Under the pieces are notes generated by a model. That model was given only the letters and a program-made list of their open reading frames with translations. It was not told the DNA's origin and made no database searches. A stretch of DNA of 64,000 bases from assembly GCF_000798815.1 (NCBI RefSeq), contig NZ_JTLD01000018.1, positions 1-64,000 on the forward strand, given 5' to 3'. Numbering within the stretch: position 1 is the stretch's first letter; each line of letters begins with the position of its first letter. Made by a program: the position numbers and the translations under genes. Positions 1 through 64,000 of the stretch are shown here, one piece after another. The DNA is from Alistipes sp. ZOR0009 (GTDB taxonomy: Bacteria > Bacteroidota > Bacteroidia > Bacteroidales > ZOR0009).

Positions 1-172
1 CAACATATCGGCTCACAAGAGCCAAGAATTTGCTTACAAGAGCCAACATATCGGCTCACAAGAGTCAAGAATTTGCCTACAAGAGCCAACATATAGGCTC
101 ACAAGAGCCAAGAATTTGCTTACAAGAGCCAACATATCGGTTCACAAGAGCAAAGGTATAGGCCTACAACGC
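1..172. repeat. 43-bp tandem repeat, about four copies
   Basis: Copies begin at 1, 44, 87 and 130, an exact 43-bp period; the last copy diverges and the array runs off the left edge. Each unit is itself two related half-units of 22 and 21 bp, both starting CAAGAGCCAA, one carrying an ATATCGGCTCA tail and the other a GAATTTGCTTA tail. There are no unique spacers, so it is not CRISPR. Function unknown. Confidence 0.85.
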
Positions 173-308
173 ACAACAAAGTGCGTTGCAAGCGCTAGCT
201 AGCTGCTCGGATTGGGAGTAGTGCTCCGCTGCATTGGAGGTGGCGGCTCTTGCAGGCAGCTAAGCGTTGCTCGGCACGAGAGTGCCAGTGGCGCCAATCA
301 GCAGGGTG

Positions 309-1094
309 CTACTCGCTGGGGTTGGCGCTACGATGGCGATCTATTAGCCGCTTACTCTTGCCTCTTACGGGTGCGGGAAGCTGCTTCCAGCGCTGATCGT
401 ACTCCACGCGGTACACATCGTCCTCGTTGCCGGCAGGATAGTAGGCGGTAGCCTTTGCCTTTACCGCAGCGGTGGGCGCTGCGCCAACGGTGTACACCAG
501 CTGCTTGTAGGGCTTGGCGTCGAGCCCGTCGCTGTTGCCCATATACGAGAGGTAGAACTCGGGCAGGCCATCCCTATCCTCGTCGGAGATGGAGCAGCTG
601 GGGTAATCGAACTCGGGCCAGTACACCTCGTTGCCATAGTCCTGAAATCGGGCAACTTCGGTGATGCCTGCAGCGCTCTTCTTAAGGATGAGGCAGCGCA
701 GGTTGTGGATGCTGTAAACGACGGTATCCTTGGGCTCGCCCTTTAGCTCGTGGCGGCTCCAGGTACCCTCCTCGTGCTCCCACTGCTTGCTTGCAAAGCT
801 GAAGACCTCGCCAGCGTAGCCATTCTCGAACTCGACCATCCGCGACAGGTGGCGGATATCCTTCTTAAATACCATGTAAAAGCGCCCGGCCTCGGATGTG
901 CAGCAGATTACCATGGTGGTTTTGCCGTACTCGCGGCTACGGTAGCCAAAGCCCACCTCGCCATGCAGGGCCGTAAACTGGACGGAATCTTTAGGATAGA
1001 AGATCTTGGTAAGCACGGCCGCCTTTTGTGCAAAGCCGCCTTGCGCAACCAGCATAAGAAGGATGGTGGTTGCCAGTAGGGTCTGTTTTCTCAT
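309..1094 (-). CDS. secreted protein of unknown function
   Basis: A 261-residue protein. I chose the ATG at 1094 because it gives a clean signal peptide (MRKQTLLATTILLMLVAQGGFAQ), whereas the longer frame to 1205 adds a second hydrophobic stretch with no reason to be there. The mature part is beta-rich and carries an acidic DEDRDGLPE loop that resembles a calcium-binding or FG-GAP-like turn, followed by a GNSDGLD segment. There are several Cys (a CC pair near residue 65 and single ones later) compatible with a disulfide in the periplasm. It stands alone on the minus strand, divergent from the large lipoprotein gene at 1451. I do not recognise a family with confidence and propose no function. 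Confidence 0.6.
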   Translation of the reverse strand: MRKQTLLATTILLMLVAQGGFAQKAAVLTKIFYPKDSVQFTALHGEVGFGYRSREYGKTTMVICCTSEAGRFYMVFKKDIRHLSRMVEFENGYAGEVFSFASKQWEHEEGTWSRHELKGEPKDTVVYSIHNLRCLILKKSAAGITEVARFQDYGNEVYWPEFDYPSCSISDEDRDGLPEFYLSYMGNSDGLDAKPYKQLVYTVGAAPTAAVKAKATAYYPAGNEDDVYRVEYDQRWKQLPAPVRGKSKRLIDRHRSANPSE

Positions 1095-1450
1095 TGATGT
1101 TAGTGGCTCGGATGATAGGCGCAAAGGTAGCATAAATGAAGAAAACGTCAGGGTAGCAGCGCCTGCAACGGCCAGTACCATTCGCCGCCCATAGCTGCTA
1201 CTCATCTACAACTTTCGACCACTCGCCAAGATTAACCTTTATAGTGTGCAGGATATCGTACAATTTTGCACCACAAACCTAAATGCCAAATAGTAATGAT
1301 CGCCAGAAAAGTTAGCATTGCCGCTTCATCAAGAAGGGCAGGTAGAGCTGAAGTCATCCTTTATATATCCAGAAGTTTTACAGAATAATAAGTTGACATA
1401 CACAGAACCAATCAATCAAAATAACCACATCCACAATTAATTATTGCCTT

Positions 1451-4400
1451 ATGAGAAGTTATATTCTATGGGGGCTCACCGCGCTTTTCGTTGTGCTGAT
1501 CTATGCCTGCAGCAAAGAGAGGATCGAAAGTTCGGAGAAGGAGCTGCTGAATTTTAGCATCGGCGATTTTAAGCAAAATGCCGAAGGAACAGTCGACCCG
1601 CAGACCAAAACGGTAACCCTGCAAGCGATAGGGGGGGTTGATATCACCAAGCTGGTACCAATGATTAAGGTTTCGGACAAGGCCACCATTTCGCCAGCAA
1701 GCGGAATAGCCCAAGACTTTACCAAACCGGTAACCTACACCATCACCGCCGAGGATGGATCGAAGCAGACATTTACCATAACCGTAATTCCGGCCAAAAG
1801 CAGCTTAAAGGAAATTACCTGCTTTAAGTTTTTGAAGATTAAGCCGGAGGTTATTGCCACCATCGATCAGGAGAAGAAAACGATAAACCTAAAAGTTCCG
1901 TACGGGACCAATATAAAGGAGCTGGTACCCACCATCAACCTTTCTGATAAGTCGACAGTGCTACCTGCCAACGAGGAGAAGCAGGATTTTACCAAGCCCG
2001 TTGTATATACCGTAACTGCCGAGGATGGATCGAAGCAGGAGTATACCGTAACGGTAGAAGTTGGCAAGAGATCGGAAAAGATGATTACCGAATTTAAGCT
2101 TACCAAGCTAAACCCTGCGGTTGCTGGAACCATCGACGAAGAGGCTAAAACCGTTAGCCTAGAGGTGCCAGCAGGAACCGACGTTACCACCCTTGTACCT
2201 ACCCTTACCCTTTCGACTGCAGCAGCGGTTAGTCCCGCTACAGATGTAAAGCAGGATTTTACCAAGCCTGTAGTATATACCGTAACCGCAGAGGATGGAT
2301 CGAAGCAGGAGTATACCGTAACGGTAGCGATTGCTAAAAGAACCGACAAGAAGATCACCGAATTTAAGCTCGCTGGATTAACTCCAGCCGTTACTGCCAA
2401 GGTTGACGAGGAGGCAAAAGCTATCAGCCTAGTAGTGCCAGCAGGAACCGACGTTACCACCCTCACCCCTACCCTTACCCTTTCGGAAGGTGCACAGGTT
2501 AGCCCTGCATCGGATGTAAAGCAAGATTTTACCAAGCCTGTAGTTTACACCGTAACCGCAGAGGATGGATCGAAGCAGGAGTATACCGTAACGGTAGCGA
2601 TTGCTAAAAAAACCGACAAGAAGATCACCGAATTTAAGCTCGCCGGATTAACTCCAGCCGTTACTGCCAAGGTTGACGAGGAGGCAAAAGCTATCAGCCT
2701 AGTAGTGCCAGCAGGAACCGACGTTACCACCCTCGTACCTACCCTTACCCTTTCGGAAGGTGCACAGGTTAGCCCAGCATCGGATGTAAAGCAAGATTTT
2801 ACCAAGCCTGTAGTATATACCGTAACAGCAGAAGATGGATCGAAGCAGGAGTATACCGTAACGGTAGAAGTCGGTAAGAAATCGGATAAGAAGATTACCG
2901 AGTTTAAGCTCAGCTCGCTTAACGCCAGCGGCACCATCAACGAGGAAGAAAAGACGGTTACCCTCCTACTCCCCACCGGGACAAACATTACCGCATTAGC
3001 ACCTACCATCGTGCTATCGGATGGAGCAACCGTAAACCCAGCGTCGGATGTAAAGCAGGATTTTACCAATCCCGTAACCTATACCGTTACCGCCCAAGAC
3101 GGAAGCATACAGAAGTACGTTGTTACAGCAAAGCTGGATACACGCAAGAGCTCGGCGAATAAAATCACCGAATTTAAGTTTGCCTCGCTAAAACCTGTTT
3201 CCATAGGTAAAATAGACGAAACAAGCAGAACAATCAGCTTAGCAGTACCACTAAATACCGATGTAAGCGCGCTAGTACCAACCATCACCCTATCGGAAGG
3301 CGCACAAATTAGTCCTGCCCTCGATACCAAGCAAGACTTCTCGAAACCTGTAATCTATACCGTGACGGCCGAAGATGGCTCGAAGCAGGAGTACACCGTT
3401 ACCGTGGAGGTAGCCAAGAGATCGGACAAGAAGATTACCGAATTTAAGCTTGCTGGACTAAATCCGGTTGTTACTGCCAAGATTGACGAAAGAGTAAAAA
3501 CGATTACCCTGGTAGTACCAGCAGGAACCGATGTTACCGCGCTTGTTCCATCCATAACCCTTTCGGAAGGTGCAAAGGTTAGCCCAGCATCGGATGTAAA
3601 ACAAAATTTTACCAAACCTGTAGAATATACCGTTACCGCAGTGGACGGCTCGGAGCAGGATTATACCGTTACCGTGGAGGTGACCAAAAAGTCGGACAAG
3701 AAGATTACCGATTTTAAATTTGGCTCGCTTAATGCCAATGGAACCATTAATGAGGAACAAAAGACGATTAGCTTCCAATTCCCAGCAGGAACCAACGTTA
3801 CCGCAATAGCACCTACCATCGCGCTATCGGATGGGGCAACCGTAAGTCCAGCATCGGATGTAAAGCAGGATTTTACCCCCCCCATAACCTACACCGTGAC
3901 CGCCCAAGATGGCAGCACCCAAAAGTATGTCGTTACCGTAAAGGTGGAAATACGAAAAAGATCAGAAAATAGGATTACGGAATTCAAGTTTGCCTCGCTA
4001 ACCCCCATTACAGTGGGAAAGATAGACGAAACAAACAAGTCAATAAGCCTAACAGTACCGATGGGTACCGATGTAAGCGCACTAACACCTACTATAACCA
4101 TTTCAGAAGGTGCACAGGTTAGCCCTGCCCTCAATACTAAGCAGGACTTTACTAAACCCGTAACATACACCGTAACCGCGGAAGATGGAAGTACCAGAAC
4201 CTATACTGTTGTAGTTAAAGCACCTACAGGAAAGGAAAAGGATATCCTATCCTTCCAGTTTGCCAACCTATCAACTAACGTTGATTTAGATCAAAATGGC
4301 CGTAGAATTAAGGTTACCTTGATTCCGGGTACCAAAATAACCTCACTAGCACCTACAATTGCTATTTCGGAAGGAGCAAAAGTTAGTCCCGCCTCTGGAG

Positions 4401-7168
4401 TGGTTCAAAACTTTGAGAAACCAGTAGTATACACCGTAACAGCTGCTGATGGATCTACAAGTAGATATGTTGTAAGCGTAGAGGTGGAGTTTGGGACAAA
4501 AAATGAAATCACTGCATTTACATTTGAAGGAGTAATCCCTGCTGTACATGCCACTATCGACTTAGAAAAGCATACCATCACAGCCTTACTGCCCAAGAAA
4601 ACCAACCTAAGTTCTTTGAAACCAACGATTACCATATCGCCAGCTGCCGAAATTAGCCCTGCATCAGGTGTTGCACAAGATTTCAGCAAGCCTGTCTCCT
4701 ATTCGGTAATGTCGGAAAGCGGTGCACTACAAGTTTATACTGTTACTGCAGCCTTTCAGAAAAGCGAAGAAAAGATAATTAAGGAATTCTCCTTCCATGA
4801 TGATTTCCTATTTCCTAAAGTAAGCATCGATGACAAGGAACATCTGATAAAAATCAAGGTAACACCAGCAGTAGACATCACTAAGATAAAGCCAAGAATT
4901 ACAGTTTCAGAAGATGCAACTGTAAGCCCAGCAAGCTACGTGCAACAAGATTTTTCGAAACCTGTAGTGTATACCGTAACTGCCGAGGATGGCAGCAAGC
5001 AGGATTACACCGTAATGATAACCGATGTTATTAAGAGCAGTGAGAAAAAAATAGACAGATTTTACTTCACCACTGGAGAATTTTGGCCATCGGCCCAAAT
5101 AGATGAAGCTTCGCATAGCCTAACAATAGAGCTACCAACGGATACCGACCTCAGCTATCTTGCACCGAAGATCTCAATATCAAGCTATGCCCAAATCAGC
5201 CCCAAATCGGGCGAGAGTCAAGATTTCACAAAGCCAGTAGTTTACACCATAACGGCACAAGACGGAAGTACGCAGGAATACACGGTGTATGCTAGTAGAA
5301 AAAAGTATACTGAAAAGGAGATCAAAGAATTTAAGTTTACCTCACTACAACCAGAAGTGTTGGGACGAATTAACACCTCCGACAACAAGATTACCTTTGT
5401 GGTTAAACCGGGGACAGATGTGACTGCGCTTACGCCTACCATTACCCTTTCAAAATGGGCAAAGGTAAAGCCAATGTCTGGTTTACCTCAAGATTTTAGC
5501 AAACCTATTGTCTATACCGTAACCGCAGAGGATGGGACAACCAAGGCGTACACCGTTTCTATCGTAAGCAATGAAAATAAGATCCTATCGTACAAGTTTA
5601 CATCGTTTACACCAGAGGTGGTAGGAGTTATTGACGAGCAAAACGCTACTATTAAGACGATTGTTCCTTGGAATACAAATCCAAAAACGCTTAAACCTGA
5701 AATAACAATTTCTCCAAAAGCACAAATTAGGGCCGTAGAAAGCGAAGACATAGTCTTTAACGAGCCAAACAAATATGTTGTAACGGCAGAAGACGGAAGT
5801 TGGGTAACCTACAAGGCCTACGTGTTGAGAGCACTCAATGAGGAAGCAAAAATATCCGAGTTTAAGTTCAAAAACACCAAGTTTGTGGGTGCCATAGATC
5901 AGGAGAATAAACGAATTACCCTACATGTTCCCTACGGTACCAATCTCAAGAACCAAACTCAAGAGATTAAGTTCTCGGAAAAAGCAACCATAACGCCAGC
6001 CTTAAATGATGCCGTTGACTACTCCTCTCCTGTAACCTTTACGGTAATAGCAGAGAGCGGAACAAAAGTATCGTACACAGTACAGGTTATTGTCGATAAG
6101 TTCGAAACAAAAATTTCGAGCGTAAGCAAGACAAAAGTCGAGCTAGAAGATCTAGTGACCATAAAAGGGAACTTCTATCCTGATGGTTTAAAGGTACTAC
6201 TGGAAGGAGAAAGAACGATTACACCTCTAATTAGGGAATCGAGCTCAAGTTCTATAACAATATACATTCCAAGTTCGACACCATTTGGAGAGTATAAGCT
6301 AACCGTTATATCCGGAGAATCTAAGGCAACCAACTACGAAAGTATACGAGTAAATAAGTTTGCTAAGTATCCAACAATAACAAGTTTAGCATCGGACAAA
6401 GTAAATCCGGGAGGTTACCTTAAAATTTACGGCACCAACTTTAAGCAGGATGGCTTTACTACGGAAGTACGAATTGGAAACTACACTCCTATCAAAGATT
6501 TAACGATAAATAGTGCAGGAACAGAGCTAAAAGTCCCCATTCCAAGCAACATGCCTCTTGGAAGTGTATACCTTAACGTAGTATGTGGAGAATCGTCCTC
6601 TAATCGATATCAAATTGAGGTTGTAAGCACAGCACCGTCCCCCTTTATTTCGAAGGTAAGTACAACAAACATAACCGCAGGAGATGACATCACCATTTCA
6701 GGATCCTACTTCGCCAATAAAAACAATCGTGTTTGGTTCGAAAATGAAAACGGAGGAACCTATTCGTGCGAAATCATTAGCGAAGACACCGATGAAATAA
6801 AGATTAAAACCCACAATCTGCCAGAAGGTAGCAGGTATACCCTATTTGTTGGCAATGGCAATTTGAAATCGTCCTATTCCGAAAGGCTAAGCATTAAGTT
6901 GGGAGCCATAAAAATCACAAGCGTGTCGCCTCGTGTTTTAGGCAAAGATGAGATAATAACTGTTGAAGGGGAGTATATCTACCAGCGTTCGTACGAGGTA
7001 GAGATAGGAGGTAAGATGTGCCCTACTTCGTATAAGGATTCCAAAAGCTTCTCTGTCTATCTTCCTTATAATATTTCGTCCGGAACCTACGACCTAAAAA
7101 TTACCGCTATTAGCGCAGATGGGAAACGTATGGGAAGCATTTATAGTAGCACCGTAAAAATTAAGTAG
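1451..7168 (+). CDS. giant surface lipoprotein, 17 DUF5018-like repeats plus four IPT/TIG-like domains
   Basis: A 1905-residue protein. The N-terminus is a hydrophobic signal ending in LIYAC, a plausible lipobox with Cys20 as lipid anchor. From about residue 33 to 1540 I count 17 modules of about 88-90 residues, each with the pattern ITEFKF..., a GTIDEE-like turn, VPAGTDVTALVPTITLSEGA, SPAS, QDFTKPVVYTVTAEDGS and YTVTV. This is the pattern of DUF5018-like Bacteroidota surface repeats. The last about 360 residues form four IPT/TIG-like immunoglobulin domains with SGxxF/GxNF turns and a GTYDLKI-type end. Modules 4 and 5 are almost identical in DNA. The architecture suggests a long rigid stalk or adhesin on the outer membrane. 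The ligand is unknown. The gene at 7248 follows 79 bp downstream and may be co-transcribed. Confidence 0.8.
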   Translation: MRSYILWGLTALFVVLIYACSKERIESSEKELLNFSIGDFKQNAEGTVDPQTKTVTLQAIGGVDITKLVPMIKVSDKATISPASGIAQDFTKPVTYTITAEDGSKQTFTITVIPAKSSLKEITCFKFLKIKPEVIATIDQEKKTINLKVPYGTNIKELVPTINLSDKSTVLPANEEKQDFTKPVVYTVTAEDGSKQEYTVTVEVGKRSEKMITEFKLTKLNPAVAGTIDEEAKTVSLEVPAGTDVTTLVPTLTLSTAAAVSPATDVKQDFTKPVVYTVTAEDGSKQEYTVTVAIAKRTDKKITEFKLAGLTPAVTAKVDEEAKAISLVVPAGTDVTTLTPTLTLSEGAQVSPASDVKQDFTKPVVYTVTAEDGSKQEYTVTVAIAKKTDKKITEFKLAGLTPAVTAKVDEEAKAISLVVPAGTDVTTLVPTLTLSEGAQVSPASDVKQDFTKPVVYTVTAEDGSKQEYTVTVEVGKKSDKKITEFKLSSLNASGTINEEEKTVTLLLPTGTNITALAPTIVLSDGATVNPASDVKQDFTNPVTYTVTAQDGSIQKYVVTAKLDTRKSSANKITEFKFASLKPVSIGKIDETSRTISLAVPLNTDVSALVPTITLSEGAQISPALDTKQDFSKPVIYTVTAEDGSKQEYTVTVEVAKRSDKKITEFKLAGLNPVVTAKIDERVKTITLVVPAGTDVTALVPSITLSEGAKVSPASDVKQNFTKPVEYTVTAVDGSEQDYTVTVEVTKKSDKKITDFKFGSLNANGTINEEQKTISFQFPAGTNVTAIAPTIALSDGATVSPASDVKQDFTPPITYTVTAQDGSTQKYVVTVKVEIRKRSENRITEFKFASLTPITVGKIDETNKSISLTVPMGTDVSALTPTITISEGAQVSPALNTKQDFTKPVTYTVTAEDGSTRTYTVVVKAPTGKEKDILSFQFANLSTNVDLDQNGRRIKVTLIPGTKITSLAPTIAISEGAKVSPASGVVQNFEKPVVYTVTAADGSTSRYVVSVEVEFGTKNEITAFTFEGVIPAVHATIDLEKHTITALLPKKTNLSSLKPTITISPAAEISPASGVAQDFSKPVSYSVMSESGALQVYTVTAAFQKSEEKIIKEFSFHDDFLFPKVSIDDKEHLIKIKVTPAVDITKIKPRITVSEDATVSPASYVQQDFSKPVVYTVTAEDGSKQDYTVMITDVIKSSEKKIDRFYFTTGEFWPSAQIDEASHSLTIELPTDTDLSYLAPKISISSYAQISPKSGESQDFTKPVVYTITAQDGSTQEYTVYASRKKYTEKEIKEFKFTSLQPEVLGRINTSDNKITFVVKPGTDVTALTPTITLSKWAKVKPMSGLPQDFSKPIVYTVTAEDGTTKAYTVSIVSNENKILSYKFTSFTPEVVGVIDEQNATIKTIVPWNTNPKTLKPEITISPKAQIRAVESEDIVFNEPNKYVVTAEDGSWVTYKAYVLRALNEEAKISEFKFKNTKFVGAIDQENKRITLHVPYGTNLKNQTQEIKFSEKATITPALNDAVDYSSPVTFTVIAESGTKVSYTVQVIVDKFETKISSVSKTKVELEDLVTIKGNFYPDGLKVLLEGERTITPLIRESSSSSITIYIPSSTPFGEYKLTVISGESKATNYESIRVNKFAKYPTITSLASDKVNPGGYLKIYGTNFKQDGFTTEVRIGNYTPIKDLTINSAGTELKVPIPSNMPLGSVYLNVVCGESSSNRYQIEVVSTAPSPFISKVSTTNITAGDDITISGSYFANKNNRVWFENENGGTYSCEIISEDTDEIKIKTHNLPEGSRYTLFVGNGNLKSSYSERLSIKLGAIKITSVSPRVLGKDEIITVEGEYIYQRSYEVEIGGKMCPTSYKDSKSFSVYLPYNISSGTYDLKITAISADGKRMGSIYSSTVKIK
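2341..2880 (+). repeat. two near-identical 270-bp modules inside the giant lipoprotein gene
   Basis: Bases 2341-2610 and 2611-2880 match at almost every position; in the first 120 bases the only difference is CGCTGG versus CGCCGG. The codons are kept in frame. This indicates a recent tandem duplication or gene conversion of one 90-residue module, while the other modules have diverged. It is a likely site of copy-number variation between strains. Confidence 0.85.
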
Positions 7169-7247
7169 ATGGAAATATTCACCTTAAGACAGAACCAAAC
7201 CACCATCCCTTTATCATAAATAATGAACTAAGAATCAATTATCAGCT

Positions 7248-8918
7248 ATGAGAAAAATTGTAGTTAGCAGCTTTACGCTCCTTCTTTGCATGGGTATCTG
7301 CCACGTATCCTCGGCCCAAGGCTGGGGAGCCTTTAAGGATAAGCTAAAAGAAGCAGCCAAAAGTAAGATAGAATCGACCACGCCAGTTGGCAAGATTACC
7401 GACAAGGTTAACGAGGTGAAAAATGCGGTAGACAGCAACAACCCCGTTGATAAGCTCTCCGATAAGGTTAACGAGGTTAAGGGAGCGGTAGATTCGAAGA
7501 ACCCGGTAAACAACATTCTTAACAAGGCTTCGGAAATAACCTCAACCGGCGGGGCACAGGATAAGGCGGTGTTTTCGGGAAGCATCGAGGATTACCTACA
7601 GGAGAAGTATCAAACCATAAAGGCTAGCGAATCTAACCTTAACCTTTACACCCTAAAGGATGGGGACTGCGATCCGCTAAAGCACAACGAGGGGGCCAAA
7701 AAGCTGGACTATGCCAACGCGGTATCGCGCCTAAAATCGGAAGGCAAGGCGCTAATGACCGACAGACGCTATAGCGAGGTTATGAGCTACGGGAAAAATT
7801 ACCTCCCCGTATACAACGAGGTTATAAAGCCTCAGGTAAACAAAACCATCGAGGAGGCCTATGCCGCCAAAAATGGCAACAAGAATCTGGCCGTGGCAAC
7901 AGCCCGTAGGGCGCAGCTAATGGCCGAAGCGGCGGCTTTGATCCTTTACGACAACCAGGATGCCAAGCAGCTGCAGGAGGATGCAAACAAGGCGCTTAAA
8001 GATTTAGGCGGAGAGTACTTCGGTAACTTGTACGTAAGCGACTTCCACAAGAAGAACGTAGGAAAGATCCTATTCTCGACAAGGCCTATTATACCGGGCA
8101 AGGAAGACCCTAGCCAATTTGTAACCTCCGTGTCGGGGACAGATAAGGTGTACGCTATCGCCTACTTCAACGGTAAGATTAAGGATCTTGGCGAGCTGGT
8201 AAGCTACAAGATTAACATTGATGGGAATAGCCACCAAACAGAGCAGTTTAACCCCAACACCTCCGACTTGGAGCATAGCTACTATTCGGTAGAGGTTATA
8301 CCCGATCCAAAGGTAGCGGTTCACCAGTTCGATGCGGTTCAGTTTGCAAGGGTACTTAGCACCCTCTCGCCTCGTAAGCACACCATGGAGTTTGAGCTGG
8401 TGTTTGGTTTTGGTCAATACTCGGTATCGGGTAAGCTTAACCTAGATTGGTCGAACGCCAACGGCGACGCCATCTTAGCAAACAGCGAAACCGCGCTTAA
8501 AAACGCCAAGGATAATAAGGCTCGACATATGACGCTACCAGAGGTCTTCTCTAAGCCATCAAAATCTTTTACAGATCCAGAGCTGACTGCCGATAAGATT
8601 AAGGCCGCCATCCTTGCCAATGGCGACTACGCCGAAAATATAAAGCAAATAAAGAAGGTTATCATTGGAGACAAGCGCTTCGAATCTAATGGCGATTGGA
8701 TTATAAGAAAGAACGATTTGGGAATTCCAACCCACAAGGAGTGCAACCGCGACATTTACATCCTATTTGAGGGTAAAGATGGATGGTGCTACTTCTCGGA
8801 TCAAATAATATTTAGAAAAGATTATTCAGGGGCCGGCACGTACGAGGAAACTAGGCTTGTCGGATTTGATTCAGAATTATATACAAAAATTGCATGCGAA
8901 AACTTAGGTAAAAAGTAA
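7248..8918 (+). CDS. secreted protein with N-terminal helical repeats, function unknown
   Basis: A 556-residue protein with a signal peptide ending in SSAQ (about residue 23). Residues 24-105 are Lys- and Asp-rich and contain two clear copies of a D-K-V-N-E-V-K-x-A-V-D-S-x-NPV unit and a shorter third copy, probably amphipathic helix repeats. The middle (about 115-270) looks helical. The remainder contains a beta-rich part with a VFGFGQYSVSGKL strand pair and a C-terminal part with GDKRFESNGDW and FEGKDGWCYFS. It follows the giant lipoprotein by 79 bp in the same direction and a strong hairpin terminator follows it, so the two genes likely form one unit. I do not recognise the family. Confidence 0.65.
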   Translation: MRKIVVSSFTLLLCMGICHVSSAQGWGAFKDKLKEAAKSKIESTTPVGKITDKVNEVKNAVDSNNPVDKLSDKVNEVKGAVDSKNPVNNILNKASEITSTGGAQDKAVFSGSIEDYLQEKYQTIKASESNLNLYTLKDGDCDPLKHNEGAKKLDYANAVSRLKSEGKALMTDRRYSEVMSYGKNYLPVYNEVIKPQVNKTIEEAYAAKNGNKNLAVATARRAQLMAEAAALILYDNQDAKQLQEDANKALKDLGGEYFGNLYVSDFHKKNVGKILFSTRPIIPGKEDPSQFVTSVSGTDKVYAIAYFNGKIKDLGELVSYKINIDGNSHQTEQFNPNTSDLEHSYYSVEVIPDPKVAVHQFDAVQFARVLSTLSPRKHTMEFELVFGFGQYSVSGKLNLDWSNANGDAILANSETALKNAKDNKARHMTLPEVFSKPSKSFTDPELTADKIKAAILANGDYAENIKQIKKVIIGDKRFESNGDWIIRKNDLGIPTHKECNRDIYILFEGKDGWCYFSDQIIFRKDYSGAGTYEETRLVGFDSELYTKIACENLGKK

Positions 8919-8925
8919 GTAAAGT

Positions 8926-8965
8926 GGGGGAGCGTAATCGCGAGGGTTACGCTTCCCTTATTTCT
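8926..8965 (+). terminator. rho-independent terminator after the 7248 gene
   Basis: GGGAGCGTAA (8928-8937) pairs with TTACGCTTCCC (8947-8957) around a short loop and is followed by TTATTTCTCTTT. It lies 9 bases after the stop codon of the preceding gene. Confidence 0.75.
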
Positions 8966-9031
8966 CTTTCCGAATTAAGAAGCAAACGCATAGCGCCCTT
9001 TAATACTTAATAGATTAAAACAGACAGCCTA

Positions 9032-9421
9032 ATGGTTAATACAAAAACAGGAAGCTACATAAACAAAATAGTGTGCCTAATTTTTTGTTTTATAATTAGC
9101 CCTAACCTTTATAGCACCAGAATTTCCGACGAGCCACCTATCTCCACTGAAATTGACAAAGAATTTAGCATTGAGCTCATCTCGAACCCAACAACCGGCT
9201 TTGGATGGTACATTGCCAATAGTGGTAGTAGCTGCTGCATCGATACGGTAAGCCACACCTACCAATGCTTATTTATTGGATATTCGGCAGCAGGCGGGAA
9301 AGAAATATTTAGATTTAAGCCTACAGCCAAGGGCCGTACTAAGCTTATTTTTCATTATAGGCGCGCATGGGAAAAAACGAGCCCTGCTCTAATAAAAGAA
9401 TTTCCCATTAGCATCAACTAA
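9032..9421 (+). CDS. chagasin-type (I42) cysteine protease inhibitor, secreted
   Basis: A 129-residue protein. It has a hydrophobic N-terminal segment (about residues 11-28) that would act as a signal sequence. The mature domain has the three loops of inhibitor family I42: NPTTGFGW (about residues 52-59), a YSAAGGKEIF loop, and YRRAWE near the C-terminus, where the family usually has RPW. The length of about 100 mature residues is typical. The family forms an Ig-like fold whose loops plug the active site of papain-like proteases. Here it may protect the periplasm or act on foreign proteases. The Pro to Ala change in the third loop could alter target preference. It stands alone between two terminator-like or spacer regions. 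Confidence 0.8.
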   Translation: MVNTKTGSYINKIVCLIFCFIISPNLYSTRISDEPPISTEIDKEFSIELISNPTTGFGWYIANSGSSCCIDTVSHTYQCLFIGYSAAGGKEIFRFKPTAKGRTKLIFHYRRAWEKTSPALIKEFPISIN

Positions 9422-9709
9422 GCAGGCTGCATTAGCCCTCCAAGGAACTCCCGAAGCGGGGCTTTAACCAGCAGATATAACACACTTGCTATATGCCTGT
9501 TAATGCTACCAATAAAATCGCTCGCAACGCCATGCTATTTGAATCACCACCTACCAACAGCTCGTATTCGTCCAAGCAGCGAATTCTCAATGCCAGAGTT
9601 ACGCAAATGATTTACTATTGTTTTTGAATATTCAATTTATAAAATTTCCTTTGTGGCACATATACACCAAATAGAACATAGGCACATTGCCTTTTTTAAT
9701 TATTCTTTT

Positions 9710-11998
9710 GTGAAGAAGGGGATTCTGTTTTTTATCGTATTGCTACTTTCAACCATTTGTTTCTCTCAGAAAGATATAAAGCAGCTGGAAAGGCAATTAA
9801 AGGCTTCAAAATCGGATGCTGAAAAAGTAGAGCTGCTAATTAAGCTAAGCACCGCCTACCGAAATTGCGACCTACCAAAGGCACTAAAGGTTGCAACAGC
9901 AGCAATTCCAATTAGCAAGCAATGTCCGAAAATATACCAAGCAAAAGCATTGAATATATATGCGTCGTGCCTGCTGGATAAGCGAGCCTACGAGCAAGCC
10001 GGTGCCCCCATCGAAGCGGCCATTACCATCTGTCAAGAAGAAAAAGACTACACAAACTTGGTTGTTGCCCTAAATGCAAAGGCTAGGTATCACATCCAAA
10101 AATCGGAGCACCCGCAGGCCATAGATTGCTACAACAAAGCCCTAGAGATAGCCCAAAGCAAGGATGATAAGAACGGAATGTCCCTATCTCACCTGAACCT
10201 AGGACTCGAATACGCCACAATAAGCAACAACAGCAAATCATTTGAGCACTTAAAGAAATCGATAGAGATTGACAGCCTACTAGGAAACAAAGATGCCGTA
10301 GCAAAAGGGTACGGAAACTTAGGGCTACTATACAATCAGATGGGAGATTACAACAACTCTTTTAAGTACTACACAAAAGCATACACCCTAAGCTCGGCCG
10401 TAAATAACCGGCGCGACATGGGCACACACCTTTCCAATATTGGGAATGTTTACGTCCAATCGAAAGACTACCCTAAAGCTTTATCCTACTACTTTAAGTC
10501 AATTAGCATGAAGCAACAGGTAGCAGACATGGAGGGCGTGGCCAATACCTACAACAACATTGGCGCCGTTTACGTGGGATTAAAGAAAATAGACTCTACA
10601 GTCTACTATTTTAAAAAAGCGCTTAAGATATACGAGCGCCTAGGTGCCGAAGCGGCTATAGCAAGATCTTACGCCAACCTTGGATCGGCATACAGAATGC
10701 TTGGAAACGACAAGAACGCGCTTTCCTATATCAATAGGAGCATCGTCATGAAGGAAAAAACGGGAGATGTTAAGGGCGTTGCCGCCTCCTACTTTAATTT
10801 GGGCCAGTACTACTCGGGCAAAAACGACGACTTAGCCCTAAAATACTACAAGAAGGCACAAACCTTAGCCAAAAAGATTAACGACAACCAGCAAAGCCTC
10901 AACTGTTTCAAGAGGATATCTGCAATATACGAGAGAAAAGGACTCTCCACCCCTGCGCTATCCTACCTCAAAAAATACAACTCGGTATCCGATTCGCTGT
11001 ATGGGAAAGATAAGCAGAGTCAGTTGCTGGAGCTGCAAACCAAGTACGAGGTTGTAGAAAAAGATAATAAGATTAAAGAGCTGGCAGCAAAAAACAAGAT
11101 CGACCACCTGGAGGTTGAAAAGCGCGAGCTTATTCTGAAACGCCAACGGCTAATTATGGGTATTGTAATATCTTTCCTTACCCTAGTTTCCTGCTTTTCC
11201 ATCTTGTACTTCCTGCTATTTAAGCAAAAGCAAGCGGTAAACATAAAGCTGGCAAAACAGAACGTAGATATTGAGCAACAGAACAAGGAGATCCTGTCAC
11301 AACGAGATAAGATGGAAGCGTTAAACAGGGAGCTGGAGGTCCAAAAAGAGAAGGTAACCAACCAGCGCGACTCCATCGAGGCGGAACTCCGGAGCACGCT
11401 CCTAGCTGCCGAAATACTGAAAAGGAAGAACATTCAGTTCAAATTTGAGGTGCTAAAGAATCAAATTAGCCCCCACTTCCTATTCAACACGCTAAGCACA
11501 CTAATTTACCTCATCCCCGAGAATGCCGTATTGGCCGAACAATACACCCGACACCTATCGAGCGTTTACCTGTACATACTTACCAGCAGGGATAAGGAGC
11601 TGGTGCGCCTGAGCGAAGAGATAGACTTCATCAACTCGTACATCTACCTAATTTCTATCCGCTTTGATGATAATGTTAAGGTAGATATTGATATTGAGAA
11701 GGAGAAGCTGGAGTACCACCTCCCGCTGCTATCGCTGCAGCTGCTGGTCGAAAACGCCATTAAGCACAATACCATATCCAGCCGTAAGCCGCTGTTTATC
11801 TCCATCAAAAATGATGGCGACAGCATTGTAATCCAGAATAACCTGCAAAAGAAGCTCACGCTTGTAAGCTCAACCAAAATTGGGCTGAAGAACATCATTA
11901 GCCGCTACGTGCTGGTTACAGATGAAAAAGTAGAGGTAGTTCAATCGGACAAGCATTTTACGGTAAAGCTACCACTCATAAAAGAGGGCAACATGTAG
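9710..11998 (+). CDS. TPR-containing LytS-type sensor histidine kinase
   Basis: About 762 residues from the GTG at 9710, chosen because it begins a typical signal peptide (KKGILFFIVLLLSTICFSQ); an upstream GTG at 9653 would only add 19 unremarkable residues. The periplasmic part is a long array of TPR helices with repeated YNNIGAVY/YANLGSAY/FNLGQYY signatures. One membrane helix follows (about IMGIVISFLTLVSCFSILYF), then a coiled coil, then the His_kinase domain with H-box QISPHFLFN, N-box LVENAIKHN and a short KIGLKNI glycine motif. It lies 60 bp before a LytTR response regulator and should phosphorylate it. The signal it senses is unknown. Confidence 0.88.
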   Translation: MKKGILFFIVLLLSTICFSQKDIKQLERQLKASKSDAEKVELLIKLSTAYRNCDLPKALKVATAAIPISKQCPKIYQAKALNIYASCLLDKRAYEQAGAPIEAAITICQEEKDYTNLVVALNAKARYHIQKSEHPQAIDCYNKALEIAQSKDDKNGMSLSHLNLGLEYATISNNSKSFEHLKKSIEIDSLLGNKDAVAKGYGNLGLLYNQMGDYNNSFKYYTKAYTLSSAVNNRRDMGTHLSNIGNVYVQSKDYPKALSYYFKSISMKQQVADMEGVANTYNNIGAVYVGLKKIDSTVYYFKKALKIYERLGAEAAIARSYANLGSAYRMLGNDKNALSYINRSIVMKEKTGDVKGVAASYFNLGQYYSGKNDDLALKYYKKAQTLAKKINDNQQSLNCFKRISAIYERKGLSTPALSYLKKYNSVSDSLYGKDKQSQLLELQTKYEVVEKDNKIKELAAKNKIDHLEVEKRELILKRQRLIMGIVISFLTLVSCFSILYFLLFKQKQAVNIKLAKQNVDIEQQNKEILSQRDKMEALNRELEVQKEKVTNQRDSIEAELRSTLLAAEILKRKNIQFKFEVLKNQISPHFLFNTLSTLIYLIPENAVLAEQYTRHLSSVYLYILTSRDKELVRLSEEIDFINSYIYLISIRFDDNVKVDIDIEKEKLEYHLPLLSLQLLVENAIKHNTISSRKPLFISIKNDGDSIVIQNNLQKKLTLVSSTKIGLKNIISRYVLVTDEKVEVVQSDKHFTVKLPLIKEGNM

Positions 11999-12058
11999 CC
12001 TAGCAAATACCTGTTAACCCATTTTCTCCTATTTCTTAGAACCAAATATTCAACAGCA

Positions 12059-12817
12059 ATGAATGTCTTAATTATAGAAGACGAAATACATACCGCCAAA
12101 GGCTTGGCAAAAATGCTAAAGGCCATCGATGAAGATATCTGCGTGCTAGATGTTATCGGAAGTGTCGAAGAAGCGGTAGAATATCTAGAAAGCCGCCCAG
12201 CCTTAGATTTAATTTTCATGGACGTTCAGCTCTCGGACGGCATCGGATTCGAAATTTTTTCTGAGGCAGAGGTCGAATACCCGGTCATCTTTACAACAGC
12301 CTACGACGAATACGCCATAGATGCCTTTCAGGTAAACAGCGTAGACTACCTACTAAAACCCGTGGCACAAGACAAGCTACATAAGAGCTTAGAAAAATTC
12401 AAAAAGATATTTGCCAAAACCGAGCAAAAGGAGCAGATCGAGCAAATGCTAAAGCAGCTATCCATCTTTCCTAAGGATTATAAAACCCGTATCCTTGTCA
12501 AAACATCCCGAGGCCTTATAACCCTTCATGTTTCGGACATTGCCTTTTTCTATATTGACACCCAGCTCGTATTTGCAAAGCTCTTCGACGGAAACTACTA
12601 CTCCATCGACAAAACGCTAGATGAGCTGGAAAAAACATTGGACCCAAAGCTTTTTTTTAGGCTAAACCGCCAGTTCATCGCCTCCATCAACTCTATCGCA
12701 AATATTCACAACTACTTTAACAACACGCTTAAGGTGGAGCTAAAACCCTGCGTCGACAAGGATGTTATCGTTAGCAGATACAGCATCAAGGAGTTCAAAA
12801 AATGGCTTGATGCGTAA
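12059..12817 (+). CDS. LytTR-family response regulator
   Basis: A 252-residue protein. The receiver domain (about 1-120) has the acidic pair EDE at 7-9, the phosphoacceptor Asp55 in LIFMDVQLSDG, a conserved Thr in FTTAYD, and Lys in YLLKPV. The C-terminal LytTR DNA-binding domain (about 150-250) has the expected FFRLNRQFIAS segment and a following beta-rich end. It is the cognate partner of the upstream TPR kinase. Target promoters cannot be identified from this window. Confidence 0.92.
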   Translation: MNVLIIEDEIHTAKGLAKMLKAIDEDICVLDVIGSVEEAVEYLESRPALDLIFMDVQLSDGIGFEIFSEAEVEYPVIFTTAYDEYAIDAFQVNSVDYLLKPVAQDKLHKSLEKFKKIFAKTEQKEQIEQMLKQLSIFPKDYKTRILVKTSRGLITLHVSDIAFFYIDTQLVFAKLFDGNYYSIDKTLDELEKTLDPKLFFRLNRQFIASINSIANIHNYFNNTLKVELKPCVDKDVIVSRYSIKEFKKWLDA

Positions 12818-12860
12818 TAACCTCCATAAATTGCGATATTCTATTCCATGAGACATTGTG

Positions 12861-12882
12861 CATTTTATGTAGTCGTAAAATG
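12861..12882. terminator. small hairpin between convergent genes
   Basis: CATTTTA and TAAAATG flank an 8-base loop between the convergent response regulator and HTCS genes. The stem is AT-rich and weak, but a bidirectional terminator would be expected here. Confidence 0.35.
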
Positions 12883-12905
12883 AGGACAGACGAATAATTA
12901 ATAGA

Positions 12906-15900
12906 TTACTTTGCAACTCTAAAATCGTTTGGTAGTACCCCGAACTGTTTTTGAAAGCATTTCGCGAAGTAGGATGGCGAGTTAAACCCAACCAAGAAGC
13001 ACACCTCGTTGATTCTATATTCCCCTTGCGAGAGATACTCTGCCGCCTTCTTAAGCCTGATCAGCCGGATGTAGTCGTTCGGGGTAAGTCCTGACACACC
13101 TTTTATCTTAGCAAAAAAAGAAGTACGGCTCAGACACATCTCATGCGCCAGCATTTCGATAGAAAGGTCGGCGTCCGATATATTCTTCTCGATTATTTCC
13201 GTTAGCTTATTAATAAAATTCTCATCTGCCTTACTCGACACAATAGACGCTGGTGACACGAATGGAGTATTTGCAAACTTCTCCCTCACTATTTTTCGAT
13301 TTTTAAGAAGGCTAACTATTTGAGCGGCGAGATACTCTACCGAGAATGGTTTTTCCAAATACGCTTCGGCGCCAACCTCTAATCCTTCAATTTTATCCTT
13401 CACAGAGCACTTAGCGGTAAGAAGTAGCACAGGAATGTGGCTGGTGCTGATATTGCTTTTAATCCTCGAGCATAGCTCATAGCCATCCACCTCGGGCATC
13501 ATCACATCGCTTATTACCAAATCGAAGTTATTGCTTTCAAGCAGCTTCAGCGCCTCCATCCCTGATGATGCGCATACAACGATATACTTCGCCCCCAGCT
13601 GCTGCATAAGAAAATGGAGCATCTCCTTATTATCATCTACCACCAATACCTTAGGAATAGACGGGTTAATACTTGGTTCACCTAGGAAGCTGCTGTTTGA
13701 TGTCACAACCTCCTGCGATTCTACAATTTCAGACAAACCTTCACCGCTGGCTATCGGCTCCTTTTCAGCATCGGCTAGCAAAGGGATTCTAATGGCAAAT
13801 GATGTTTCAACTCCTTCGTAACTCTCCAACAGAAGTTCCCCATGATGCAGCTCGACAAGCGATTTAGTGAGCGCTAGCCCCACTCCTGTTCCTGCACTTC
13901 TGTTTGATGCTGCTTTCTTCACCTGATAGAACGGTTTAAAGACTTTCGCCTGCTCTTTTAAAGGAATTCCTAAACCATTGTCGGTAATCTTTATATTAAT
14001 TACCTCTTGTTCCTGATTTGGAATCACGCTAATAGCAATCGTATCGCGAGTAAACTTTAGCGCATTCGACATAATATTTACCACCGCCTTTGTAAACGCC
14101 TCCGAATCGACATTGGCAATACAAACCTGGTCGGAATAGGTTGGTTTTATAGCTATCCCCTTTATTTTCGCACTTGGCTCAAATTGCTTTACGACTCCAT
14201 CAACCAACATGCTGACATCTACCCTCTCGAAGTTGAGGTACATTCCCCCCGCCTCCGCTTTTCTAAAGTCCATAAGCTGGTTTACCAAGTAAAGCAACCG
14301 CGAGCTATTATTCTTTACCACCAAAAGATCCTCGCGAACCTCATCAACAATTTTATTTGACTTCAAAACATACTCTACAGGGCCCATTATAAGGGTAAGA
14401 GGTGTACGAATCTCATGCACAATATTCGTAAAAAACTCGATCTTAGAATGGTATAGTTCCTTGTCCTTCTCTGCCTGAAGTTGCCTTATTTTATTCTGAT
14501 GCTCCTTCTCTATCTTTTCTTTTGATTTACGGAACACCGTAATCGTAATCCAAACCAGCAACAGCACGTATAGAATGTATGCAAGATTCGAGCGCCAAAA
14601 AGGAGGCTTAACCTTAACCTTTAGGGTAACCTCGTTGCTACTCCATACGCCATCGCTATTCGAAGCCTTTACCCGGAAGGTGTAGCGCCCCGGAGGAAGA
14701 TTAGTATAGGTAACCTTAGGCTCACCTGTTTGCTCAATCCAATCCTTATCGAACCCCTCCAACTTGTAGGCATACCTATTCTTGTTAGGAGCAATAAAGC
14801 TAAGGGCTACGAACTCAAAGCCTATCATGGATTGATTGTGGCTGAGCGTTATCTCCCTTTCGTAGCCTATTGAATTCTTTAGGGGTGATTTATCATCTCC
14901 CGGAGTAACCAGCTTATTGAAAAGGTAAAAATCGGAAAGTTGAACCGTTGGATTAGCCCTATTAATCACCATTTTATTAGGATCAAAGCTGTTGAATCCG
15001 TTGATGCCTCCAAAATATATCTTTCCTGATTTTGATTTTAAACCAGCATTAGGCGAAAACTGATCGCCCTGCAACCCATCAAGCTGTGTGTAAACCCGAT
15101 ATCTCTTAGTTTGTGTATTAAACTTAACAATACCTTTATTCGTTGAAATCCAAAGATCTTTCCCTTCAGGAATAATTTTGTGAATGTTGTTCGATGGCAG
15201 CTTATCCAAAACAACCTCAAAATCGTCGGTTACATAGTGATACTTGATTAGTCCACCACCATCTGTACCAATCCAAAGCTGGCTGTCATTATCGATACAA
15301 AGTGTTGATACCTTATTATTTTGTAATGATGTTTTTTGAGCTTCCTTAAAAGAGTAATTCTTCCATTTATTAGTTCGCTTATCTAAACGAAATAATCCCT
15401 TATCGCCCGTACCAACCCAAATATATCCTTTACAATCTTGTATGATGGAACTTATCCCGTTAAGATACAACTCCTTTATTCTATCGAAGTTATCCTCCTT
15501 CGGATTATACCTATTTAGTCCCAACGGAGTTCCAACCCAAATCGTCCCTTGGTTATCCTTATACAAAGCGTATACGCTAGAGTAGTATAGAGACTTCTCG
15601 CTATCGGAAGCCTTGTAGTTTTTAAACCTTCCTGTCTTTAGATCAAGGACATCCAACCCTCCCGAGAATGTTCCAATCCAGAGTTTATCATCATCGCAAA
15701 GCAAAGCATGGATATTCTTATACGAGAGCGAATTTGTTCCCTTTTGTGGGAGATACTGCCTAAATCTATTATCCTTAACGTCATAGAATATCAGACCGGC
15801 ATCGTCGGTTCCAATCCAAATATTGTTTGCCTTATCTTCGCATAAAACGCTAACGACTTTCCCCGGAAACGGATGCTCGCTAGAAATATTGCTGAAATAG

Positions 15901-16937
15901 GAAAAGTTATTCAAGAATGGAGTTGAATAGTTTATTCCCCCAAAGTAGGTTCCCACCCAAAGCCCCTTTTCCCGATCAATAAACAAAGTCTGAAGATAGT
16001 TATCATTCAGCCCATAGGGGGTAGACTTATCCATCCGAATTGTCTTTGACTTCCCCGTTTCGGTGTAGAAAAAGGTCAAACCATCATCAGAAGCCAGCAG
16101 CAAAGTACCAGGTTCGTACTCAACAATGCTTCTAATGTGCAGTATATGATCTGGAGAGTTCGGTGTCAGATAGTGGGTAAAGACTCCCCGCTTCCGATCC
16201 ATTTTAGCCAAACCGTTGTTGAAGTTACAAATCCAGAAATTACCTTTAGAATCCTCAAGAATATTATCGTCGCGCATATCAACCGGTTTTCCATAAGGCA
16301 GAAAGTGCTTAAACTTCTCGGTTCTGGGGTCGAAACAATCCAAGCCATTGTCAAATGAGGCAATCCAAATTACCCCGCTCTTATCCTCGTATAACCTTCT
16401 AAGCTTATCCGAACAGATTGAATTGCCATTTCGTACGCTACTCCTATACTGCTTTAGGATCTGCTTCTTTGCTTCGAACTTAAAAAGCCCCTGCCCCAAT
16501 GTGGCAATCCAGATATCTTTATTTCTATCAATTATAATAGAATGAACCCTAGAATTAATTTGAACACCTTGCGGTGTTTTAGCTTCAAATGGTGCTAAGC
16601 GCTCTGTTTGCAGATCGAGAATCATCAACCCCAAATCGGTACCAACCCACAGGCATTTGTTTTGATCCTCGACAATAGAAAATATGATATTGCCCACGAA
16701 TGAAGAATGTTTCCCTTTGGGCAGATCGAACGTTTTGAAGGTACGCCCGTCAAATCTGTTCAACCCATTAATTGTTCCTACCCAAATGAACCCTTGACTA
16801 TCCTGATAAAAACAGCACACCGCATTTACAGCTATACCATTTTCTACAGTATAGTGCCTAAACCGCAGGTTCGGAGCCGCCGCTACATCAAAAAATGAAA
16901 ACGAATAAAGTAGCAATAACCATCCGAATAATCTCAT
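12906..16937 (-). CDS. hybrid two-component system regulator (HTCS) of the first PUL
   Basis: 1343 residues from the ATG at 16937; the longer frame starts with TTG and weakens the signal peptide. The order is signal peptide (MRLFGWLLLLYSFSFFDVAAA), about 650 residues of Reg_prop propeller repeats (many WVGT and WIGT blades), a Y_Y_Y domain ending in NLPPGRYTFRVKASN, one membrane helix, a histidine kinase with H-box VHEIRTPL and an ATPase G-box (GTGVGLAL), a receiver starting near residue 1096 with Asp about 1144 in ISDVMMP, and a C-terminal AraC HTH. Such fusions sense a glycan fragment in the periplasm and activate the adjacent PUL. It lies downstream of GH97 on the same strand, behind a hairpin, so it may have its own promoter. 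Confidence 0.95.
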   Translation of the reverse strand: MRLFGWLLLLYSFSFFDVAAAPNLRFRHYTVENGIAVNAVCCFYQDSQGFIWVGTINGLNRFDGRTFKTFDLPKGKHSSFVGNIIFSIVEDQNKCLWVGTDLGLMILDLQTERLAPFEAKTPQGVQINSRVHSIIIDRNKDIWIATLGQGLFKFEAKKQILKQYRSSVRNGNSICSDKLRRLYEDKSGVIWIASFDNGLDCFDPRTEKFKHFLPYGKPVDMRDDNILEDSKGNFWICNFNNGLAKMDRKRGVFTHYLTPNSPDHILHIRSIVEYEPGTLLLASDDGLTFFYTETGKSKTIRMDKSTPYGLNDNYLQTLFIDREKGLWVGTYFGGINYSTPFLNNFSYFSNISSEHPFPGKVVSVLCEDKANNIWIGTDDAGLIFYDVKDNRFRQYLPQKGTNSLSYKNIHALLCDDDKLWIGTFSGGLDVLDLKTGRFKNYKASDSEKSLYYSSVYALYKDNQGTIWVGTPLGLNRYNPKEDNFDRIKELYLNGISSIIQDCKGYIWVGTGDKGLFRLDKRTNKWKNYSFKEAQKTSLQNNKVSTLCIDNDSQLWIGTDGGGLIKYHYVTDDFEVVLDKLPSNNIHKIIPEGKDLWISTNKGIVKFNTQTKRYRVYTQLDGLQGDQFSPNAGLKSKSGKIYFGGINGFNSFDPNKMVINRANPTVQLSDFYLFNKLVTPGDDKSPLKNSIGYEREITLSHNQSMIGFEFVALSFIAPNKNRYAYKLEGFDKDWIEQTGEPKVTYTNLPPGRYTFRVKASNSDGVWSSNEVTLKVKVKPPFWRSNLAYILYVLLLVWITITVFRKSKEKIEKEHQNKIRQLQAEKDKELYHSKIEFFTNIVHEIRTPLTLIMGPVEYVLKSNKIVDEVREDLLVVKNNSSRLLYLVNQLMDFRKAEAGGMYLNFERVDVSMLVDGVVKQFEPSAKIKGIAIKPTYSDQVCIANVDSEAFTKAVVNIMSNALKFTRDTIAISVIPNQEQEVINIKITDNGLGIPLKEQAKVFKPFYQVKKAASNRSAGTGVGLALTKSLVELHHGELLLESYEGVETSFAIRIPLLADAEKEPIASGEGLSEIVESQEVVTSNSSFLGEPSINPSIPKVLVVDDNKEMLHFLMQQLGAKYIVVCASSGMEALKLLESNNFDLVISDVMMPEVDGYELCSRIKSNISTSHIPVLLLTAKCSVKDKIEGLEVGAEAYLEKPFSVEYLAAQIVSLLKNRKIVREKFANTPFVSPASIVSSKADENFINKLTEIIEKNISDADLSIEMLAHEMCLSRTSFFAKIKGVSGLTPNDYIRLIRLKKAAEYLSQGEYRINEVCFLVGFNSPSYFAKCFQKQFGVLPNDFRVAK

Positions 16938-17022
16938 ACGTGATCTATTACAATTCAAACAAAGAGAGATAACACACCCGAATAACCATCCTTATAAGAC
17001 CGAAGCAAATAGCAGGAAAATC

Positions 17023-17052
17023 AGCTGCCGCATTTAAGAGTATGCAGCAGCT
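17023..17052 (-). terminator. hairpin between GH97 and HTCS genes
   Basis: AGCTGCCGCAT (17023-17033) pairs with ATGCAGCAGCT (17042-17052), with one G-U pair in the RNA and an 8-base loop. On the minus strand it is followed by GATTTTCC, a short T stretch, so it may end or attenuate the PUL operon before the regulator gene. Confidence 0.5.
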
Positions 17053-17078
17053 AATTAAATCATGAAACTGCTAAAAAC

Positions 17079-19088
17079 CTATTTTTTTCTAACAACACCT
17101 GCAAATCCTCCTCCAGGAGCCAACTTTACATTCAACATTCTATTGGTAGGGACTGCAATAAGCACCTTTTTATAATCAGAAGCAGTCCTATCCGCATTTA
17201 CACCATCTTGGAAAGCCTCTACTTCATAATCACCTTCTCCTAAAAATGATAGATCGAGGGTAATATTTCGTTGATCCCAATTAGTAATTGCCCCAACATA
17301 CCATGTTCCATCCTTTTGACGGGCAGTCGCAATATACTCTCCCACCTTTCCATCTATAGCAACAGTTCTATCCCATACGGTAGGCACCTTGGCGATAAAC
17401 TCGGTACATTCGGACTCGCGCATATAGCTTGTTGGGGTATCGCACAACATATTGAAGGGCGATTCGAAGACCACATAAAGCGCCAGTTGATGGCTGCGGG
17501 TACCTTGACTCATAGGTTCGGTGTATATAGGCTGGTAGTTTGCCTTTGTAGCATTACGCATGGCACCTTGGGTGTAATCCATTGGACCTGCTACCATACG
17601 AATGAAAGGGATGGTAGCATCGTACTTCACCTGATCTGTTGTCGTGGGCATCCACTTCATTTGCTCCAGTCCAGCAACACCCTCAAAGTTGATAACGTTG
17701 GGATATGTTCGCTGTAGCCCGGTAGGCTTGTATGCGCCGTGGTAGTCAATCATCAGCCTATGACGGGCAGCAACCTCGGCTAGGCGATAGTAAAAATCGA
17801 CCACCTTTTGGTCATCCCTATCCATAAAATCGACCTTAAACCCCTTAACTCCCATATCAGCATAGTGCTTGCACACCTTCTCCATATCCTTATCGATGGC
17901 AGCATAGCCTGCCCATAAAACGATGCCAACATTTTTTGTGCGACCATAATCTACCAGCTCCTTTAGGTTGATTTCTGGAATAACATCCAGCATATCTGCC
18001 TTTCCATTTGTTGCCCATCCCTCATCAAGAATAACGTAACTAATGCCATTGGCAGAGGCAAAATCGATGTAGTACTTATAGGTTTGGTTATTTACTCCCG
18101 AACGAAAATCAACTCCAGAGATGTTCCAGTCGTTCCACCAATCCCAGGCAACCTTCCCAGGCTTAACCCACGAAGCATCAACAATTCGAGAAGGATCGGC
18201 CAACTTATACACCAAATCATTATCGGCCAGCTGGGCGTCATTGGTTGAGATAGCAACCACCCTCCACGGAAACGAACGCGCTCCCTTTGTTTTGGCAATA
18301 AATCCGTCATGCTCCTTTACTATGTACTGAAGGTTATTATGCCCGCCCTGAATCTCTGTCTTGGGATACGACGCAAAAGCACCGCTCAACTTGGTCGCTC
18401 CTTTTTCTCCCTTTAAAAACAGGCCGGGGTAGTCCTCTAAGTTCGACTCTGTGATTACCATTTTCTTGCCATCTTCCAAAGAAACTAGCACAGGAGTAAT
18501 CATCAACTTCTTCGAATCTACAGCACTTAACATGATATTATCGTAGTAGCTTTCAAACGAAGTGTAGCACTGCTTCTCTATTTCGTTGCCATAACCATCC
18601 TTACGGGAACGAACGTATGGAATATAGGCTGCATGATCTCTATCGAAACAGAAGTTAGCCTCCTCGTTTACCACTTTGATATCTCCCTTTTTTGCTGTTA
18701 TAAAACGGTAGGCTACACCATCGTTGTAGGCTCGAAATTGTAGGCTAAAACCATTTTGAAAAGTCAACGTCATCTCGTTATACTGATCGACAATTTCTTT
18801 TCTTTTATAAATTGGAGTAGCAATTACTCCGCTATAGCTCACACTCGCTACTTTTTTCAGGGTTGGGTTTCCACCTAACACCTCTCCAGTTGACAATGTC
18901 ATTGAAATTGGAGAAGAAGAAAGCACTACTGTGTTTTCATGATTTACGGAATAGGTAACCTTTTCCTTTTCAATCTCAATCTTTACACATATTTTGCTAT
19001 CTGGGGATTTTACATCGTAACTTTTTTGCGAAAATGCAGCCAAGCTAGCCGCCAAAACAAACAGGAGCATATTAAACATCTTTACCAT
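17079..19088 (-). CDS. GH97 family alpha-glycosidase, probably alpha-galactosidase
   Basis: A 669-residue protein with signal peptide ending LAAFSQ. The beta-sandwich N-domain (about 22-290) is followed by a (beta/alpha)8 barrel and a C-terminal beta domain, the standard GH97 layout and length. The segment GFKVDFMDRDDQ (Asp420) matches the place where retaining GH97 enzymes carry the Asp nucleophile, and NFEG (Glu469) is the candidate acid/base. Inverting SusB-type members lack this Asp. In the characterised retaining member from Bacteroides thetaiotaomicron the substrate is alpha-galactoside, so I infer the same here. Last enzyme gene of the PUL, 20 bp after the preceding reading frame. GH27 in the same locus supports the substrate. 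Confidence 0.88.
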   Translation of the reverse strand: MVKMFNMLLFVLAASLAAFSQKSYDVKSPDSKICVKIEIEKEKVTYSVNHENTVVLSSSPISMTLSTGEVLGGNPTLKKVASVSYSGVIATPIYKRKEIVDQYNEMTLTFQNGFSLQFRAYNDGVAYRFITAKKGDIKVVNEEANFCFDRDHAAYIPYVRSRKDGYGNEIEKQCYTSFESYYDNIMLSAVDSKKLMITPVLVSLEDGKKMVITESNLEDYPGLFLKGEKGATKLSGAFASYPKTEIQGGHNNLQYIVKEHDGFIAKTKGARSFPWRVVAISTNDAQLADNDLVYKLADPSRIVDASWVKPGKVAWDWWNDWNISGVDFRSGVNNQTYKYYIDFASANGISYVILDEGWATNGKADMLDVIPEINLKELVDYGRTKNVGIVLWAGYAAIDKDMEKVCKHYADMGVKGFKVDFMDRDDQKVVDFYYRLAEVAARHRLMIDYHGAYKPTGLQRTYPNVINFEGVAGLEQMKWMPTTTDQVKYDATIPFIRMVAGPMDYTQGAMRNATKANYQPIYTEPMSQGTRSHQLALYVVFESPFNMLCDTPTSYMRESECTEFIAKVPTVWDRTVAIDGKVGEYIATARQKDGTWYVGAITNWDQRNITLDLSFLGEGDYEVEAFQDGVNADRTASDYKKVLIAVPTNRMLNVKLAPGGGFAGVVRKK

Positions 19089-19108
19089 ATTACCTAATTT
19101 GGTTGATT

Positions 19109-20644
19109 TTACTTTTTATAAGGCTTTACCTCTGCCACCACCTTTTTCCCTTTTGCAACTGGCAACTGCACACTGCTTATTTCAGCACCATTCAACTTTG
19201 AATATGCTGCCTTCGCTGGTTTACCATTAAGATAGATTACGTTGAAATGCCCGTAAAAACGGAATTCACAGCGCAAATCCTTACTTCCAAAAAGGTGAGC
19301 CAACGTTGTTTTGTTACGACCTTCATGCAGCAAGTTTATCGTATGAGTTCCGATTTTTAGGCCATTAACACCCAAGGTGGAAACCTCCTCTGGTAAACGC
19401 GAAACGACAGCTACTCCATCGTTAATTGCATCAGGTTCAACTCCCATCATATTCTCCACAACATTGCTGATAAAAGTGTACGAAACCTCCGGATAGTCGC
19501 CATTAAGACCGGCTTCATCAACAATATGCTTATCATTTAAGCGATTAATAATCGTCTTAGTCCACTTCCATCCATCTTCCACCCGATTGTAAGGAAAGAA
19601 TAGGTCAGGGAGATAGGTGATCGACTCAATGTTTACAGGAACCTGATATTCGACATTTAGGCTTTTGGCCACAAAATCGGCATACTTATCGCTTTTTTCG
19701 CCATTATAGGAAAGCTGTTTAAGAAGAACAAAGAAGCTCGTTTCTCGTCCAAAGCCCTTTAAATATGTACCATCTTTAGCGCGACCTCTAGAAAAAATTT
19801 GATCACTATTTAAACACCACTCGTCGTTAAATATTTGCTTCAGCTGGTTGGCACGCCTCAAATACGCCTCCGATTCAGCCATTTCCCCTTTTATAGCCAA
19901 CATTTTACCGTAAGCCAAAAGCGCCTGATACTGGCAAGAGAGCCCATCGGCAGCCTCAACGTACGCCAGCTTATGATCTTCGTTGTAGGTAGCTACACCC
20001 TTGAAAATACGACCAGAGCCATCACCTTCTGCAATGCCGTTTGGAATGATACTGTCATGAAGGTTTATGAATTCAGTCACCGCTTTGGTGCAATAGGTCC
20101 AAATTACAGGATCGTTAATCAGCTCTTTGTTTCCCGTCCATAGAAGCTGCTTGTAGGTCTTCTCTACTAATTCGAAGGTTGCAGGCACCTCACGTACAAA
20201 ACTTTGATCACTGCGATAGTCTAACTTATAACAGCTGCCATCAAAGTTTATTGCCCACAACGGATACCACTTCTTATCCTCATTAGCCGATTGGGCAAAT
20301 GCTCTGAGCATCTCCAAGTTTTCCCGATCTAGCCCCAACAGATGAGCACCAGCCATCTGATGGCAGTAGTCGCGCGAATAGAAAGCCGTACGATGCGGGT
20401 AACCCGCCCAATAACAGGGCATGTATGCAGCATCTCCATCACCCTTACCATATTCCGATTTATTTAGCACACCTCGTTGTCCTGTCATAACGTACGATCG
20501 TGCCTTTGATTTTGCCCAGCTAAAGGTACTTTCAAGCATTTTATTAGATGTGACTATCTCTATGTCTGAATTCTGAGCTTTAAGCATACTCCCCAAAAAG
20601 AGAAGTATGCTTAAAAAACACAGTTGTCGTAATCTCGTTTTCAT
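19109..20644 (-). CDS. putative (alpha/alpha)6-barrel glycoside hydrolase, secreted
   Basis: A 511-residue protein with a signal peptide (ends MLKAQ). The body is helical with motifs typical of six-hairpin glycosidases: YSRDYCHQMAGAHLLG near residue 90, an Asp/Glu-rich AEGDGSGRIF, and YVEAADGLSCQYQALLAYGKM. The C-terminal about 80 residues look like a small beta domain (TINLLHEGRNKTTLAHL and YLNGKPA). Acid candidates are therefore available, but I cannot assign a GH family. It sits between a related (alpha/alpha)6 gene and GH97, in the same direction, with 48 bp and 20 bp gaps. It probably removes a side chain or terminal sugar from the same alpha-galactose-bearing substrate. Confidence 0.65.
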   Translation of the reverse strand: MKTRLRQLCFLSILLFLGSMLKAQNSDIEIVTSNKMLESTFSWAKSKARSYVMTGQRGVLNKSEYGKGDGDAAYMPCYWAGYPHRTAFYSRDYCHQMAGAHLLGLDRENLEMLRAFAQSANEDKKWYPLWAINFDGSCYKLDYRSDQSFVREVPATFELVEKTYKQLLWTGNKELINDPVIWTYCTKAVTEFINLHDSIIPNGIAEGDGSGRIFKGVATYNEDHKLAYVEAADGLSCQYQALLAYGKMLAIKGEMAESEAYLRRANQLKQIFNDEWCLNSDQIFSRGRAKDGTYLKGFGRETSFFVLLKQLSYNGEKSDKYADFVAKSLNVEYQVPVNIESITYLPDLFFPYNRVEDGWKWTKTIINRLNDKHIVDEAGLNGDYPEVSYTFISNVVENMMGVEPDAINDGVAVVSRLPEEVSTLGVNGLKIGTHTINLLHEGRNKTTLAHLFGSKDLRCEFRFYGHFNVIYLNGKPAKAAYSKLNGAEISSVQLPVAKGKKVVAEVKPYKK

Positions 20645-20692
20645 CTGCTATCTAGTTCATGGTTTTCCGTTAGTATAACTATCACCCTTATC

Positions 20693-22711
20693 CTACAACC
20701 TTTCTAAGTCGATTGAAATGGATTCTTTTGGCGCAATTTCTCTCCTAAATTCTTTTCCATTCTCTATTTTTACAAGTACGCTTAACAAACTTCCCTTGCG
20801 TGCAACCTCAATATCCATACAGGTGCCAAATGCCATTATACGCCGTAGATTCATAAAACTGCAAGAACTAGGCATTTGAGGAGTTAGTTCGAACGTTTTA
20901 AACCCAGTAGGTCTTATACCAAACATACCCTCGGTAATTATTCGACAGTACAAGCCGCTCTCAGCCGAAAGGTGGCGCTGATTTCCTTCGGGATACGCTT
21001 CGATGGCATAAGGTACGTGCTCACCTAATAATCGTTTCCCAGAATAGTAGGATAGGTACTGTGCTGCTTTGTCAGCCTCTCCTGAGGCAAAAATACCCCG
21101 AAGGGCATACAAGGTTGATCTATCCCAAAAAGTTTCGCTACCAGCTTGAGTTAATAATCCATTATCTGTCCATAAGCGAGGTGAGAAGAGTGCTTTTATG
21201 GTTGCATCCTTTTTATCGAAAATACCCACCGTTAGAGGAATACAAATCCAGGAACGTAGCACATCATTATCCTTATAGTATCTGTATGTATCAAACCCTT
21301 CAACCGGACCTTTAAAATAATTATTGATTGCCTTTCTAAGTCTAGCAGCCTGCTCCTGGTACGCCGCAATTTGGGAGGATGGCGTTCCTATTTGTTTACC
21401 CAGATAGGCCGCAGATACTAATGCATCGTAATAAAGAGAGGAGGTACAAAGGTTTGCTTTACCGGCGGGGAACCGTCCTTCCAACTCATCGGAGTCGGAA
21501 TCGACGACACCATCACTATTTAGTTTCCTCTTACAAAACTCCAAACACCATTCAATTAAAGGCCATAACTCCTGAGCCTCCTTCATATTACACCGAACCA
21601 AAGCGTACCTCGAAGCACCATATGCAACCATTGCGGCATCCCCCCGATCTCCTGCACCATTCCATATATCGGTACCTTCGGCTATAATTGAGCTAGGAAT
21701 CGGTTGATACTGCTTGTTGATGAAGCGAGCAAACTGCCGGTAAGCATTTAATGCAGATTCATTCCCGTAGCTATAGCCTAAAAAAGGAAAGAATGGTCCA
21801 ACATACTCGGCCTGATCGTTTGCCCAAATTGCGGCATAGTATGATTCTCCGCCAGGCCCATGCAGAGGTCCACATTTTGTTTGGTATATACTCTCGCTAG
21901 CCCTAACCTTTGCAAAAGAAAACATAGTATTTAATACCGAATCAGGCGTTTCAAGTACCAAATTCTTTCGTAAATCCGCCACTAAAGACTTCCGCTTGGC
22001 AATCTCATCATCAACATTTACCTCTTTCCTTGGTTCGTCATGCTTGTATCCCATAAAATAGGCTCCAAATCGAACTTCCTCATTGGGTATAAGCACTTTA
22101 CTTCCAACTCCTACAATCTTAGATACAAGCGTATAGCTACCATCAACACCCTTAAGCGAATCTGTGCCAACAACAAACTCTCCATAGGGAATCTCTATCG
22201 TCAAGTTCTTACTACTCCTGTTTCTGATTGTATAGCTCTCGCAGAACGCAGGAAGCGTTGTGGAAGGGCACATCTCTCGAACCAGCTCTAGCTTTACATT
22301 TTTGGGTAAAGCGAATTCGCTTTGCACCCTTAAAGTACCACCAAAACGTATTTCTTTTACCCGTTCGCTATCTAAAGAATATCCGTTTACCGTAATGCTT
22401 TTTATAATATTCCACGCCTGTCTCCTCATTAAGCTAGCATGGGTATCATTGGGAATTGTCCTAAGCATAGGCCAAACAAGACTTCGGTTAAGCATAAACG
22501 AACCATCCTTTTCGACACCATACCGCAAAACGACCGATATACGTTTCCCGCTCATCTCAACATGATCGAAATGAGGTGTTCGACCATTTATTGTCCAAGC
22601 AATATTACCATCTTGTGACAGATGCCATCTTGAATCGGAGATTTGCATAGCCCTTACTAAGGGAGAAAGGCATATCATCCCAGCAACTAAAACATATCTA
22701 AAAAAATTCAT
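20693..22711 (-). CDS. putative six-hairpin glycosidase, secreted
   Basis: 672 residues from the ATG at 22711, chosen since it starts a signal peptide ending LVRA; the longer frame adds 14 charged residues. Residues 20-270 form a beta-sandwich-like N-domain. From about 280 onwards a helical barrel follows with GPGGESYYAAIWANDQAEYVG, GAGDRGDAAMV and GSETFWDRSTLYALRG, with Asp/Glu placed as in (alpha/alpha)6 glycosidases, then a beta C-domain (TPQMPSSC onward). The family is not clear to me; GH78, GH95 and GH63-like clans share this shape. The pairing with the 19109 gene suggests two related but distinct activities on one glycan. Confidence 0.65.
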   Translation of the reverse strand: MNFFRYVLVAGMICLSPLVRAMQISDSRWHLSQDGNIAWTINGRTPHFDHVEMSGKRISVVLRYGVEKDGSFMLNRSLVWPMLRTIPNDTHASLMRRQAWNIIKSITVNGYSLDSERVKEIRFGGTLRVQSEFALPKNVKLELVREMCPSTTLPAFCESYTIRNRSSKNLTIEIPYGEFVVGTDSLKGVDGSYTLVSKIVGVGSKVLIPNEEVRFGAYFMGYKHDEPRKEVNVDDEIAKRKSLVADLRKNLVLETPDSVLNTMFSFAKVRASESIYQTKCGPLHGPGGESYYAAIWANDQAEYVGPFFPFLGYSYGNESALNAYRQFARFINKQYQPIPSSIIAEGTDIWNGAGDRGDAAMVAYGASRYALVRCNMKEAQELWPLIEWCLEFCKRKLNSDGVVDSDSDELEGRFPAGKANLCTSSLYYDALVSAAYLGKQIGTPSSQIAAYQEQAARLRKAINNYFKGPVEGFDTYRYYKDNDVLRSWICIPLTVGIFDKKDATIKALFSPRLWTDNGLLTQAGSETFWDRSTLYALRGIFASGEADKAAQYLSYYSGKRLLGEHVPYAIEAYPEGNQRHLSAESGLYCRIITEGMFGIRPTGFKTFELTPQMPSSCSFMNLRRIMAFGTCMDIEVARKGSLLSVLVKIENGKEFRREIAPKESISIDLERL

Positions 22712-22817
22712 TCTACCTCTCTTATTGTTTACCACTAAGGCATAAAGTACCAACTTGACAACTTGAGTTCAATTTATCTAAAAAGCATTAAACACGCTGA
22801 GTAAATCTATTAGCATA

Positions 22818-23834
22818 CTAACGTCCTCCAACAGCCGTTTTTCGAACCGAATTGTTTAGCAAAGCCTCTGGACCTATACCAAAGTAGCCGACTCCATTTT
22901 TACCAACAACCTTCCCTGCCATAAAGTCTTTATACCAACCTAGCCAAGGGAAGGTATAGCCATATATCTCGGCAGCATGAACCCGTAAACCATCACCTGC
23001 AGGTATAGGCAGATTATATCCCAGCGATGAAAAGTAGCTCTCACCTACAGTATGAAGCCATTCATGAAGAAATATACCAGGATCGGTAGATTTGTAGTAA
23101 CCAATTTTATCCTGAATAGAGCGGCCTACATCAAACTTTACAATTACATACCCCGTTTTCTCAACTTCTCTTAACGGATCACACCACCCCAAACCAAAAT
23201 AATTCCCAATATGGGAAATGGAGCCTTCCTGCTGCCTAAAGAAAACGAAAACACAATCGTACTGACCAGGCACTATAGCAGAGATCTTAGCTCGTATATT
23301 TTCGAAAGGAATAATCTGGTTGCTGCCCGACTGAATTAGCGAAACGGGATCCTTTATGTCCAATCGCTCAACATCCCAACGGGTAACTCCATACGAGTAC
23401 TTCTCAAAATGCTCAGCAATGCTCCATTTAAAAAAATCATATGCAGCATTCAGGTCTTCGGTAGAAAAATGAGTGCTTCCACCATTGGGATTAACCGCGT
23501 CATAAACACCTATCCATAATGCTTTCCATGTTCTAGGAGCAGGAATGTCTGCCGTTGTCATCTTTATAACGGTATCCTTTGCGACAACGGCTTCCTTTCG
23601 ATAGTATACAGATGCAGACGCATCTCCAACACTTATAGTGTGCAATCCCTTGCCCACCGCTATTTTCCCAGGAGCGACTTTCCCCGTAAATTTTCCATCT
23701 AAGTAGATATACCCAGTAGCTCCAGACTCTAATGAAACCGACACACTAGGCATAACATTAAGTTTTATCATATCCTGTGCTTTACTACATCCGCAAAGGA
23801 TTAAAAAGACAACCATTTGGAGAGATACTCTCAT
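22818..23834 (-). CDS. lipoprotein with PEGA-like domain and HExxH motif, putative metallopeptidase
   Basis: A 338-residue protein. The signal ends LILCGC, with Cys14 or Cys16 as lipid anchor. Residues 28-90 have a PEGA-like pattern (GYIYLDGKFTGKVAPG, then KGLHTISVG). Residues 100-338 hold a conserved-looking domain with HEWLHTVGE at 257-265, the zinc-binding form of many metallopeptidases; His286 or Glu289 could be the third ligand. It is the gene directly after SusD in the PUL, a slot often used by surface glycan-binding lipoproteins. A peptidase here would imply that the target glycan is linked to protein, or that the fold is reused for binding. Function not established. Confidence 0.6.
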   Translation of the reverse strand: MRVSLQMVVFLILCGCSKAQDMIKLNVMPSVSVSLESGATGYIYLDGKFTGKVAPGKIAVGKGLHTISVGDASASVYYRKEAVVAKDTVIKMTTADIPAPRTWKALWIGVYDAVNPNGGSTHFSTEDLNAAYDFFKWSIAEHFEKYSYGVTRWDVERLDIKDPVSLIQSGSNQIIPFENIRAKISAIVPGQYDCVFVFFRQQEGSISHIGNYFGLGWCDPLREVEKTGYVIVKFDVGRSIQDKIGYYKSTDPGIFLHEWLHTVGESYFSSLGYNLPIPAGDGLRVHAAEIYGYTFPWLGWYKDFMAGKVVGKNGVGYFGIGPEALLNNSVRKTAVGGR

Positions 23835-23884
23835 TGTTTAAATGTTAATTAGGAAGATGCACTTTATGAATTTAGGCTGGTTAA

Positions 23885-23915
23885 GGTATCCCGACAGCAA
23901 TGCTGCCAGGATACC
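23885..23915 (-). promoter_or_regulatory. intercistronic hairpin after susD-like gene
   Basis: GGTATCC (23885-23891) pairs with GGATACC (23909-23915), with an inner CAGC/GCTG stem. No T-run follows. It sits just after the susD-like stop and may stabilise susCD mRNA or reduce expression of the downstream enzymes. Confidence 0.5.
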
Positions 23916-23940
23916 GGCCAATTTCTAAACCAACAAACTA

Positions 23941-25611
23941 CTAATTATATCCAGGATTTTGAACCAAAAGAGGATCACGCTGCATCTCAGTTCGTGGGAT
24001 TGGGAACAGGTAATTCTGCGGGGCTAAGAATTTACGATCTTGATACATTTTATCAACATTCCCAATCGTATAAGTTTTAACACCAGTAGAAGGATTTTTT
24101 ACAATATTTATTCGACGAGCAGGCTTGTTTTCTGTCACTTCTGCAATTTTCCATCGGCGCACATCAAAGAAACGATGATCCTCGAAAGCAAGTTCGATCT
24201 TACGTTCGTGCTGAATTGCCTTCAGCAAATCAGCTCCCGAAGCGGTGACATCTGGAAGTATTCCAGATTTTCCTCCTCGAGCTCGTAATCTGATTTTGTT
24301 GACATACTCCTGAGCAACCCCTTCGTGTCCCAAATTAAACTCTGCTTCAGCATAGTTTAGGTAAACCTCTGCTAGGCGCATAAATATCCAAGGCTGAGAC
24401 GATGCTACACTCCAATTTGTGGAAAGATTTTCGTTCATAAATTTGCGGATAGAGTAGCTTGTCTTAGAACCATTCCAAGCACCAATGGGCGATTTTTCGC
24501 TGTCAATCCCTTGAGTGCCATTAGGAGATGTCCAAAACTCGACCTCACGCCCGCGGAACTGCTGCCCATCACAAACAACAGAAGCATAAAAACGAGGATC
24601 GCGATGCTCCCACGGTGTGGAATGAATTCCATCAGCGGCAGCATACTGTGCGGCTGTAGGCATGGTACCATCTTCCATCTCGTAGGAATCCACCATATCC
24701 TGAAGAATACAAGTGGTTGACCACCCTCCATAACCATTAGGAGAGTTACTCATATCTGCATTTGTTCCAAACTCGGAAGTATACTGCCTCATAAAAATAA
24801 TCTCTGAACTTTTAGGATTGAGAAATAATCCGCTATAGTCAGGATCTAGATTATAAGCAAGAGCACCGCTCTCATCTTTTAAATCGATTACCTCCTTAGC
24901 AGCATCAGCAGCAAGCTGCCATTTTGTTTTGTCGTTGCTCGGATTAAACTGTGGGCTTGCAGCGTAAAGCAGCATTCTAGCTTTAAGGGCCAAAGCGGCA
25001 CCTTTGGTTGCTCTACCCAAATTGTTTGCCGAATACTTTGCAGGAAGTAGCTTTGCAGCCTCAGTACACTCATCTACAATAAACTTTACGCACTCGTCGT
25101 AGGTGTTGCGCTTTAGTGACATATCTCCATCCAAAGCAAACGTTTTAATAATTATAGGAACACCACCGTAGCGCTTCACCAGCTCGGCATAGTAGAATGC
25201 ACGAAGAAACCTCATCTCTCCTATGAGCCTAGTGCCGTTACTCATCGATTGTACTTTGCCAATATTATCGAAAAAAATATTGCAATTCTTTATCACAGTA
25301 TAGTACTGCGACCAGCAATCGTAGTTATTCATTAAATCAGGCGAAAGCTGACCGTTGTTAAAGAACCACAAATTAAAATTTGCGTGATTGCACATTGTTT
25401 CGTCACAAACAAAGCGCATTGCTGCCGACCCCCAGCCGGTGCGCATCTCGGTATATCGAGTATTTACGTAAGTTTCAGCCATTGTTGGATCTGAGAAAAC
25501 ATTGGCCTCCGAATATGAATCCAACGGATTGATATCGAGAAAATCGCTACACGACGCTAAGCCACTCACCAGCAGAAGCGAAAGTGCGATCTTTACTATT
25601 CCTTTTTTCAT
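23941..25611 (-). CDS. SusD/RagB-family outer-membrane glycan-binding lipoprotein
   Basis: A 556-residue protein with lipobox LASC (Cys21) followed by SDFLDINPLDSYSEANVF, the usual start of SusD homologues. The helical TPR-like core has typical segments such as RFLRAFYYAELVKRYGGVPI, LALKARMLLYAASPQFN and the C-terminal EVYLNYAEAEFNLG with FFDVRRWK. It forms the lid over the SusC-like porin encoded immediately upstream (21-bp gap) and captures oligosaccharide at the cell surface. The specific sugar cannot be read from the sequence, but locus enzymes suggest alpha-galactosyl residues. Confidence 0.95.
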   Translation of the reverse strand: MKKGIVKIALSLLLVSGLASCSDFLDINPLDSYSEANVFSDPTMAETYVNTRYTEMRTGWGSAAMRFVCDETMCNHANFNLWFFNNGQLSPDLMNNYDCWSQYYTVIKNCNIFFDNIGKVQSMSNGTRLIGEMRFLRAFYYAELVKRYGGVPIIIKTFALDGDMSLKRNTYDECVKFIVDECTEAAKLLPAKYSANNLGRATKGAALALKARMLLYAASPQFNPSNDKTKWQLAADAAKEVIDLKDESGALAYNLDPDYSGLFLNPKSSEIIFMRQYTSEFGTNADMSNSPNGYGGWSTTCILQDMVDSYEMEDGTMPTAAQYAAADGIHSTPWEHRDPRFYASVVCDGQQFRGREVEFWTSPNGTQGIDSEKSPIGAWNGSKTSYSIRKFMNENLSTNWSVASSQPWIFMRLAEVYLNYAEAEFNLGHEGVAQEYVNKIRLRARGGKSGILPDVTASGADLLKAIQHERKIELAFEDHRFFDVRRWKIAEVTENKPARRINIVKNPSTGVKTYTIGNVDKMYQDRKFLAPQNYLFPIPRTEMQRDPLLVQNPGYN

Positions 25612-25632
25612 GATTATTCCTATTAAAGGGAC

Positions 25633-28600
25633 TTAAAAACTTAAACTTACTCCTGCGGTATAAATACGCTGCTGCGGATAGTACATTCCTGCAGTATTGG
25701 TACCCTCCGGGTCTAGGAGCTTAATCTTGTCGATGGAGAAGAGGTTAAAACCACTAACGTATACGCGAATGTTCGACATCTTTAGCTTACTCGCCAAATT
25801 GGCTGGAAGAGTATAGGCTACCTCTACATTCTTTAGTCTGATAAAAGAGGCATCCTTTAACCAAAAGTCAGAATCTCGAGTATTGATGTAGTCATTCTTC
25901 GTGTCAAATGCTCTTGGATATTTTGCATTAGGCGTTTCGGTTGGTGATATCCATCTGTTATTGTAGTAGTCAACATCAATATTGAATCCCAATGGGCGAA
26001 TCAGCTGCCTTGCTCTTGCCTGTCCTTGCCAAAGCATATTCAGCTCAAATCCTTTCCACGAAGCGCCCATATTGATACCGTACACAATCTCGGGGATATT
26101 TCCCATATGAATACGAGTTCTATCGTCTTCTGTGATTTTACCATCTCCATTTACGTCGAGATACTTAATATCTCCTGGTTTAGTTCCCTGAAAGTGAGGC
26201 GTTGCATCAATTTCTGCTTGGGTTTGGTAAATGCCATCAGACTTATAGACCAACCACGAATCCATCGAATAGCCGGTCCTCTTTTGCCACTCGGGAGTAG
26301 ACGCAGCCTCATCCATAAAATGGACATTGTTTTTCACGAAGGTAAAGTTGCCTCCAGCATGATAGTCAATGCCGCCTACCTTATTGCGATACATCAACTC
26401 TACTTCAATCCCGCTGTTTGATATCTTTGCAATATTCTGATCAGGAAGCGTTATCCCTGTATAGAGAGGAATTGATGCCTGCTTTTTAGCAAGAATGTGC
26501 GTACGCATCGAATAGAAGTATTGAGCATCGAATGTTAGGTTATTCCCAAAAAACGATGATTCAAAGCCAACATTTTTGGTGTCTACCTCTTCCCATGTGA
26601 TTGAAGTATTTGCGACTACACCTGCTGTAAAACCTTGCAAACGAGAAGGACTTTCTCCAAATACGGCTCCAGAACCCAAATTAAATGTGCTCAAGTATTG
26701 AAATGGTAAAACACGGTCGTTGCCCAGTTTACCCCAAGATGCTTTCAGTTTGAGGTTGCTAATAAAGGAGAGGTTATCTTTAACAAACGATTCTTCCGAG
26801 ATTCTCCAGCCAACTGATACTCCGGGAAATACTCCCCAGCGGGTATCCTTAGGGAAATTTTGTGACCCATCGTAACGTAGAGTAAACTCTGCAAGGTAAC
26901 GATCCTTAAAAGAATAGTTTGCTCGTCCAAAATAGTTTTGTCGAGCCGAAATAGAAGCCTTACCATCATTTGTTTTATTAACCTCACCACCTGCAAAAAG
27001 GTAGGGTACACTACCACTCAAAAAGTTTTCACGATAGCCATAGATATACTCACCCTCAACCTTATTTTGCTCGTAGGCGGCAAATGCACTTACAGCATGA
27101 TCGCCAAAACGCTTATCGTAAGCCAACCTAAGGTGATAAGTTGTACTTCGGGATTCGCTACTACTTTGATTCAAGGAACGTTTTCCTCCATTGGTTTGAG
27201 GACGCTCATTTACATATGAGTCTGTTGCAACATCATAATAGTAGGCATCCCATTGATCGTTAAAGTTTTTATAGCGATGAAAATTCATATCAATTGCTCC
27301 GTAACCAGACACGGAGAGTCCATCCACAATCCAAGGCAGCTTCAAATTAAACCCCACCTTAGTATTGTAAAAGTTATCCTTCACCTTCACAAATCCAGTT
27401 ACACCAGTATTCAGCAATGCAAGATTATTTCCACCTTCGATACCTGGACCTGGTAATCCATTGGGATAGTAGTCGTACAGGTATGGATAGGCATGGTAGG
27501 CTTCCCACATGATAGAACCAGCATCCCAATCCGACTGATTACGATCTTCCTCTCGCTGGGCTAATTCCAAATTTACGGTAAGATTTTTCGTGATCGTTGC
27601 ATCTAAATTTGTACGAAATTGCGTTGTGGTAAAATTCTGATTGGTATTTCTAAAGCAAGGTTCCTGATAAAGATATCCTCCAGAGAAAAAGTACCTCACA
27701 TTTTCGTTACCGCCTCTAACCGATAGTGAATGCTGAGTTTGCGGCGCATATGGGCGGAAAACCACCTTCATCCAATCCGTGCTCGTATATAGACGCCTAT
27801 CAATTGTTCCATCTAAATACCCATTTTTCAGTTCCTTAAAACCAGCTATCAAATCCGAATTATAGTCCATATACTGATACGCATTCATTAGATGAGGCGT
27901 ACGAGTATTCTGAGAAACACCATAGCTGCCATCGTAGGTAATTGTTGGCTTTGAGGTAGAACCTCGCTTGGTGGTTACCAGTATAACTCCATTAGCGGCT
28001 TGGGCTCCATAAATAGCTGCTGACGCATCTTTTAATACAGTGATCGACTCTATATCGCTAGGATTTAAGCGCTCAAAACCACCCCGATTGGCAACCCCAT
28101 CTATAACATATAGCGGACTATTGTCACCTGTAGTACCCTTACCTCTAATATAAATCTCAGAATAGTCACTTCCAGGTTGTCCCGAACGGTTATTTGCAAT
28201 CACACCTGGCATTCGCCCCACAATGGCATTCGATAGGTTGGGCGTAGCCGACTGCTTCATATCCTTACCTGTTACTGAAGTAACCGACCCTGTAACGGTA
28301 GTCTTACGCTGCGTGCCGTAGCCCACCACCACCAGCTCGTTCAAACTTGCATTTTTTTCTTCTAGCTGAATCACCAAAGGAGCGTTAGAAGTAAAAGCAA
28401 CTTCCTTAGCAACATAGCCAACGAAACTCACGACAAGCACTCCTTCCTTTTTAGTACTATTCAAGATGAATTTACCATCAACATCGGTAGATGCTGCCAC
28501 ATTAGTCCCTTTAACAATCACGCTAGCACCAATAATGGGCTCCCCCTCTTTATTGGAAACTACACCACCAATCTTCATCCCCTGCTGCACAGCATTTGCT

Positions 28601-28737
28601 GATGCTGGTAGCGCAGCACTTACAGGCAACGAGAGTAGTCCATTTGCAAGTAGAAGTAACGCAATAACCTTTACCCACCTTCCTTTACTTAAAGGTCGAT
28701 AAACATTGCCCCTTCTTAAGCAGAACACGTTTTTCAT
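25633..28737 (-). CDS. SusC/RagA-family TonB-dependent receptor
   Basis: A 1034-residue protein. A long signal region (positively charged start, hydrophobic segment ending VSAALPA) is followed by a carboxypeptidase-regulatory-like domain (KIGGVVSNKEGEPIIGASV), the SusC plug with ELVVVGYGTQRKTTVTGSV and DGVANRGGFERLNP, and a 22-strand barrel ending in the usual aromatic strand (GVSLSF). It has no STN domain, in keeping with regulation by the HTCS rather than by a sigma/anti-sigma pair. First gene of the operon SusC-SusD-lipoprotein-GH-GH-GH97; its upstream region carries repeated operator-like motifs at 28893-28960. Confidence 0.95.
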   Translation of the reverse strand: MKNVFCLRRGNVYRPLSKGRWVKVIALLLLANGLLSLPVSAALPASANAVQQGMKIGGVVSNKEGEPIIGASVIVKGTNVAASTDVDGKFILNSTKKEGVLVVSFVGYVAKEVAFTSNAPLVIQLEEKNASLNELVVVGYGTQRKTTVTGSVTSVTGKDMKQSATPNLSNAIVGRMPGVIANNRSGQPGSDYSEIYIRGKGTTGDNSPLYVIDGVANRGGFERLNPSDIESITVLKDASAAIYGAQAANGVILVTTKRGSTSKPTITYDGSYGVSQNTRTPHLMNAYQYMDYNSDLIAGFKELKNGYLDGTIDRRLYTSTDWMKVVFRPYAPQTQHSLSVRGGNENVRYFFSGGYLYQEPCFRNTNQNFTTTQFRTNLDATITKNLTVNLELAQREEDRNQSDWDAGSIMWEAYHAYPYLYDYYPNGLPGPGIEGGNNLALLNTGVTGFVKVKDNFYNTKVGFNLKLPWIVDGLSVSGYGAIDMNFHRYKNFNDQWDAYYYDVATDSYVNERPQTNGGKRSLNQSSSESRSTTYHLRLAYDKRFGDHAVSAFAAYEQNKVEGEYIYGYRENFLSGSVPYLFAGGEVNKTNDGKASISARQNYFGRANYSFKDRYLAEFTLRYDGSQNFPKDTRWGVFPGVSVGWRISEESFVKDNLSFISNLKLKASWGKLGNDRVLPFQYLSTFNLGSGAVFGESPSRLQGFTAGVVANTSITWEEVDTKNVGFESSFFGNNLTFDAQYFYSMRTHILAKKQASIPLYTGITLPDQNIAKISNSGIEVELMYRNKVGGIDYHAGGNFTFVKNNVHFMDEAASTPEWQKRTGYSMDSWLVYKSDGIYQTQAEIDATPHFQGTKPGDIKYLDVNGDGKITEDDRTRIHMGNIPEIVYGINMGASWKGFELNMLWQGQARARQLIRPLGFNIDVDYYNNRWISPTETPNAKYPRAFDTKNDYINTRDSDFWLKDASFIRLKNVEVAYTLPANLASKLKMSNIRVYVSGFNLFSIDKIKLLDPEGTNTAGMYYPQQRIYTAGVSLSF

Positions 28738-28892
28738 AAATTCCCAGTTAGGTTTACATTTAATAAAAGACTCTTAAATCTGCCAACTAAGCGCCATAAC
28801 TATCCCGTTAAAGGCTCCTCATCACATCCGTGATGTGCCCACATTTCTCATTGAAAAGGCGGATATAGCGCGAGTAATTGCAAGATTTTTCG

Positions 28893-28960
28893 ATGGAAAA
28901 AGTAGTATTAGGCTGAGGTTAACGATGGAAAAGGCGTACATTAAAATGAAAAAAGCGTAC
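28893..28960 (-). promoter_or_regulatory. candidate HTCS operator, three 15-bp direct repeats
   Basis: On the plus strand ATGGAAAAGGCGTAC (28925-28939) and ATGAAAAAAGCGTAC (28946-28960) are 21 bp apart, two helical turns, and a weaker copy ATGGAAAAAGTAGTA lies at 28893-28907. The same arrangement recurs upstream of GH27. They sit about 155-225 bp upstream of the susC-like start codon. Binding by the HTCS is inferred. Confidence 0.55.
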
Positions 28961-29190
28961 GAATATCAAGAGCATTCAAAGTATATATATTCCTATAAAT
29001 ATGAACATTACTAGCAAATCAACTCATTTACCAATCCAACATGTAATAAAACAGGCGTCAATCCAATCGCATTTTGTAAAACTTTCTTGATTGTCGAATG
29101 TCTTGCTCTACCTTTCCCGATACTGATCAGCTGTGCGATAAATTGGCAAAACATAAAAAGAAGTACAGCTGGACTCTTCCACTAAAAGGG

Positions 29191-29248
29191 AAGACCCTAG
29201 GCCAGCTTCTCTCTGAAACCAACCAGAGAAAAGCAGGACTAGGGCCTT
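29191..29248 (-). terminator. long hairpin terminator after GH27 gene
   Basis: AAGACCCTAGGCCAGC and the following CTTCTCTCTG (29191-29215) pair imperfectly with CCAGAGAAAAGCAGG and ACTAGGGCCTT (29223-29248). On the minus strand it is followed by CCCTTTTAG. It lies 15 bases past the GH27 stop and separates that gene from the SusC operon. Confidence 0.65.
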
Positions 29249-29262
29249 TATACAAAAATTAT

Positions 29263-30438
29263 CTAATTCTGCGTTAACCTAAACATTAAGATATCATGAG
29301 AAGCAACCACCCCTGTAATATTCTTATTCGTGTTCCCTACATTTTTATGCATCCATACATCCCTAACCGTATAGGTTCTATCCGTCGAATACTTTGATTT
29401 AAGCATTTCCTTAACATTGTAGCTAAGCTTATAAGGAGCCAAAGATCTATTGAAGAAGCAGATTGCATATTCATCTTTGCTCAATGGCTTTACCCAAACT
29501 TCAAAATCGCCATCGTCCTGAATTTTTACAGCAGACTTCCCCAGCGAATCTTGATCTATCGCAATTAGCTCCTTGTTGGTGAGAATCTCCTTAACCTCGC
29601 TGGTCATAGAACGCAAATCATTCCCAGCCATTAAAGGGGCCGCAAGCATACACCATAAGCTGAAATGTGCTCTCGACTCGCTCATGGTTAGATGGGTATT
29701 CCCAACCTCTAGCATGTCGGGATCGTTCCAGTGATCAGGACCAGAATACTCGCTTAAATTGGCCACCCTATCCAGTAGAACGGTAAAGCCCGCATTATTA
29801 CGGCCATCCACGCAATCCCAGCAATCAACAATATCGTCGGTAGTTCGCCATAGATGCCCCACATTGCTAGCCCATAGCCATGGCTTACTATAGCCCCATT
29901 CGCAAATGCTAAAAATCATCGGACGACCAGCCTTGTAGATTGCATCACGCATGATGGTATACGACGACTGTGCATCCTGAGTCGAGGTAAAACACCAGTC
30001 ATACTTCAAGTAATCGACATCCCAGCTGGCATAGCTTCGTGCGTCCTGAAACTCGTACCCTCGGCTGCCAGGCCTTCGCTGGCAAGTTTGCGTACCTGCG
30101 CAGGAGTATATCCCAAACTTTAATCCTTTAGAATGAATGTAATCTGCCAAAGCCTTAATTCCCGAAGGGAACCGTTCCAGATCGGGAATAATGTTTCCAA
30201 CACTATCGCGCCCAATCTGCCAGCAGTCATCAATTACAATGTAGGTGTAACCAGCATCCCTCATGCCAGAGCTAACCATAACATCCGCCACCTCCTTAAT
30301 TTTCTTTTCATCTACGTCGCAGGCAAACTTATTCCAGCTATTCCAGCCCATAGGGGGCGTTAGCGCTAACTTTTCGAACTTCTGAGCCTGCAACGTAAAG
30401 GCTGCAAAGCAAAAGGATAAGACCAAAACCAATCTCAT
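29263..30438 (-). CDS. GH27 family alpha-galactosidase
   Basis: A 391-residue protein with signal peptide ending TLQAQ. The mature start LALTPPMGWNSWNKFACDV is the GH27 hallmark. The nucleophile is Asp147 in YLKYDWC, and the acid/base is Asp202 in WRTTDDI, placed as in human alpha-galactosidase A. The DDCWQ and GIYSCAGTQTC segments complete the active site. It releases terminal alpha-1,3/1,4/1,6-linked galactose; some GH27 members act on alpha-N-acetylgalactosamine or beta-L-arabinopyranose, so the exact sugar needs testing. It is a single-gene unit on the same strand as the PUL, with its own terminator and the same operator-like repeats upstream. Confidence 0.95.
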   Translation of the reverse strand: MRLVLVLSFCFAAFTLQAQKFEKLALTPPMGWNSWNKFACDVDEKKIKEVADVMVSSGMRDAGYTYIVIDDCWQIGRDSVGNIIPDLERFPSGIKALADYIHSKGLKFGIYSCAGTQTCQRRPGSRGYEFQDARSYASWDVDYLKYDWCFTSTQDAQSSYTIMRDAIYKAGRPMIFSICEWGYSKPWLWASNVGHLWRTTDDIVDCWDCVDGRNNAGFTVLLDRVANLSEYSGPDHWNDPDMLEVGNTHLTMSESRAHFSLWCMLAAPLMAGNDLRSMTSEVKEILTNKELIAIDQDSLGKSAVKIQDDGDFEVWVKPLSKDEYAICFFNRSLAPYKLSYNVKEMLKSKYSTDRTYTVRDVWMHKNVGNTNKNITGVVASHDILMFRLTQN

Positions 30439-30544
30439 GATACTTTTTGTAAAGATTAAACTAAAGATGAAGCTGGGCTCAGCAAAGCATTACAAGCTCG
30501 AGCACCAACCCTGCAACTAAAGTAGCACCTGGAGCACGAGCAAA

Positions 30545-30580
30545 ATGAAAAAAACTAGCGAATAAATGATAGAATCGTAC
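30545..30580 (-). promoter_or_regulatory. candidate HTCS operator upstream of GH27
   Basis: ATGAAAAAAACTAGC (30545-30559) and ATGATAGAATCGTAC (30566-30580) repeat with a 21-bp spacing, the same spacing as the motifs upstream of the SusC gene. They sit about 110-140 bp upstream of the GH27 start codon. The shared positions are ATG, the A-run and the GTAC-type end. Confidence 0.5.
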
Positions 30581-30584
30581 AAAA

Positions 30585-30921
30585 TGAAGGGCGACGATCT
30601 CGCAGAAAATCGTCGTAAAAACGCCGATTTAAGGGATGTATTTCAAGAGATTACCACCTACTTATCTAATCCTTGCGCTTGACGGGTCTATGGCCGAGCT
30701 CATCCCAAATGAATTTTACACGCTGCAACCTGCAATCTTAGAATTGACCGAGATGGTCAGCCCACAAATGCCAGAAGCCACCCTACCATTCCATAGTAGC
30801 CTCAATTAAGATGAAAAAGATTACTACCAGCTAGATTAGGCTGACTGGTGTCCTAATAAAAGGGAGAAAAACGTCGAGATTAGGTTCCTTTTCTCGACTA
30901 AAGAAAGAGCAACGACACCCG
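30585..30921. other. intergenic stretch, no gene supported
   Basis: I see no convincing gene. A 39-codon plus-strand frame at 30690-30809 looks superficially protein-like but has no recognisable domain, start context or neighbour support. The last part (30843-30903) holds an imperfect inverted repeat around GAGAAAAACGTCGAG and CTTTTCTCGAC that may be the terminator of the gene at 30922. Confidence 0.4.
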
Positions 30922-31260
30922 CTACTTACCCTTGCGTGGTGCTTCGTTTACCTCAAACCCATACTCGGTAAGCTTTTTCGGATGGTTGGGGTGAAGGGCG
31001 TTAACCACATCGCGAACCGAGCGGACAAACACCTCCACTCTCTTCGCTTCTAGGTTACGACGCTCGGTCATCTCCTCACTCAGACGACGCAACTCATCGG
31101 CCCGTTCAGCATACTCCCGGAGGTTGGCTATAGATTCTTTTACCTCCTCCTTTACAAGCATTGTAATATCAGAGCTGCCGTTGTCTGCAGCATGCTTTGC
31201 TAGGATGTTTTCGCCAAGGCTGCTTAGCTTTAAGGGATCGTAGGGAATGATTGTTCTCAT
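30922..31260 (-). CDS. small coiled-coil protein of unknown function
   Basis: A 112-residue protein, no signal peptide. It begins MRTIIPYDPLKLSSLGENI, and residues 30-85 are a strongly charged helix (EEVKESIANLREYAERADEL and RRLSEEMTERRNLEAKRVEV) likely to form a coiled coil. A basic Lys-Lys-Leu segment and Pro-rich NPNHPKK-like end follow. Small proteins with this start occur next to IS-like or repeated loci in Bacteroidales, but I do not recognise the family. It lies alone between the two PULs on the minus strand. Confidence 0.6.
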   Translation of the reverse strand: MRTIIPYDPLKLSSLGENILAKHAADNGSSDITMLVKEEVKESIANLREYAERADELRRLSEEMTERRNLEAKRVEVFVRSVRDVVNALHPNHPKKLTEYGFEVNEAPRKGK

Positions 31261-31879
31261 AGGCTCTACTTTTATAATGTTTAAAAATTTATTTTCAAAG
31301 CACTACCTTCAAATATAACACATTAAGCATTGTAGAGTAAAGTATTTACAGCACAAATTCCATTTGTATTCACAATAAATAACATTTAAAAAAACAGATA
31401 CACAATATATTTTTCCTACCACAAATAGTACCATTACAGACCCAACAACCACCATTCAGTATTCTAATACAGGTATCTGACAAAAATGCCATTTTTATGC
31501 ATTATAAAACCATTTAAAAAATTCAAGAATGACCTTTTATCACGAGGTAATCATACTATAGCATGAACAAGTGATTTTCTAACATCAATAGCAATTTCCC
31601 AACATTAAAAAAGCACTTTTACACGTCCAAAAATACCTTTTTATCTTTCAAAACCTATCTGCCAACATCATAAAATCACCTTCGAATGTGCAAATCTTCC
31701 TTTCTAGTAAAAAATTGATTTTATTGGCTTAAGAGAATCCAACTTTGTCATAAAAGAATAGCATCTCCAAAGCAGTCTTTTATACTTTCCCTCACGATCA
31801 GCCGGCAAGCGTCTGACAGCTTCTTTCAGAAACAAGCGTAGGCACCATCTTAACTTGAGCAGCAAAAGGGGATTTAAAT
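31261..31879. other. long AT-rich intergenic region, no gene seen
   Basis: About 620 bases with frequent stops in all frames. No tRNA, repeat array or long hairpin is evident. The right part of this stretch lies just downstream of the second PUL's terminator, and the left part is the upstream region of the 112-residue gene, so it probably only holds that gene's promoter. Confidence 0.5.
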
Positions 31880-31918
31880 AAAAAAGGGGGCCGAATGCAG
31901 CAACGCAACTCGTCCCCC
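31880..31918 (-). terminator. rho-independent terminator of the second PUL
   Basis: On the minus strand GGGGGACG pairs with CGGCCCCC with one A/G mismatch and is followed by TTTTTTTAT (bases 31877-31885 region). It sits 24 bases after the stop of the M60 protease gene, the last gene of the locus. Confidence 0.75.
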
Positions 31919-31941
31919 AAACAAAAATGTTTAAATCTAGG

Positions 31942-34239
31942 TTAGTTTAATATAGTTATAGTACCAGTAGCATCGGTAGCCTCCACAGAACCGACATCGG
32001 AACCATTTACCTGAATTGAGTAGCTTCCGCTATTACTTTTGGGAGGATATACCCGTAATATTTTCCCACTTTTTGCCTTAACCGTAAACACTACGGCATT
32101 CTTACAGTTCGAGAGGGTCACAACCCCACCGCTAAAAGCCATTGTTCCCTTGGAGAATCGAGCAGAGCTGCTGTAAAGGTCAACGGTATTATCCTGTATA
32201 AACTGTACGGGTTGCAATGGCTTGGCATACTTCCGACCCTTTACGTAAGCAATGGCGGCATCGATGCTTGCCTGGCTAACAAGAAGGTTGTATGAGCTGT
32301 AATCGTCGATAGTTGCGCTGAATGGCATTAAAAGACCCCACTGGGTAAAGAAGTCGGTCAAATCGGTCTTAGTGATATCACAACATTTTTTATAGAATTC
32401 GAGATGGCAGGTGTTGATATCGGGATTCGGCTGATTCCTCAATGTTTCGAGCAAATCTTTATAGAAGTCGGTATATCCGTTTACATTGGAGAAGTACAGC
32501 TGCAGCTGCCAAAAAGGGACGAGCTTACAGAATACATCATCGTCTAAGAAATGGTTATGCCCATCGTTCTTAAAGAATCTATCGAAGGCGCTTTGGTAAC
32601 GTGTTAATCCACCACCGAGATCCTCGTCCTGAATTCGGGAGCTGGAAAGGCCATTGTATAAGGTTTGCATATAGAGCGAGCAAACGTTATTCGTAACCTC
32701 GGTAAGCCCTGGCCATAGGAAGTTCGGACGCAGCTGATTTACGTGCCCAATTTCGTGAGCGGGTCCCCAAATGCTAGCACCTTTTAGCTTAGCTACGGAG
32801 TTCAGCTCTTTTGTGGTTTCGACCTGATATCCAGTATAACCATTGGTTGCGTACATATAAGCTGATGGATCTACCACCGCCTTGATATACATCCTAGTTT
32901 TATGCATTTTGCCATACTTTACCAACCCCATAAACTCCTGCTCCTTATAAACAATTTCGTCCCACGTTTTTATGTAATCGGCAATCTCCGAGTTGCTCAA
33001 GCTACGAAGCACCTCGGCAGGAAACGTTACCACAGAGTAGTCTCCCTTTAAATCGAAGAAAGAGGTTGCAGTATTATTTATCATCCTATACCAGTCGGAA
33101 GGATTTGACGTCTTTAGATCAAAGTATCCATTAATGAAGCTACGTGCAAAAAAGACCTTCACCTTAGAGTCTGCGCTACTTTGGTATACTAGGTAAACCA
33201 AACCAGGAGAGCTAGGCTTAAATTTATTTACACCTGGTCGCAACGGATAGTCGGTAAAGGTTAGGCCGTTATCGTTATGGTTAACCACTCTGGCCGTTAT
33301 TGGAGCCACCGGACCCCCCCCAACAAAGGCATACACATCGCTGCTAGACGAAACATACATACCTGTAACATTATCCACAAAGCCATAGGTGTTAGTCTTA
33401 TTTTGCTGCGCAGAAATGCTAGGGTCTGGGTAGGATTGGCATTCGACAATGCGGCGAGGATCGATCTTTTTGTCAAATACAGACAAGCCAATATTGCGCA
33501 ATGCCGTATCAGCAATCGCTGCTATCGAAGCTCTAGTAACACCAGGCTTAACTTCGGTACAGCTTCCATCCGTAAAAAAGTTAACAAACTTAGCCTTATT
33601 CAAATTGGTTTGCCAACATTCTATTTCAGCTAAGCTGATAAACCTATTCCTTTCGCTTTCACCGCCACCATCGGTTTTGGTAACAACCACCTTTACCTTT
33701 GTTGGTTTGCTAATACTTTTGGGTAAAGTAATAATCCCAACAGAATTTATGCTAGAAAAATTAAAATCTGTAGCCTTTACAAATGTTTCGTTATCCCTTG
33801 TCGACACCCAAATTTCGCCTCCAATAATTGCTCCATTCGAGCCACCATCACCTCGAGGAACCAAATAGATGTAATCCAGCCTACTCGCATCCGACTTCAA
33901 CGTAAAAATAAACGACTGGGGAAGCGTTATTCCGCTCCATGACGAGTGGTAAATAGTTTCCTTACTCTTGTCGTACGCATTAGACAATGGAGTTCCATCT
34001 TGTCCCTGAGGCCCTGCAGCCTCAGTAACAACCAGCTTTATATCGTCGGCATAATTTTCGGTCTTACCCGGAATTATGGGGCTTTCGTTCCTTCCATCTA
34101 TGATATCGGACGATTTAGAGCAGGACGAAAAAAGTAGCATAAAAACAATGAGCAAAAAAAGTGATTTCCCTTTTTGTAGCAGCTCTTTCTTTAATGACAA
34201 CCGGCTATATAGTGCAGGTATTATGCAGGTATTATCCAT
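31942..34239 (-). CDS. M60-family (enhancin/mucinase-like) metalloprotease lipoprotein
   Basis: A 765-residue protein. A lipobox (MLLFSSC, Cys40) lies after an unusually long n-region; a TTG about 13 codons in would give a more normal signal peptide. Residues 60-210 look like an F5/8-type C (CBM32-like) domain. The M60 peptidase domain follows, with zinc site HEIGH at 495-499 and Glu514 sixteen residues later as third ligand (HExxH-x14-E), fitting the family pattern. Relatives cleave mucin-type glycoproteins next to O-glycans. It is the last gene of the ECF-sigma-controlled PUL, 178 bp after the discoidin lipoprotein, and would open the glycoprotein for import by SusCD. Confidence 0.88.
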   Translation of the reverse strand: MDNTCIIPALYSRLSLKKELLQKGKSLFLLIVFMLLFSSCSKSSDIIDGRNESPIIPGKTENYADDIKLVVTEAAGPQGQDGTPLSNAYDKSKETIYHSSWSGITLPQSFIFTLKSDASRLDYIYLVPRGDGGSNGAIIGGEIWVSTRDNETFVKATDFNFSSINSVGIITLPKSISKPTKVKVVVTKTDGGGESERNRFISLAEIECWQTNLNKAKFVNFFTDGSCTEVKPGVTRASIAAIADTALRNIGLSVFDKKIDPRRIVECQSYPDPSISAQQNKTNTYGFVDNVTGMYVSSSSDVYAFVGGGPVAPITARVVNHNDNGLTFTDYPLRPGVNKFKPSSPGLVYLVYQSSADSKVKVFFARSFINGYFDLKTSNPSDWYRMINNTATSFFDLKGDYSVVTFPAEVLRSLSNSEIADYIKTWDEIVYKEQEFMGLVKYGKMHKTRMYIKAVVDPSAYMYATNGYTGYQVETTKELNSVAKLKGASIWGPAHEIGHVNQLRPNFLWPGLTEVTNNVCSLYMQTLYNGLSSSRIQDEDLGGGLTRYQSAFDRFFKNDGHNHFLDDDVFCKLVPFWQLQLYFSNVNGYTDFYKDLLETLRNQPNPDINTCHLEFYKKCCDITKTDLTDFFTQWGLLMPFSATIDDYSSYNLLVSQASIDAAIAYVKGRKYAKPLQPVQFIQDNTVDLYSSSARFSKGTMAFSGGVVTLSNCKNAVVFTVKAKSGKILRVYPPKSNSGSYSIQVNGSDVGSVEATDATGTITILN

Positions 34240-34347
34240 CTTTCCCTATTTTATGTTTTAGTTTTGATATGACATTCACCACGTTTTGCCAAATGGCTAT
34301 GATCCATCGGCATCCTGTGATTTTTAACTCGTTGATTTAAACCTATA

Positions 34348-34399
34348 GGTACGGTTCCCTCTCCTATTCCATACGAGATTAAGAATGGCTAACCGTACC
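34348..34399 (-). promoter_or_regulatory. intercistronic hairpin between discoidin lipoprotein and M60 genes
   Basis: GGTACGGTT (34348-34356) and AACCGTACC (34391-34399) form a perfect 9-bp stem with an inner CCAT/ATGG pair. No T-run follows, so it may be an mRNA stability or attenuation element in the PUL transcript. Confidence 0.5.
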
Positions 34400-34417
34400 C
34401 GAGGTTTGTTGGGAAAA

Positions 34418-35305
34418 CTATTTATACTTCGCTTCAGCTTCAGCTTCCAAATCAGTAAAACGCTCGGCCATAAAATAAACAGCTAGCTCGGATAGATGGG
34501 TGTAGACATCCATAGCTTGGGTACCCACAATCCTAATACGAAAAAACTTAGACTGATAGTTTTTGTCAAACGGAAGTATTTGCTCCTTATTCTGAGGTGC
34601 CGTTGGCAAATTATCTTTTGATTTCCAAACAGTCACCCAGCTCACACCATCAGTGCTAGTCTGCAAATCCCACTTATTAGGACGAGAACTTTCATCTCCA
34701 TTTTGTCTGAAGAAGTATCGAATACCGCCAATTTTAGCAGGTTCCTGAAAATTAATTTGAACCCAGTGAGGCAGCGGAGCCACCACTGAAACACTCTCAT
34801 CCCAAGCCGTATGCCAAAATGTACTAATGTTACCATCAATCAAATTTTCCTTTGGGGCCTCGGGATCTTGCGTATAGGTATCAAGCATATCAGCCTTTAA
34901 AACCACAGGCGTTTTTTTATCAGAATCGTAGGTTACGACAGTTGGACGTTTAATAGGCTTTGTTACGGGGGAGATGATCGTTTTTCCTCCAACCATATTG
35001 GCATTAAAAGGTTGCACCTCGAAGATGTAATCCAACTTATTAATCAGCCCTGTGATGGCAACAGAGTCTGAAAATAAGCTCGCATTAGAGGTTATGGTTC
35101 TTCCATTTTTCACATATCGTACCTGTACCAATAATGTCTTGGTCGAATCTTCAGGGTAATCCCACTTTACGGTAATGCCCCCGACTCTTGGATACACCCT
35201 AACATTCGTAAGATCGGACGGAACTGGAAGATTTTTATCCTCATTCTGACAGGTGCAAAGTAGCATAAAAGCAGCAGCTCCTGCATATAGTAATTTTTTC
35301 AGCAT
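34418..35305 (-). CDS. surface lipoprotein with fibronectin-like and F5/8 type C domains
   Basis: A 295-residue protein with lipobox LLCTC (Cys19). Residues 28-115 form a DUF4959-like fibronectin III fold (VPSDLTNVRVYPRVGGITVKW). Residues 135-285 form a discoidin/CBM32-like domain with NLIDGNISTFWHTAWD, PHWVQINF and the closing FFRIRIVG. It is shorter than the usual three-domain members, lacking the middle DUF5126-like part. The position after SusD is that of a surface glycan-binding protein; galactose- or GalNAc-type ligands are typical of CBM32. The gap to the SusD stop is 16 bp, so co-transcription is likely. Confidence 0.85.
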   Translation of the reverse strand: MLKKLLYAGAAAFMLLCTCQNEDKNLPVPSDLTNVRVYPRVGGITVKWDYPEDSTKTLLVQVRYVKNGRTITSNASLFSDSVAITGLINKLDYIFEVQPFNANMVGGKTIISPVTKPIKRPTVVTYDSDKKTPVVLKADMLDTYTQDPEAPKENLIDGNISTFWHTAWDESVSVVAPLPHWVQINFQEPAKIGGIRYFFRQNGDESSRPNKWDLQTSTDGVSWVTVWKSKDNLPTAPQNKEQILPFDKNYQSKFFRIRIVGTQAMDVYTHLSELAVYFMAERFTDLEAEAEAKYK

Positions 35306-35321
35306 GGTGTCAAATTGTCAA

Positions 35322-37166
35322 TTAGTAACCCGGATTTTGAACTAGCTTTTCGTTGTTGTTAATATCTCCCTGAGGGATTGGCATTAGGTAGTTGGCTGGA
35401 GTTCTAAACAAGCGCTGCACTTCAATAACCGTTGGCTTGAAAAACTCGTCGTCAGTATTGCCGTAAATATTCATGCCCATAGGCTTACTCCCAAGATATT
35501 TATCGGCAACCATCCAGCGCCTAACATCCCAAAAACGATGATTTTCAAGATACAGTTCAATGGTTCTTTCCTGACGAACGATACTCCGTAGGGTTGCCTG
35601 ATCATCAACATTTGCTCCAGGAACTTTAGCCCAAGCCTCTTCGACTGTAGGAATTCCAGCACGAACTCGAACCTTATTGATATACTCTCTTGCGGTAGCA
35701 AAATCGCCACTATTCCCGTACTCTATAAGTGCCTCCGCATAGTTTAGGTAAAGTTCTGCCAAACGAACTACAGGCCACGGATACTGAATTAACCCTGAAT
35801 TAAGCTGGTCGTATTGAGGGACAACACCCTTTTTATTCAAATAACCAGAAGGCGAATAGTTGTTTACTCTCGGTTCGGCGACTCCCAATCCTTTTATTCC
35901 CTGATCGTCTGTAAGCCTAAATTTAACCGTGATAATACGATTATCCCCCCGAACAATCTCATAAGGCCCGTTGTGGTAGGCAATCCAAGCATTAAAACGA
36001 GGTTCACGATCCAAATTCTCTTTTAAGGTTGTTAGGGAGGTATTAGGAATTGTAGCTATGCTATACCGATTTTGGTAATCAAATTCTGGATCTTTATCCA
36101 TTGGAAGGCCATTTTTTGTATAAAACTGCTCAACCATAAAAAGGGTAGGCGACAACCCATTCCAAGCACTTCCAATTCCCCTATCTTGGGGGGTCGATTT
36201 ATTTTGAAAAGAATAGTACCCCTCTTGCCTCGTATCCGCCCATATTACTTCGCTAGTTGTTTTATCTATAAACGTATAACGAAGCTGATTTTCTACCGGA
36301 TTAGCAGGCTCGGGCTGATTGCCCTTGTACTTATATAATGCAATACGATTAGCCTCCGCCAGCTGTATTGCCTCTAAGCAAGCGGCAGCAGCTTTCTTCC
36401 ATTTTTCTTTATCGTAGATGGTACTAACAAGCTTAGCTCCATCCTTATTTACAAGATTGCCATAAAAACTTCCGCCGTTTTGCCCACCTCCATTAAAAAG
36501 AGGAGATGCTGCGTATAGTAGCATACGAGCTTTTATCGCTTTAGCTGCTAACTTTGTAGCCCTTCCATAGTACGACTCAGAGGTGTATTTTATAGGCAAT
36601 TCGGCAGCAGCCTCGTCAAAAAGAGCCGCTATAAAATCAACACATTCATCGTATGGACGCCTATCTGGAAATTGATCCCTGCTGGCATATATGTTAGGAA
36701 GCTCCTTGACGATTATTGATGGGCCATAACTCCTAATTAAAAGAAAGTGGTAGTAGGCGATTAGGAATTTCGCCTCGGCCTTATAGTTTAATTTTTCTTC
36801 GATTAATAAATCAGGCGTTTTGTCAATGTTTTCTAATAGAATATAACACTGACGAATTCCTCCAAAAAGCGTATTCCAGTAAGATATTACAGGCTTTGAG
36901 GCGTTATAATTCCCTTTTGGAAATGCAGCAAACGTCTCATGCTCATAGGGTGTAATAACTTCGTCGGATGTAAACAGATCCAATGAATTTGTACCATCGC
37001 GCAATGAAGGAATATATGAATAGCAAGAGTATAAATATCGCTCTGCCGCATTTCTATCTTTGAATGCGCTTTCCTCCGTCGGGCGTTCATCTGGGACTAT
37101 ATCTAAGTAGTTGCAGCTTCCAAACAGCAGAGATAGAAGCGCTATTATGGTTATTCTAAGTTTCAT
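35322..37166 (-). CDS. SusD/RagB-family lipoprotein of the second PUL
   Basis: 614 residues from the ATG at 37166; the longer frame starts with GTG two codons earlier. Lipobox LFGSC (Cys18) leads into NYLDIVPDERPTEESAFKD. The core has the SusD segments KAEAKFLIAYYHFLLIRSYGP, AAKAIKARMLLYAASPLFNGG, and a C-terminal RLAELYLNYAEALIEYG with RFWDVRRWM. It begins 11 bp after the SusC stop. It should bind glycan for the partner porin; likely glycoprotein O-glycans given the M60 protease. Confidence 0.95.
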   Translation of the reverse strand: MKLRITIIALLSLLFGSCNYLDIVPDERPTEESAFKDRNAAERYLYSCYSYIPSLRDGTNSLDLFTSDEVITPYEHETFAAFPKGNYNASKPVISYWNTLFGGIRQCYILLENIDKTPDLLIEEKLNYKAEAKFLIAYYHFLLIRSYGPSIIVKELPNIYASRDQFPDRRPYDECVDFIAALFDEAAAELPIKYTSESYYGRATKLAAKAIKARMLLYAASPLFNGGGQNGGSFYGNLVNKDGAKLVSTIYDKEKWKKAAAACLEAIQLAEANRIALYKYKGNQPEPANPVENQLRYTFIDKTTSEVIWADTRQEGYYSFQNKSTPQDRGIGSAWNGLSPTLFMVEQFYTKNGLPMDKDPEFDYQNRYSIATIPNTSLTTLKENLDREPRFNAWIAYHNGPYEIVRGDNRIITVKFRLTDDQGIKGLGVAEPRVNNYSPSGYLNKKGVVPQYDQLNSGLIQYPWPVVRLAELYLNYAEALIEYGNSGDFATAREYINKVRVRAGIPTVEEAWAKVPGANVDDQATLRSIVRQERTIELYLENHRFWDVRRWMVADKYLGSKPMGMNIYGNTDDEFFKPTVIEVQRLFRTPANYLMPIPQGDINNNEKLVQNPGY

Positions 37167-37177
37167 TTTCACCGTTT

Positions 37178-40100
37178 TTAAAATGTCATCTGAAGTCCAA
37201 TATTAAATACACGCTGCGTAGGGTAGTTTAGACCATTACCACCTCCTTGCTCTGGATCCCACTCCTTGAATTTAGAGAATGTAAGCAAATTCATGCCATT
37301 AATGTAAAGACGAGCAAACTTGAAAGAATATCCTACCTCTGCATTTTTAAGTTTTAGGAAAGAGCCATCCCGCAACCAGAAACTCGAATTTTGAGTATTG
37401 TTCCCAGCATCCTTTTTACTAAGCCTTGGATATTTTGCGTAAACATTGGGATTTTCTCGACTCCAATAATCTTCAGCAATAAAATCTAGCACACCTCGTA
37501 TGTCCGTTGAGCCAAATGGATGAAAATTGCTAATAAAGAAAGAGGTTCTTGCAACTCCTTGGAAGTAAAACGAGCAATCAAAATTTTTATATTTGATGGA
37601 AGGCCCAAACCCATATACAATTTCAGGAATGGTTGGGTAGCCCATCCTTACCGCATCATTTGAGTTGATTTGGTTCAAATGATCAATCCTGTTGGTAATG
37701 TCTGTATACTTAATATCACCAGGCAGATATGTTCCAAACTGCTGGAGTGCGCTGTTCGCAATTTCGGCATCATCAATAAAAAGTCTCTCGGCACGCAATC
37801 CCCAAAGAGCATTAACAGGATGCCCTATTTCTGATAAATTTGGGTATTGAGTAAAAGGAGGTTGGTCGTTTTTTACAATTTCATTATGAGCATAGGTAAA
37901 TGTACCTTTCAGCGCAATCGACAAATTTCTACTTACCTGCTGATTATAATCAACCGAAAAATCGAAACCCTGATTTTTAACCTCTCCCAAATTTTCAAAA
38001 ACCGCAGTAGAGGCAGTACCTGTTGAAGCTGGTATTGTTTTTCGTTTAGTAAATATATCCCTTCTGATTTCCCTATAAATATCAAAAACGACATTCAACT
38101 TGTTGTAGAAAGAAACATCGGCTCCAAAATTAACCTTCGTTCCAACTTCCCATGTAATATACGGATTTGCAAACCTCTTGTACATAGGACCATTAAACGT
38201 TCGATCCTGATTTATTCCTGTTGTAAACCAGATATCCTTATTCTGAAGATCGATATCAGAAAGATAGGCAAATCTATCTCCTCCGATATCATCGTTCCCA
38301 ACAAGTCCATACGACCCCCTTAGCTTAAGCAGTGAAACGATTGACTTTACCGGTTCCCAATACTTTTCATTGCTAACGATATATCCCGCAGCTATTGACG
38401 GAAAAAAACCAAAACGATGTCCCTTTGCAAAATTTTCAGACCCATTATAACCAAAGTTTCCTTCTATGAAATAGCGGTTGTCATAGTTGTAGGTTAAGCG
38501 ACCTGCAACACCTTGCTTTCTATTGGGCAATGTCCCTATTAAATCATTTTCCTCAAGAATATTTGCGACAAACTCTTCCTGGTTGTAAAGAGCCATTGCT
38601 GAAATATTATGCTTCCCGGCAAAAGTTCGGTTATACTCCAACAACCCTTGAAGATAAATCGATCGATCTCCGACACTTGAATTGGTTGTCCCCAAAGAAG
38701 GATCTTGTACTGTTCCTATTTTCTCTAAATCATAAGTATACGTCCCATCTGGCTTTAACACTCGATTCGTTGGTGTATACTGGTTGTAACCTCCCGCTCG
38801 TTGAGTTGTTGAAGAACTCCAATTTTTAAACGACACTAATCCTTTTAAAGACAAACCTTCTGTAACGAAATCTAACTTCTGCTCTCCATCAAATGTTGCA
38901 ATTACCGTACTCTGAAAGTTGTTTGTGTACCCCTTTACCATTTCTGCAAATGGATTTTGGAAACCAAAATTATGGGTACCACCCGTTTTCCCTCCCCAGA
39001 TTGTTTTATCTGAAATAGCCAATCGAGATGGATAACTAATTGGAAAATCTACAGGATTGGCGGCCATCACTAAGCCAAAAAGATCCGACGCATCCATTGC
39101 TGGCCCATTATAATCTCGTACCTGAGTGTTAAGTTTTAACGACAACCTAGTCGTGTTCGTTAAATGAGCATTCAGGTTGTTTTGAAAAGAGTAGCGCTGA
39201 ATTCTAATATTATTCTTGTATGAATTTAAATCATAACTTTTTAAAACACCATTATCAAGGTTAGCAGAAGCGCTCATAAAATAGTCGATCTTTTTACCAC
39301 CTCCCAATATATTTATGTTTGCATTCTGATTATTCGTAACTTTTTTGAACATTGATTTGTACCAATTCACGTTAGGATACAAGTATGGATCTAACTTATT
39401 GCGGGTTCCTTCAATTTTATCGTCACCATACAAAACCTCACCTGTCCCTCTTCCTTGTACTGCTTCGTTGTACATTTCCATAAACTTAACACCTCCTACA
39501 AACGAAGGTATTTTTGTAGCCATCGACATGGAGTTTTCCACTCGAATATTGATTCTCGCTTTATCCAAATCCCTACCACTCTTCGTGGTTACGATCATTA
39601 CACCGTTTGCTCCTCTAGTACCATAAAGGGCTGTGGCTGTTGCATCTTTAAGTATCGAGAAACTTTCAATAACTTCAGGTGCAAGTGCATTTAAATCTCC
39701 TTGAGACACGGCAACTCCATCAAGAATAATCAAGGGATTGGTGGCCCCACTAAATGTCGATATCCCCCGAATATAGAAGCTTGATCCGTCTGCTCCTGGT
39801 TCACCTGTACGCTGAAAGGCAATTACGCCAGCAAGTTTGCCTGCAAATGAGTTCGATAGGTTACTCGATGGAATTTTCAACTCTCCAGATTTTACTGATT
39901 GAATAGAACCAACTACCGATGCTTTCTTTTGAGTTCCATAACCAACTACAACTGCTTCTTCTAGCACCTGACTCGAGGTCTTCAATACAACATTTACAAT
40001 CGTTTCATCTTTTATCTCTAAAACTTGCTGTTGCATTCCAATAAAAGAAAATGTAAGAATATCCCCTTTTGACGCTTCAATCGTATATACCCCGTCAGCA

Positions 40101-40561
40101 CCTGTTATGGTTCCCTTATTCTCTTTTCCCTTTATATACACAGAAGCTCCAGGAATAGGAGAACCTACTTCATCAAAAACTTTTCCAGATATTTTCCTTT
40201 TCGGCACATTCTTTTGAGGGGCATGTTCTTTGCTAATAATAATTCGATCTTCCTTAATTATATATCTCAGCCCTTGGTTCGCTAACGCTTGATTCAATAA
40301 GGTTTCCACGGTTCCATTTACGACATCAACATTTACCTTTTTATCAAGGGGAACATCATTAGGGCTATACACCAACTTCATGTCAGTTGTGGATCTGATC
40401 AAATCAAATACTTGAAACAGCGGGACTCCTGAAGACCTCAAGGAGATGTTTGTAGACCTGTCTCTTTGAGTCCCAACTGCCGGTTGGAGGAGGCAAAGCA
40501 CCATTAAAAAAGACAAAAAAGTCCTTTTAATGGCTTTTAATGCCAGTCTTTTCTTTTTCAT
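37178..40561 (-). CDS. SusC-family TonB-dependent receptor with STN signalling domain
   Basis: An 1127-residue protein. After the signal peptide (ends PAVGTQ), residues 40-110 form an STN domain (PLFQVFDLIRSTTDMKLVYS, TVETLLNQALANQGLRYII), which signals to a FecR anti-sigma in the periplasm. A carboxypeptidase-regulatory-like domain (ISGKVFDEVGSPIPGASVYI), plug (EEAVVVGYGTQKKASVVGSI) and beta barrel follow, ending IGLQMTF. Compared with the first SusC (1034 residues) the extra length is the STN domain. The immediately upstream FecR and sigma genes complete the signalling chain. Confidence 0.96.
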   Translation of the reverse strand: MKKKRLALKAIKRTFLSFLMVLCLLQPAVGTQRDRSTNISLRSSGVPLFQVFDLIRSTTDMKLVYSPNDVPLDKKVNVDVVNGTVETLLNQALANQGLRYIIKEDRIIISKEHAPQKNVPKRKISGKVFDEVGSPIPGASVYIKGKENKGTITGADGVYTIEASKGDILTFSFIGMQQQVLEIKDETIVNVVLKTSSQVLEEAVVVGYGTQKKASVVGSIQSVKSGELKIPSSNLSNSFAGKLAGVIAFQRTGEPGADGSSFYIRGISTFSGATNPLIILDGVAVSQGDLNALAPEVIESFSILKDATATALYGTRGANGVMIVTTKSGRDLDKARINIRVENSMSMATKIPSFVGGVKFMEMYNEAVQGRGTGEVLYGDDKIEGTRNKLDPYLYPNVNWYKSMFKKVTNNQNANINILGGGKKIDYFMSASANLDNGVLKSYDLNSYKNNIRIQRYSFQNNLNAHLTNTTRLSLKLNTQVRDYNGPAMDASDLFGLVMAANPVDFPISYPSRLAISDKTIWGGKTGGTHNFGFQNPFAEMVKGYTNNFQSTVIATFDGEQKLDFVTEGLSLKGLVSFKNWSSSTTQRAGGYNQYTPTNRVLKPDGTYTYDLEKIGTVQDPSLGTTNSSVGDRSIYLQGLLEYNRTFAGKHNISAMALYNQEEFVANILEENDLIGTLPNRKQGVAGRLTYNYDNRYFIEGNFGYNGSENFAKGHRFGFFPSIAAGYIVSNEKYWEPVKSIVSLLKLRGSYGLVGNDDIGGDRFAYLSDIDLQNKDIWFTTGINQDRTFNGPMYKRFANPYITWEVGTKVNFGADVSFYNKLNVVFDIYREIRRDIFTKRKTIPASTGTASTAVFENLGEVKNQGFDFSVDYNQQVSRNLSIALKGTFTYAHNEIVKNDQPPFTQYPNLSEIGHPVNALWGLRAERLFIDDAEIANSALQQFGTYLPGDIKYTDITNRIDHLNQINSNDAVRMGYPTIPEIVYGFGPSIKYKNFDCSFYFQGVARTSFFISNFHPFGSTDIRGVLDFIAEDYWSRENPNVYAKYPRLSKKDAGNNTQNSSFWLRDGSFLKLKNAEVGYSFKFARLYINGMNLLTFSKFKEWDPEQGGGNGLNYPTQRVFNIGLQMTF

Positions 40562-40598
40562 GTTTAGAAGGTTTTGTGCTACAAAAGCACGGTTAGGT

Positions 40599-41588
40599 TT
40601 ACTTGTTGGTTAAATAGTAGGTTTGCCCTCGTTGTTCATAGCTGAACGGAGCTATTATTTGGAAAGACTTCAAAATTTCGTCGACACTCTCTTTGTCAAA
40701 CTCTGCGGAGAAACGGCTGTTAGCTATTTGAGAGTCTGAAATTTCTATTTTAACATTATAAAATCGTTCTATTCGCTTAGCGATATCTTCAAGACGTTCA
40801 TTATTAAAGACAATCCGTTTTTTCTGCCATGCTAGAATGTTCTCAAAATCAGCAGATGAAATGGCGTACCTCCCAGTTTTGCTATCAAAACAAACCGCAG
40901 TATTAGGTTTCAATATTTTTTTACCAATGACTCTTCCTTTAGAACACAACCTTACCTGCACCTTACCTTCTAACAATGCAGTTTGCTCAAAAGACTCATT
41001 TGAATAGGCATGAATATTGAATTTTGTACCTAATACCTGTATCCGAGAATGCTGTGTTTTCACCTCAAAGGGACGATTTACATCACGAGTAACCTCAAAG
41101 TAAGCTTCTCCTGTAAGGCTTACTTCACGCTTTTTATCGCTAAAATTTACAGGAATAACAATTTTCGAGTCTGGAGCCAAACACACTCGGGTTCCATCTT
41201 CTAACTTAATAACCTTGATCTCTCCCTTATTGGCTATAATAATTTTAGACTGTAAAGAATTTACAGACCTATTCTTATGAAAATCATACAACGAGAATGT
41301 AATAGCAGATACTATTATAGCAATTCCAATAAAAATGGCAGCAATACGGCTAAATCGATTAAAAACATTCCGAATAACACTTCGTGAAAATCCATTTTCA
41401 AATTCTCCAATTATGTTTTGATTAACGGATTTACTTAAAATTAGAGATTTAGCCCTAAGAGATATTTCTAGTTCAACTGCGATAGAAGGATCCTTTTCCA
41501 ATATATCGGAAAGTTCCTTTAATTCAGATTCGGTTGCGGCTTCAAGCGTAAATTTTAAAATAAGGTCTTTAATATGATCGTTCATCAT
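40599..41588 (-). CDS. FecR-family anti-sigma factor
   Basis: About 329 residues from the double ATG at 41588/41585; the 41606 frame begins with TTG. The cytoplasmic N-terminus (about 1-80) binds sigma, a membrane helix (IAAIFIGIAIIVSAITFSLY) follows, and the periplasmic FecR domain has the marks DGTRVCLAPDSKI, GEAYFEVTRDVNRPFEV and VLGTKFNIHAYSNE. The C-terminus (ERLEDIAKRIERFYNVKIEI and following) contacts the STN domain of the receptor. Gap to SusC is 37 bp and to the sigma gene about 135 bp. Confidence 0.93.
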   Translation of the reverse strand: MMNDHIKDLILKFTLEAATESELKELSDILEKDPSIAVELEISLRAKSLILSKSVNQNIIGEFENGFSRSVIRNVFNRFSRIAAIFIGIAIIVSAITFSLYDFHKNRSVNSLQSKIIIANKGEIKVIKLEDGTRVCLAPDSKIVIPVNFSDKKREVSLTGEAYFEVTRDVNRPFEVKTQHSRIQVLGTKFNIHAYSNESFEQTALLEGKVQVRLCSKGRVIGKKILKPNTAVCFDSKTGRYAISSADFENILAWQKKRIVFNNERLEDIAKRIERFYNVKIEISDSQIANSRFSAEFDKESVDEILKSFQIIAPFSYEQRGQTYYLTNK

Positions 41589-41723
41589 GCATCTACGTTT
41601 ATACAAGATTTACTCCTCCTTTCAATGCATGACGACTAAGAACGGTCTAACCCTACACTTATCTCGCAATTTCTTATATGTTTTTCATAAAAACCAGCCC
41701 TAAAGGCCTATTTTCAAATTTTA

Positions 41724-42272
41724 CTAGAGCATTATGCGACCCAAACAAGTTGCTAAGAGTAGAATAATTGCTAAGTTTTTAATTACTAGTTTGATTTGTT
41801 TAACTGCTTTAGTTATGTGAGCTTCAACTGTTTTAATAGAGATCCCCATTTCTTCAGCAATTTCTGAATTCTTCTTCCCTTCTATTCGGCTTTTGTAAAA
41901 AATGGTATACGTTGGATTACACAAACTATTTACAGCCTTTTCAAGCAACCCTGAAAGCTCCTTTACTTCATATTCAGACACGGCATCCTCTTCAACACGA
42001 GATAATTCTTTAACTATTTTTTCCATATAGCGATCCCTGACACTTTGCCCTTTTAAGTAATCTAAGCACCTGTTTCGAACACACGAAAAGAGATATCCAT
42101 CCTTATTTATTGCCTTCACAATATGATTAAAGTCATTTTCGTAAAAATTTAAAAAGACATCCTGCACAATATCTTTGCAGGTATCGTAATCTTTAATAAA
42201 CGAATGTGCATAAGCACACAATCTACTCTGATTCTTGATGTATAGTTCAAGCACCTCCTGTTTCCCTCGCAT
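41724..42272 (-). CDS. ECF RNA polymerase sigma factor (sigma-70 family, FecI-like)
   Basis: 182 residues from the ATG at 42272; the longer frame starts with TTG and adds 20 basic residues. Region 2 (AHSFIKDYDTCKDIVQDVFLNFY) and region 4 (EGKKNSEIAEEMGISIKTVEAHITKAVKQI) are clear. A hydrophobic end (IILLLATCLGRIML) is somewhat unusual and could contact membrane or the anti-sigma. It should transcribe the SusC-to-M60 operon when FecR releases it. Length is typical for Bacteroidota ECF sigmas. Confidence 0.93.
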   Translation of the reverse strand: MRGKQEVLELYIKNQSRLCAYAHSFIKDYDTCKDIVQDVFLNFYENDFNHIVKAINKDGYLFSCVRNRCLDYLKGQSVRDRYMEKIVKELSRVEEDAVSEYEVKELSGLLEKAVNSLCNPTYTIFYKSRIEGKKNSEIAEEMGISIKTVEAHITKAVKQIKLVIKNLAIILLLATCLGRIML

Positions 42273-42548
42273 CCTTTGTTCTTCTCTAGAAAGTTTCAAT
42301 TTAAGCCATGCAGATTTACCCTTAGTTGCCAAACGAAGAGGTGCAAGATAATTTTTTAAAACATATTTTCACGCAACAAGTATTCTAATACAATATTTAT
42401 TCCCCCGAAATAACTCAAACAAAACATTAAATAACAAAGCATTAAATTAAAAAGATACTTACTTATGATACACTTAAATTTAAAACCAAGTTAGCTAACA
42501 AACATATAAATCGAATAAAAATGCATCTACAGTTTTCAGAACGAAAAA

Positions 42549-42578
42549 AGCACCTACAAATTTCTTTGTAAGTGCTTC
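42549..42578 (-). terminator. terminator of a tRNA gene
   Basis: AAGCACCTACAAATTTC and TTTGTAAGTGCTT form a near-perfect stem (42549-42578); on the minus strand a T-run follows. It lies 12 bases beyond the 3' end of the tRNA fragment, so it is the original terminator of the tRNA gene. Confidence 0.75.
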
Positions 42579-42590
42579 ATTTTCTTTGGG

Positions 42591-42634
42591 TGGGCCCAGC
42601 AGGGCTTGAACCTGCGACCCCCTGATTATGAGTC
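42591..42634 (-). other. tRNA-Met(CAT) 3' fragment, likely attachment site
   Basis: Minus strand: acceptor 3' strand TGGGCCC plus discriminator A, T-arm GCAGG-TTCAAGC-CCTGC, variable loop, the 3' half of the anticodon stem (TCAGG) and the loop CTCATAA with CAT anticodon. Pairing and homology stop at the anticodon stem 5' side, and no D-arm or 5' acceptor follows. Such 3' tRNA halves mark the boundary of an integrated element. The chromosome side is to the left and the element to the right. Confidence 0.7.
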
Positions 42635-42659
42635 GGCTTTTGGTGCTTTTCATCACTTT

Positions 42660-42781
42660 TCATCTGTTATCATTCTGCTCATTAAACTACTGATTTACAA
42701 GCCTGAATATAGCAAATCTTTATCATCCGTTATCATTCCGTTTCATCATTTACCCCCTAGGCGTGTGCAAAACGTGTGCAA
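42660..42781. repeat. short direct repeats next to the tRNA fragment
   Basis: TCATCTGTTATCATTCTG (42660-42677) and TCATCCGTTATCATTCCG (42723-42740) are 18-mers with two differences and a period of 63. CGTGTGCAA also occurs at 42762-42770 and 42773-42781. Arm-type integrase or excisionase sites next to an attachment core commonly look like this. There is no intact integrase adjacent. Confidence 0.45.
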
Positions 42782-42888
42782 CTGCTACTGAATAATATTT
42801 CCATTTGCTATAAACAATAGACAGATAGTAAAACATACACTCTTATGAAGGGTCCCTTGTCCTACATGTATTTCTAAATTTACATTAA

Positions 42889-44133
42889 TTAACTATTATT
42901 TTCATCATCTGAATTAGATATTTTGTACTTAATGAAAGTTTCGGCTAGACGCATATCTGAAGATTTAAAGAATTCTTCTATACGATCTGGGTTTTGCATA
43001 TTTATTGCTGTTACATCAGAATAACCAAAATTTCTTTGTGTAGAATAAAAAGGCCAAATAGTCATTTTTTTACTAAGAATATTTGATAATACGCCATCTG
43101 CCGTATCATTATCATTAAATTTGTAATCCAATATATGCTGATAAGCACTTTTATATATAACAATAAATTGATTACTCCAATACCAATTAATCCAAAATAA
43201 AGAAGAATTCACAGGTAATGCTGTTCCAAAACCACCAATCCCTCCAGATAAAAGTTCTACATTATATTTATATGCTGTAATAATATTTTTAAACAAATTC
43301 TCTTTTGAGTAATGTCTTGTAAAACAATGATCATCTTCACAAATAACAATTAGATCTTCATTATTTTCTTTGGCAATATTTATAATCTTCACAATGCTTA
43401 ACCAAAGTCCTATCCTGCCAATAGGGTGCCTACATGCCTCTACCCAAATTAAGTCAAATTCAGGTTTTCCTTTAAATTGTTCTTCAATATGCCTCTTCCT
43501 TTCAGTACGTTCAGGAAGATTGATTATATAAGTAGGCAAATATAACCAATTAAATAATTTATTATTAGTTACAATTAACTGTTTGAATATATTTTTAAAT
43601 GACACATTTATTTTTTCTATAATTAATTTCCATTTAAATTTATTTTTATACACATTAATTGTACTGATAACTAATCTATTAAATACAAATTCATCATTAT
43701 ATACATTTATGATTAGTTCCGCACATCGTGATGGAAAATATTCTGATGGTAAGATATAACCATTTTTGCCACTATCTATTATCTTATTAACTCCGTCAAA
43801 ATAATTAACAATCGAAGGAATCCCATAAGCTGAAAATTTAAATAATATATTTAGATCTATCATGCTAGGATTTATCATAATAATAAAATCAAATTTTCTT
43901 ATTACAGATAACTTTTTCTTAAAGTTGTAACCGTTAATTTCTTTTTCAGCATGATTTGTAAATAGTTCATTATCGACATCAAAATCATAGTGGTTTGCTA
44001 TATCAATAAAAGACATAGAAAACGCAAAATTAGACTGACAAAGATTGAAATAAGTAAGATAAACTATATTACAATTTATTTTTCTTGAAAAATCACATGC
44101 AAATACAATGTGGCATACATTATTACTAGTCAT
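42889..44133 (-). CDS. two-domain glycosyltransferase (GT4-like half fused to GT25-like)
   Basis: 414 residues from the ATG at 44133; the frame extends to a TTG at 44211, which could be the true start. The N-terminal about 180 residues hold the nucleotide-sugar half of a GT4-type enzyme: PSIVNYFDGVNKIIDSGKNGYIL matches the family E/D-x7-E region. From about 205 a GT25-like domain starts with YIINLPERTERKRHIEEQF, with CEDDH as candidate metal-binding acidic motif. GT4 is not complete, so this half may be inactive or structural. It is transcribed away from the cluster core, together with the GT2 gene 44465. Composition is very AT-rich, unlike the left neighbours. Confidence 0.7.
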   Translation of the reverse strand: MTSNNVCHIVFACDFSRKINCNIVYLTYFNLCQSNFAFSMSFIDIANHYDFDVDNELFTNHAEKEINGYNFKKKLSVIRKFDFIIMINPSMIDLNILFKFSAYGIPSIVNYFDGVNKIIDSGKNGYILPSEYFPSRCAELIINVYNDEFVFNRLVISTINVYKNKFKWKLIIEKINVSFKNIFKQLIVTNNKLFNWLYLPTYIINLPERTERKRHIEEQFKGKPEFDLIWVEACRHPIGRIGLWLSIVKIINIAKENNEDLIVICEDDHCFTRHYSKENLFKNIITAYKYNVELLSGGIGGFGTALPVNSSLFWINWYWSNQFIVIYKSAYQHILDYKFNDNDTADGVLSNILSKKMTIWPFYSTQRNFGYSDVTAINMQNPDRIEEFFKSSDMRLAETFIKYKISNSDDENNS

Positions 44134-44464
44134 ATATCTCTTTGTAAAAATTTCATTAACAACTATTGACACCTGAATCAGCTTTGAATCACTTGCAAAA
44201 ATATTTTTCAATCATACTATCACTCATGTGTTTGATTTGTTTGAAATAAAATTACGAAAAACGATCAGGATAATTTTTATTTTTTACATCTAACCAATTA
44301 GATCGTAAATCAACCAGATGCACATTTGACATAAAATAACAGCACAAACAATTCACACAATATTTTTTTTGCAAAAAATTATCAATGCAATTTCAAATTG
44401 AACCATAAAAATTATTATAACATATAAATATGCAAACTATGTTGATTACTTTTTCCAGTATCAA

Positions 44465-45172
44465 TTATTCGATTAGACATGAAATTTCCTCAGCAATATT
44501 ATCAGGTAATTCTATACTTGCACTAAATATTTCTTTGAAATGATCGATCCCCCAAGTATTTCCTTTGTGATAAATATAAATATACAACTGAGGCATATTA
44601 TCAATTGTCGTTAATGCATTTTGCTCTAAAAGATAGTTTATTACACAAGTATCCTCTCCCATTGGCAAATCAGCATAAGGATTCTCTTGTATTACTTCTT
44701 TTTTACACAGTATACTTCCTTCCCATGTCCTTTTGTTCGATATATAAGCTTTATTATTACATGAATCAAATACAATCCATCGTGATAGTACGCAAGCAAT
44801 TCGATTATTTGACAAAATGTGATTTACTTGAACTTCTATCCGATCTGGGCTATACCAATCATCATCATCCCATTGACAGATGTATTCGCCGTCTGCAGCA
44901 TTTACACTTAGATTTCTAAGCGTACCAAGTGTGTTTTTTACAAAACCAGAATGTACTTTTACAATTTTTAGAATATCACTAATTACCATATTATCAACGA
45001 ATTCACAAGTCGTCATATCAGAATCTTCATAGACAATAATTAATTGTTTGTTTTTATAAGTTTGATTATTAAAACACTTAATAACTCTCTCTAACATAAG
45101 TGGATTATTATGTGTCACACATAAACAAGAAACCAACGGAAGGTAATCCGGGTTGTTGTCTCTTCTATTCAT
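44465..45172 (-). CDS. GT2-family glycosyltransferase
   Basis: A 235-residue protein. N-terminal LVSCLCVTHNNPLMLERVIKC is the standard start of GT-A family 2 enzymes. The nucleotide-binding Asp is in VYEDSDMTT and the metal-binding motif is QWDDDDW (about residue 115). The C-terminus is short with no membrane helix, so it acts in the cytosol. It is encoded divergently from the 45265 gene with a 92-bp shared promoter region. The substrate is unknown: peptide, or an envelope glycan. Confidence 0.88.
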   Translation of the reverse strand: MNRRDNNPDYLPLVSCLCVTHNNPLMLERVIKCFNNQTYKNKQLIIVYEDSDMTTCEFVDNMVISDILKIVKVHSGFVKNTLGTLRNLSVNAADGEYICQWDDDDWYSPDRIEVQVNHILSNNRIACVLSRWIVFDSCNNKAYISNKRTWEGSILCKKEVIQENPYADLPMGEDTCVINYLLEQNALTTIDNMPQLYIYIYHKGNTWGIDHFKEIFSASIELPDNIAEEISCLIE

Positions 45173-45264
45173 AAAATGTTTAAGTTAACGTCAATTTTGT
45201 TTTTTTCTTGCAAGAATACTATAATTTTCTTTTCTTTGCAAAAAACAGATTATAGAAACATATT

Positions 45265-46866
45265 ATGTATTGCAATTTTAAAACTCCAATATTGATATTG
45301 GTTAATCCATTCATAGATAATATTATTGAGATAATCGACATTATCCAAATGGTAAAACCAAAAAAAATGTATTTGGCTATTAAAAAACATAAGAATATAA
45401 AAACATCAAAATCAGATTTATTATCCAATATAGAAAATGAAATTAATTGGGATTGCCAACTTCATAGGTTTTACTATTCTGATCACGTAGAATATAATCA
45501 AATAATGATGTGTTCTATTAAACATTTTTTTGAAAATGAATCAGAAGGAATTATTTTAGACTTTTATTTTAAAACTAGTAAAAAAGTAACAATAGACCAT
45601 TTCAAATACTGCTCTATATTACTTCAAAAATACAGTACAGATGAACGAATTGGTCATATAACATGTGATGATTTTTTAAAGAGAAAAAACGGATCTGATT
45701 CATATTTTTTCTCAAAAATTTTGCATACGTCCTTTATATGGGCCAGTTGGCGACGAGTATGGGAACACATTGACAGTCAAATTTTTGATTACGTAACATT
45801 TCAAAAAATGTCTATATCTCAAAAAATCTCCATATCCAAACCATTTGATTTTTATTGGAATAATCTAAACTTAAAACCAGATAAATATAACAATGAATCC
45901 TGGAAGTCTATATATGAATACACAAACTTAATCAATAATAGATTAAGCATTATCCCTACTTATGGATTATTTAAATCAAACAAACACTCAAAGGAAAATA
46001 TAGATATTATTCACCCTAAATTTATTGTAGATGACTACATTTTAGACTTAAATTATCAGGAATTAAAATATAACATTTCTACGATTACAAACAACTATCC
46101 AGATGGCTACTCATTTATTAAAAATAAATTATTATCATTTTCAAATAAAATCGTAGATCAATTAATTATACCAAAAATCATTCACCAAGTTTATGTAAAT
46201 CAAGATGGACCGCCTCCATTCTTTAAAAGAATAGCAACCACATGGCAAAAAAAACATCCAGAATGGAAATATATTTTTTGGGATGAAAAAAAAATAAACC
46301 ATTTATTGGAGTCTGAATTTCCTGATTTCATTCCATTTTATGAGTCATTACCCTATGATATTCAACGCTGGGATACAATACGCTATTTGATATTGTATAA
46401 ATTAGGGGGAGTATATGTAGATATGGATTATGAATGTATTGATCCTATAGATGTATTATTAGTAAACTCTTCTTGTTGCATGGCTTTAGAGCCAAGTATT
46501 AACGCAAAAAAGCACAATAAAAAACAAATAATAAGCAATGCTTTTATGGCTTCTATACCTCAACACAGTTTTATTAAAAACATTATCAATGAAATAATTC
46601 AAAACATTAATACTATCTTTTCAAAAAAAGATATAACTATGCATATTCTAGAATCTACAGGACCTTTTATGCTTTCGAGATTATATGAAAAATACAAACA
46701 AAAAAATGATATTACTCTTTTATCAGCGGATCTAGTAACACCTTTAACAATGAATGAAGTTAACTTATTATTCAGCGGAGGGGCAAACGAGGAAATAAGG
46801 AATAAAATAAACAATTCATTTGCGATTCATTACTTTTGTGGGTCATGGATATCTAAATTCAGGTAA
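45265..46866 (+). CDS. two-domain glycosyltransferase (HlpA-like plus GT32)
   Basis: A 533-residue protein. Residues 1-290 resemble the HlpA-like nucleotide-diphosphosugar transferase group (HTSFIWASWRRVWEHID is the recognisable stretch), though its DXD is unclear. From about 303 a GT32 (Gly_transf_sug) domain begins with IPKIIHQVYVNQDG and has the conserved LGGVYVDMDYECI acidic motif, DIQRWDTIRY, and a closing HYFCGSW. The GT32 half appears catalytically complete. Fusions of these two domains suggest sequential sugar transfers. The gene is the first of the plus-strand run leading into the lanthipeptide genes. Confidence 0.8.
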   Translation: MYCNFKTPILILVNPFIDNIIEIIDIIQMVKPKKMYLAIKKHKNIKTSKSDLLSNIENEINWDCQLHRFYYSDHVEYNQIMMCSIKHFFENESEGIILDFYFKTSKKVTIDHFKYCSILLQKYSTDERIGHITCDDFLKRKNGSDSYFFSKILHTSFIWASWRRVWEHIDSQIFDYVTFQKMSISQKISISKPFDFYWNNLNLKPDKYNNESWKSIYEYTNLINNRLSIIPTYGLFKSNKHSKENIDIIHPKFIVDDYILDLNYQELKYNISTITNNYPDGYSFIKNKLLSFSNKIVDQLIIPKIIHQVYVNQDGPPPFFKRIATTWQKKHPEWKYIFWDEKKINHLLESEFPDFIPFYESLPYDIQRWDTIRYLILYKLGGVYVDMDYECIDPIDVLLVNSSCCMALEPSINAKKHNKKQIISNAFMASIPQHSFIKNIINEIIQNINTIFSKKDITMHILESTGPFMLSRLYEKYKQKNDITLLSADLVTPLTMNEVNLLFSGGANEEIRNKINNSFAIHYFCGSWISKFR

Positions 46867-46965
46867 AAACTCTAAAATCACCATATTTTAAACCACTCAA
46901 TAAATGTTTTTTTTACATTATAATTCTGTATTTTATTCATCTGACTTTTTTATGTATTTACAAAA

Positions 46966-47997
46966 ATGAATCAATATATTCAATCTTTTAACAACCAGCT
47001 TCTTATAGCCCTAAATCAAAAAGAAATGACATTAGGATTAGCTGATGGAAAAATGGGAATTTGCATCTATTTTTATGTATTAAGTAGATACGAACAGGAT
47101 AAAGAATATAAGATTATTGGTGACAATATTTTAGATGATATTTTTCAAAAAATAGACAACATTTCCTCGATTGATATTAAAACTGGACTTTCTGGTATAG
47201 GATTAGGAATAAACTATTTAATTAAAAATAAATATGTCGAAGGCAATGTCAATAATATAATTAAAAGCATTGACGATACAGTCTATAAAACTATTTCAGA
47301 TCAATGTAATTTAAAATTAATGGACAGCACTTCTTTAATTCACGCAATACACTATTTATGCACTAGATTAAAAGAAAAAAAACTTACTAAAGAAAATGAA
47401 TTTATTTTCAAAGAGATTACAATTAGCACATTAAATTACATGTACGAAAGACTAGACTTAACATCTTACGAAGAATCTTTACCATACACAACCGACTATT
47501 TCTTACCTCAGTTATTCTATGTATTTAGCGAGATATACGATATAAATTTTTACAATTACCGTTTAATTAAAATAATCGAAGAAATAAGCAATAAAATACT
47601 ATCAATAATACCTATTTTACATTGCAACAAATTACTTTTATTATGGGGAATGAATTCATTACAGAGGCGTATAAACAATAATAAATTTGAAAAGCACATC
47701 ACATTAATTAAAAATCAAATTGATATTAATGAAATTTTAGACAATGAACTAAAGGCAAAAAACATTTTTTTTAACAATGGATATGCAAGTATATACCCTT
47801 TATTGTATTTAGTAAAAGACAAAATAGCAAAAAGTGAAATGGACATCTACAAAAACTGCATTTATACCAAATTATCATCACCAGATATTTTAGAATTCCA
47901 CATAAACAAATCAAAAGATCACAATAGCAATCGTTTTTTTTACAGTGGACTTTGCGGGACAATATTGATGTCTTATTTTATAAAAAAAACAATATAA
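46966..47997 (+). CDS. degenerate LanC-like protein without zinc ligands
   Basis: A 343-residue protein. The repeated helix-hairpin pattern with small-residue turns (LADGKMGICIYFY, TGLSGIGLGINYL, FYSGLCGTILMSYF) is that of the LanC (alpha/alpha)6 toroid. The three zinc ligands of cyclases (WCYG and CHG motifs) are absent, as is the catalytic IAHG. It is therefore unlikely to form thioether rings. It might bind the precursor leader, partner one of the glycosyltransferases, or act in immunity. The true LanC of the cluster is at 50794. It is followed 9 bp later by a glycosyltransferase gene. Confidence 0.65.
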   Translation: MNQYIQSFNNQLLIALNQKEMTLGLADGKMGICIYFYVLSRYEQDKEYKIIGDNILDDIFQKIDNISSIDIKTGLSGIGLGINYLIKNKYVEGNVNNIIKSIDDTVYKTISDQCNLKLMDSTSLIHAIHYLCTRLKEKKLTKENEFIFKEITISTLNYMYERLDLTSYEESLPYTTDYFLPQLFYVFSEIYDINFYNYRLIKIIEEISNKILSIIPILHCNKLLLLWGMNSLQRRINNNKFEKHITLIKNQIDINEILDNELKAKNIFFNNGYASIYPLLYLVKDKIAKSEMDIYKNCIYTKLSSPDILEFHINKSKDHNSNRFFYSGLCGTILMSYFIKKTI

Positions 47998-48006
47998 TAT
48001 CTAATT

Positions 48007-48777
48007 ATGAAAGCAGATTTATCTGACACAACATTTTTAATATTGATTCGATTAGATTCAATACATCGTTTAGAAAACATTCTAACTATAGTAAAACAGT
48101 TAAAACACAGCTTTAGTACCAATATAATTGTACGCGAAGCTGATAGTTATAATAACGGTATATTAAAATACTTACTAAAAAAACATATATCTTACCAATT
48201 TGTTGAAGATAAAGATCCTGTCTTGTATAAAACGAAGCACATTAATCAAATGATTCAGCAAATAAATACTCCATTTATTGCATTGTGGGATGCAGATATT
48301 GTTGTCGATAAAAAAATAATTATAGAATGTATAGAGAAATTAAGAATGAAAGAAGTTGATGTAGCATATCCTTACAATGGAATTTGTTATGATATATTAG
48401 GAGGGATAAGAACTTTGTTTCTAAAAAAAACTAATATAAATATCCTATACAGACATATAGATAAATTGAATTTTCTATATCATCCCCCATTATATGGAGG
48501 TGCTGTTTTACTAAACAGATCCAAATTTATCAAAGCAGGGATGGAGAATGAAAAACATTATGGATGGGGATGCGATGACTTTGACAGATATGAACGATTT
48601 AAAATATTAGAATATAATATTTTTAGATCAAACAAATGCCTATTTCACTTATATCATTCAAGAGAAAAAAACAGTTATTTCAGGAATGAAAATTCTAGAA
48701 ATATATCAGTAAGTGAACGATACAAAAATCACAACTCTTCAAAATTTGAATTATTGAAAAATGATCAAAACAAATAA
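48007..48777 (+). CDS. glycosyltransferase, GT2/GT7-like (GT-A)
   Basis: A 256-residue protein. FLILIRLDSIHRLENILTIV starts a GT-A fold, LWDADIVVD is the DXD motif, and YGGAVLLNRSKF with GWGCDDFDRYER is the galactosyltransferase-type C-terminal acceptor loop with a catalytic Asp pair. It is soluble. It overlaps the following ABC ATPase gene by 17 bases, which suggests coupled translation and links sugar transfer to the lanthipeptide operon. Confidence 0.85.
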   Translation: MKADLSDTTFLILIRLDSIHRLENILTIVKQLKHSFSTNIIVREADSYNNGILKYLLKKHISYQFVEDKDPVLYKTKHINQMIQQINTPFIALWDADIVVDKKIIIECIEKLRMKEVDVAYPYNGICYDILGGIRTLFLKKTNINILYRHIDKLNFLYHPPLYGGAVLLNRSKFIKAGMENEKHYGWGCDDFDRYERFKILEYNIFRSNKCLFHLYHSREKNSYFRNENSRNISVSERYKNHNSSKFELLKNDQNK

Positions 48778-49648
48778 CCTTAAATTTAAATATAAAGACA
48801 AAACAATTCTAAGAGGAATTAATTTAAATGTTCCTATCGGATCTGTTTATGGGTTTATTGGAAAAAATGGAGAAGGTAAAACAACTACGCTCAAATTATT
48901 GTTAGGATTATTACCAACACCAAAGAATACTATTTATTATGAAAATAAACTATTTGAAGAGAATAAAGTCAAAATATTATCAAATGTAGGAAATCTAATA
49001 GAAACCCCTTGTTATTATGACAATTTAACAGCTTTTGAAAACTTGAAATATCTAAATTACATTCATAAATGTGGTATAGATAGAATCTATTATTGTCTAG
49101 AACTTGTAAAGTTAATGGAAGTAAAAGATAAAAAAGTAAAATATTTTTCCACAGGAATGAAACAGCGATTGGGAATAGCTATGGCTATTTTCCACAATCC
49201 TCAAGTTTTATATTTAGATGAACCATTAAATGGATTAGATCCAGAGGGAATACATGAAATAAGAAACATCATAACAAACCTTAAAGATTTGCGTAAAACT
49301 ATAGTTATTTCAAGTCATATCTTAAACGAACTAGACAAGGTTTGCACACATATAGGAATATTGCATAATGGAAATTTATCTTTTCAAGGTGAAATTAAAG
49401 ATTTACACAAAATAGGCAAAAGAATTATACAAATAAAATCAAGCAATACAAAAGTTGCTATAGATATATGCAAAAACAATAATTTCACCGTCTTAAATCA
49501 TTGCAATGAAAATATAGAAATACAAATCAACAACGACAAAGAGTTCAACAAAATTGTAAGATTAATTTTGGATTACAACATAGACATATACAATATTAAA
49601 TCCAGTGATTTTGACCTCGAAATGGCTTATATGTCAACAATTAATTGA
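48761..49648 (+). CDS. lantibiotic immunity ABC transporter ATP-binding protein (LanF-like)
   Basis: A 295-residue protein. Walker A is GKNGEGKTT (about residues 35-43), the ABC signature is YFSTGMKQRLGIA, and Walker B is VLYLDEPLNGLDP. The C-terminal about 80 residues form the extra domain seen in LanF/BcrA-type ATPases. It overlaps the preceding GT gene and is followed 6 bp later by its permease. It most likely removes the mature lanthipeptide from the producer's membrane; an unrelated export role cannot be excluded. Confidence 0.92.
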   Translation: MIKTNNLKFKYKDKTILRGINLNVPIGSVYGFIGKNGEGKTTTLKLLLGLLPTPKNTIYYENKLFEENKVKILSNVGNLIETPCYYDNLTAFENLKYLNYIHKCGIDRIYYCLELVKLMEVKDKKVKYFSTGMKQRLGIAMAIFHNPQVLYLDEPLNGLDPEGIHEIRNIITNLKDLRKTIVISSHILNELDKVCTHIGILHNGNLSFQGEIKDLHKIGKRIIQIKSSNTKVAIDICKNNNFTVLNHCNENIEIQINNDKEFNKIVRLILDYNIDIYNIKSSDFDLEMAYMSTIN

Positions 49649-49654
49649 TTAATT

Positions 49655-50404
49655 ATGTACAATTTGATTAAATCTGAAATTTTTAAAAACAAAACCAACT
49701 ATGGTTTTTTATTAATGATTACATTTCCAGTTATCATATCATTATTCGTCACGATTTTAAGTTTAGTAAATATTAATTCAATAATCCCGACGAATTTAAA
49801 TCCATGGGTATTTATTCTTGGTCGATATATTTTAAACATTTATAGTTTGCTATACCCAATAATAATAGCAATATTTGTTCATTCTGTTTTTGATATCGAG
49901 AGAAAAAACAATAATTTCAAACTATTACTTACTATGCCAATTAGTCGCATAAACATATTTGTAGTAAAAATAATATATTTAATTTTAGTTTTATATATAT
50001 CTATTTTTACCTCATACCTATTTTTTTATATTTCAGGATACACATTACATTTTATTGAAGCAGACTTTTGCTTTACAAAGTTTAATTCGAATTATATTAT
50101 AATTTTATATTTTTCAAAACTACTTGCATCTCTTACAATAATTATCCTAATACAATTCTTATTAAGTCTTATATTCAAAAGTTTTGTATTTCCAGTTAGT
50201 TTTTGCAGTTTCATTACCCTTTTGTCAATCATGTTTCATAAAAATGAATGGGTAGAAATAATACCCTATAATTTTCCGCATATGTGCCTTTGCGATTTTA
50301 TTTCAGGATCAAGAAACATTAGCATTTTCAACCTTGTAAATTTAATGTATATTATGATTGTTGTTATTACATGTAATATGCTTATAAAAAGAATTTCTGT
50401 CTAA
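49655..50404 (+). CDS. ABC-2 type permease (LanE/G-like immunity subunit)
   Basis: A 249-residue protein with about six predicted membrane helices and the FELL-like ERKNNNFKLLLTMPISR cytoplasmic loop that contacts the ATPase. It forms the membrane half of the transporter with the 48761 ATPase. Its stop codon overlaps a TAAATTTG promoter-like box for the precursor gene. Confidence 0.88.
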   Translation: MYNLIKSEIFKNKTNYGFLLMITFPVIISLFVTILSLVNINSIIPTNLNPWVFILGRYILNIYSLLYPIIIAIFVHSVFDIERKNNNFKLLLTMPISRINIFVVKIIYLILVLYISIFTSYLFFYISGYTLHFIEADFCFTKFNSNYIIILYFSKLLASLTIIILIQFLLSLIFKSFVFPVSFCSFITLLSIMFHKNEWVEIIPYNFPHMCLCDFISGSRNISIFNLVNLMYIMIVVITCNMLIKRISV

Positions 50405-50409
50405 ATTTG
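50402..50409 (+). promoter_or_regulatory. Bacteroidota -7 box for the precursor gene
   Basis: TAAATTTG matches the TANNTTTG consensus and lies 75 bases before the ATG at 50484. The -33 region lacks an obvious TTG. An imperfect palindrome (about 50427-50456) between box and start could be an operator. Confidence 0.4.
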
Positions 50410-50483
50410 ATAATCTAATATAGCGTATAATGATTGATGTATTATTCATCATTATATATTTCTTTAATTTAATTTTTATCACA

Positions 50484-50702
50484 ATGAAAAAACTTAAAAA
50501 GTTAAGACTTTCTAAAGAAACGATTGCCTCTTTAGATGAAAATGTTTTAGATTCTGTAAAAGGAGGCTGGAGTGGAGGGTGTACAGATGGTTGTACAGGA
50601 ACTACTTCTTGGCTTTGTACTAATTTTAATTGTACAAAAAGAGATTGTACTGCAGATTGTGGAACTGTTAGTTGCAGAACTTACGCTGTTTGCACCTTAT
50701 AA
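50484..50702 (+). CDS. lanA: class I lanthipeptide precursor with GG leader
   Basis: A 72-residue peptide. The ATG at 50484 is chosen because it starts the typical Bacteroidota leader (KKLKKLRLSKETIASLDEN, then VLDSVKGG), with an L-x-L-x-K-x-T-I-x-x-L motif and GG at 27-28; upstream residues from 50430 are a hydrophobic non-conserved stretch. The core after GG is 44 residues with eight Cys and 13 Ser/Thr. Core Cys positions are 5, 9, 17, 22, 27, 31, 36 and 42, and each has a Ser/Thr three or four residues before it (for example S2-C5, T6-C9, T18-C22, T28-C31). Six Cys are immediately followed by Thr. LanB would dehydrate, LanC cyclise, and the C39 transporter cleave after GG. Confidence 0.92.
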   Translation: MKKLKKLRLSKETIASLDENVLDSVKGGWSGGCTDGCTGTTSWLCTNFNCTKRDCTADCGTVSCRTYAVCTL

Positions 50703-50729
50703 TTATTTTTAATAAAAGAAAATAATTAT
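50699..50729 (+). promoter_or_regulatory. perfect AT-rich hairpin straddling the precursor stop
   Basis: ATAATTATTTT (50699-50709) and AAAATAATTAT (50719-50729) form a perfect 11-bp stem that includes the TAA stop. It may protect the short precursor mRNA from 3' decay. Confidence 0.5.
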
Positions 50730-50750
50730 AAATATTACAAATTTTAATTT

Positions 50751-50779
50751 GGGAGAATGATTATTAACATCATTCTCCC
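50751..50779 (+). terminator. attenuating terminator between precursor and modification genes
   Basis: GGGAGAATGAT (50751-50761) and ATCATTCTCCC (50769-50779) form a perfect 11-bp stem with a 7-base loop, followed by TCTAATAAAA. Position between the precursor and LanC genes is the classical site for partial termination that gives more precursor than enzyme. Confidence 0.7.
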
Positions 50780-50793
50780 TCTAATAAAACATA

Positions 50794-51981
50794 ATGAAAG
50801 ATAGTAAATGTAATCAGTTAATTTCATCAATCGCAGATAGAATATCATTATCTAAAGCATTTGGTGATATTGGATTATTATCTGGAAGCATGGGAGAGAT
50901 CATATTTCTCTACGAATATTCTAAGATTGATAAAAAATATTTAGAATATGCTGAAAAAAAATTCGATCATATGTACGAGTCGATATATAATGGAAATATT
51001 TTTCATTCATATTGTTCTGGATTACCAGGTATTTGTGTAGGAATATCTTATCTTCAAGAAAAAGGAATTTTAGACAAAAACAGTTTTATTTCTGATGAAA
51101 TTGATTCTTACATTGAATTAAAATTGAACAAATGTTTCAATGATAAGAATTATGATTTTTTACATGGTGCCATTGGGATAGGGTTGTACTTCCTTGATAG
51201 GTTCACATCAAATAAGACTAAGTATGGTAAAATACTAAAAGACATCATCAACTTTATCTATATCAACGCAATATTTAGCAGAGAGGGATATGTAAGATGG
51301 TCGAGTAATAAGTTCGGCGATAACAACTCTGATATTTCTATCGCTCATGGTAGCGCAAGCATTATTATATTTTTGTGTAAACTATTGCCCATTTTAGATA
51401 CTACTGATTATTATAGAGCAAAAAAATTAATTGTCGGTACAGTAAACTTTACACTATCCTTAGAGCAAGACACAAATATTTTTAACTCATATTTTCCTTA
51501 CAGTTATAATCTTGCAACAAAAGAAAAAGAAAATAGTAGGTTAGCATGGTGTTATGGTGATTTAGGGATATCGTATTCACTCCTTGAAGCTGCAACTGTT
51601 CTTAATAATAATCAATGGCATAAAAAAGCTATGGAAATTTTTAATTATTCAATATCAAGAACAGAACTAGAAAAGAATTTTATTCATGATGCATCACTAT
51701 GTCATGGCACCATTGGGATTGCTCTAATATTTTATAAATTATACATTAGAACAAATGACATGAAGTTTTTACATATAACTCAATATTGGATTAAAAAAAC
51801 ATTAGAATTTTGTAATCCAAACGAAAGTATTGATTCTTTCAAGTTGTATTTTGAAATAAATGAAAATAAATGGAGTAATAGAACTGGAATATTGGAAGGG
51901 TTAGCAGGAATTGGGCTAACTTTAAATTCGTATAATAATCGCGACAACGCAGATTGGAGTAAATTTCTTCTATTATATTAA
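50794..51981 (+). CDS. lanC: lanthionine synthetase C family cyclase (LanC)
   Basis: A 395-residue protein with the LanC toroid repeats. Zinc ligands are Cys253 (AWCYGDLG), Cys303 and His304 (SLCHGTIG). His185 in ISIAHGSAS matches the catalytic His of NisC. It couples dehydrated Ser/Thr in the precursor to Cys thiols to make (methyl)lanthionine. It follows the precursor by 91 bp with a hairpin between, and precedes LanB by 26 bp. Confidence 0.95.
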   Translation: MKDSKCNQLISSIADRISLSKAFGDIGLLSGSMGEIIFLYEYSKIDKKYLEYAEKKFDHMYESIYNGNIFHSYCSGLPGICVGISYLQEKGILDKNSFISDEIDSYIELKLNKCFNDKNYDFLHGAIGIGLYFLDRFTSNKTKYGKILKDIINFIYINAIFSREGYVRWSSNKFGDNNSDISIAHGSASIIIFLCKLLPILDTTDYYRAKKLIVGTVNFTLSLEQDTNIFNSYFPYSYNLATKEKENSRLAWCYGDLGISYSLLEAATVLNNNQWHKKAMEIFNYSISRTELEKNFIHDASLCHGTIGIALIFYKLYIRTNDMKFLHITQYWIKKTLEFCNPNESIDSFKLYFEINENKWSNRTGILEGLAGIGLTLNSYNNRDNADWSKFLLLY

Positions 51982-52007
51982 AATACTATTAATAATAAGT
52001 ATATATT

Positions 52008-54194
52008 ATGAGTTATAAAGTTTTTCCTCATTTCGTAATCCGCACACCTTTATTACCCTTTAATTTACTTGACAGCATATTGATGGATTATAAAAAGATG
52101 ATGCAACTAACATCTAATCCATTGATTCAAGAGGCTATTTACATTGCCTCTGCTGATCTATTCAGTGAACTTCAAAAATTGTTGAAAGATGAAATTAATG
52201 ATAAAAAAAATAAAACTAGAATAATACATTCTTTAGTAAGATATATAAGTAGAATGTCAACAAGATGCACACCTTTCGGGCTATTTGCAGGATGTAGTAT
52301 TGGGAGTATTAGCGATTCAACTTCAATCTGTTTTAGTGGTACCATCAATAAAACTGTACGTCTAGATATGCAATATCTAGGATGTCTTTATAATTATTTA
52401 GTAAATGATCCAAATGTTAAAAATAAAATTAAATATTATCCTAATGATAGTATATATCCTATAGATAAGAAAATTCGTTATATCGAGTGTTTAGATTTTA
52501 ATTCAAAAAAAAACTACAAAATAGCAGAAATCAAAAATAGTATATATATAAAATCGATTCTTAAAAAAGCAAAAAAAGGAGAATTTATTGACAACTTAGC
52601 ATTATCTATCGTCTCAGATGATATTTCATTTCCAGAGGCATTCGCATTTATTGAGGAATTAGTCAATTCTCAGGTATTAATTGGAGAACTATCCAGTTCT
52701 ATTACTGGAGAAGATTATTTTGATCGTTTAATCAGTCTACTTGAAAAAATAAATTATGACAAATTGGCACTAGAATCTCTAAAAGAGATTAGATGTCACT
52801 TAAAATACATTACTCATAATATAGGAAATATTGAGCAGTATTATAAACTTGAAAAGCAAATTCATAAATTAAACATTAATTATAAAGAAAAATCATTCTT
52901 TCAAGTTGATATGATAAAATCTACAACTTCTGCGACTTTAGGAGAAAATATAATTAAAGAACTTCAACAGACAATGGAATTTCTAAATAAGATAACCACA
53001 TTGGGAGAAAATCATGAATTAATTAGTTTTAAAAACGAGTTTTACAGTCGATATGGAGACAAAGAAGTTCCTTTAATGGATGCTTTAGACCCCGAATTAG
53101 GATTAGGATATCCATTAAAATCAACCAAACTAGAAGTTTCTAGTTTCTTAAGTGATTTCCATTTTAATGACAAAAAAAATCCATCGACAATTTATTTGAG
53201 CGCATTTCAAAATATTTTATTAAAAAAAGCACTAGCGTCTATTTCCTTAAATAGTAGAGAAATTATACTAACTGATGATGATATAAAAGATTTTAATGCA
53301 GATTGGACTGATTTACCTTTGACAATTTATTCATTAATTGAAGTTATTCAGTCTGATCCAAATGAGTTGTTAATTAAGGCAAATTATTTTGGGGGAAGTT
53401 CTGGAGCAAATTTATTGTCGAGGTTTGCTCATACCGATGATAAAATTAAAGATTTTATAAAAAATATTATTTCTAAAGAAAATGAATTTAATTCCGATGC
53501 AATATCTGCAGAAATAGTTCATCTTCCTGAATCTAGATTAGGAAATGTATTATTTCGTCCTCATTTAAGAGATTATGAATTAGTGTATATGTCTATTTCT
53601 GACTTACCTAGTGAGAATATAATTCAAACATCTGATTTATTAGTATCTATAAGGAATGAAAAATTGCACTTACGTTCCCAGAAAAAAGGAAAAGAAATAA
53701 TCCCTTTTTTAACAACCGCGCATTTTTATCAAAATAGTTCTAATCCAGTTTATCGTTTCTTATGCGATATGCAGACACAGTCTAAGAGATCTTCCATTTT
53801 TTTTAGTTGGGGGGATCTAGAATATCTTTTGCCTTACCTACCTCGTATAAAATACAATAACACTATTCTATCAGTTGCTACTTGGATTGTTGAAATTAAG
53901 GATATTAATTATTTATTTCAAATTGAAGATGATGATTTATTGATTAAAAGTATCGAAAAATGGAGAGAAAAACTATTAATTCCGACAAATGTATTATTAT
54001 CAGATGGAGATAACTATTTGTATGTTAACTGGACTATTCCTTTAAGCATAAGATCATTATTTACAATAATAAAAAAAAGAAATACTGTTGTTTTTAAAGA
54101 ATTGATATTTGATCATAATAATAATGTTGCTTCAGACAGTAGCAATGGAAAGTATTTCAATGAATGTATTGTTGTTTTTCATAAAAAAAAATAA
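52008..54194 (+). CDS. lanB: lanthipeptide dehydratase, glutamylation part (LanB N-terminal protein)
   Basis: A 728-residue protein corresponding to the N-terminal domain of LanB. SRMSTRCTPFGLFAGCSIG is the family signature; LRDYELVYM and PESRLGNVLFRPH lie in the region that contacts tRNA and glutamate. It uses glutamyl-tRNA to esterify Ser/Thr of the precursor, and the partner encoded next removes glutamate. Full-length LanB of Gram-positives (about 1000 residues) is one chain; here it is split. The stop is one base before the start of the partner, so translation is coupled. Confidence 0.93.
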   Translation: MSYKVFPHFVIRTPLLPFNLLDSILMDYKKMMQLTSNPLIQEAIYIASADLFSELQKLLKDEINDKKNKTRIIHSLVRYISRMSTRCTPFGLFAGCSIGSISDSTSICFSGTINKTVRLDMQYLGCLYNYLVNDPNVKNKIKYYPNDSIYPIDKKIRYIECLDFNSKKNYKIAEIKNSIYIKSILKKAKKGEFIDNLALSIVSDDISFPEAFAFIEELVNSQVLIGELSSSITGEDYFDRLISLLEKINYDKLALESLKEIRCHLKYITHNIGNIEQYYKLEKQIHKLNINYKEKSFFQVDMIKSTTSATLGENIIKELQQTMEFLNKITTLGENHELISFKNEFYSRYGDKEVPLMDALDPELGLGYPLKSTKLEVSSFLSDFHFNDKKNPSTIYLSAFQNILLKKALASISLNSREIILTDDDIKDFNADWTDLPLTIYSLIEVIQSDPNELLIKANYFGGSSGANLLSRFAHTDDKIKDFIKNIISKENEFNSDAISAEIVHLPESRLGNVLFRPHLRDYELVYMSISDLPSENIIQTSDLLVSIRNEKLHLRSQKKGKEIIPFLTTAHFYQNSSNPVYRFLCDMQTQSKRSSIFFSWGDLEYLLPYLPRIKYNNTILSVATWIVEIKDINYLFQIEDDDLLIKSIEKWREKLLIPTNVLLSDGDNYLYVNWTIPLSIRSLFTIIKKRNTVVFKELIFDHNNNVASDSSNGKYFNECIVVFHKKK

Positions 54195-54195
54195 A

Positions 54196-55086
54196 ATGAA
54201 AGAACTTCAAAGAAATTTTATCCCAGGAAGTAAGTGGATATATATAAAACTTTACACAGGAAGTCATACTGCCGATAAGATTCTGGTCAAAGATATAATG
54301 TTTATTATTAGCAAACTTAAAAAAGCAAAACTCATTAACAAATGGTATTTTATTCGTTATTCAGATCCAGATTTTCACATCAGATTGCGAATATTAGCTA
54401 ATAATGATTTTGATTTTGCAAGTATAGTTAATATCGCTTTCACAAAACTAGAAAAATTAACACAAAGTGGATTAATATGGAAAGTACAGTTTGACACATA
54501 TAATAGAGAACTAGAGCGATATGGAAAAATATTAATCGAAGAATCAGAAACTATATTTTATTATGACAGTGAATGTATATTGTCAATTATTAAAGATATA
54601 ATTAATTGTAATAATGAAAATTACAGATGGATGATATCTTTAAAATTAATAGATATTTTTCTTTCAGATTTAAAACTAAATATTGATGAAAAATATATAA
54701 TTTTAAATGAACTATGCGATTCATTTAAACGTGAATTCAACATTGACAATTACAATAAAAAAATATTAAGTAATAAATTTAGGGAACATAGATGCGTACT
54801 AGAATCTATATTAGACAATTCTATTGAAGATGAAAATTTCAAAAAACTATATTTGCATATTAAAAAGAAAACATCAAAAACAAGTCCTGTGCTATATAAA
54901 TTAAAGTCTGATTTACAAAACAAGATGCACAATATAGCACTAAATGATTTAATAAAAAGCCATATCCATATGACTTTAAATCGTCTTTTTAGTTCTAATA
55001 ATCGTTTGTATGAAATGGTTATTTATGATTTTATAAATAAATTCTACAAAAGCAAAATTGTCAGAAATAAGAATAAATTTATTTAG
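54196..55086 (+). CDS. lanthipeptide elimination protein (SpaB C-terminal, thiopeptide-type)
   Basis: 296 residues from the ATG at 54196, right after the LanB stop; an upstream frame from 54109 is inside LanB. The segment WIYIKLYTGSHTADKILV and the conserved WYFIRYSDPDFHIRLRI are the SpaB_C/thiopeptide biosynthesis signature. It carries out glutamate elimination to give dehydroalanine/dehydrobutyrine. It completes the split dehydratase. A 308-bp gap with a promoter-like box follows before the exporter. Confidence 0.93.
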   Translation: MKELQRNFIPGSKWIYIKLYTGSHTADKILVKDIMFIISKLKKAKLINKWYFIRYSDPDFHIRLRILANNDFDFASIVNIAFTKLEKLTQSGLIWKVQFDTYNRELERYGKILIEESETIFYYDSECILSIIKDIINCNNENYRWMISLKLIDIFLSDLKLNIDEKYIILNELCDSFKREFNIDNYNKKILSNKFREHRCVLESILDNSIEDENFKKLYLHIKKKTSKTSPVLYKLKSDLQNKMHNIALNDLIKSHIHMTLNRLFSSNNRLYEMVIYDFINKFYKSKIVRNKNKFI

Positions 55087-55295
55087 CATGATAGTTGTGT
55101 TGTAAAACAATATCGCTCCATAATTAATTTTATGGATAGACTTACAACATTAATGATGCATGAACAACAGCAAACAATTCCTATAATTATCTGTAATGAT
55201 ATTTTTCATTGATATTTATAAGATTAAAAAAATCAATTTTACCGTTACATTTATTTTAACAAACAAGTTTTTACCGAATCCCAAAGTCATCAATT

Positions 55296-55303
55296 TAGAT
55301 TTG
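55296..55303 (+). promoter_or_regulatory. Bacteroidota -7 box upstream of exporter gene
   Basis: TAGATTTG matches TANNTTTG exactly and lies 92 bases before the ATG of the C39 exporter gene at 55395. A T-rich GTTTTTACC at 55268-55276 is a weak -33 candidate. It implies separate transcription of the export genes. Confidence 0.5.
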
Positions 55304-55394
55304 CAAGCACATTACTATTAAATCAAAAAGAGACTTTTAACAAACAACTATTTTAACACAAGCATCAGTGTAAAACCTATTTTTTTTAACAGAC

Positions 55395-57602
55395 ATGAAA
55401 ATATTCCCAAATTATCAGCAGCTAGATTCAATGGACTGTGGTCCCACTTGTTTGCGGATAATTGCTAAATATTATGGACGTTCTTTGTCAATGAAACTTT
55501 TAAGAGACAAATGTTTTATGACTAGAGAAGGTGTTTCTATGTTAGGCCTTTGCGAAGCTGCTGAAAGCATTGGTTTTCATACCAATGGCGTTAAAATAAC
55601 TTTTGATCAACTTTTTAATGAAAAAATATTTCCATGTATTTTACACTGGAATCAAAATCATTTTGTCGTATGCTATAAAATAAAAAAAAAACACAAAGAA
55701 ATTTATGAAATAAAAATTTCAGATCCTTTAGGAGAACGATATTCATTATCAAAATCAGAATTTTTAAAATGTTGGGCAAACTCCAAATTTGAAGGAAAAG
55801 ATATCGGAATTGTTTTATTTTTAAAACCTACTCCTGAATTCTATAAAGAGAATGATATATCAGGTAAAAATGAAGCAACATTTATTTATTACCTACGTTA
55901 CCTGCGTCCATATAGATCTCAATTAATACAAATCACTGTTGGTCTTATCATTGGAAGTATATTGTCATTTATTCTCCCATTTCTTACTCAATCTATAGTT
56001 GATCAGGGTATTTCAAATGGTGATCTAGGCTTTATATCATTAGTTTTAATATCTCAACTATTTCTATTTGCAACACAATTAATTATAGAATTTATTCGTA
56101 ATTGGATAACATTGCATATAAATAGTCGAATAAGCATCTCATTGATTTCTGATTTTTTAAATAAATTAATGAAACTTCCAATTAGTTTTTTCAATACAAA
56201 AAACATTGGAGATATAATGCAACGAATAGAAGACAATTCTCGAATAAAATCTTTCTTAACTGGATCGAGTCTTTCTGTTTTATTTTCTTTTGCTAATTTT
56301 ATTATATTTGCGACTATATTAAGTTATTATAGCATAATAATATTAGGAGTTTTTTTTACAGGAAATGCACTATACATCATATGGGTCATTTTATTTATGC
56401 ATTATCGCAGAAAACTGGATGCAGTACGATTTTCTCAAGCGTCAGCAGAGCAAGACAATTTAGTTCAGTTGATAAGTGGAATGCAAGAAATTAAACTTAA
56501 TAATTGCGAAAAACAACAGCGATGGAAGTGGGAAGGAATACAAATAAATCTTTTCAATATAAGCATAAAAGGACTCGCTTTGGAACAATATCAACAAATT
56601 GGTTCTATATTTTTTAGCCAAACAGCTTATATTATTATTTCATTTATATCAGCAAGGAAAGTTGTTGAAGGAACTTTAACTCTTGGAATGATGATGTCAA
56701 TTAGTTATATTATTGGACAATTATCAGGACCTATTGGACAATTAATTAGTTTTATACAATCAGCACAAGATGCTAAATTAAGTTTAGAGCGTTTACGTGA
56801 AATCCATAATAAAGAAGACGAAGAACAAAAAATTGAATATAAAACAAATAACATCCCGCCTAGTAAAGATATATCTATTGACAATTTATTTTTCAGTTAT
56901 GACAATTCAGATAGAAATTATGTCTTAAAAGGAATAAACTTAGTAATTCCAGAAAACAAAGTAACAGCGATTGTCGGTACCAGTGGAAGCGGAAAAACGA
57001 CTTTGATAAAACTTTTGTTGGCAATTTATTTTCCATCTAAAGGAAAAATAAAAATAGATAATGTATCTTTAAGTGATTTAAATCCTCATCTTTGGAGACT
57101 AAAATCCGGCGCTGTCATGCAAGATGGATTTATATTTTCAGATACAATTGCTAATAATATAGCATTAGGACAAGATATTATTGATAAAGAAAAATTATTA
57201 CATTCTGTAGAGGTTGCTAATATAAAAGAATTTATTGAATCACTCCCTCTAAAATATAATACAAAAATTGGAATGTCAGGAAATGGGATAAGTCAAGGAC
57301 AACGCCAACGGCTCTTAATTGCAAGAGCAGTATACAAGAATCCCGATTTTTTATTCTTTGATGAAGCAACTAACTCATTAGATGCTAAGAACGAGAAATG
57401 CATCTTAGATAATTTAAATTTATTTTATAAAGGAAAAACAGTTGTCATTGTTGCTCATCGTCTGAGTACAGTGCAAAATGCTGATAAAATAATAGTAATG
57501 GACAACGGACTGATAATAGAAGAAGGAACTCATAATCAACTAATTAACAACAGAAGCACATATTACTATTTAGTTCATAATCAACTACAACTTGGTAAAT
57601 AG
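55395..57602 (+). CDS. lanT: C39 peptidase ABC transporter (leader-cleaving exporter)
   Basis: A 735-residue protein. The N-terminal C39 domain has catalytic Cys15 (DSMDCGPTC), His89 (WNQNHFVV) and Asp110 (ISDPLG). Six membrane helices follow (about 165-440), then the ATPase with Walker A GTSGSGKTT, signature ISQGQRQR, and Walker B FLFFDEATNSLD. It cuts the precursor after the double Gly and exports it. The HlyD adaptor gene begins 10 bases after its stop; an outer-membrane channel of TolC type is not in the window. Confidence 0.95.
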   Translation: MKIFPNYQQLDSMDCGPTCLRIIAKYYGRSLSMKLLRDKCFMTREGVSMLGLCEAAESIGFHTNGVKITFDQLFNEKIFPCILHWNQNHFVVCYKIKKKHKEIYEIKISDPLGERYSLSKSEFLKCWANSKFEGKDIGIVLFLKPTPEFYKENDISGKNEATFIYYLRYLRPYRSQLIQITVGLIIGSILSFILPFLTQSIVDQGISNGDLGFISLVLISQLFLFATQLIIEFIRNWITLHINSRISISLISDFLNKLMKLPISFFNTKNIGDIMQRIEDNSRIKSFLTGSSLSVLFSFANFIIFATILSYYSIIILGVFFTGNALYIIWVILFMHYRRKLDAVRFSQASAEQDNLVQLISGMQEIKLNNCEKQQRWKWEGIQINLFNISIKGLALEQYQQIGSIFFSQTAYIIISFISARKVVEGTLTLGMMMSISYIIGQLSGPIGQLISFIQSAQDAKLSLERLREIHNKEDEEQKIEYKTNNIPPSKDISIDNLFFSYDNSDRNYVLKGINLVIPENKVTAIVGTSGSGKTTLIKLLLAIYFPSKGKIKIDNVSLSDLNPHLWRLKSGAVMQDGFIFSDTIANNIALGQDIIDKEKLLHSVEVANIKEFIESLPLKYNTKIGMSGNGISQGQRQRLLIARAVYKNPDFLFFDEATNSLDAKNEKCILDNLNLFYKGKTVVIVAHRLSTVQNADKIIVMDNGLIIEEGTHNQLINNRSTYYYLVHNQLQLGK

Positions 57603-57612
57603 GAAAGTATCA

Positions 57613-58917
57613 ATGGAAGACAAAGAAATAAAGGGCACAGATTCCACAGAAGATTTTAACAGGGAAGAATTGCAAAATATTATAGGAAGTATTCCATCTT
57701 CGATATTACGAAGAGGAATTACTCTTATTGCTCTAATTGTTATCTCTATTATTGTTGGGAGCGCAGTATTTAAATATCCTGATATAATATCGACTTCGAT
57801 GACGCTTACGAGCATGAATCCATCTATTGCACTAACGGCAAAAGTTTCTGGACGATTATTAGATGTTAGAGTTGTTGATAAGCAATATGTAAAAAAAGGA
57901 GAGTATCTATCAATAATAGAAAATTATGCAACAATAAAAGATGTTATATTTATAAAAGAATATTTAGATTTACTAAATCAAAATATCAACAAATTCAACC
58001 TCCCTCCTGTAGACTTAAATCTAGGATCGATGCAGTCATTATATTCAAATCTATATCACTCTATAAGTGAATATTATGAATTCAAACGGCTCCGATACCA
58101 TAATCAAAAAATATCTTATATTAATAACAAAATTCATCTGTATGAAGATTTATACAAAAATGCAATTCAACAAAAAGAAAATATTTATGAACAATTTAAT
58201 TTAAAGAAAAATAAGCATATAAGAGATTCCATCTTGAATAATCAAGGGGTAATATCTTCTGAAGAGTTAGAAAATAGTAAATATGAACTGCTCCAGAATA
58301 GTGTTTCTATTTCAAATATGCAGTCGACAATTCAAAATGCGGCAATACAAATATCCCAAATGAAAGAAAATATTTTTGAAACAAAATGTGATAATATCGA
58401 GAAGAATAATCTGTTATTAAATAAGATTAAAATACATTCGGCGGAACTACGTTCTGAAATTAAATTATGGGAGCAAAATTATGTATTTATTTCTCCTATA
58501 AATGGAAATGTTAATTTTACAAATTGCTGGGTTAAAAATAAGCAAGTAACTTCAGGTGATTTAATTTTTAATATTATACCTGATAAAAGAAAATCAATAA
58601 TAGGAGAAAGTCAAATATACCTATCACGCTCTGGTAAAGTAAAAATTGGCCAAAAAGTTAATGTTAGATTTTATAATTTTCCTGATAATGAATATGGAAT
58701 AGTCAGAGGGGTTGTTAATAGTATTTCTATTGTTCCAACAAAAAATAAATTCTATATTGTAAAAATAATATTTCCAAATGGATTAAAGACTTCATACAAT
58801 ATAGATTTACCGTTTCTTCCAGAAATGAGAGCAAATGCAGACATAATAATTAATGATCTATCATTACTTGAAAGAATTCTTATGCCTCTAAAAAGAATAT
58901 GGACAGAACGCATGTAA
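57613..58917 (+). CDS. HlyD-family secretion adaptor
   Basis: 434 residues from the ATG at 57613; the longer frame starts with TTG. One membrane helix (GITLIALIVISIIVGSAVF) is followed by a biotinyl-lipoyl-like half-motif (KVSGRLLDVRVVDKQYVKKG), a helical hairpin (about 110-270) and the second half (FISPINGNVNF), then a beta-barrel domain. It links the inner-membrane C39 transporter to an outer-membrane channel for peptide export. Confidence 0.9.
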   Translation: MEDKEIKGTDSTEDFNREELQNIIGSIPSSILRRGITLIALIVISIIVGSAVFKYPDIISTSMTLTSMNPSIALTAKVSGRLLDVRVVDKQYVKKGEYLSIIENYATIKDVIFIKEYLDLLNQNINKFNLPPVDLNLGSMQSLYSNLYHSISEYYEFKRLRYHNQKISYINNKIHLYEDLYKNAIQQKENIYEQFNLKKNKHIRDSILNNQGVISSEELENSKYELLQNSVSISNMQSTIQNAAIQISQMKENIFETKCDNIEKNNLLLNKIKIHSAELRSEIKLWEQNYVFISPINGNVNFTNCWVKNKQVTSGDLIFNIIPDKRKSIIGESQIYLSRSGKVKIGQKVNVRFYNFPDNEYGIVRGVVNSISIVPTKNKFYIVKIIFPNGLKTSYNIDLPFLPEMRANADIIINDLSLLERILMPLKRIWTERM

Positions 58918-59008
58918 AATTTTTACAATTCACAAATTTAAATAAAAAAAATCCACATTAATTTATTTTATTTACACAATATCGATAACAATATACAAAC
59001 AAATCCAA

Positions 59009-59683
59009 TTATAAAATAAATTTTGAATGAGATATGTACCCTTTATTCACAAAATCAAATTTATCTTTTATCAACTCGACACTTCCGTTAGACATAAAAT
59101 AATATTTATTCGCAACACTAAAGACATTTTCATAGTCGTGATCAGCCAATATTATACCTTTAATTTTAGATTTTTCTATGATTATCTTTTTTAATTCATC
59201 TATTAAAATTGGAGACATATTGCTAAAAGGCTCATCCAGTATTGCAAATTTAGATTTAATAAATAACACTATTTTCACTTCTAAATACCTCAATTCTCCT
59301 CCAGACAAATTATATACTTTGCTTTGTTTTAATTTATATAGCACATCATCGTTCAAAAAAACATCTACAGCATATTTTCCAAAGCACAGTTCAATTAGAC
59401 TATTCAATCTTAGATGGCTAGGAAGAAATGTTTTTTGGGGAAGATATGTCAGAATATTTTTAGATTTATATGGTTGGTCATATATTTTACCATCAATTTT
59501 TATAAATTTGTTATCAGCAGATAATGTACCAAATAATATTTTAAATAGAGTAGATTTACCACTTCCATTCTTACCTAGAATCCCAATTATATCATTTGAT
59601 TCACATCTCAGATAAACATCTGTAATGATTTTGTTATCTCCAAATGATTTTGTAACACTGTCTATTTCAAGAATGCTTTTCAT
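59009..59683 (-). CDS. small ABC transporter ATP-binding protein
   Basis: A 224-residue protein. Walker A is GKNGSGKST, signature is NLSGGELRYLEV, and Walker B is FAILDEPFSNM. The Walker A to signature spacing is short and the family helical insert is minimal. It overlaps the upstream membrane protein gene by 17 bases. The two probably form a small export or immunity system for the same peptide, convergent with the HlyD gene. Confidence 0.85.
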   Translation of the reverse strand: MKSILEIDSVTKSFGDNKIITDVYLRCESNDIIGILGKNGSGKSTLFKILFGTLSADNKFIKIDGKIYDQPYKSKNILTYLPQKTFLPSHLRLNSLIELCFGKYAVDVFLNDDVLYKLKQSKVYNLSGGELRYLEVKIVLFIKSKFAILDEPFSNMSPILIDELKKIIIEKSKIKGIILADHDYENVFSVANKYYFMSNGSVELIKDKFDFVNKGYISHSKFIL

Positions 59684-59960
59684 ACAAATATATTAACAAT
59701 AAAAAAACGCCTAAAAAAACATGCAAAAAAAAACTTACTAATATTAAACTAATTTTAGATATTCCATTATTAGCATAAAAATAGTATTCATTTTTATGTG
59801 ACATTTCTTTATACAAAAAACCGATAATTGGCCCAGCACTCATGGATGCTATTAACATAACAATGAAACTCAAAGTAACAATTGACACTGCGACTGAAAA
59901 CACCCAAGATAATACTAATGTGCTTTTATGGAATTCCAAGTAAAATCTTAACTTATCCAT
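59667..59960 (-). CDS. small membrane protein, putative ABC partner
   Basis: 97 residues from the ATG at 59960. Two hydrophobic segments (about 16-40 and 68-92) suggest two membrane helices with a short loop (MSHKNEYYFYANNGI). It overlaps the ATPase gene by 17 bases. Too small to be a full ABC-2 permease, so it may oligomerise. I do not recognise the family. Confidence 0.6.
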   Translation of the reverse strand: MDKLRFYLEFHKSTLVLSWVFSVAVSIVTLSFIVMLIASMSAGPIIGFLYKEMSHKNEYYFYANNGISKISLILVSFFLHVFLGVFLLLIYLYEKHS

Positions 59961-60002
59961 TATTCGTCCATTTTTTAACCACAACCAATTTATGTTAAAC
60001 AC

Positions 60003-60729
60003 ACAGTACTACATTAATTACAATAAGGTTATATCTAGTTGAGTTTTTCACATTAAAAACTAATACAACAAGATGCCTACAAATTAAATATGATTCAAAT
60101 GTAACTAAATCACAACTCAAATTGACAATATTAACAATAATAAACAAATCAATCTCATAGTAGTTCTACATCAATATGTCTTATAAGAATCAGGTTATCC
60201 TACAATAAATACGTTATTTTATTAATCGAATTAGTTTTTAATTAAAAAAAACACATATTAACAAACAAAACAACACCTTTGTTAGTCAAAAAAAGAATGT
60301 CAAGCGATTACTATTTCGCTATTTCCATGTTTAGATGCTCGTTTGCTGACACCTGATCGGTATTTTCCCTACTCATTGAATTGTTTTAGTATATATAATA
60401 TAAAGCTGTAACTTGGTTTTATCGAGCAATAAAGAGAATTCGTCCTGCGCTCCCGAAATAGACATTCGCTTTTGGTTCTTTTCAAAGAATTCATCTGTAT
60501 CCTTACCAATTTCAACACAAAGTGCATTTAAAAGCACTATTTATTGTGTTTATTGTTTTACACATTTAAATGTCGTCATATAATGCACTATAATGCACTA
60601 TAATGCACTATTTATTCAATCTGCTATTGAAAATTTCGTTCAAACCTCGTCAAGCAGCTTAATCATCCCGAATTTTTAGGATATAATGCTTCCAGCGGCA
60701 ACTCCGCAGCTGGGATAATCCTTAGCAAC
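60003..60729. other. intergenic region with transition from AT-rich to host-like sequence
   Basis: No gene seen. It includes the AT-rich upstream region of the membrane protein gene (60003-60300), then sequence closer to that of the left half. Tandem decamers are described separately. The last about 120 bases contain GCTTCCAGCGGCAACTCCGC just before the integrase start. Confidence 0.5.
60534..60616. repeat. tandem decamers and flanking direct repeat upstream of integrase
   Basis: TATAATGCAC occurs three times in tandem (60579-60588, 60589-60598, 60599-60608). GCACTATTTATT occurs at 60534-60545 and again at 60605-60616, bracketing the array. These may be arm-type sites of the integrase or operator/origin iterons. 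Confidence 0.65.
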
Positions 60730-61956
60730 ATGTTTTCGTATTCGAAAGACGGGATCACCGTCTCCTCCATGCTTGACACCCGTAAGCCAAATGCTAGAGA
60801 TGAGTACCCTATAAAGATTCGGGTAAATATTAAGCGCCAACGAGAATACTACTCCATTGGAAGAAGCATCTCCAAGGAAGAATGGGAGAAACTGCCAACC
60901 AGCAAAACAGCAGCAGCGAAAAAGCTGAAAGAGGAGATCGAATCCAGCTTTTCCCTTGTCCGTAAAAATGTCGAGTACATGGTTGAAAGGGGGGAATTCT
61001 CTGTCGATCTCTTGAACCTAAGGCTTGGCCGTGGAACAGGTGATACTGTAAATACTGCCATTCGAGCTAAGATTGAAATGCTTAAAAATGAAGGACGCAT
61101 TGGCAGCATGCGCACTTATGAAAATACACTTGTTCTAGTTGAGCGATTCGCTGGTAAAAACATTCAATTTAGTTCCATAAGCATTTCATGGTTAAAGCGC
61201 TGTGAACAGGAATGGCTTAAGAACAAAAACTATACAACTATAGGCATCCATTTTCGCAACCTTAGAACCATCCTGAATGATGCCAAGCGAGCTGGAATCA
61301 TTAAGGAAGCCCAATACCCATTTGGAAAAGGAAAGTTTGAAATTAAGACCGGTGAAGCTCACAAGAAGGCGCTCTCCATGGAACAAATTAAGGACATATT
61401 CGAATACTACAGCGAGAATGAAACAACAATGAGGTATCGCGACCTATGGGTAATGAGCTACCTATGCAACGGCATCAACATTACAGACTTGGCTAAACTC
61501 CATTTTTCCAACATCATCAACGGGGAGATTTGCTTTGTACGCCAGAAAACTTCCCGAACGGCAAAGACAAGACGAGAAATAAAGGTTGTTATCACAGATG
61601 ATATCCAACGCATTATAGATAAATGGGGTAATAAGCCAAAACCTGACAGCTACATCTTTCCTTACCTTAAAGGAAATGAAAGTCCATTAGAGCAGAAAAC
61701 AATCATAGAGGATCTAATCAAGCGTATCAACAAGCGCATGAAGCTTATAGGTGAAGAATTGGGCATCGGTAAGATTACAACCTATGCAGCACGTCACAGC
61801 TACGCGACCATTCTTAAGCGCTCAGGAGCAAACATCGCCTACATTAGCGAATCTCTTGGGCATACCGACCTTAAGACAACAGAATCCTACCTGGCCAGCT
61901 TTGAGCGGGAAGAACGCATTAAAAATGCGGCTCTTTTAACCCAATTCTCCCTGTAG
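60730..61956 (+). CDS. tyrosine-type site-specific recombinase (integrase)
   Basis: A 408-residue protein with an arm-binding N-terminal domain (about 1-100), SAM-like core-binding domain (about 105-215) and a catalytic domain. Catalytic residues seen are Lys in VRQKTSR, Arg355 and His356 in YAARHSYAT, His378 in SLGHTDL and Tyr387 in TTESYL. The first Arg box position reads NGINITDL, as in many Bacteroidota integrases. It is the likely integrase of the element, though it is far (18 kb) from the tRNA fragment. A 42-codon gene follows 60 bp later. Confidence 0.92.
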   Translation: MFSYSKDGITVSSMLDTRKPNARDEYPIKIRVNIKRQREYYSIGRSISKEEWEKLPTSKTAAAKKLKEEIESSFSLVRKNVEYMVERGEFSVDLLNLRLGRGTGDTVNTAIRAKIEMLKNEGRIGSMRTYENTLVLVERFAGKNIQFSSISISWLKRCEQEWLKNKNYTTIGIHFRNLRTILNDAKRAGIIKEAQYPFGKGKFEIKTGEAHKKALSMEQIKDIFEYYSENETTMRYRDLWVMSYLCNGINITDLAKLHFSNIINGEICFVRQKTSRTAKTRREIKVVITDDIQRIIDKWGNKPKPDSYIFPYLKGNESPLEQKTIIEDLIKRINKRMKLIGEELGIGKITTYAARHSYATILKRSGANIAYISESLGHTDLKTTESYLASFEREERIKNAALLTQFSL

Positions 61957-62016
61957 AACATGTAAATATAGGATATATAGGTTGTCAATAGTGACGTAAC
62001 AACAAGCAAGCTGACT

Positions 62017-62145
62017 ATGAAAGGATTTGTAGAGTACATCATTGCCAATATTGAAAACTTTGAGGAAGAAATCGAATTCGAAATGCTTAAAAAGGAGCAT
62101 GAAGATAATAAGCGATTCGTGGAGGAAGTGCTTGACCTGCTATAG
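62017..62145 (+). CDS. small acidic protein of unknown function
   Basis: A 42-residue frame (MKGFVEYIIANIENFEEEIE start, EEVLDLL end), helical, with alternating Glu and hydrophobic residues. It lies between the integrase and the 62172 frame in the same direction, with a 26-bp gap. Support comes from position and continuous helical character only. Confidence 0.45.
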   Translation: MKGFVEYIIANIENFEEEIEFEMLKKEHEDNKRFVEEVLDLL

Positions 62146-62171
62146 TTCCAACAGCTCAATAAAGAGTCAAA

Positions 62172-62342
62172 ATGAAGAAGATGGACAAGAAAAAGGCTCA
62201 AGAAGCATTGGAGGCCTTAAGCAGGGTAGCAGCTACGCTTAACGAGCAATGCGCCGACGACCCCAACACCATGCGAGCCATTGGTAAGATAATCGTTCAA
62301 GTAGATGACCTAATTTTCAGACTGAAAAGAAAAGGATGCTAA
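62172..62342 (+). CDS. small helical protein of unknown function
   Basis: A 56-residue protein (MKKMDKKKAQEALEALSRVA start). A basic start is followed by two helices with an AddPNTMRAIG turn and a basic end. It ends inside a strong terminator hairpin, which supports that it is the last gene of the integrase unit. Function unknown. Confidence 0.5.
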   Translation: MKKMDKKKAQEALEALSRVAATLNEQCADDPNTMRAIGKIIVQVDDLIFRLKRKGC

Positions 62343-62360
62343 CAGGCATCCTTTCTTTAT
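62331..62360 (+). terminator. rho-independent terminator after integrase unit
   Basis: AAAGGATGC (62331-62339) pairs with GCATCCTTT (62345-62353) and CTTTATTT follows. It overlaps the end of the 56-residue gene. Confidence 0.8.
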
Positions 62361-62383
62361 TTCAGTCCCAATACAGAACCTAG

Positions 62384-62755
62384 TTACAAGATTAGTTCAT
62401 TAATGTTCTTCTCACTCCTATACCGCTTTTGAGATAGCGGCTGCTTATGCAATCCAACCTCTACAATGTACCCTCGTCGATCAAGCCACCTGAACTCTTC
62501 GGCAAAGCCAAAAACCTCAGCCAGTGAAGAATCAGAAAAGGAGGCTATATCTCTCAACGAAATACCCTCAGCCTCAGCCTTATCCTTACCCATCTCGTGC
62601 ACCACCAGCCAGATTATGGCCTGTCTAGGCTTCATTTTGAGGCTCCTTACAAGCGTCCTAAATGATGGGATGACCCTTACGAGCCATTCGGCATTGAGAC
62701 GGCATCCCCTTAGCAACTCATCAAGCGATATCCGCACAGCACATTCAAGCACCAT
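62384..62755 (-). CDS. hypothetical protein, possible winged-helix-like
   Basis: 123 residues from the ATG at 62755; the longer frame starts with TTG. The sequence is mixed alpha/beta with SLRDIASFSDSSLAEVFGFA and EFRWLDRRGYIV, which resemble a helix-turn-helix followed by a wing. Its C-terminus is basic (KRYRSEKN). A plus-strand frame overlaps it (62466-62828), but the minus frame reads more protein-like. Family not recognised. Confidence 0.4.
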   Translation of the reverse strand: MVLECAVRISLDELLRGCRLNAEWLVRVIPSFRTLVRSLKMKPRQAIIWLVVHEMGKDKAEAEGISLRDIASFSDSSLAEVFGFAEEFRWLDRRGYIVEVGLHKQPLSQKRYRSEKNINELIL

Positions 62756-62824
62756 AAGCAACGTAGATTTCCAGCGAACCTACGAGGTACTAATAACTTA
62801 TGCAGCAGGGTTGATGATTTTTCG

Positions 62825-63088
62825 CTAAAGAGCGTCTTCTTCAAGAAAGTTGTCGGGAAGGAATTCTTTTGGTGAGCAGTTGAATACTTTTGCCAGCTCG
62901 TTGATATGGTTGAGGTTGTACTTTGCTCGCATTTTTGGATTCTCTACATCCCCTATAAATCCTTTTGAAACATTTAAGCAGAATGCTAGCGTTGCCTGTG
63001 ACATCTTCTCTTTCATGCGCTTAGTTTTCACAGCATCAATAACGTACTGTTCTATCTTAGTTTTCAATTGGATATATTTTTTTACCAA
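62825..63088 (-). CDS. XRE-family HTH regulator
   Basis: An 87-residue protein. SQATLAFCLNVSKGFIGDVEN is the XRE helix-turn-helix and NHINELAKVFNCSPKEFLP is the typical end of the fold. The start is uncertain: the frame begins with TTG at 63088 and the first ATG (M24) would cut helix 1. Possibly regulates the element or the adjacent lipoprotein gene, which starts 89 bp away divergently. Confidence 0.75.
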   Translation of the reverse strand: MVKKYIQLKTKIEQYVIDAVKTKRMKEKMSQATLAFCLNVSKGFIGDVENPKMRAKYNLNHINELAKVFNCSPKEFLPDNFLEEDAL

Positions 63089-63176
63089 TCCAATGATAAA
63101 AAATCGCCATTCTCAATCGCACTTACATGTATGTGTATTATATTTGCTATTGAAATTCTCAAAAAATCATTTTGAT

Positions 63177-63566
63177 ATGAAAAAAATTACATTAGCAGTA
63201 TTGGCATTTTCAGCCATTCTTTTGGTAGCATCATGTGGAAGTAAGGAAACAAAAGAAAGCGCTGATACAGCAACAACTACAAGTTTGACCGGCACAGAGA
63301 CAACAGCTGAGACAGCAAGCAGTGAAAATTGGGATGATGTACTCAACAGCTACGAAGAGTATATTGACCAATACATTAAGCTAATGAAAAAAGCAAATGC
63401 GGGTGACATGTCCGCAGTTTCTGAATATCCAGCCATGATGGATAAGGCCAACGAACTTGGCGAGAAACTGCAGAATGCAAGCACAACCCTTACTACCGAA
63501 CAGATGAGCAGGTTTACTGAGCTACAAACTAAACTGACCAATGCAGCTACCGAAATGATGAAGTAG
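63177..63566 (+). CDS. small secreted lipoprotein
   Basis: A 129-residue protein. The ATG at 63177 starts a lipoprotein signal (AILLVASCGS, Cys about 20); the longer frame from 62850 is a read-through of the opposite regulator gene. After a Thr/Ser-rich linker (about 24-50), a helical domain carries the segment WDDVLNSYEEYIDQYIKL, resembling a DUF6591-type domain. It may be a surface or periplasmic helical protein. Function unknown. Confidence 0.7.
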   Translation: MKKITLAVLAFSAILLVASCGSKETKESADTATTTSLTGTETTAETASSENWDDVLNSYEEYIDQYIKLMKKANAGDMSAVSEYPAMMDKANELGEKLQNASTTLTTEQMSRFTELQTKLTNAATEMMK

Positions 63567-63588
63567 CATAATTACTGCCCCAATAATA

Positions 63589-63627
63589 ATCCCCACACAA
63601 CAAGATGCTATTCTTTTGTATGGGGAT
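63589..63627 (+). terminator. hairpin after small lipoprotein gene
   Basis: ATCCCCA (63589-63595) pairs with TGGGGAT (63621-63627), with inner ACAA/TTGT and AAGA/TCTT pairs. No T-run follows. It lies 23 bases after the stop, so it may end or process the transcript. Confidence 0.45.
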
Positions 63628-63845
63628 CGCTATTAAAGAAAAAGGTCAAGTACTTTTTCCCTGAAGAACATTTCTACCTTATAAGCAAATAGCAGCCCCT
63701 TTTCTACCAAGCGTCTGCTTTTCGTTTTATGGCGGTATATGATCGCTGCTTGTGCTAGGGGCATTGCAAATGCGGCCTAGTTTCGTGCTTTAATTTTACT
63801 CTAGATAGCAAGATTTGCTATCAAATTACTTAAAAAATCTTTTAT

Positions 63846-64000
63846 ATGAAAAAATTTGTTCTGGGCATACTCTCAGCATGCCTACTTCTTTCCAGCTGCT
63901 CAAAAGACGATGCACCTAAGCCAACTGATTTGAAACACGAGGTAAAGTTTACCGTCTCTCCATTTTCGCAAGAGATAACCGACATTTCATATGCGAAGTC
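63846..64000 (+). CDS. lipoprotein, partial (cut by window end)
   Basis: The visible 51 residues start MKKFVLGILSACLLLSSC, a lipobox with Cys18, then SKDDAPKPTDLKHEVKFTV. It is likely an outer-membrane or surface lipoprotein; the domain part is outside the window. The acidic DD after Cys-Ser-Lys resembles surface-export signals of Bacteroidota lipoproteins. It starts about 280 bp after the previous gene. Confidence 0.7.
   Translation, partial: MKKFVLGILSACLLLSSCSKDDAPKPTDLKHEVKFTVSPFSQEITDISYAK

What the first reader, a model, noticed from the sequence alone, without database searches (positions are those of the whole stretch)
45265..58917. Class I lanthipeptide cluster with split LanB and glycosyltransferases on an AT-rich island
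The run contains precursor, LanC, split LanB, C39 exporter, HlyD and LanFE-type immunity genes. Interleaved in the same plus-strand run are a GT32 fusion, a degenerate LanC and a GT2/GT7-like enzyme, with two more GT genes divergently upstream. Glycosylated lanthipeptides are rare. The idea that the product is glycosylated is inference.
Basis: partly seen in the sequence, partly recalled or inferred. Interest (0 to 1): 0.88.

Follow-up and report, generated by a model that had tools for sequence, protein, structure and literature searches.

The report
Lanthipeptide cluster with peptide-glycosylation module
A bacterium, probably of the Bacteroidota, carries on a mobile island the genes for a ring-containing secreted peptide together with sugar-attaching enzymes and a disarmed copy of the ring-forming enzyme; this sugar-enzyme pair recurs beside peptide exporters in many Bacteroidota, so the peptide is probably sugar-coated.

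Summary
An AT-rich island (GC about 0.26; window flanks about 0.42) carries a complete class I lanthipeptide operon: GG-leader precursor, zinc-type LanC, split LanB, C39 exporter, HlyD and an immunity-like ABC pair. In the same plus-strand run are a GT32 fusion, a LanC without zinc ligands ("dLanC") and a GT7-type transferase; two more GTs are divergent.

Split LanB and GG leader are ordinary for Bacteroidota. The dLanC-GT pair is not. A search with the GT7 alone gave 44 loci; 37 have a zinc-less dLanC adjacent or fused (35 of 42 without the two seed loci), 26 a C39 exporter within 8 kb. dLanC is naturally fused to GTs (GT2-dLanC; GT2-dLanC-GT7). Its model is a LanC fold (Z about 25 to MadC and NisC), not the endoglucanase-like protein a 2023 survey suggested. 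In nine Cyclobacteriaceae loci the partner is a disulfide-type VKOR protein, a glycocin-like layout; here it is LanB/LanC.

Best reading: dLanC helps GTs recognise a GG-leader peptide; here the substrate is the lanthipeptide. Sugar on the product is inferred. The combination with LanB is rare: three other cases seen, one only neighbouring.

The parts
42540..42634 (-). 95-bp exact copy of the 3' half of tRNA-Met plus 49 bp downstream; likely attachment site and left edge of the island
   Evidence: Identical to G000:C53:18863-18957, where ARAGORN finds the intact tRNA-Met
42889..44211 (-). Glycosyltransferase-like protein: GT25-like C part, N part unclear
   Evidence: PF01755 E 3.9e-4, under cut-off; homologue in Hoylesella timonensis L158, in the dLanC-GT7-C39-HlyD locus, has GT4 and weak GT25 matches
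44465..45172 (-). GT2 glycosyltransferase, QWDDDDW motif
   Evidence: PF00535 E 2.2e-15; motif
45265..46866 (+). GT32-type glycosyltransferase with about 300 unassigned N-terminal residues; VDMD motif
   Evidence: PF04488 E 4.4e-17 at residues 321-401; motif
46966..47997 (+). dLanC: LanC-fold protein without the zinc ligands
   Evidence: AF2 pLDDT 92.9; VIA Z 25.6 MadC, 25.5 NisC
48007..48777 (+). GT7-type glycosyltransferase with WDADI and GWG..D motifs; partner of dLanC
   Evidence: PF02709 E 3.6e-7; family alignment; 44 loci with relatives
48761..49648 (+). LanF-like ABC ATPase (probable immunity)
   Evidence: TIGR03740 E 1.3e-64, 218 bits against cut-off 309.75
49655..50404 (+). LanE/G-like ABC-2 permease (probable immunity)
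   Evidence: PF12730 2e-15; TIGR03733 1.2e-4, under cut-off
50484..50702 (+). Precursor LanA, 72 aa; 28-aa leader ending in GG, 44-aa core with 8 Cys, 10 Thr, 3 Ser
   Evidence: NF038153 E 7.4e-8, 32.4 bits over cut-off 22; TIGR04149 25 bits, cut-off 25; core composition; start
50794..51981 (+). LanC cyclase with zinc motif (CYGD, CHG)
   Evidence: PF05147 1.1e-46; motifs; MadC E 1.4e-17
52008..54194 (+). LanB glutamylation part (Lant_dehydr_N)
   Evidence: PF04738 7.9e-137; NisB E 9.8e-27
54196..55086 (+). LanB elimination part (Lant_dehydr_C)
   Evidence: PF14028 8.5e-61; TIGR03891 4.3e-62; start
55395..57602 (+). C39 peptidase-containing ABC exporter; DCGP, HW..H and DP motifs present
   Evidence: PF03412 1.4e-30; motifs
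57613..58917 (+). HlyD-type periplasmic adaptor (alternative start TTG 57592)
   Evidence: PF13437 3.9e-10; TIGR01843 4.5e-26, under cut-off; start
60730..61956 (+). Tyrosine integrase right of the AT-rich stretch
   Evidence: PF00589 1.5e-16 with PF13102 and PF17293

Best explanation
A mobile class I lanthipeptide cluster with a built-in peptide-glycosylation module. LanB (two polypeptides) dehydrates Ser/Thr of the 44-residue core and the zinc LanC closes thioether rings with its eight cysteines. dLanC, a LanC fold that lost its zinc site, binds the GG-leader peptide and serves as the specificity subunit of the neighbouring glycosyltransferases: GT7 first, with GT32 (and perhaps the divergent GTs) adding further sugars. 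The C39 exporter cuts after GG and, with HlyD, secretes the peptide; the LanF/LanE-like pair protects the producer. Shown by sequence or model: gene content, order, motifs, the LanC fold of dLanC, loss of zinc ligands, recurrence and fusion of dLanC with GTs, co-occurrence with C39 exporters. Inferred: dehydration and cyclisation here, that dLanC binds the peptide, which residue bears sugar, which sugar, and the order of steps.
For: Complete lanthipeptide operon. Test with the GT7 alignment alone: 44 loci, 37 with dLanC within 350 bp or fused, one more at 989 bp; C39 within 8 kb in 26, HlyD in 24; two of the 44 (L128, L144) are seeds of the alignment, leaving 35 of 42. Fusions: GT2-dLanC in a LanB operon (L028/L085) and GT2-dLanC-GT7 in Bacteroides fragilis Q1F2 (L161). 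LanB operons or neighbourhoods with the module: L085 and L121 (same strand), L161 (adjacent, opposite strand). By my profiles GTs lie within 3 kb of 14 of 18 LanC-type genes without zinc motif and 0 of 24 with it; those GT profiles were seeded partly from dLanC neighbours, but a Pfam scan of 52 neighbours of canonical LanC genes also shows no GT family among the 25 listed of 65. Model: LanC fold, Z 25.6 and 25.5, best row outside the LanC family 14.1. The GT7 part resembles chondroitin polymerase, polypeptide GalNAc-transferase and B4GALT1. VKOR proteins in 9 of the 10 proteins sent from GT7-dLanC loci give a glycocin-like setting. GT7 and dLanC distances correlate 0.78 against 0.59 for GT7 and C39 in the 21 sets with all four genes.
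Against: No product data. Of 21 other LanB-bearing genomes of the order only one (G133) has dLanC or GT in the fetched LanB stretch. GT7 occurs without a found dLanC in L146, L147, L148 (contig edge) and L152; L162 is a 55-residue scrap. Over all 37 sets with both genes the GT7-dLanC correlation is 0.62, and dLanC-C39 in 22 sets is 0.73, so co-inheritance with the exporter is about as good. The domain arrangement in the model of the L161 fusion is unreliable (pTM 0.48), so no contact between dLanC and GT is shown. The leader also just reaches a leader family of radical SAM peptides. No acceptor residue was identified. Many loci are close relatives (Algoriphagus).
Confidence: 0.6

Rival explanations
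1. The GTs and dLanC change the producer's own surface (LPS, capsule or a surface peptide) and so give immunity to the lanthipeptide; the peptide itself carries no sugar.
For: GT2, GT4, GT25 and GT32 families are usual in envelope loci (general knowledge; family matches); LanF/E-like genes follow GT7 directly in the same run.
Against: The GT7-dLanC pair occurs mostly in loci where no LanB was found, often next to C39 exporters, and in 13 of 44 with GG-leader precursor-like ORFs by eye; dLanC has a peptide-modifying fold. A surface role would not explain fusion of a LanC fold to GTs.
Confidence: 0.15
2. dLanC and GT act on a different peptide, encoded elsewhere or lost, and were joined to the lanthipeptide operon by recombination of AT-rich mobile DNA.
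For: In most other LanB stretches of the order the module was not found; the island looks mobile; in B. fragilis L161 the GT2-dLanC-GT7 gene and the LanB operon are on opposite strands.
Against: In three cases (window, L085, L121) module, LanB and exporter genes share one strand; I saw only one GG-leader precursor by eye among the window ORFs of this run.
Confidence: 0.15
3. Zinc-less LanC-like proteins are endoglucanase-like carbohydrate enzymes unrelated to peptide modification (reading of PMC10352776).
For: They sit beside carbohydrate-active genes; passages of PMC10352776 say so for BGC3-5.
Against: The AF2 model matches MadC, NisC and LicM2 at Z about 25 against 14.1 or less for mannosidases, epimerases and lyases. 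The profile's best PDB matches are lanthipeptide synthetases and a cyclase. Among the neighbours sent to Pfam one by one I saw no glycoside hydrolase family.
Confidence: 0.05

Closest known systems
Pinensin-type class I lanthipeptides of Bacteroidota
   Same: Split LanB, LxLxK-type leader often ending in GG, C39 protease (PMC7268733, passages)
   Different: No zinc-less LanC or GT module is mentioned in the passages seen; the product here probably carries sugar
Glycocins (sublancin, glycocin F; cluster features recalled)
   Same: GG leader, C39 exporter, GT; Cyclobacteriaceae relatives add VKOR/thioredoxin-type proteins, like the disulfide partners of glycocins
   Different: GT is GT7/GT32-type with a LanC-fold partner; the window uses LanB/LanC; known glycocins come from Bacillota (PMC9576775, passages)
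Bacteroidales BGC3-BGC5 of PMC10352776
   Same: LanC-like proteins lacking the zinc triad in RiPP clusters near GTs or CAZymes
   Different: Those have radical SAM and lack LanB, and were read as endoglucanase-like; here LanB and a zinc LanC share the operon
NAI-112 and cacaoidin, glycosylated lanthipeptides (recalled; start of a cacaoidin abstract, a reference entry)
   Same: Sugar on a lanthipeptide
   Different: Actinobacterial and, as recalled, class III and class V; no dLanC-GT pair known to me

Membership tests
Class I lanthipeptide | Precursor with class I leader | tested here: met
   NF038153 over its cut-off
Class I lanthipeptide | LanB glutamylation and elimination domains | tested here: met
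   PF04738 and PF14028 on two adjacent genes
Class I lanthipeptide | LanC with zinc ligands | tested here: met
   CYGD and CHG
Class I lanthipeptide | Lanthionine in the product | not testable with these tools
   needs mass spectrometry
LanC cyclases (dLanC, 46966-47997) | LanC fold | tested here: met
   Z 25.6 to MadC
LanC cyclases (dLanC, 46966-47997) | Zinc-binding Cys/Cys-His motif | tested here: not met
   absent by eye in 12 of 12 dLanC rows; no CYGD, CHGD or CHG in 37 of 37 rows of A4
Glycocins | GG leader and C39 exporter with a peptide GT | tested here: inconclusive
   leader and exporter met; that a GT acts on the peptide is unproven
Glycocins | SunS-type S-glycosyltransferase | tested here: not met
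   no TIGR04195 match at E 0.1 for the four window GTs; a GT2 of L025 matches it weakly, E 5e-4
Glycosylated lanthipeptides | Sugar on the mature peptide | not testable with these tools
   needs product analysis

The most novel reading that the evidence does not exclude
The LanC fold has been repurposed, after loss of its zinc site, as a peptide-presenting specificity subunit of glycosyltransferases. The dLanC-GT7 pair defines a widespread, undescribed class of glycosylated RiPPs in Bacteroidota that combines with disulfide, radical SAM or LanB/LanC chemistry; the window is its lanthipeptide form.
Probability: 0.45. Interest if true: 0.85.

Novelty: new variant of a known kind. Interest (0 to 1): 0.7.

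Why it matters
Sugar-bearing lanthipeptides are few and, as recalled, actinobacterial. A compact cluster with all the parts offers a directly testable Bacteroidota case. More widely, it gives a function hypothesis for zinc-less LanC-like proteins seen in Bacteroidales RiPP clusters and set aside as carbohydrate enzymes: they would be substrate-recognition partners of glycosyltransferases, a new use of a well-studied enzyme fold. It also bears on a published statement that LanB was absent from 1,136 Bacteroidales genomes (PMC10352776, passages): a Bacteroides fragilis chromosome holds both LanB parts by my profiles (L161), and 22 of 295 genomes of the window's unnamed order (Bacteroidales presumed), the window's own included, match PF04738.

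Tried and rejected
Direct repeats of 13 bases or more pairing the left edge with the integrase side within the contig: one direct and one inverted AT-rich 13-mer only; the second copy of the attachment site is on contig C53. Empty-site proof by synteny: in G093 and G195 the gene upstream of tRNA-Met is conserved (71%) and no island ORF of 90 aa or more matches there at E 1e-8, but genes left of the island in the window have no match there either, so the left neighbour was not confirmed. Bacteroides-type promoter scan: 23 overlapping matches against a shuffle mean of 12.7, many of them shifted copies of one site; taken as no evidence. The genome-contig scan with dLanC alone found nothing. In one search a CxxxCxxC rule marked ORFs as 'rSAM?'; Pfam showed 8 proteins so marked or alike to be VKOR/C39-like and one VKOR, so I make no radical SAM counts from that rule; the one Pfam-confirmed radical SAM protein is L161:1-1035. 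The proteins were picked by that rule and by eye, not at random; the tenth, from Rhodohalobacter L129, matched nothing. (A2 profile, 20 of 395 class genomes) mixed dLanC with canonical LanC and was not used for counts. L085 and L086 (repeats of L028 and L034) and a 102-aa piece of L037 were dropped before the count; of the four zinc-less genes without GT, L071 and L112 score better as canonical LanC, the others are L025:14368-15402 and L029 (contig edge); the GT profiles were seeded partly from the same loci, hence the Pfam control, which lists only 25 of 65 families, so a GT family matched by a single neighbour could be hidden. In one search the GT2 profile was too weak (it missed the GT2 part of L085); one search repeated the check with a better one on 22 LanB stretches: GTs only in L085. 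In one search the LanBN flag of L142 is a weak partial match and is not counted. In the BLAST, LanA was given out of frame by one base, so that call says nothing about precursors. Foldseek and VIA lists say nothing about families not listed.
Full report
What is there. Left to right on the plus strand: a protein with a GT32 domain at residues 321-401 and about 300 unassigned N-terminal residues (45265-46866), a LanC-like protein under Pfam's cut-off (46966-47997), a GT7C-type transferase (48007-48777), a LanF-like ATPase and a LanE/G-like permease, the precursor (ATG at 50484), LanC, LanB in two genes, a C39 exporter and HlyD, ending at 58917. Two GTs lie divergently at 42889-44211 and 44465-45172. 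Genes in the plus run are close or overlapping, with the largest gap 308 bases, so an operon is likely. DxD-type motifs of the GT2, GT32 and GT7 proteins and the C39 motifs are intact. The core peptide (44 residues after GG) has 8 Cys, 10 Thr and 3 Ser, which allows several thioether rings and leaves hydroxyls free.

The island. GC drops from about 0.42 to about 0.26 between about 42.5 and 60.7 kb. At 42540-42634 lies an exact 95-bp copy of contig C53:18863-18957, whose first 46 bases are the 3' half of an intact tRNA-Met there. The 18-mer TGCACACGTTTTGCACAC occurs once in the window (42763, complement strand) and once in the C53 stretch searched (from 18963), each time on the side that would be inside an inserted element. 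Two sister genomes carry tRNA-Met with the same upstream gene, and no island ORF matches there; neither has a dLanC match. A tyrosine integrase lies at 60730-61956. I read the cluster as sitting at one end of an element inserted in tRNA-Met; the assembly does not close it, and that this integrase moves it is inferred.

What is ordinary. Split LanB, the LxLxK leader often ending in GG, and a C39 protease are known traits of Bacteroidota class I clusters (passages of PMC7268733). In my sample 17 of 20 fetched LanB neighbourhoods of the window's order have separate LanB-N and LanB-C genes (the others are fused, partly fused or a fragment). PF04738 occurs in 22 of 295 genomes of the order, own included. 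The order is unnamed; I presume Bacteroidales. LanB also occurs in B. fragilis Q1F2 by my profiles (L161), although passages of PMC10352776 report none in 1,136 Bacteroidales genomes.

The unusual part: dLanC and GTs. In an alignment of 12 dLanC and 8 canonical LanC sequences, all 8 canonical rows keep the zinc motifs and none of the 12 dLanC rows does (by eye); none of 37 dLanC rows of A4 has CYGD, CHGD or CHG. An AlphaFold2 model of the window's dLanC (37-sequence alignment, mean pLDDT 92.9) matches MadC (Z 25.6) and NisC (Z 25.5) over 317 and 313 residues; the best row outside the LanC family, a mannosidase, scores 14.1. So it is a LanC fold with a lost metal site.

Neighbours of dLanC. The first search (295 order genomes, 16 with a match, own included) gave loci in which zinc-less LanC-like genes sit beside GT2, GT4, GT7, a GT14/GT2-type or GT32-like genes; the neighbour in L029 had no Pfam match, and a second dLanC in L025 has none within 3 kb. 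As a test that did not use dLanC, I searched genome contigs with the GT7 alignment: 44 loci. In 37 of 44 a dLanC lies within 350 bp or in the same protein; two of these (L128, L144) are the contigs of alignment seeds, leaving 35 of 42. Of the other seven, L129 has it at 989 bp beyond a second GT7, L153 has a weak N-terminal match in the GT7 protein itself, L148 ends near the gene, L162 is a 55-residue scrap, and L146, L147 and L152 have none. C39 exporters lie within 8 kb in 26 and HlyD in 24 of 44. GG-leader precursor-like ORFs stand out by eye in 13 of 44 (a simple rule, certainly incomplete).

Control. By my profiles GTs lie within 3 kb of 14 of 18 zinc-less and 0 of 24 zinc-bearing LanC-type genes. 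These are not phylogenetically independent, the GT profiles were seeded partly from dLanC neighbours, and two of the four exceptions score as canonical LanC. Independent of those profiles, I sent 52 neighbours of 24 LanC genes that score as canonical to Pfam: 65 families matched, no GT family among the 25 listed, which include every family matched by two or more members.

Fusions. B. fragilis Q1F2 (L161) has a 678-aa GT2-dLanC-GT7 protein converging on a LanB/LanC/precursor operon; this gene may instead belong to the neighbouring cluster with radical SAM, GT4, GT7 and two more dLanC genes. L121 (Bacteroidales MAG) has a LanB-C end, a transglycosylase, an M15-like/dLanC protein, GT7, C39 and HlyD on one strand at a contig end. 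Fusion is good evidence that dLanC and GT act together.

A parallel. Of ten proteins sent from GT7-dLanC loci, nine (eight of them also with a C39-like domain), all from Cyclobacteriaceae (classification recalled from the record names), are VKOR proteins; the tenth, from Rhodohalobacter, matched nothing. GG-leader Cys-rich precursors lie in those loci too. Peptide GT, C39 exporter and disulfide enzymes is the layout of glycocin clusters (recalled). In the window the same GT module is paired with thioether chemistry. The GT7 part of the fusion model (pLDDT above 90 for most of it) matches chondroitin polymerase, polypeptide GalNAc-transferase and B4GALT1; B4GALT1 is retuned by a non-catalytic partner, alpha-lactalbumin (recalled), a fair analogy for dLanC.

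Mechanism proposed. dLanC binds the GG-leader peptide and presents it to GT7; GT32 and perhaps the divergent GTs extend or add sugars; LanB and LanC install rings; C39 cuts and exports. Homologues of the GT25-like gene (L158) and of GT32 (L127, L036) in dLanC clusters suggest that these too belong to the module. Peptide binding by dLanC, the sugar and the site are inferred.

Against. Of 21 other LanB-bearing genomes of the order only G133 has dLanC or GT genes in the LanB stretch fetched (22 stretches; several are short contigs), so the hybrid is rare and could be a recombination product. GT7-dLanC co-divergence is better than GT7-C39 in the 21 common sets (0.78 against 0.59) but not by much over dLanC-C39 (0.72), and is 0.62 over all 37 sets. 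The fusion model gives no reliable domain contacts (pTM 0.48). The leader also just reaches TIGR04149, a leader family of radical SAM peptides.

In print. Searches of the held library listed no paper that, from what I saw of it, describes the dLanC-GT pairing as a peptide-glycosylation module; I opened three. PMC10352776 (passages and section 13) noted zinc-less LanC-like proteins near CAZymes and read them as endoglucanase-like. PMC7268733 (passages) mentions glycosyltransferases only for class IV clusters. In PMC9576775 (passages) I saw glycocins from Bacillota and one Bacteroidota lanthipeptide listed without sugar. Most subscription papers are not in the library.

Verdict.

Noticed in passing
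window 42540-42634 and G000:C53:18863-18957: Exact 95-bp copy of the 3' half of tRNA-Met plus downstream bases, with the 18-mer TGCACACGTTTTGCACAC near each copy; probable ends of an integrative element that holds the cluster.
   Followed up: partly
window 59009-60002 (-): An ABC ATPase and a small membrane protein on the minus strand between HlyD and the integrase; possibly a second immunity or transport pair.
   Followed up: no
L161:11065-17359: Bacteroides fragilis Q1F2 carries LanB (both parts), zinc-type LanC, an S41-peptidase-like gene and a GG-leader precursor, contrary to a published report of no LanB in 1,136 Bacteroidales genomes.
   Followed up: partly
L123:7048-9081: GT7 joined to a DUF3405-like stretch and a methyltransferase-like domain (weak) in one 677-aa protein after dLanC (Tannerella MAG).
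   Followed up: no
L129:9207-10768: Two GT7 genes in tandem after C39, HlyD and dLanC in Rhodohalobacter sulfatireducens.
   Followed up: no
L131, L132, L135 and L136, downstream of GT7: A closely alike GG-leader precursor family (core begins GSGSGPSSYC or GSGSGPSAYC) after GT7 in Algoriphagus; a good candidate substrate for the module.
   Followed up: no
L025:14368-15402 and L161:4261-6321: Additional zinc-less LanC-like genes in the same clusters, so a cluster can carry two or three.
   Followed up: no
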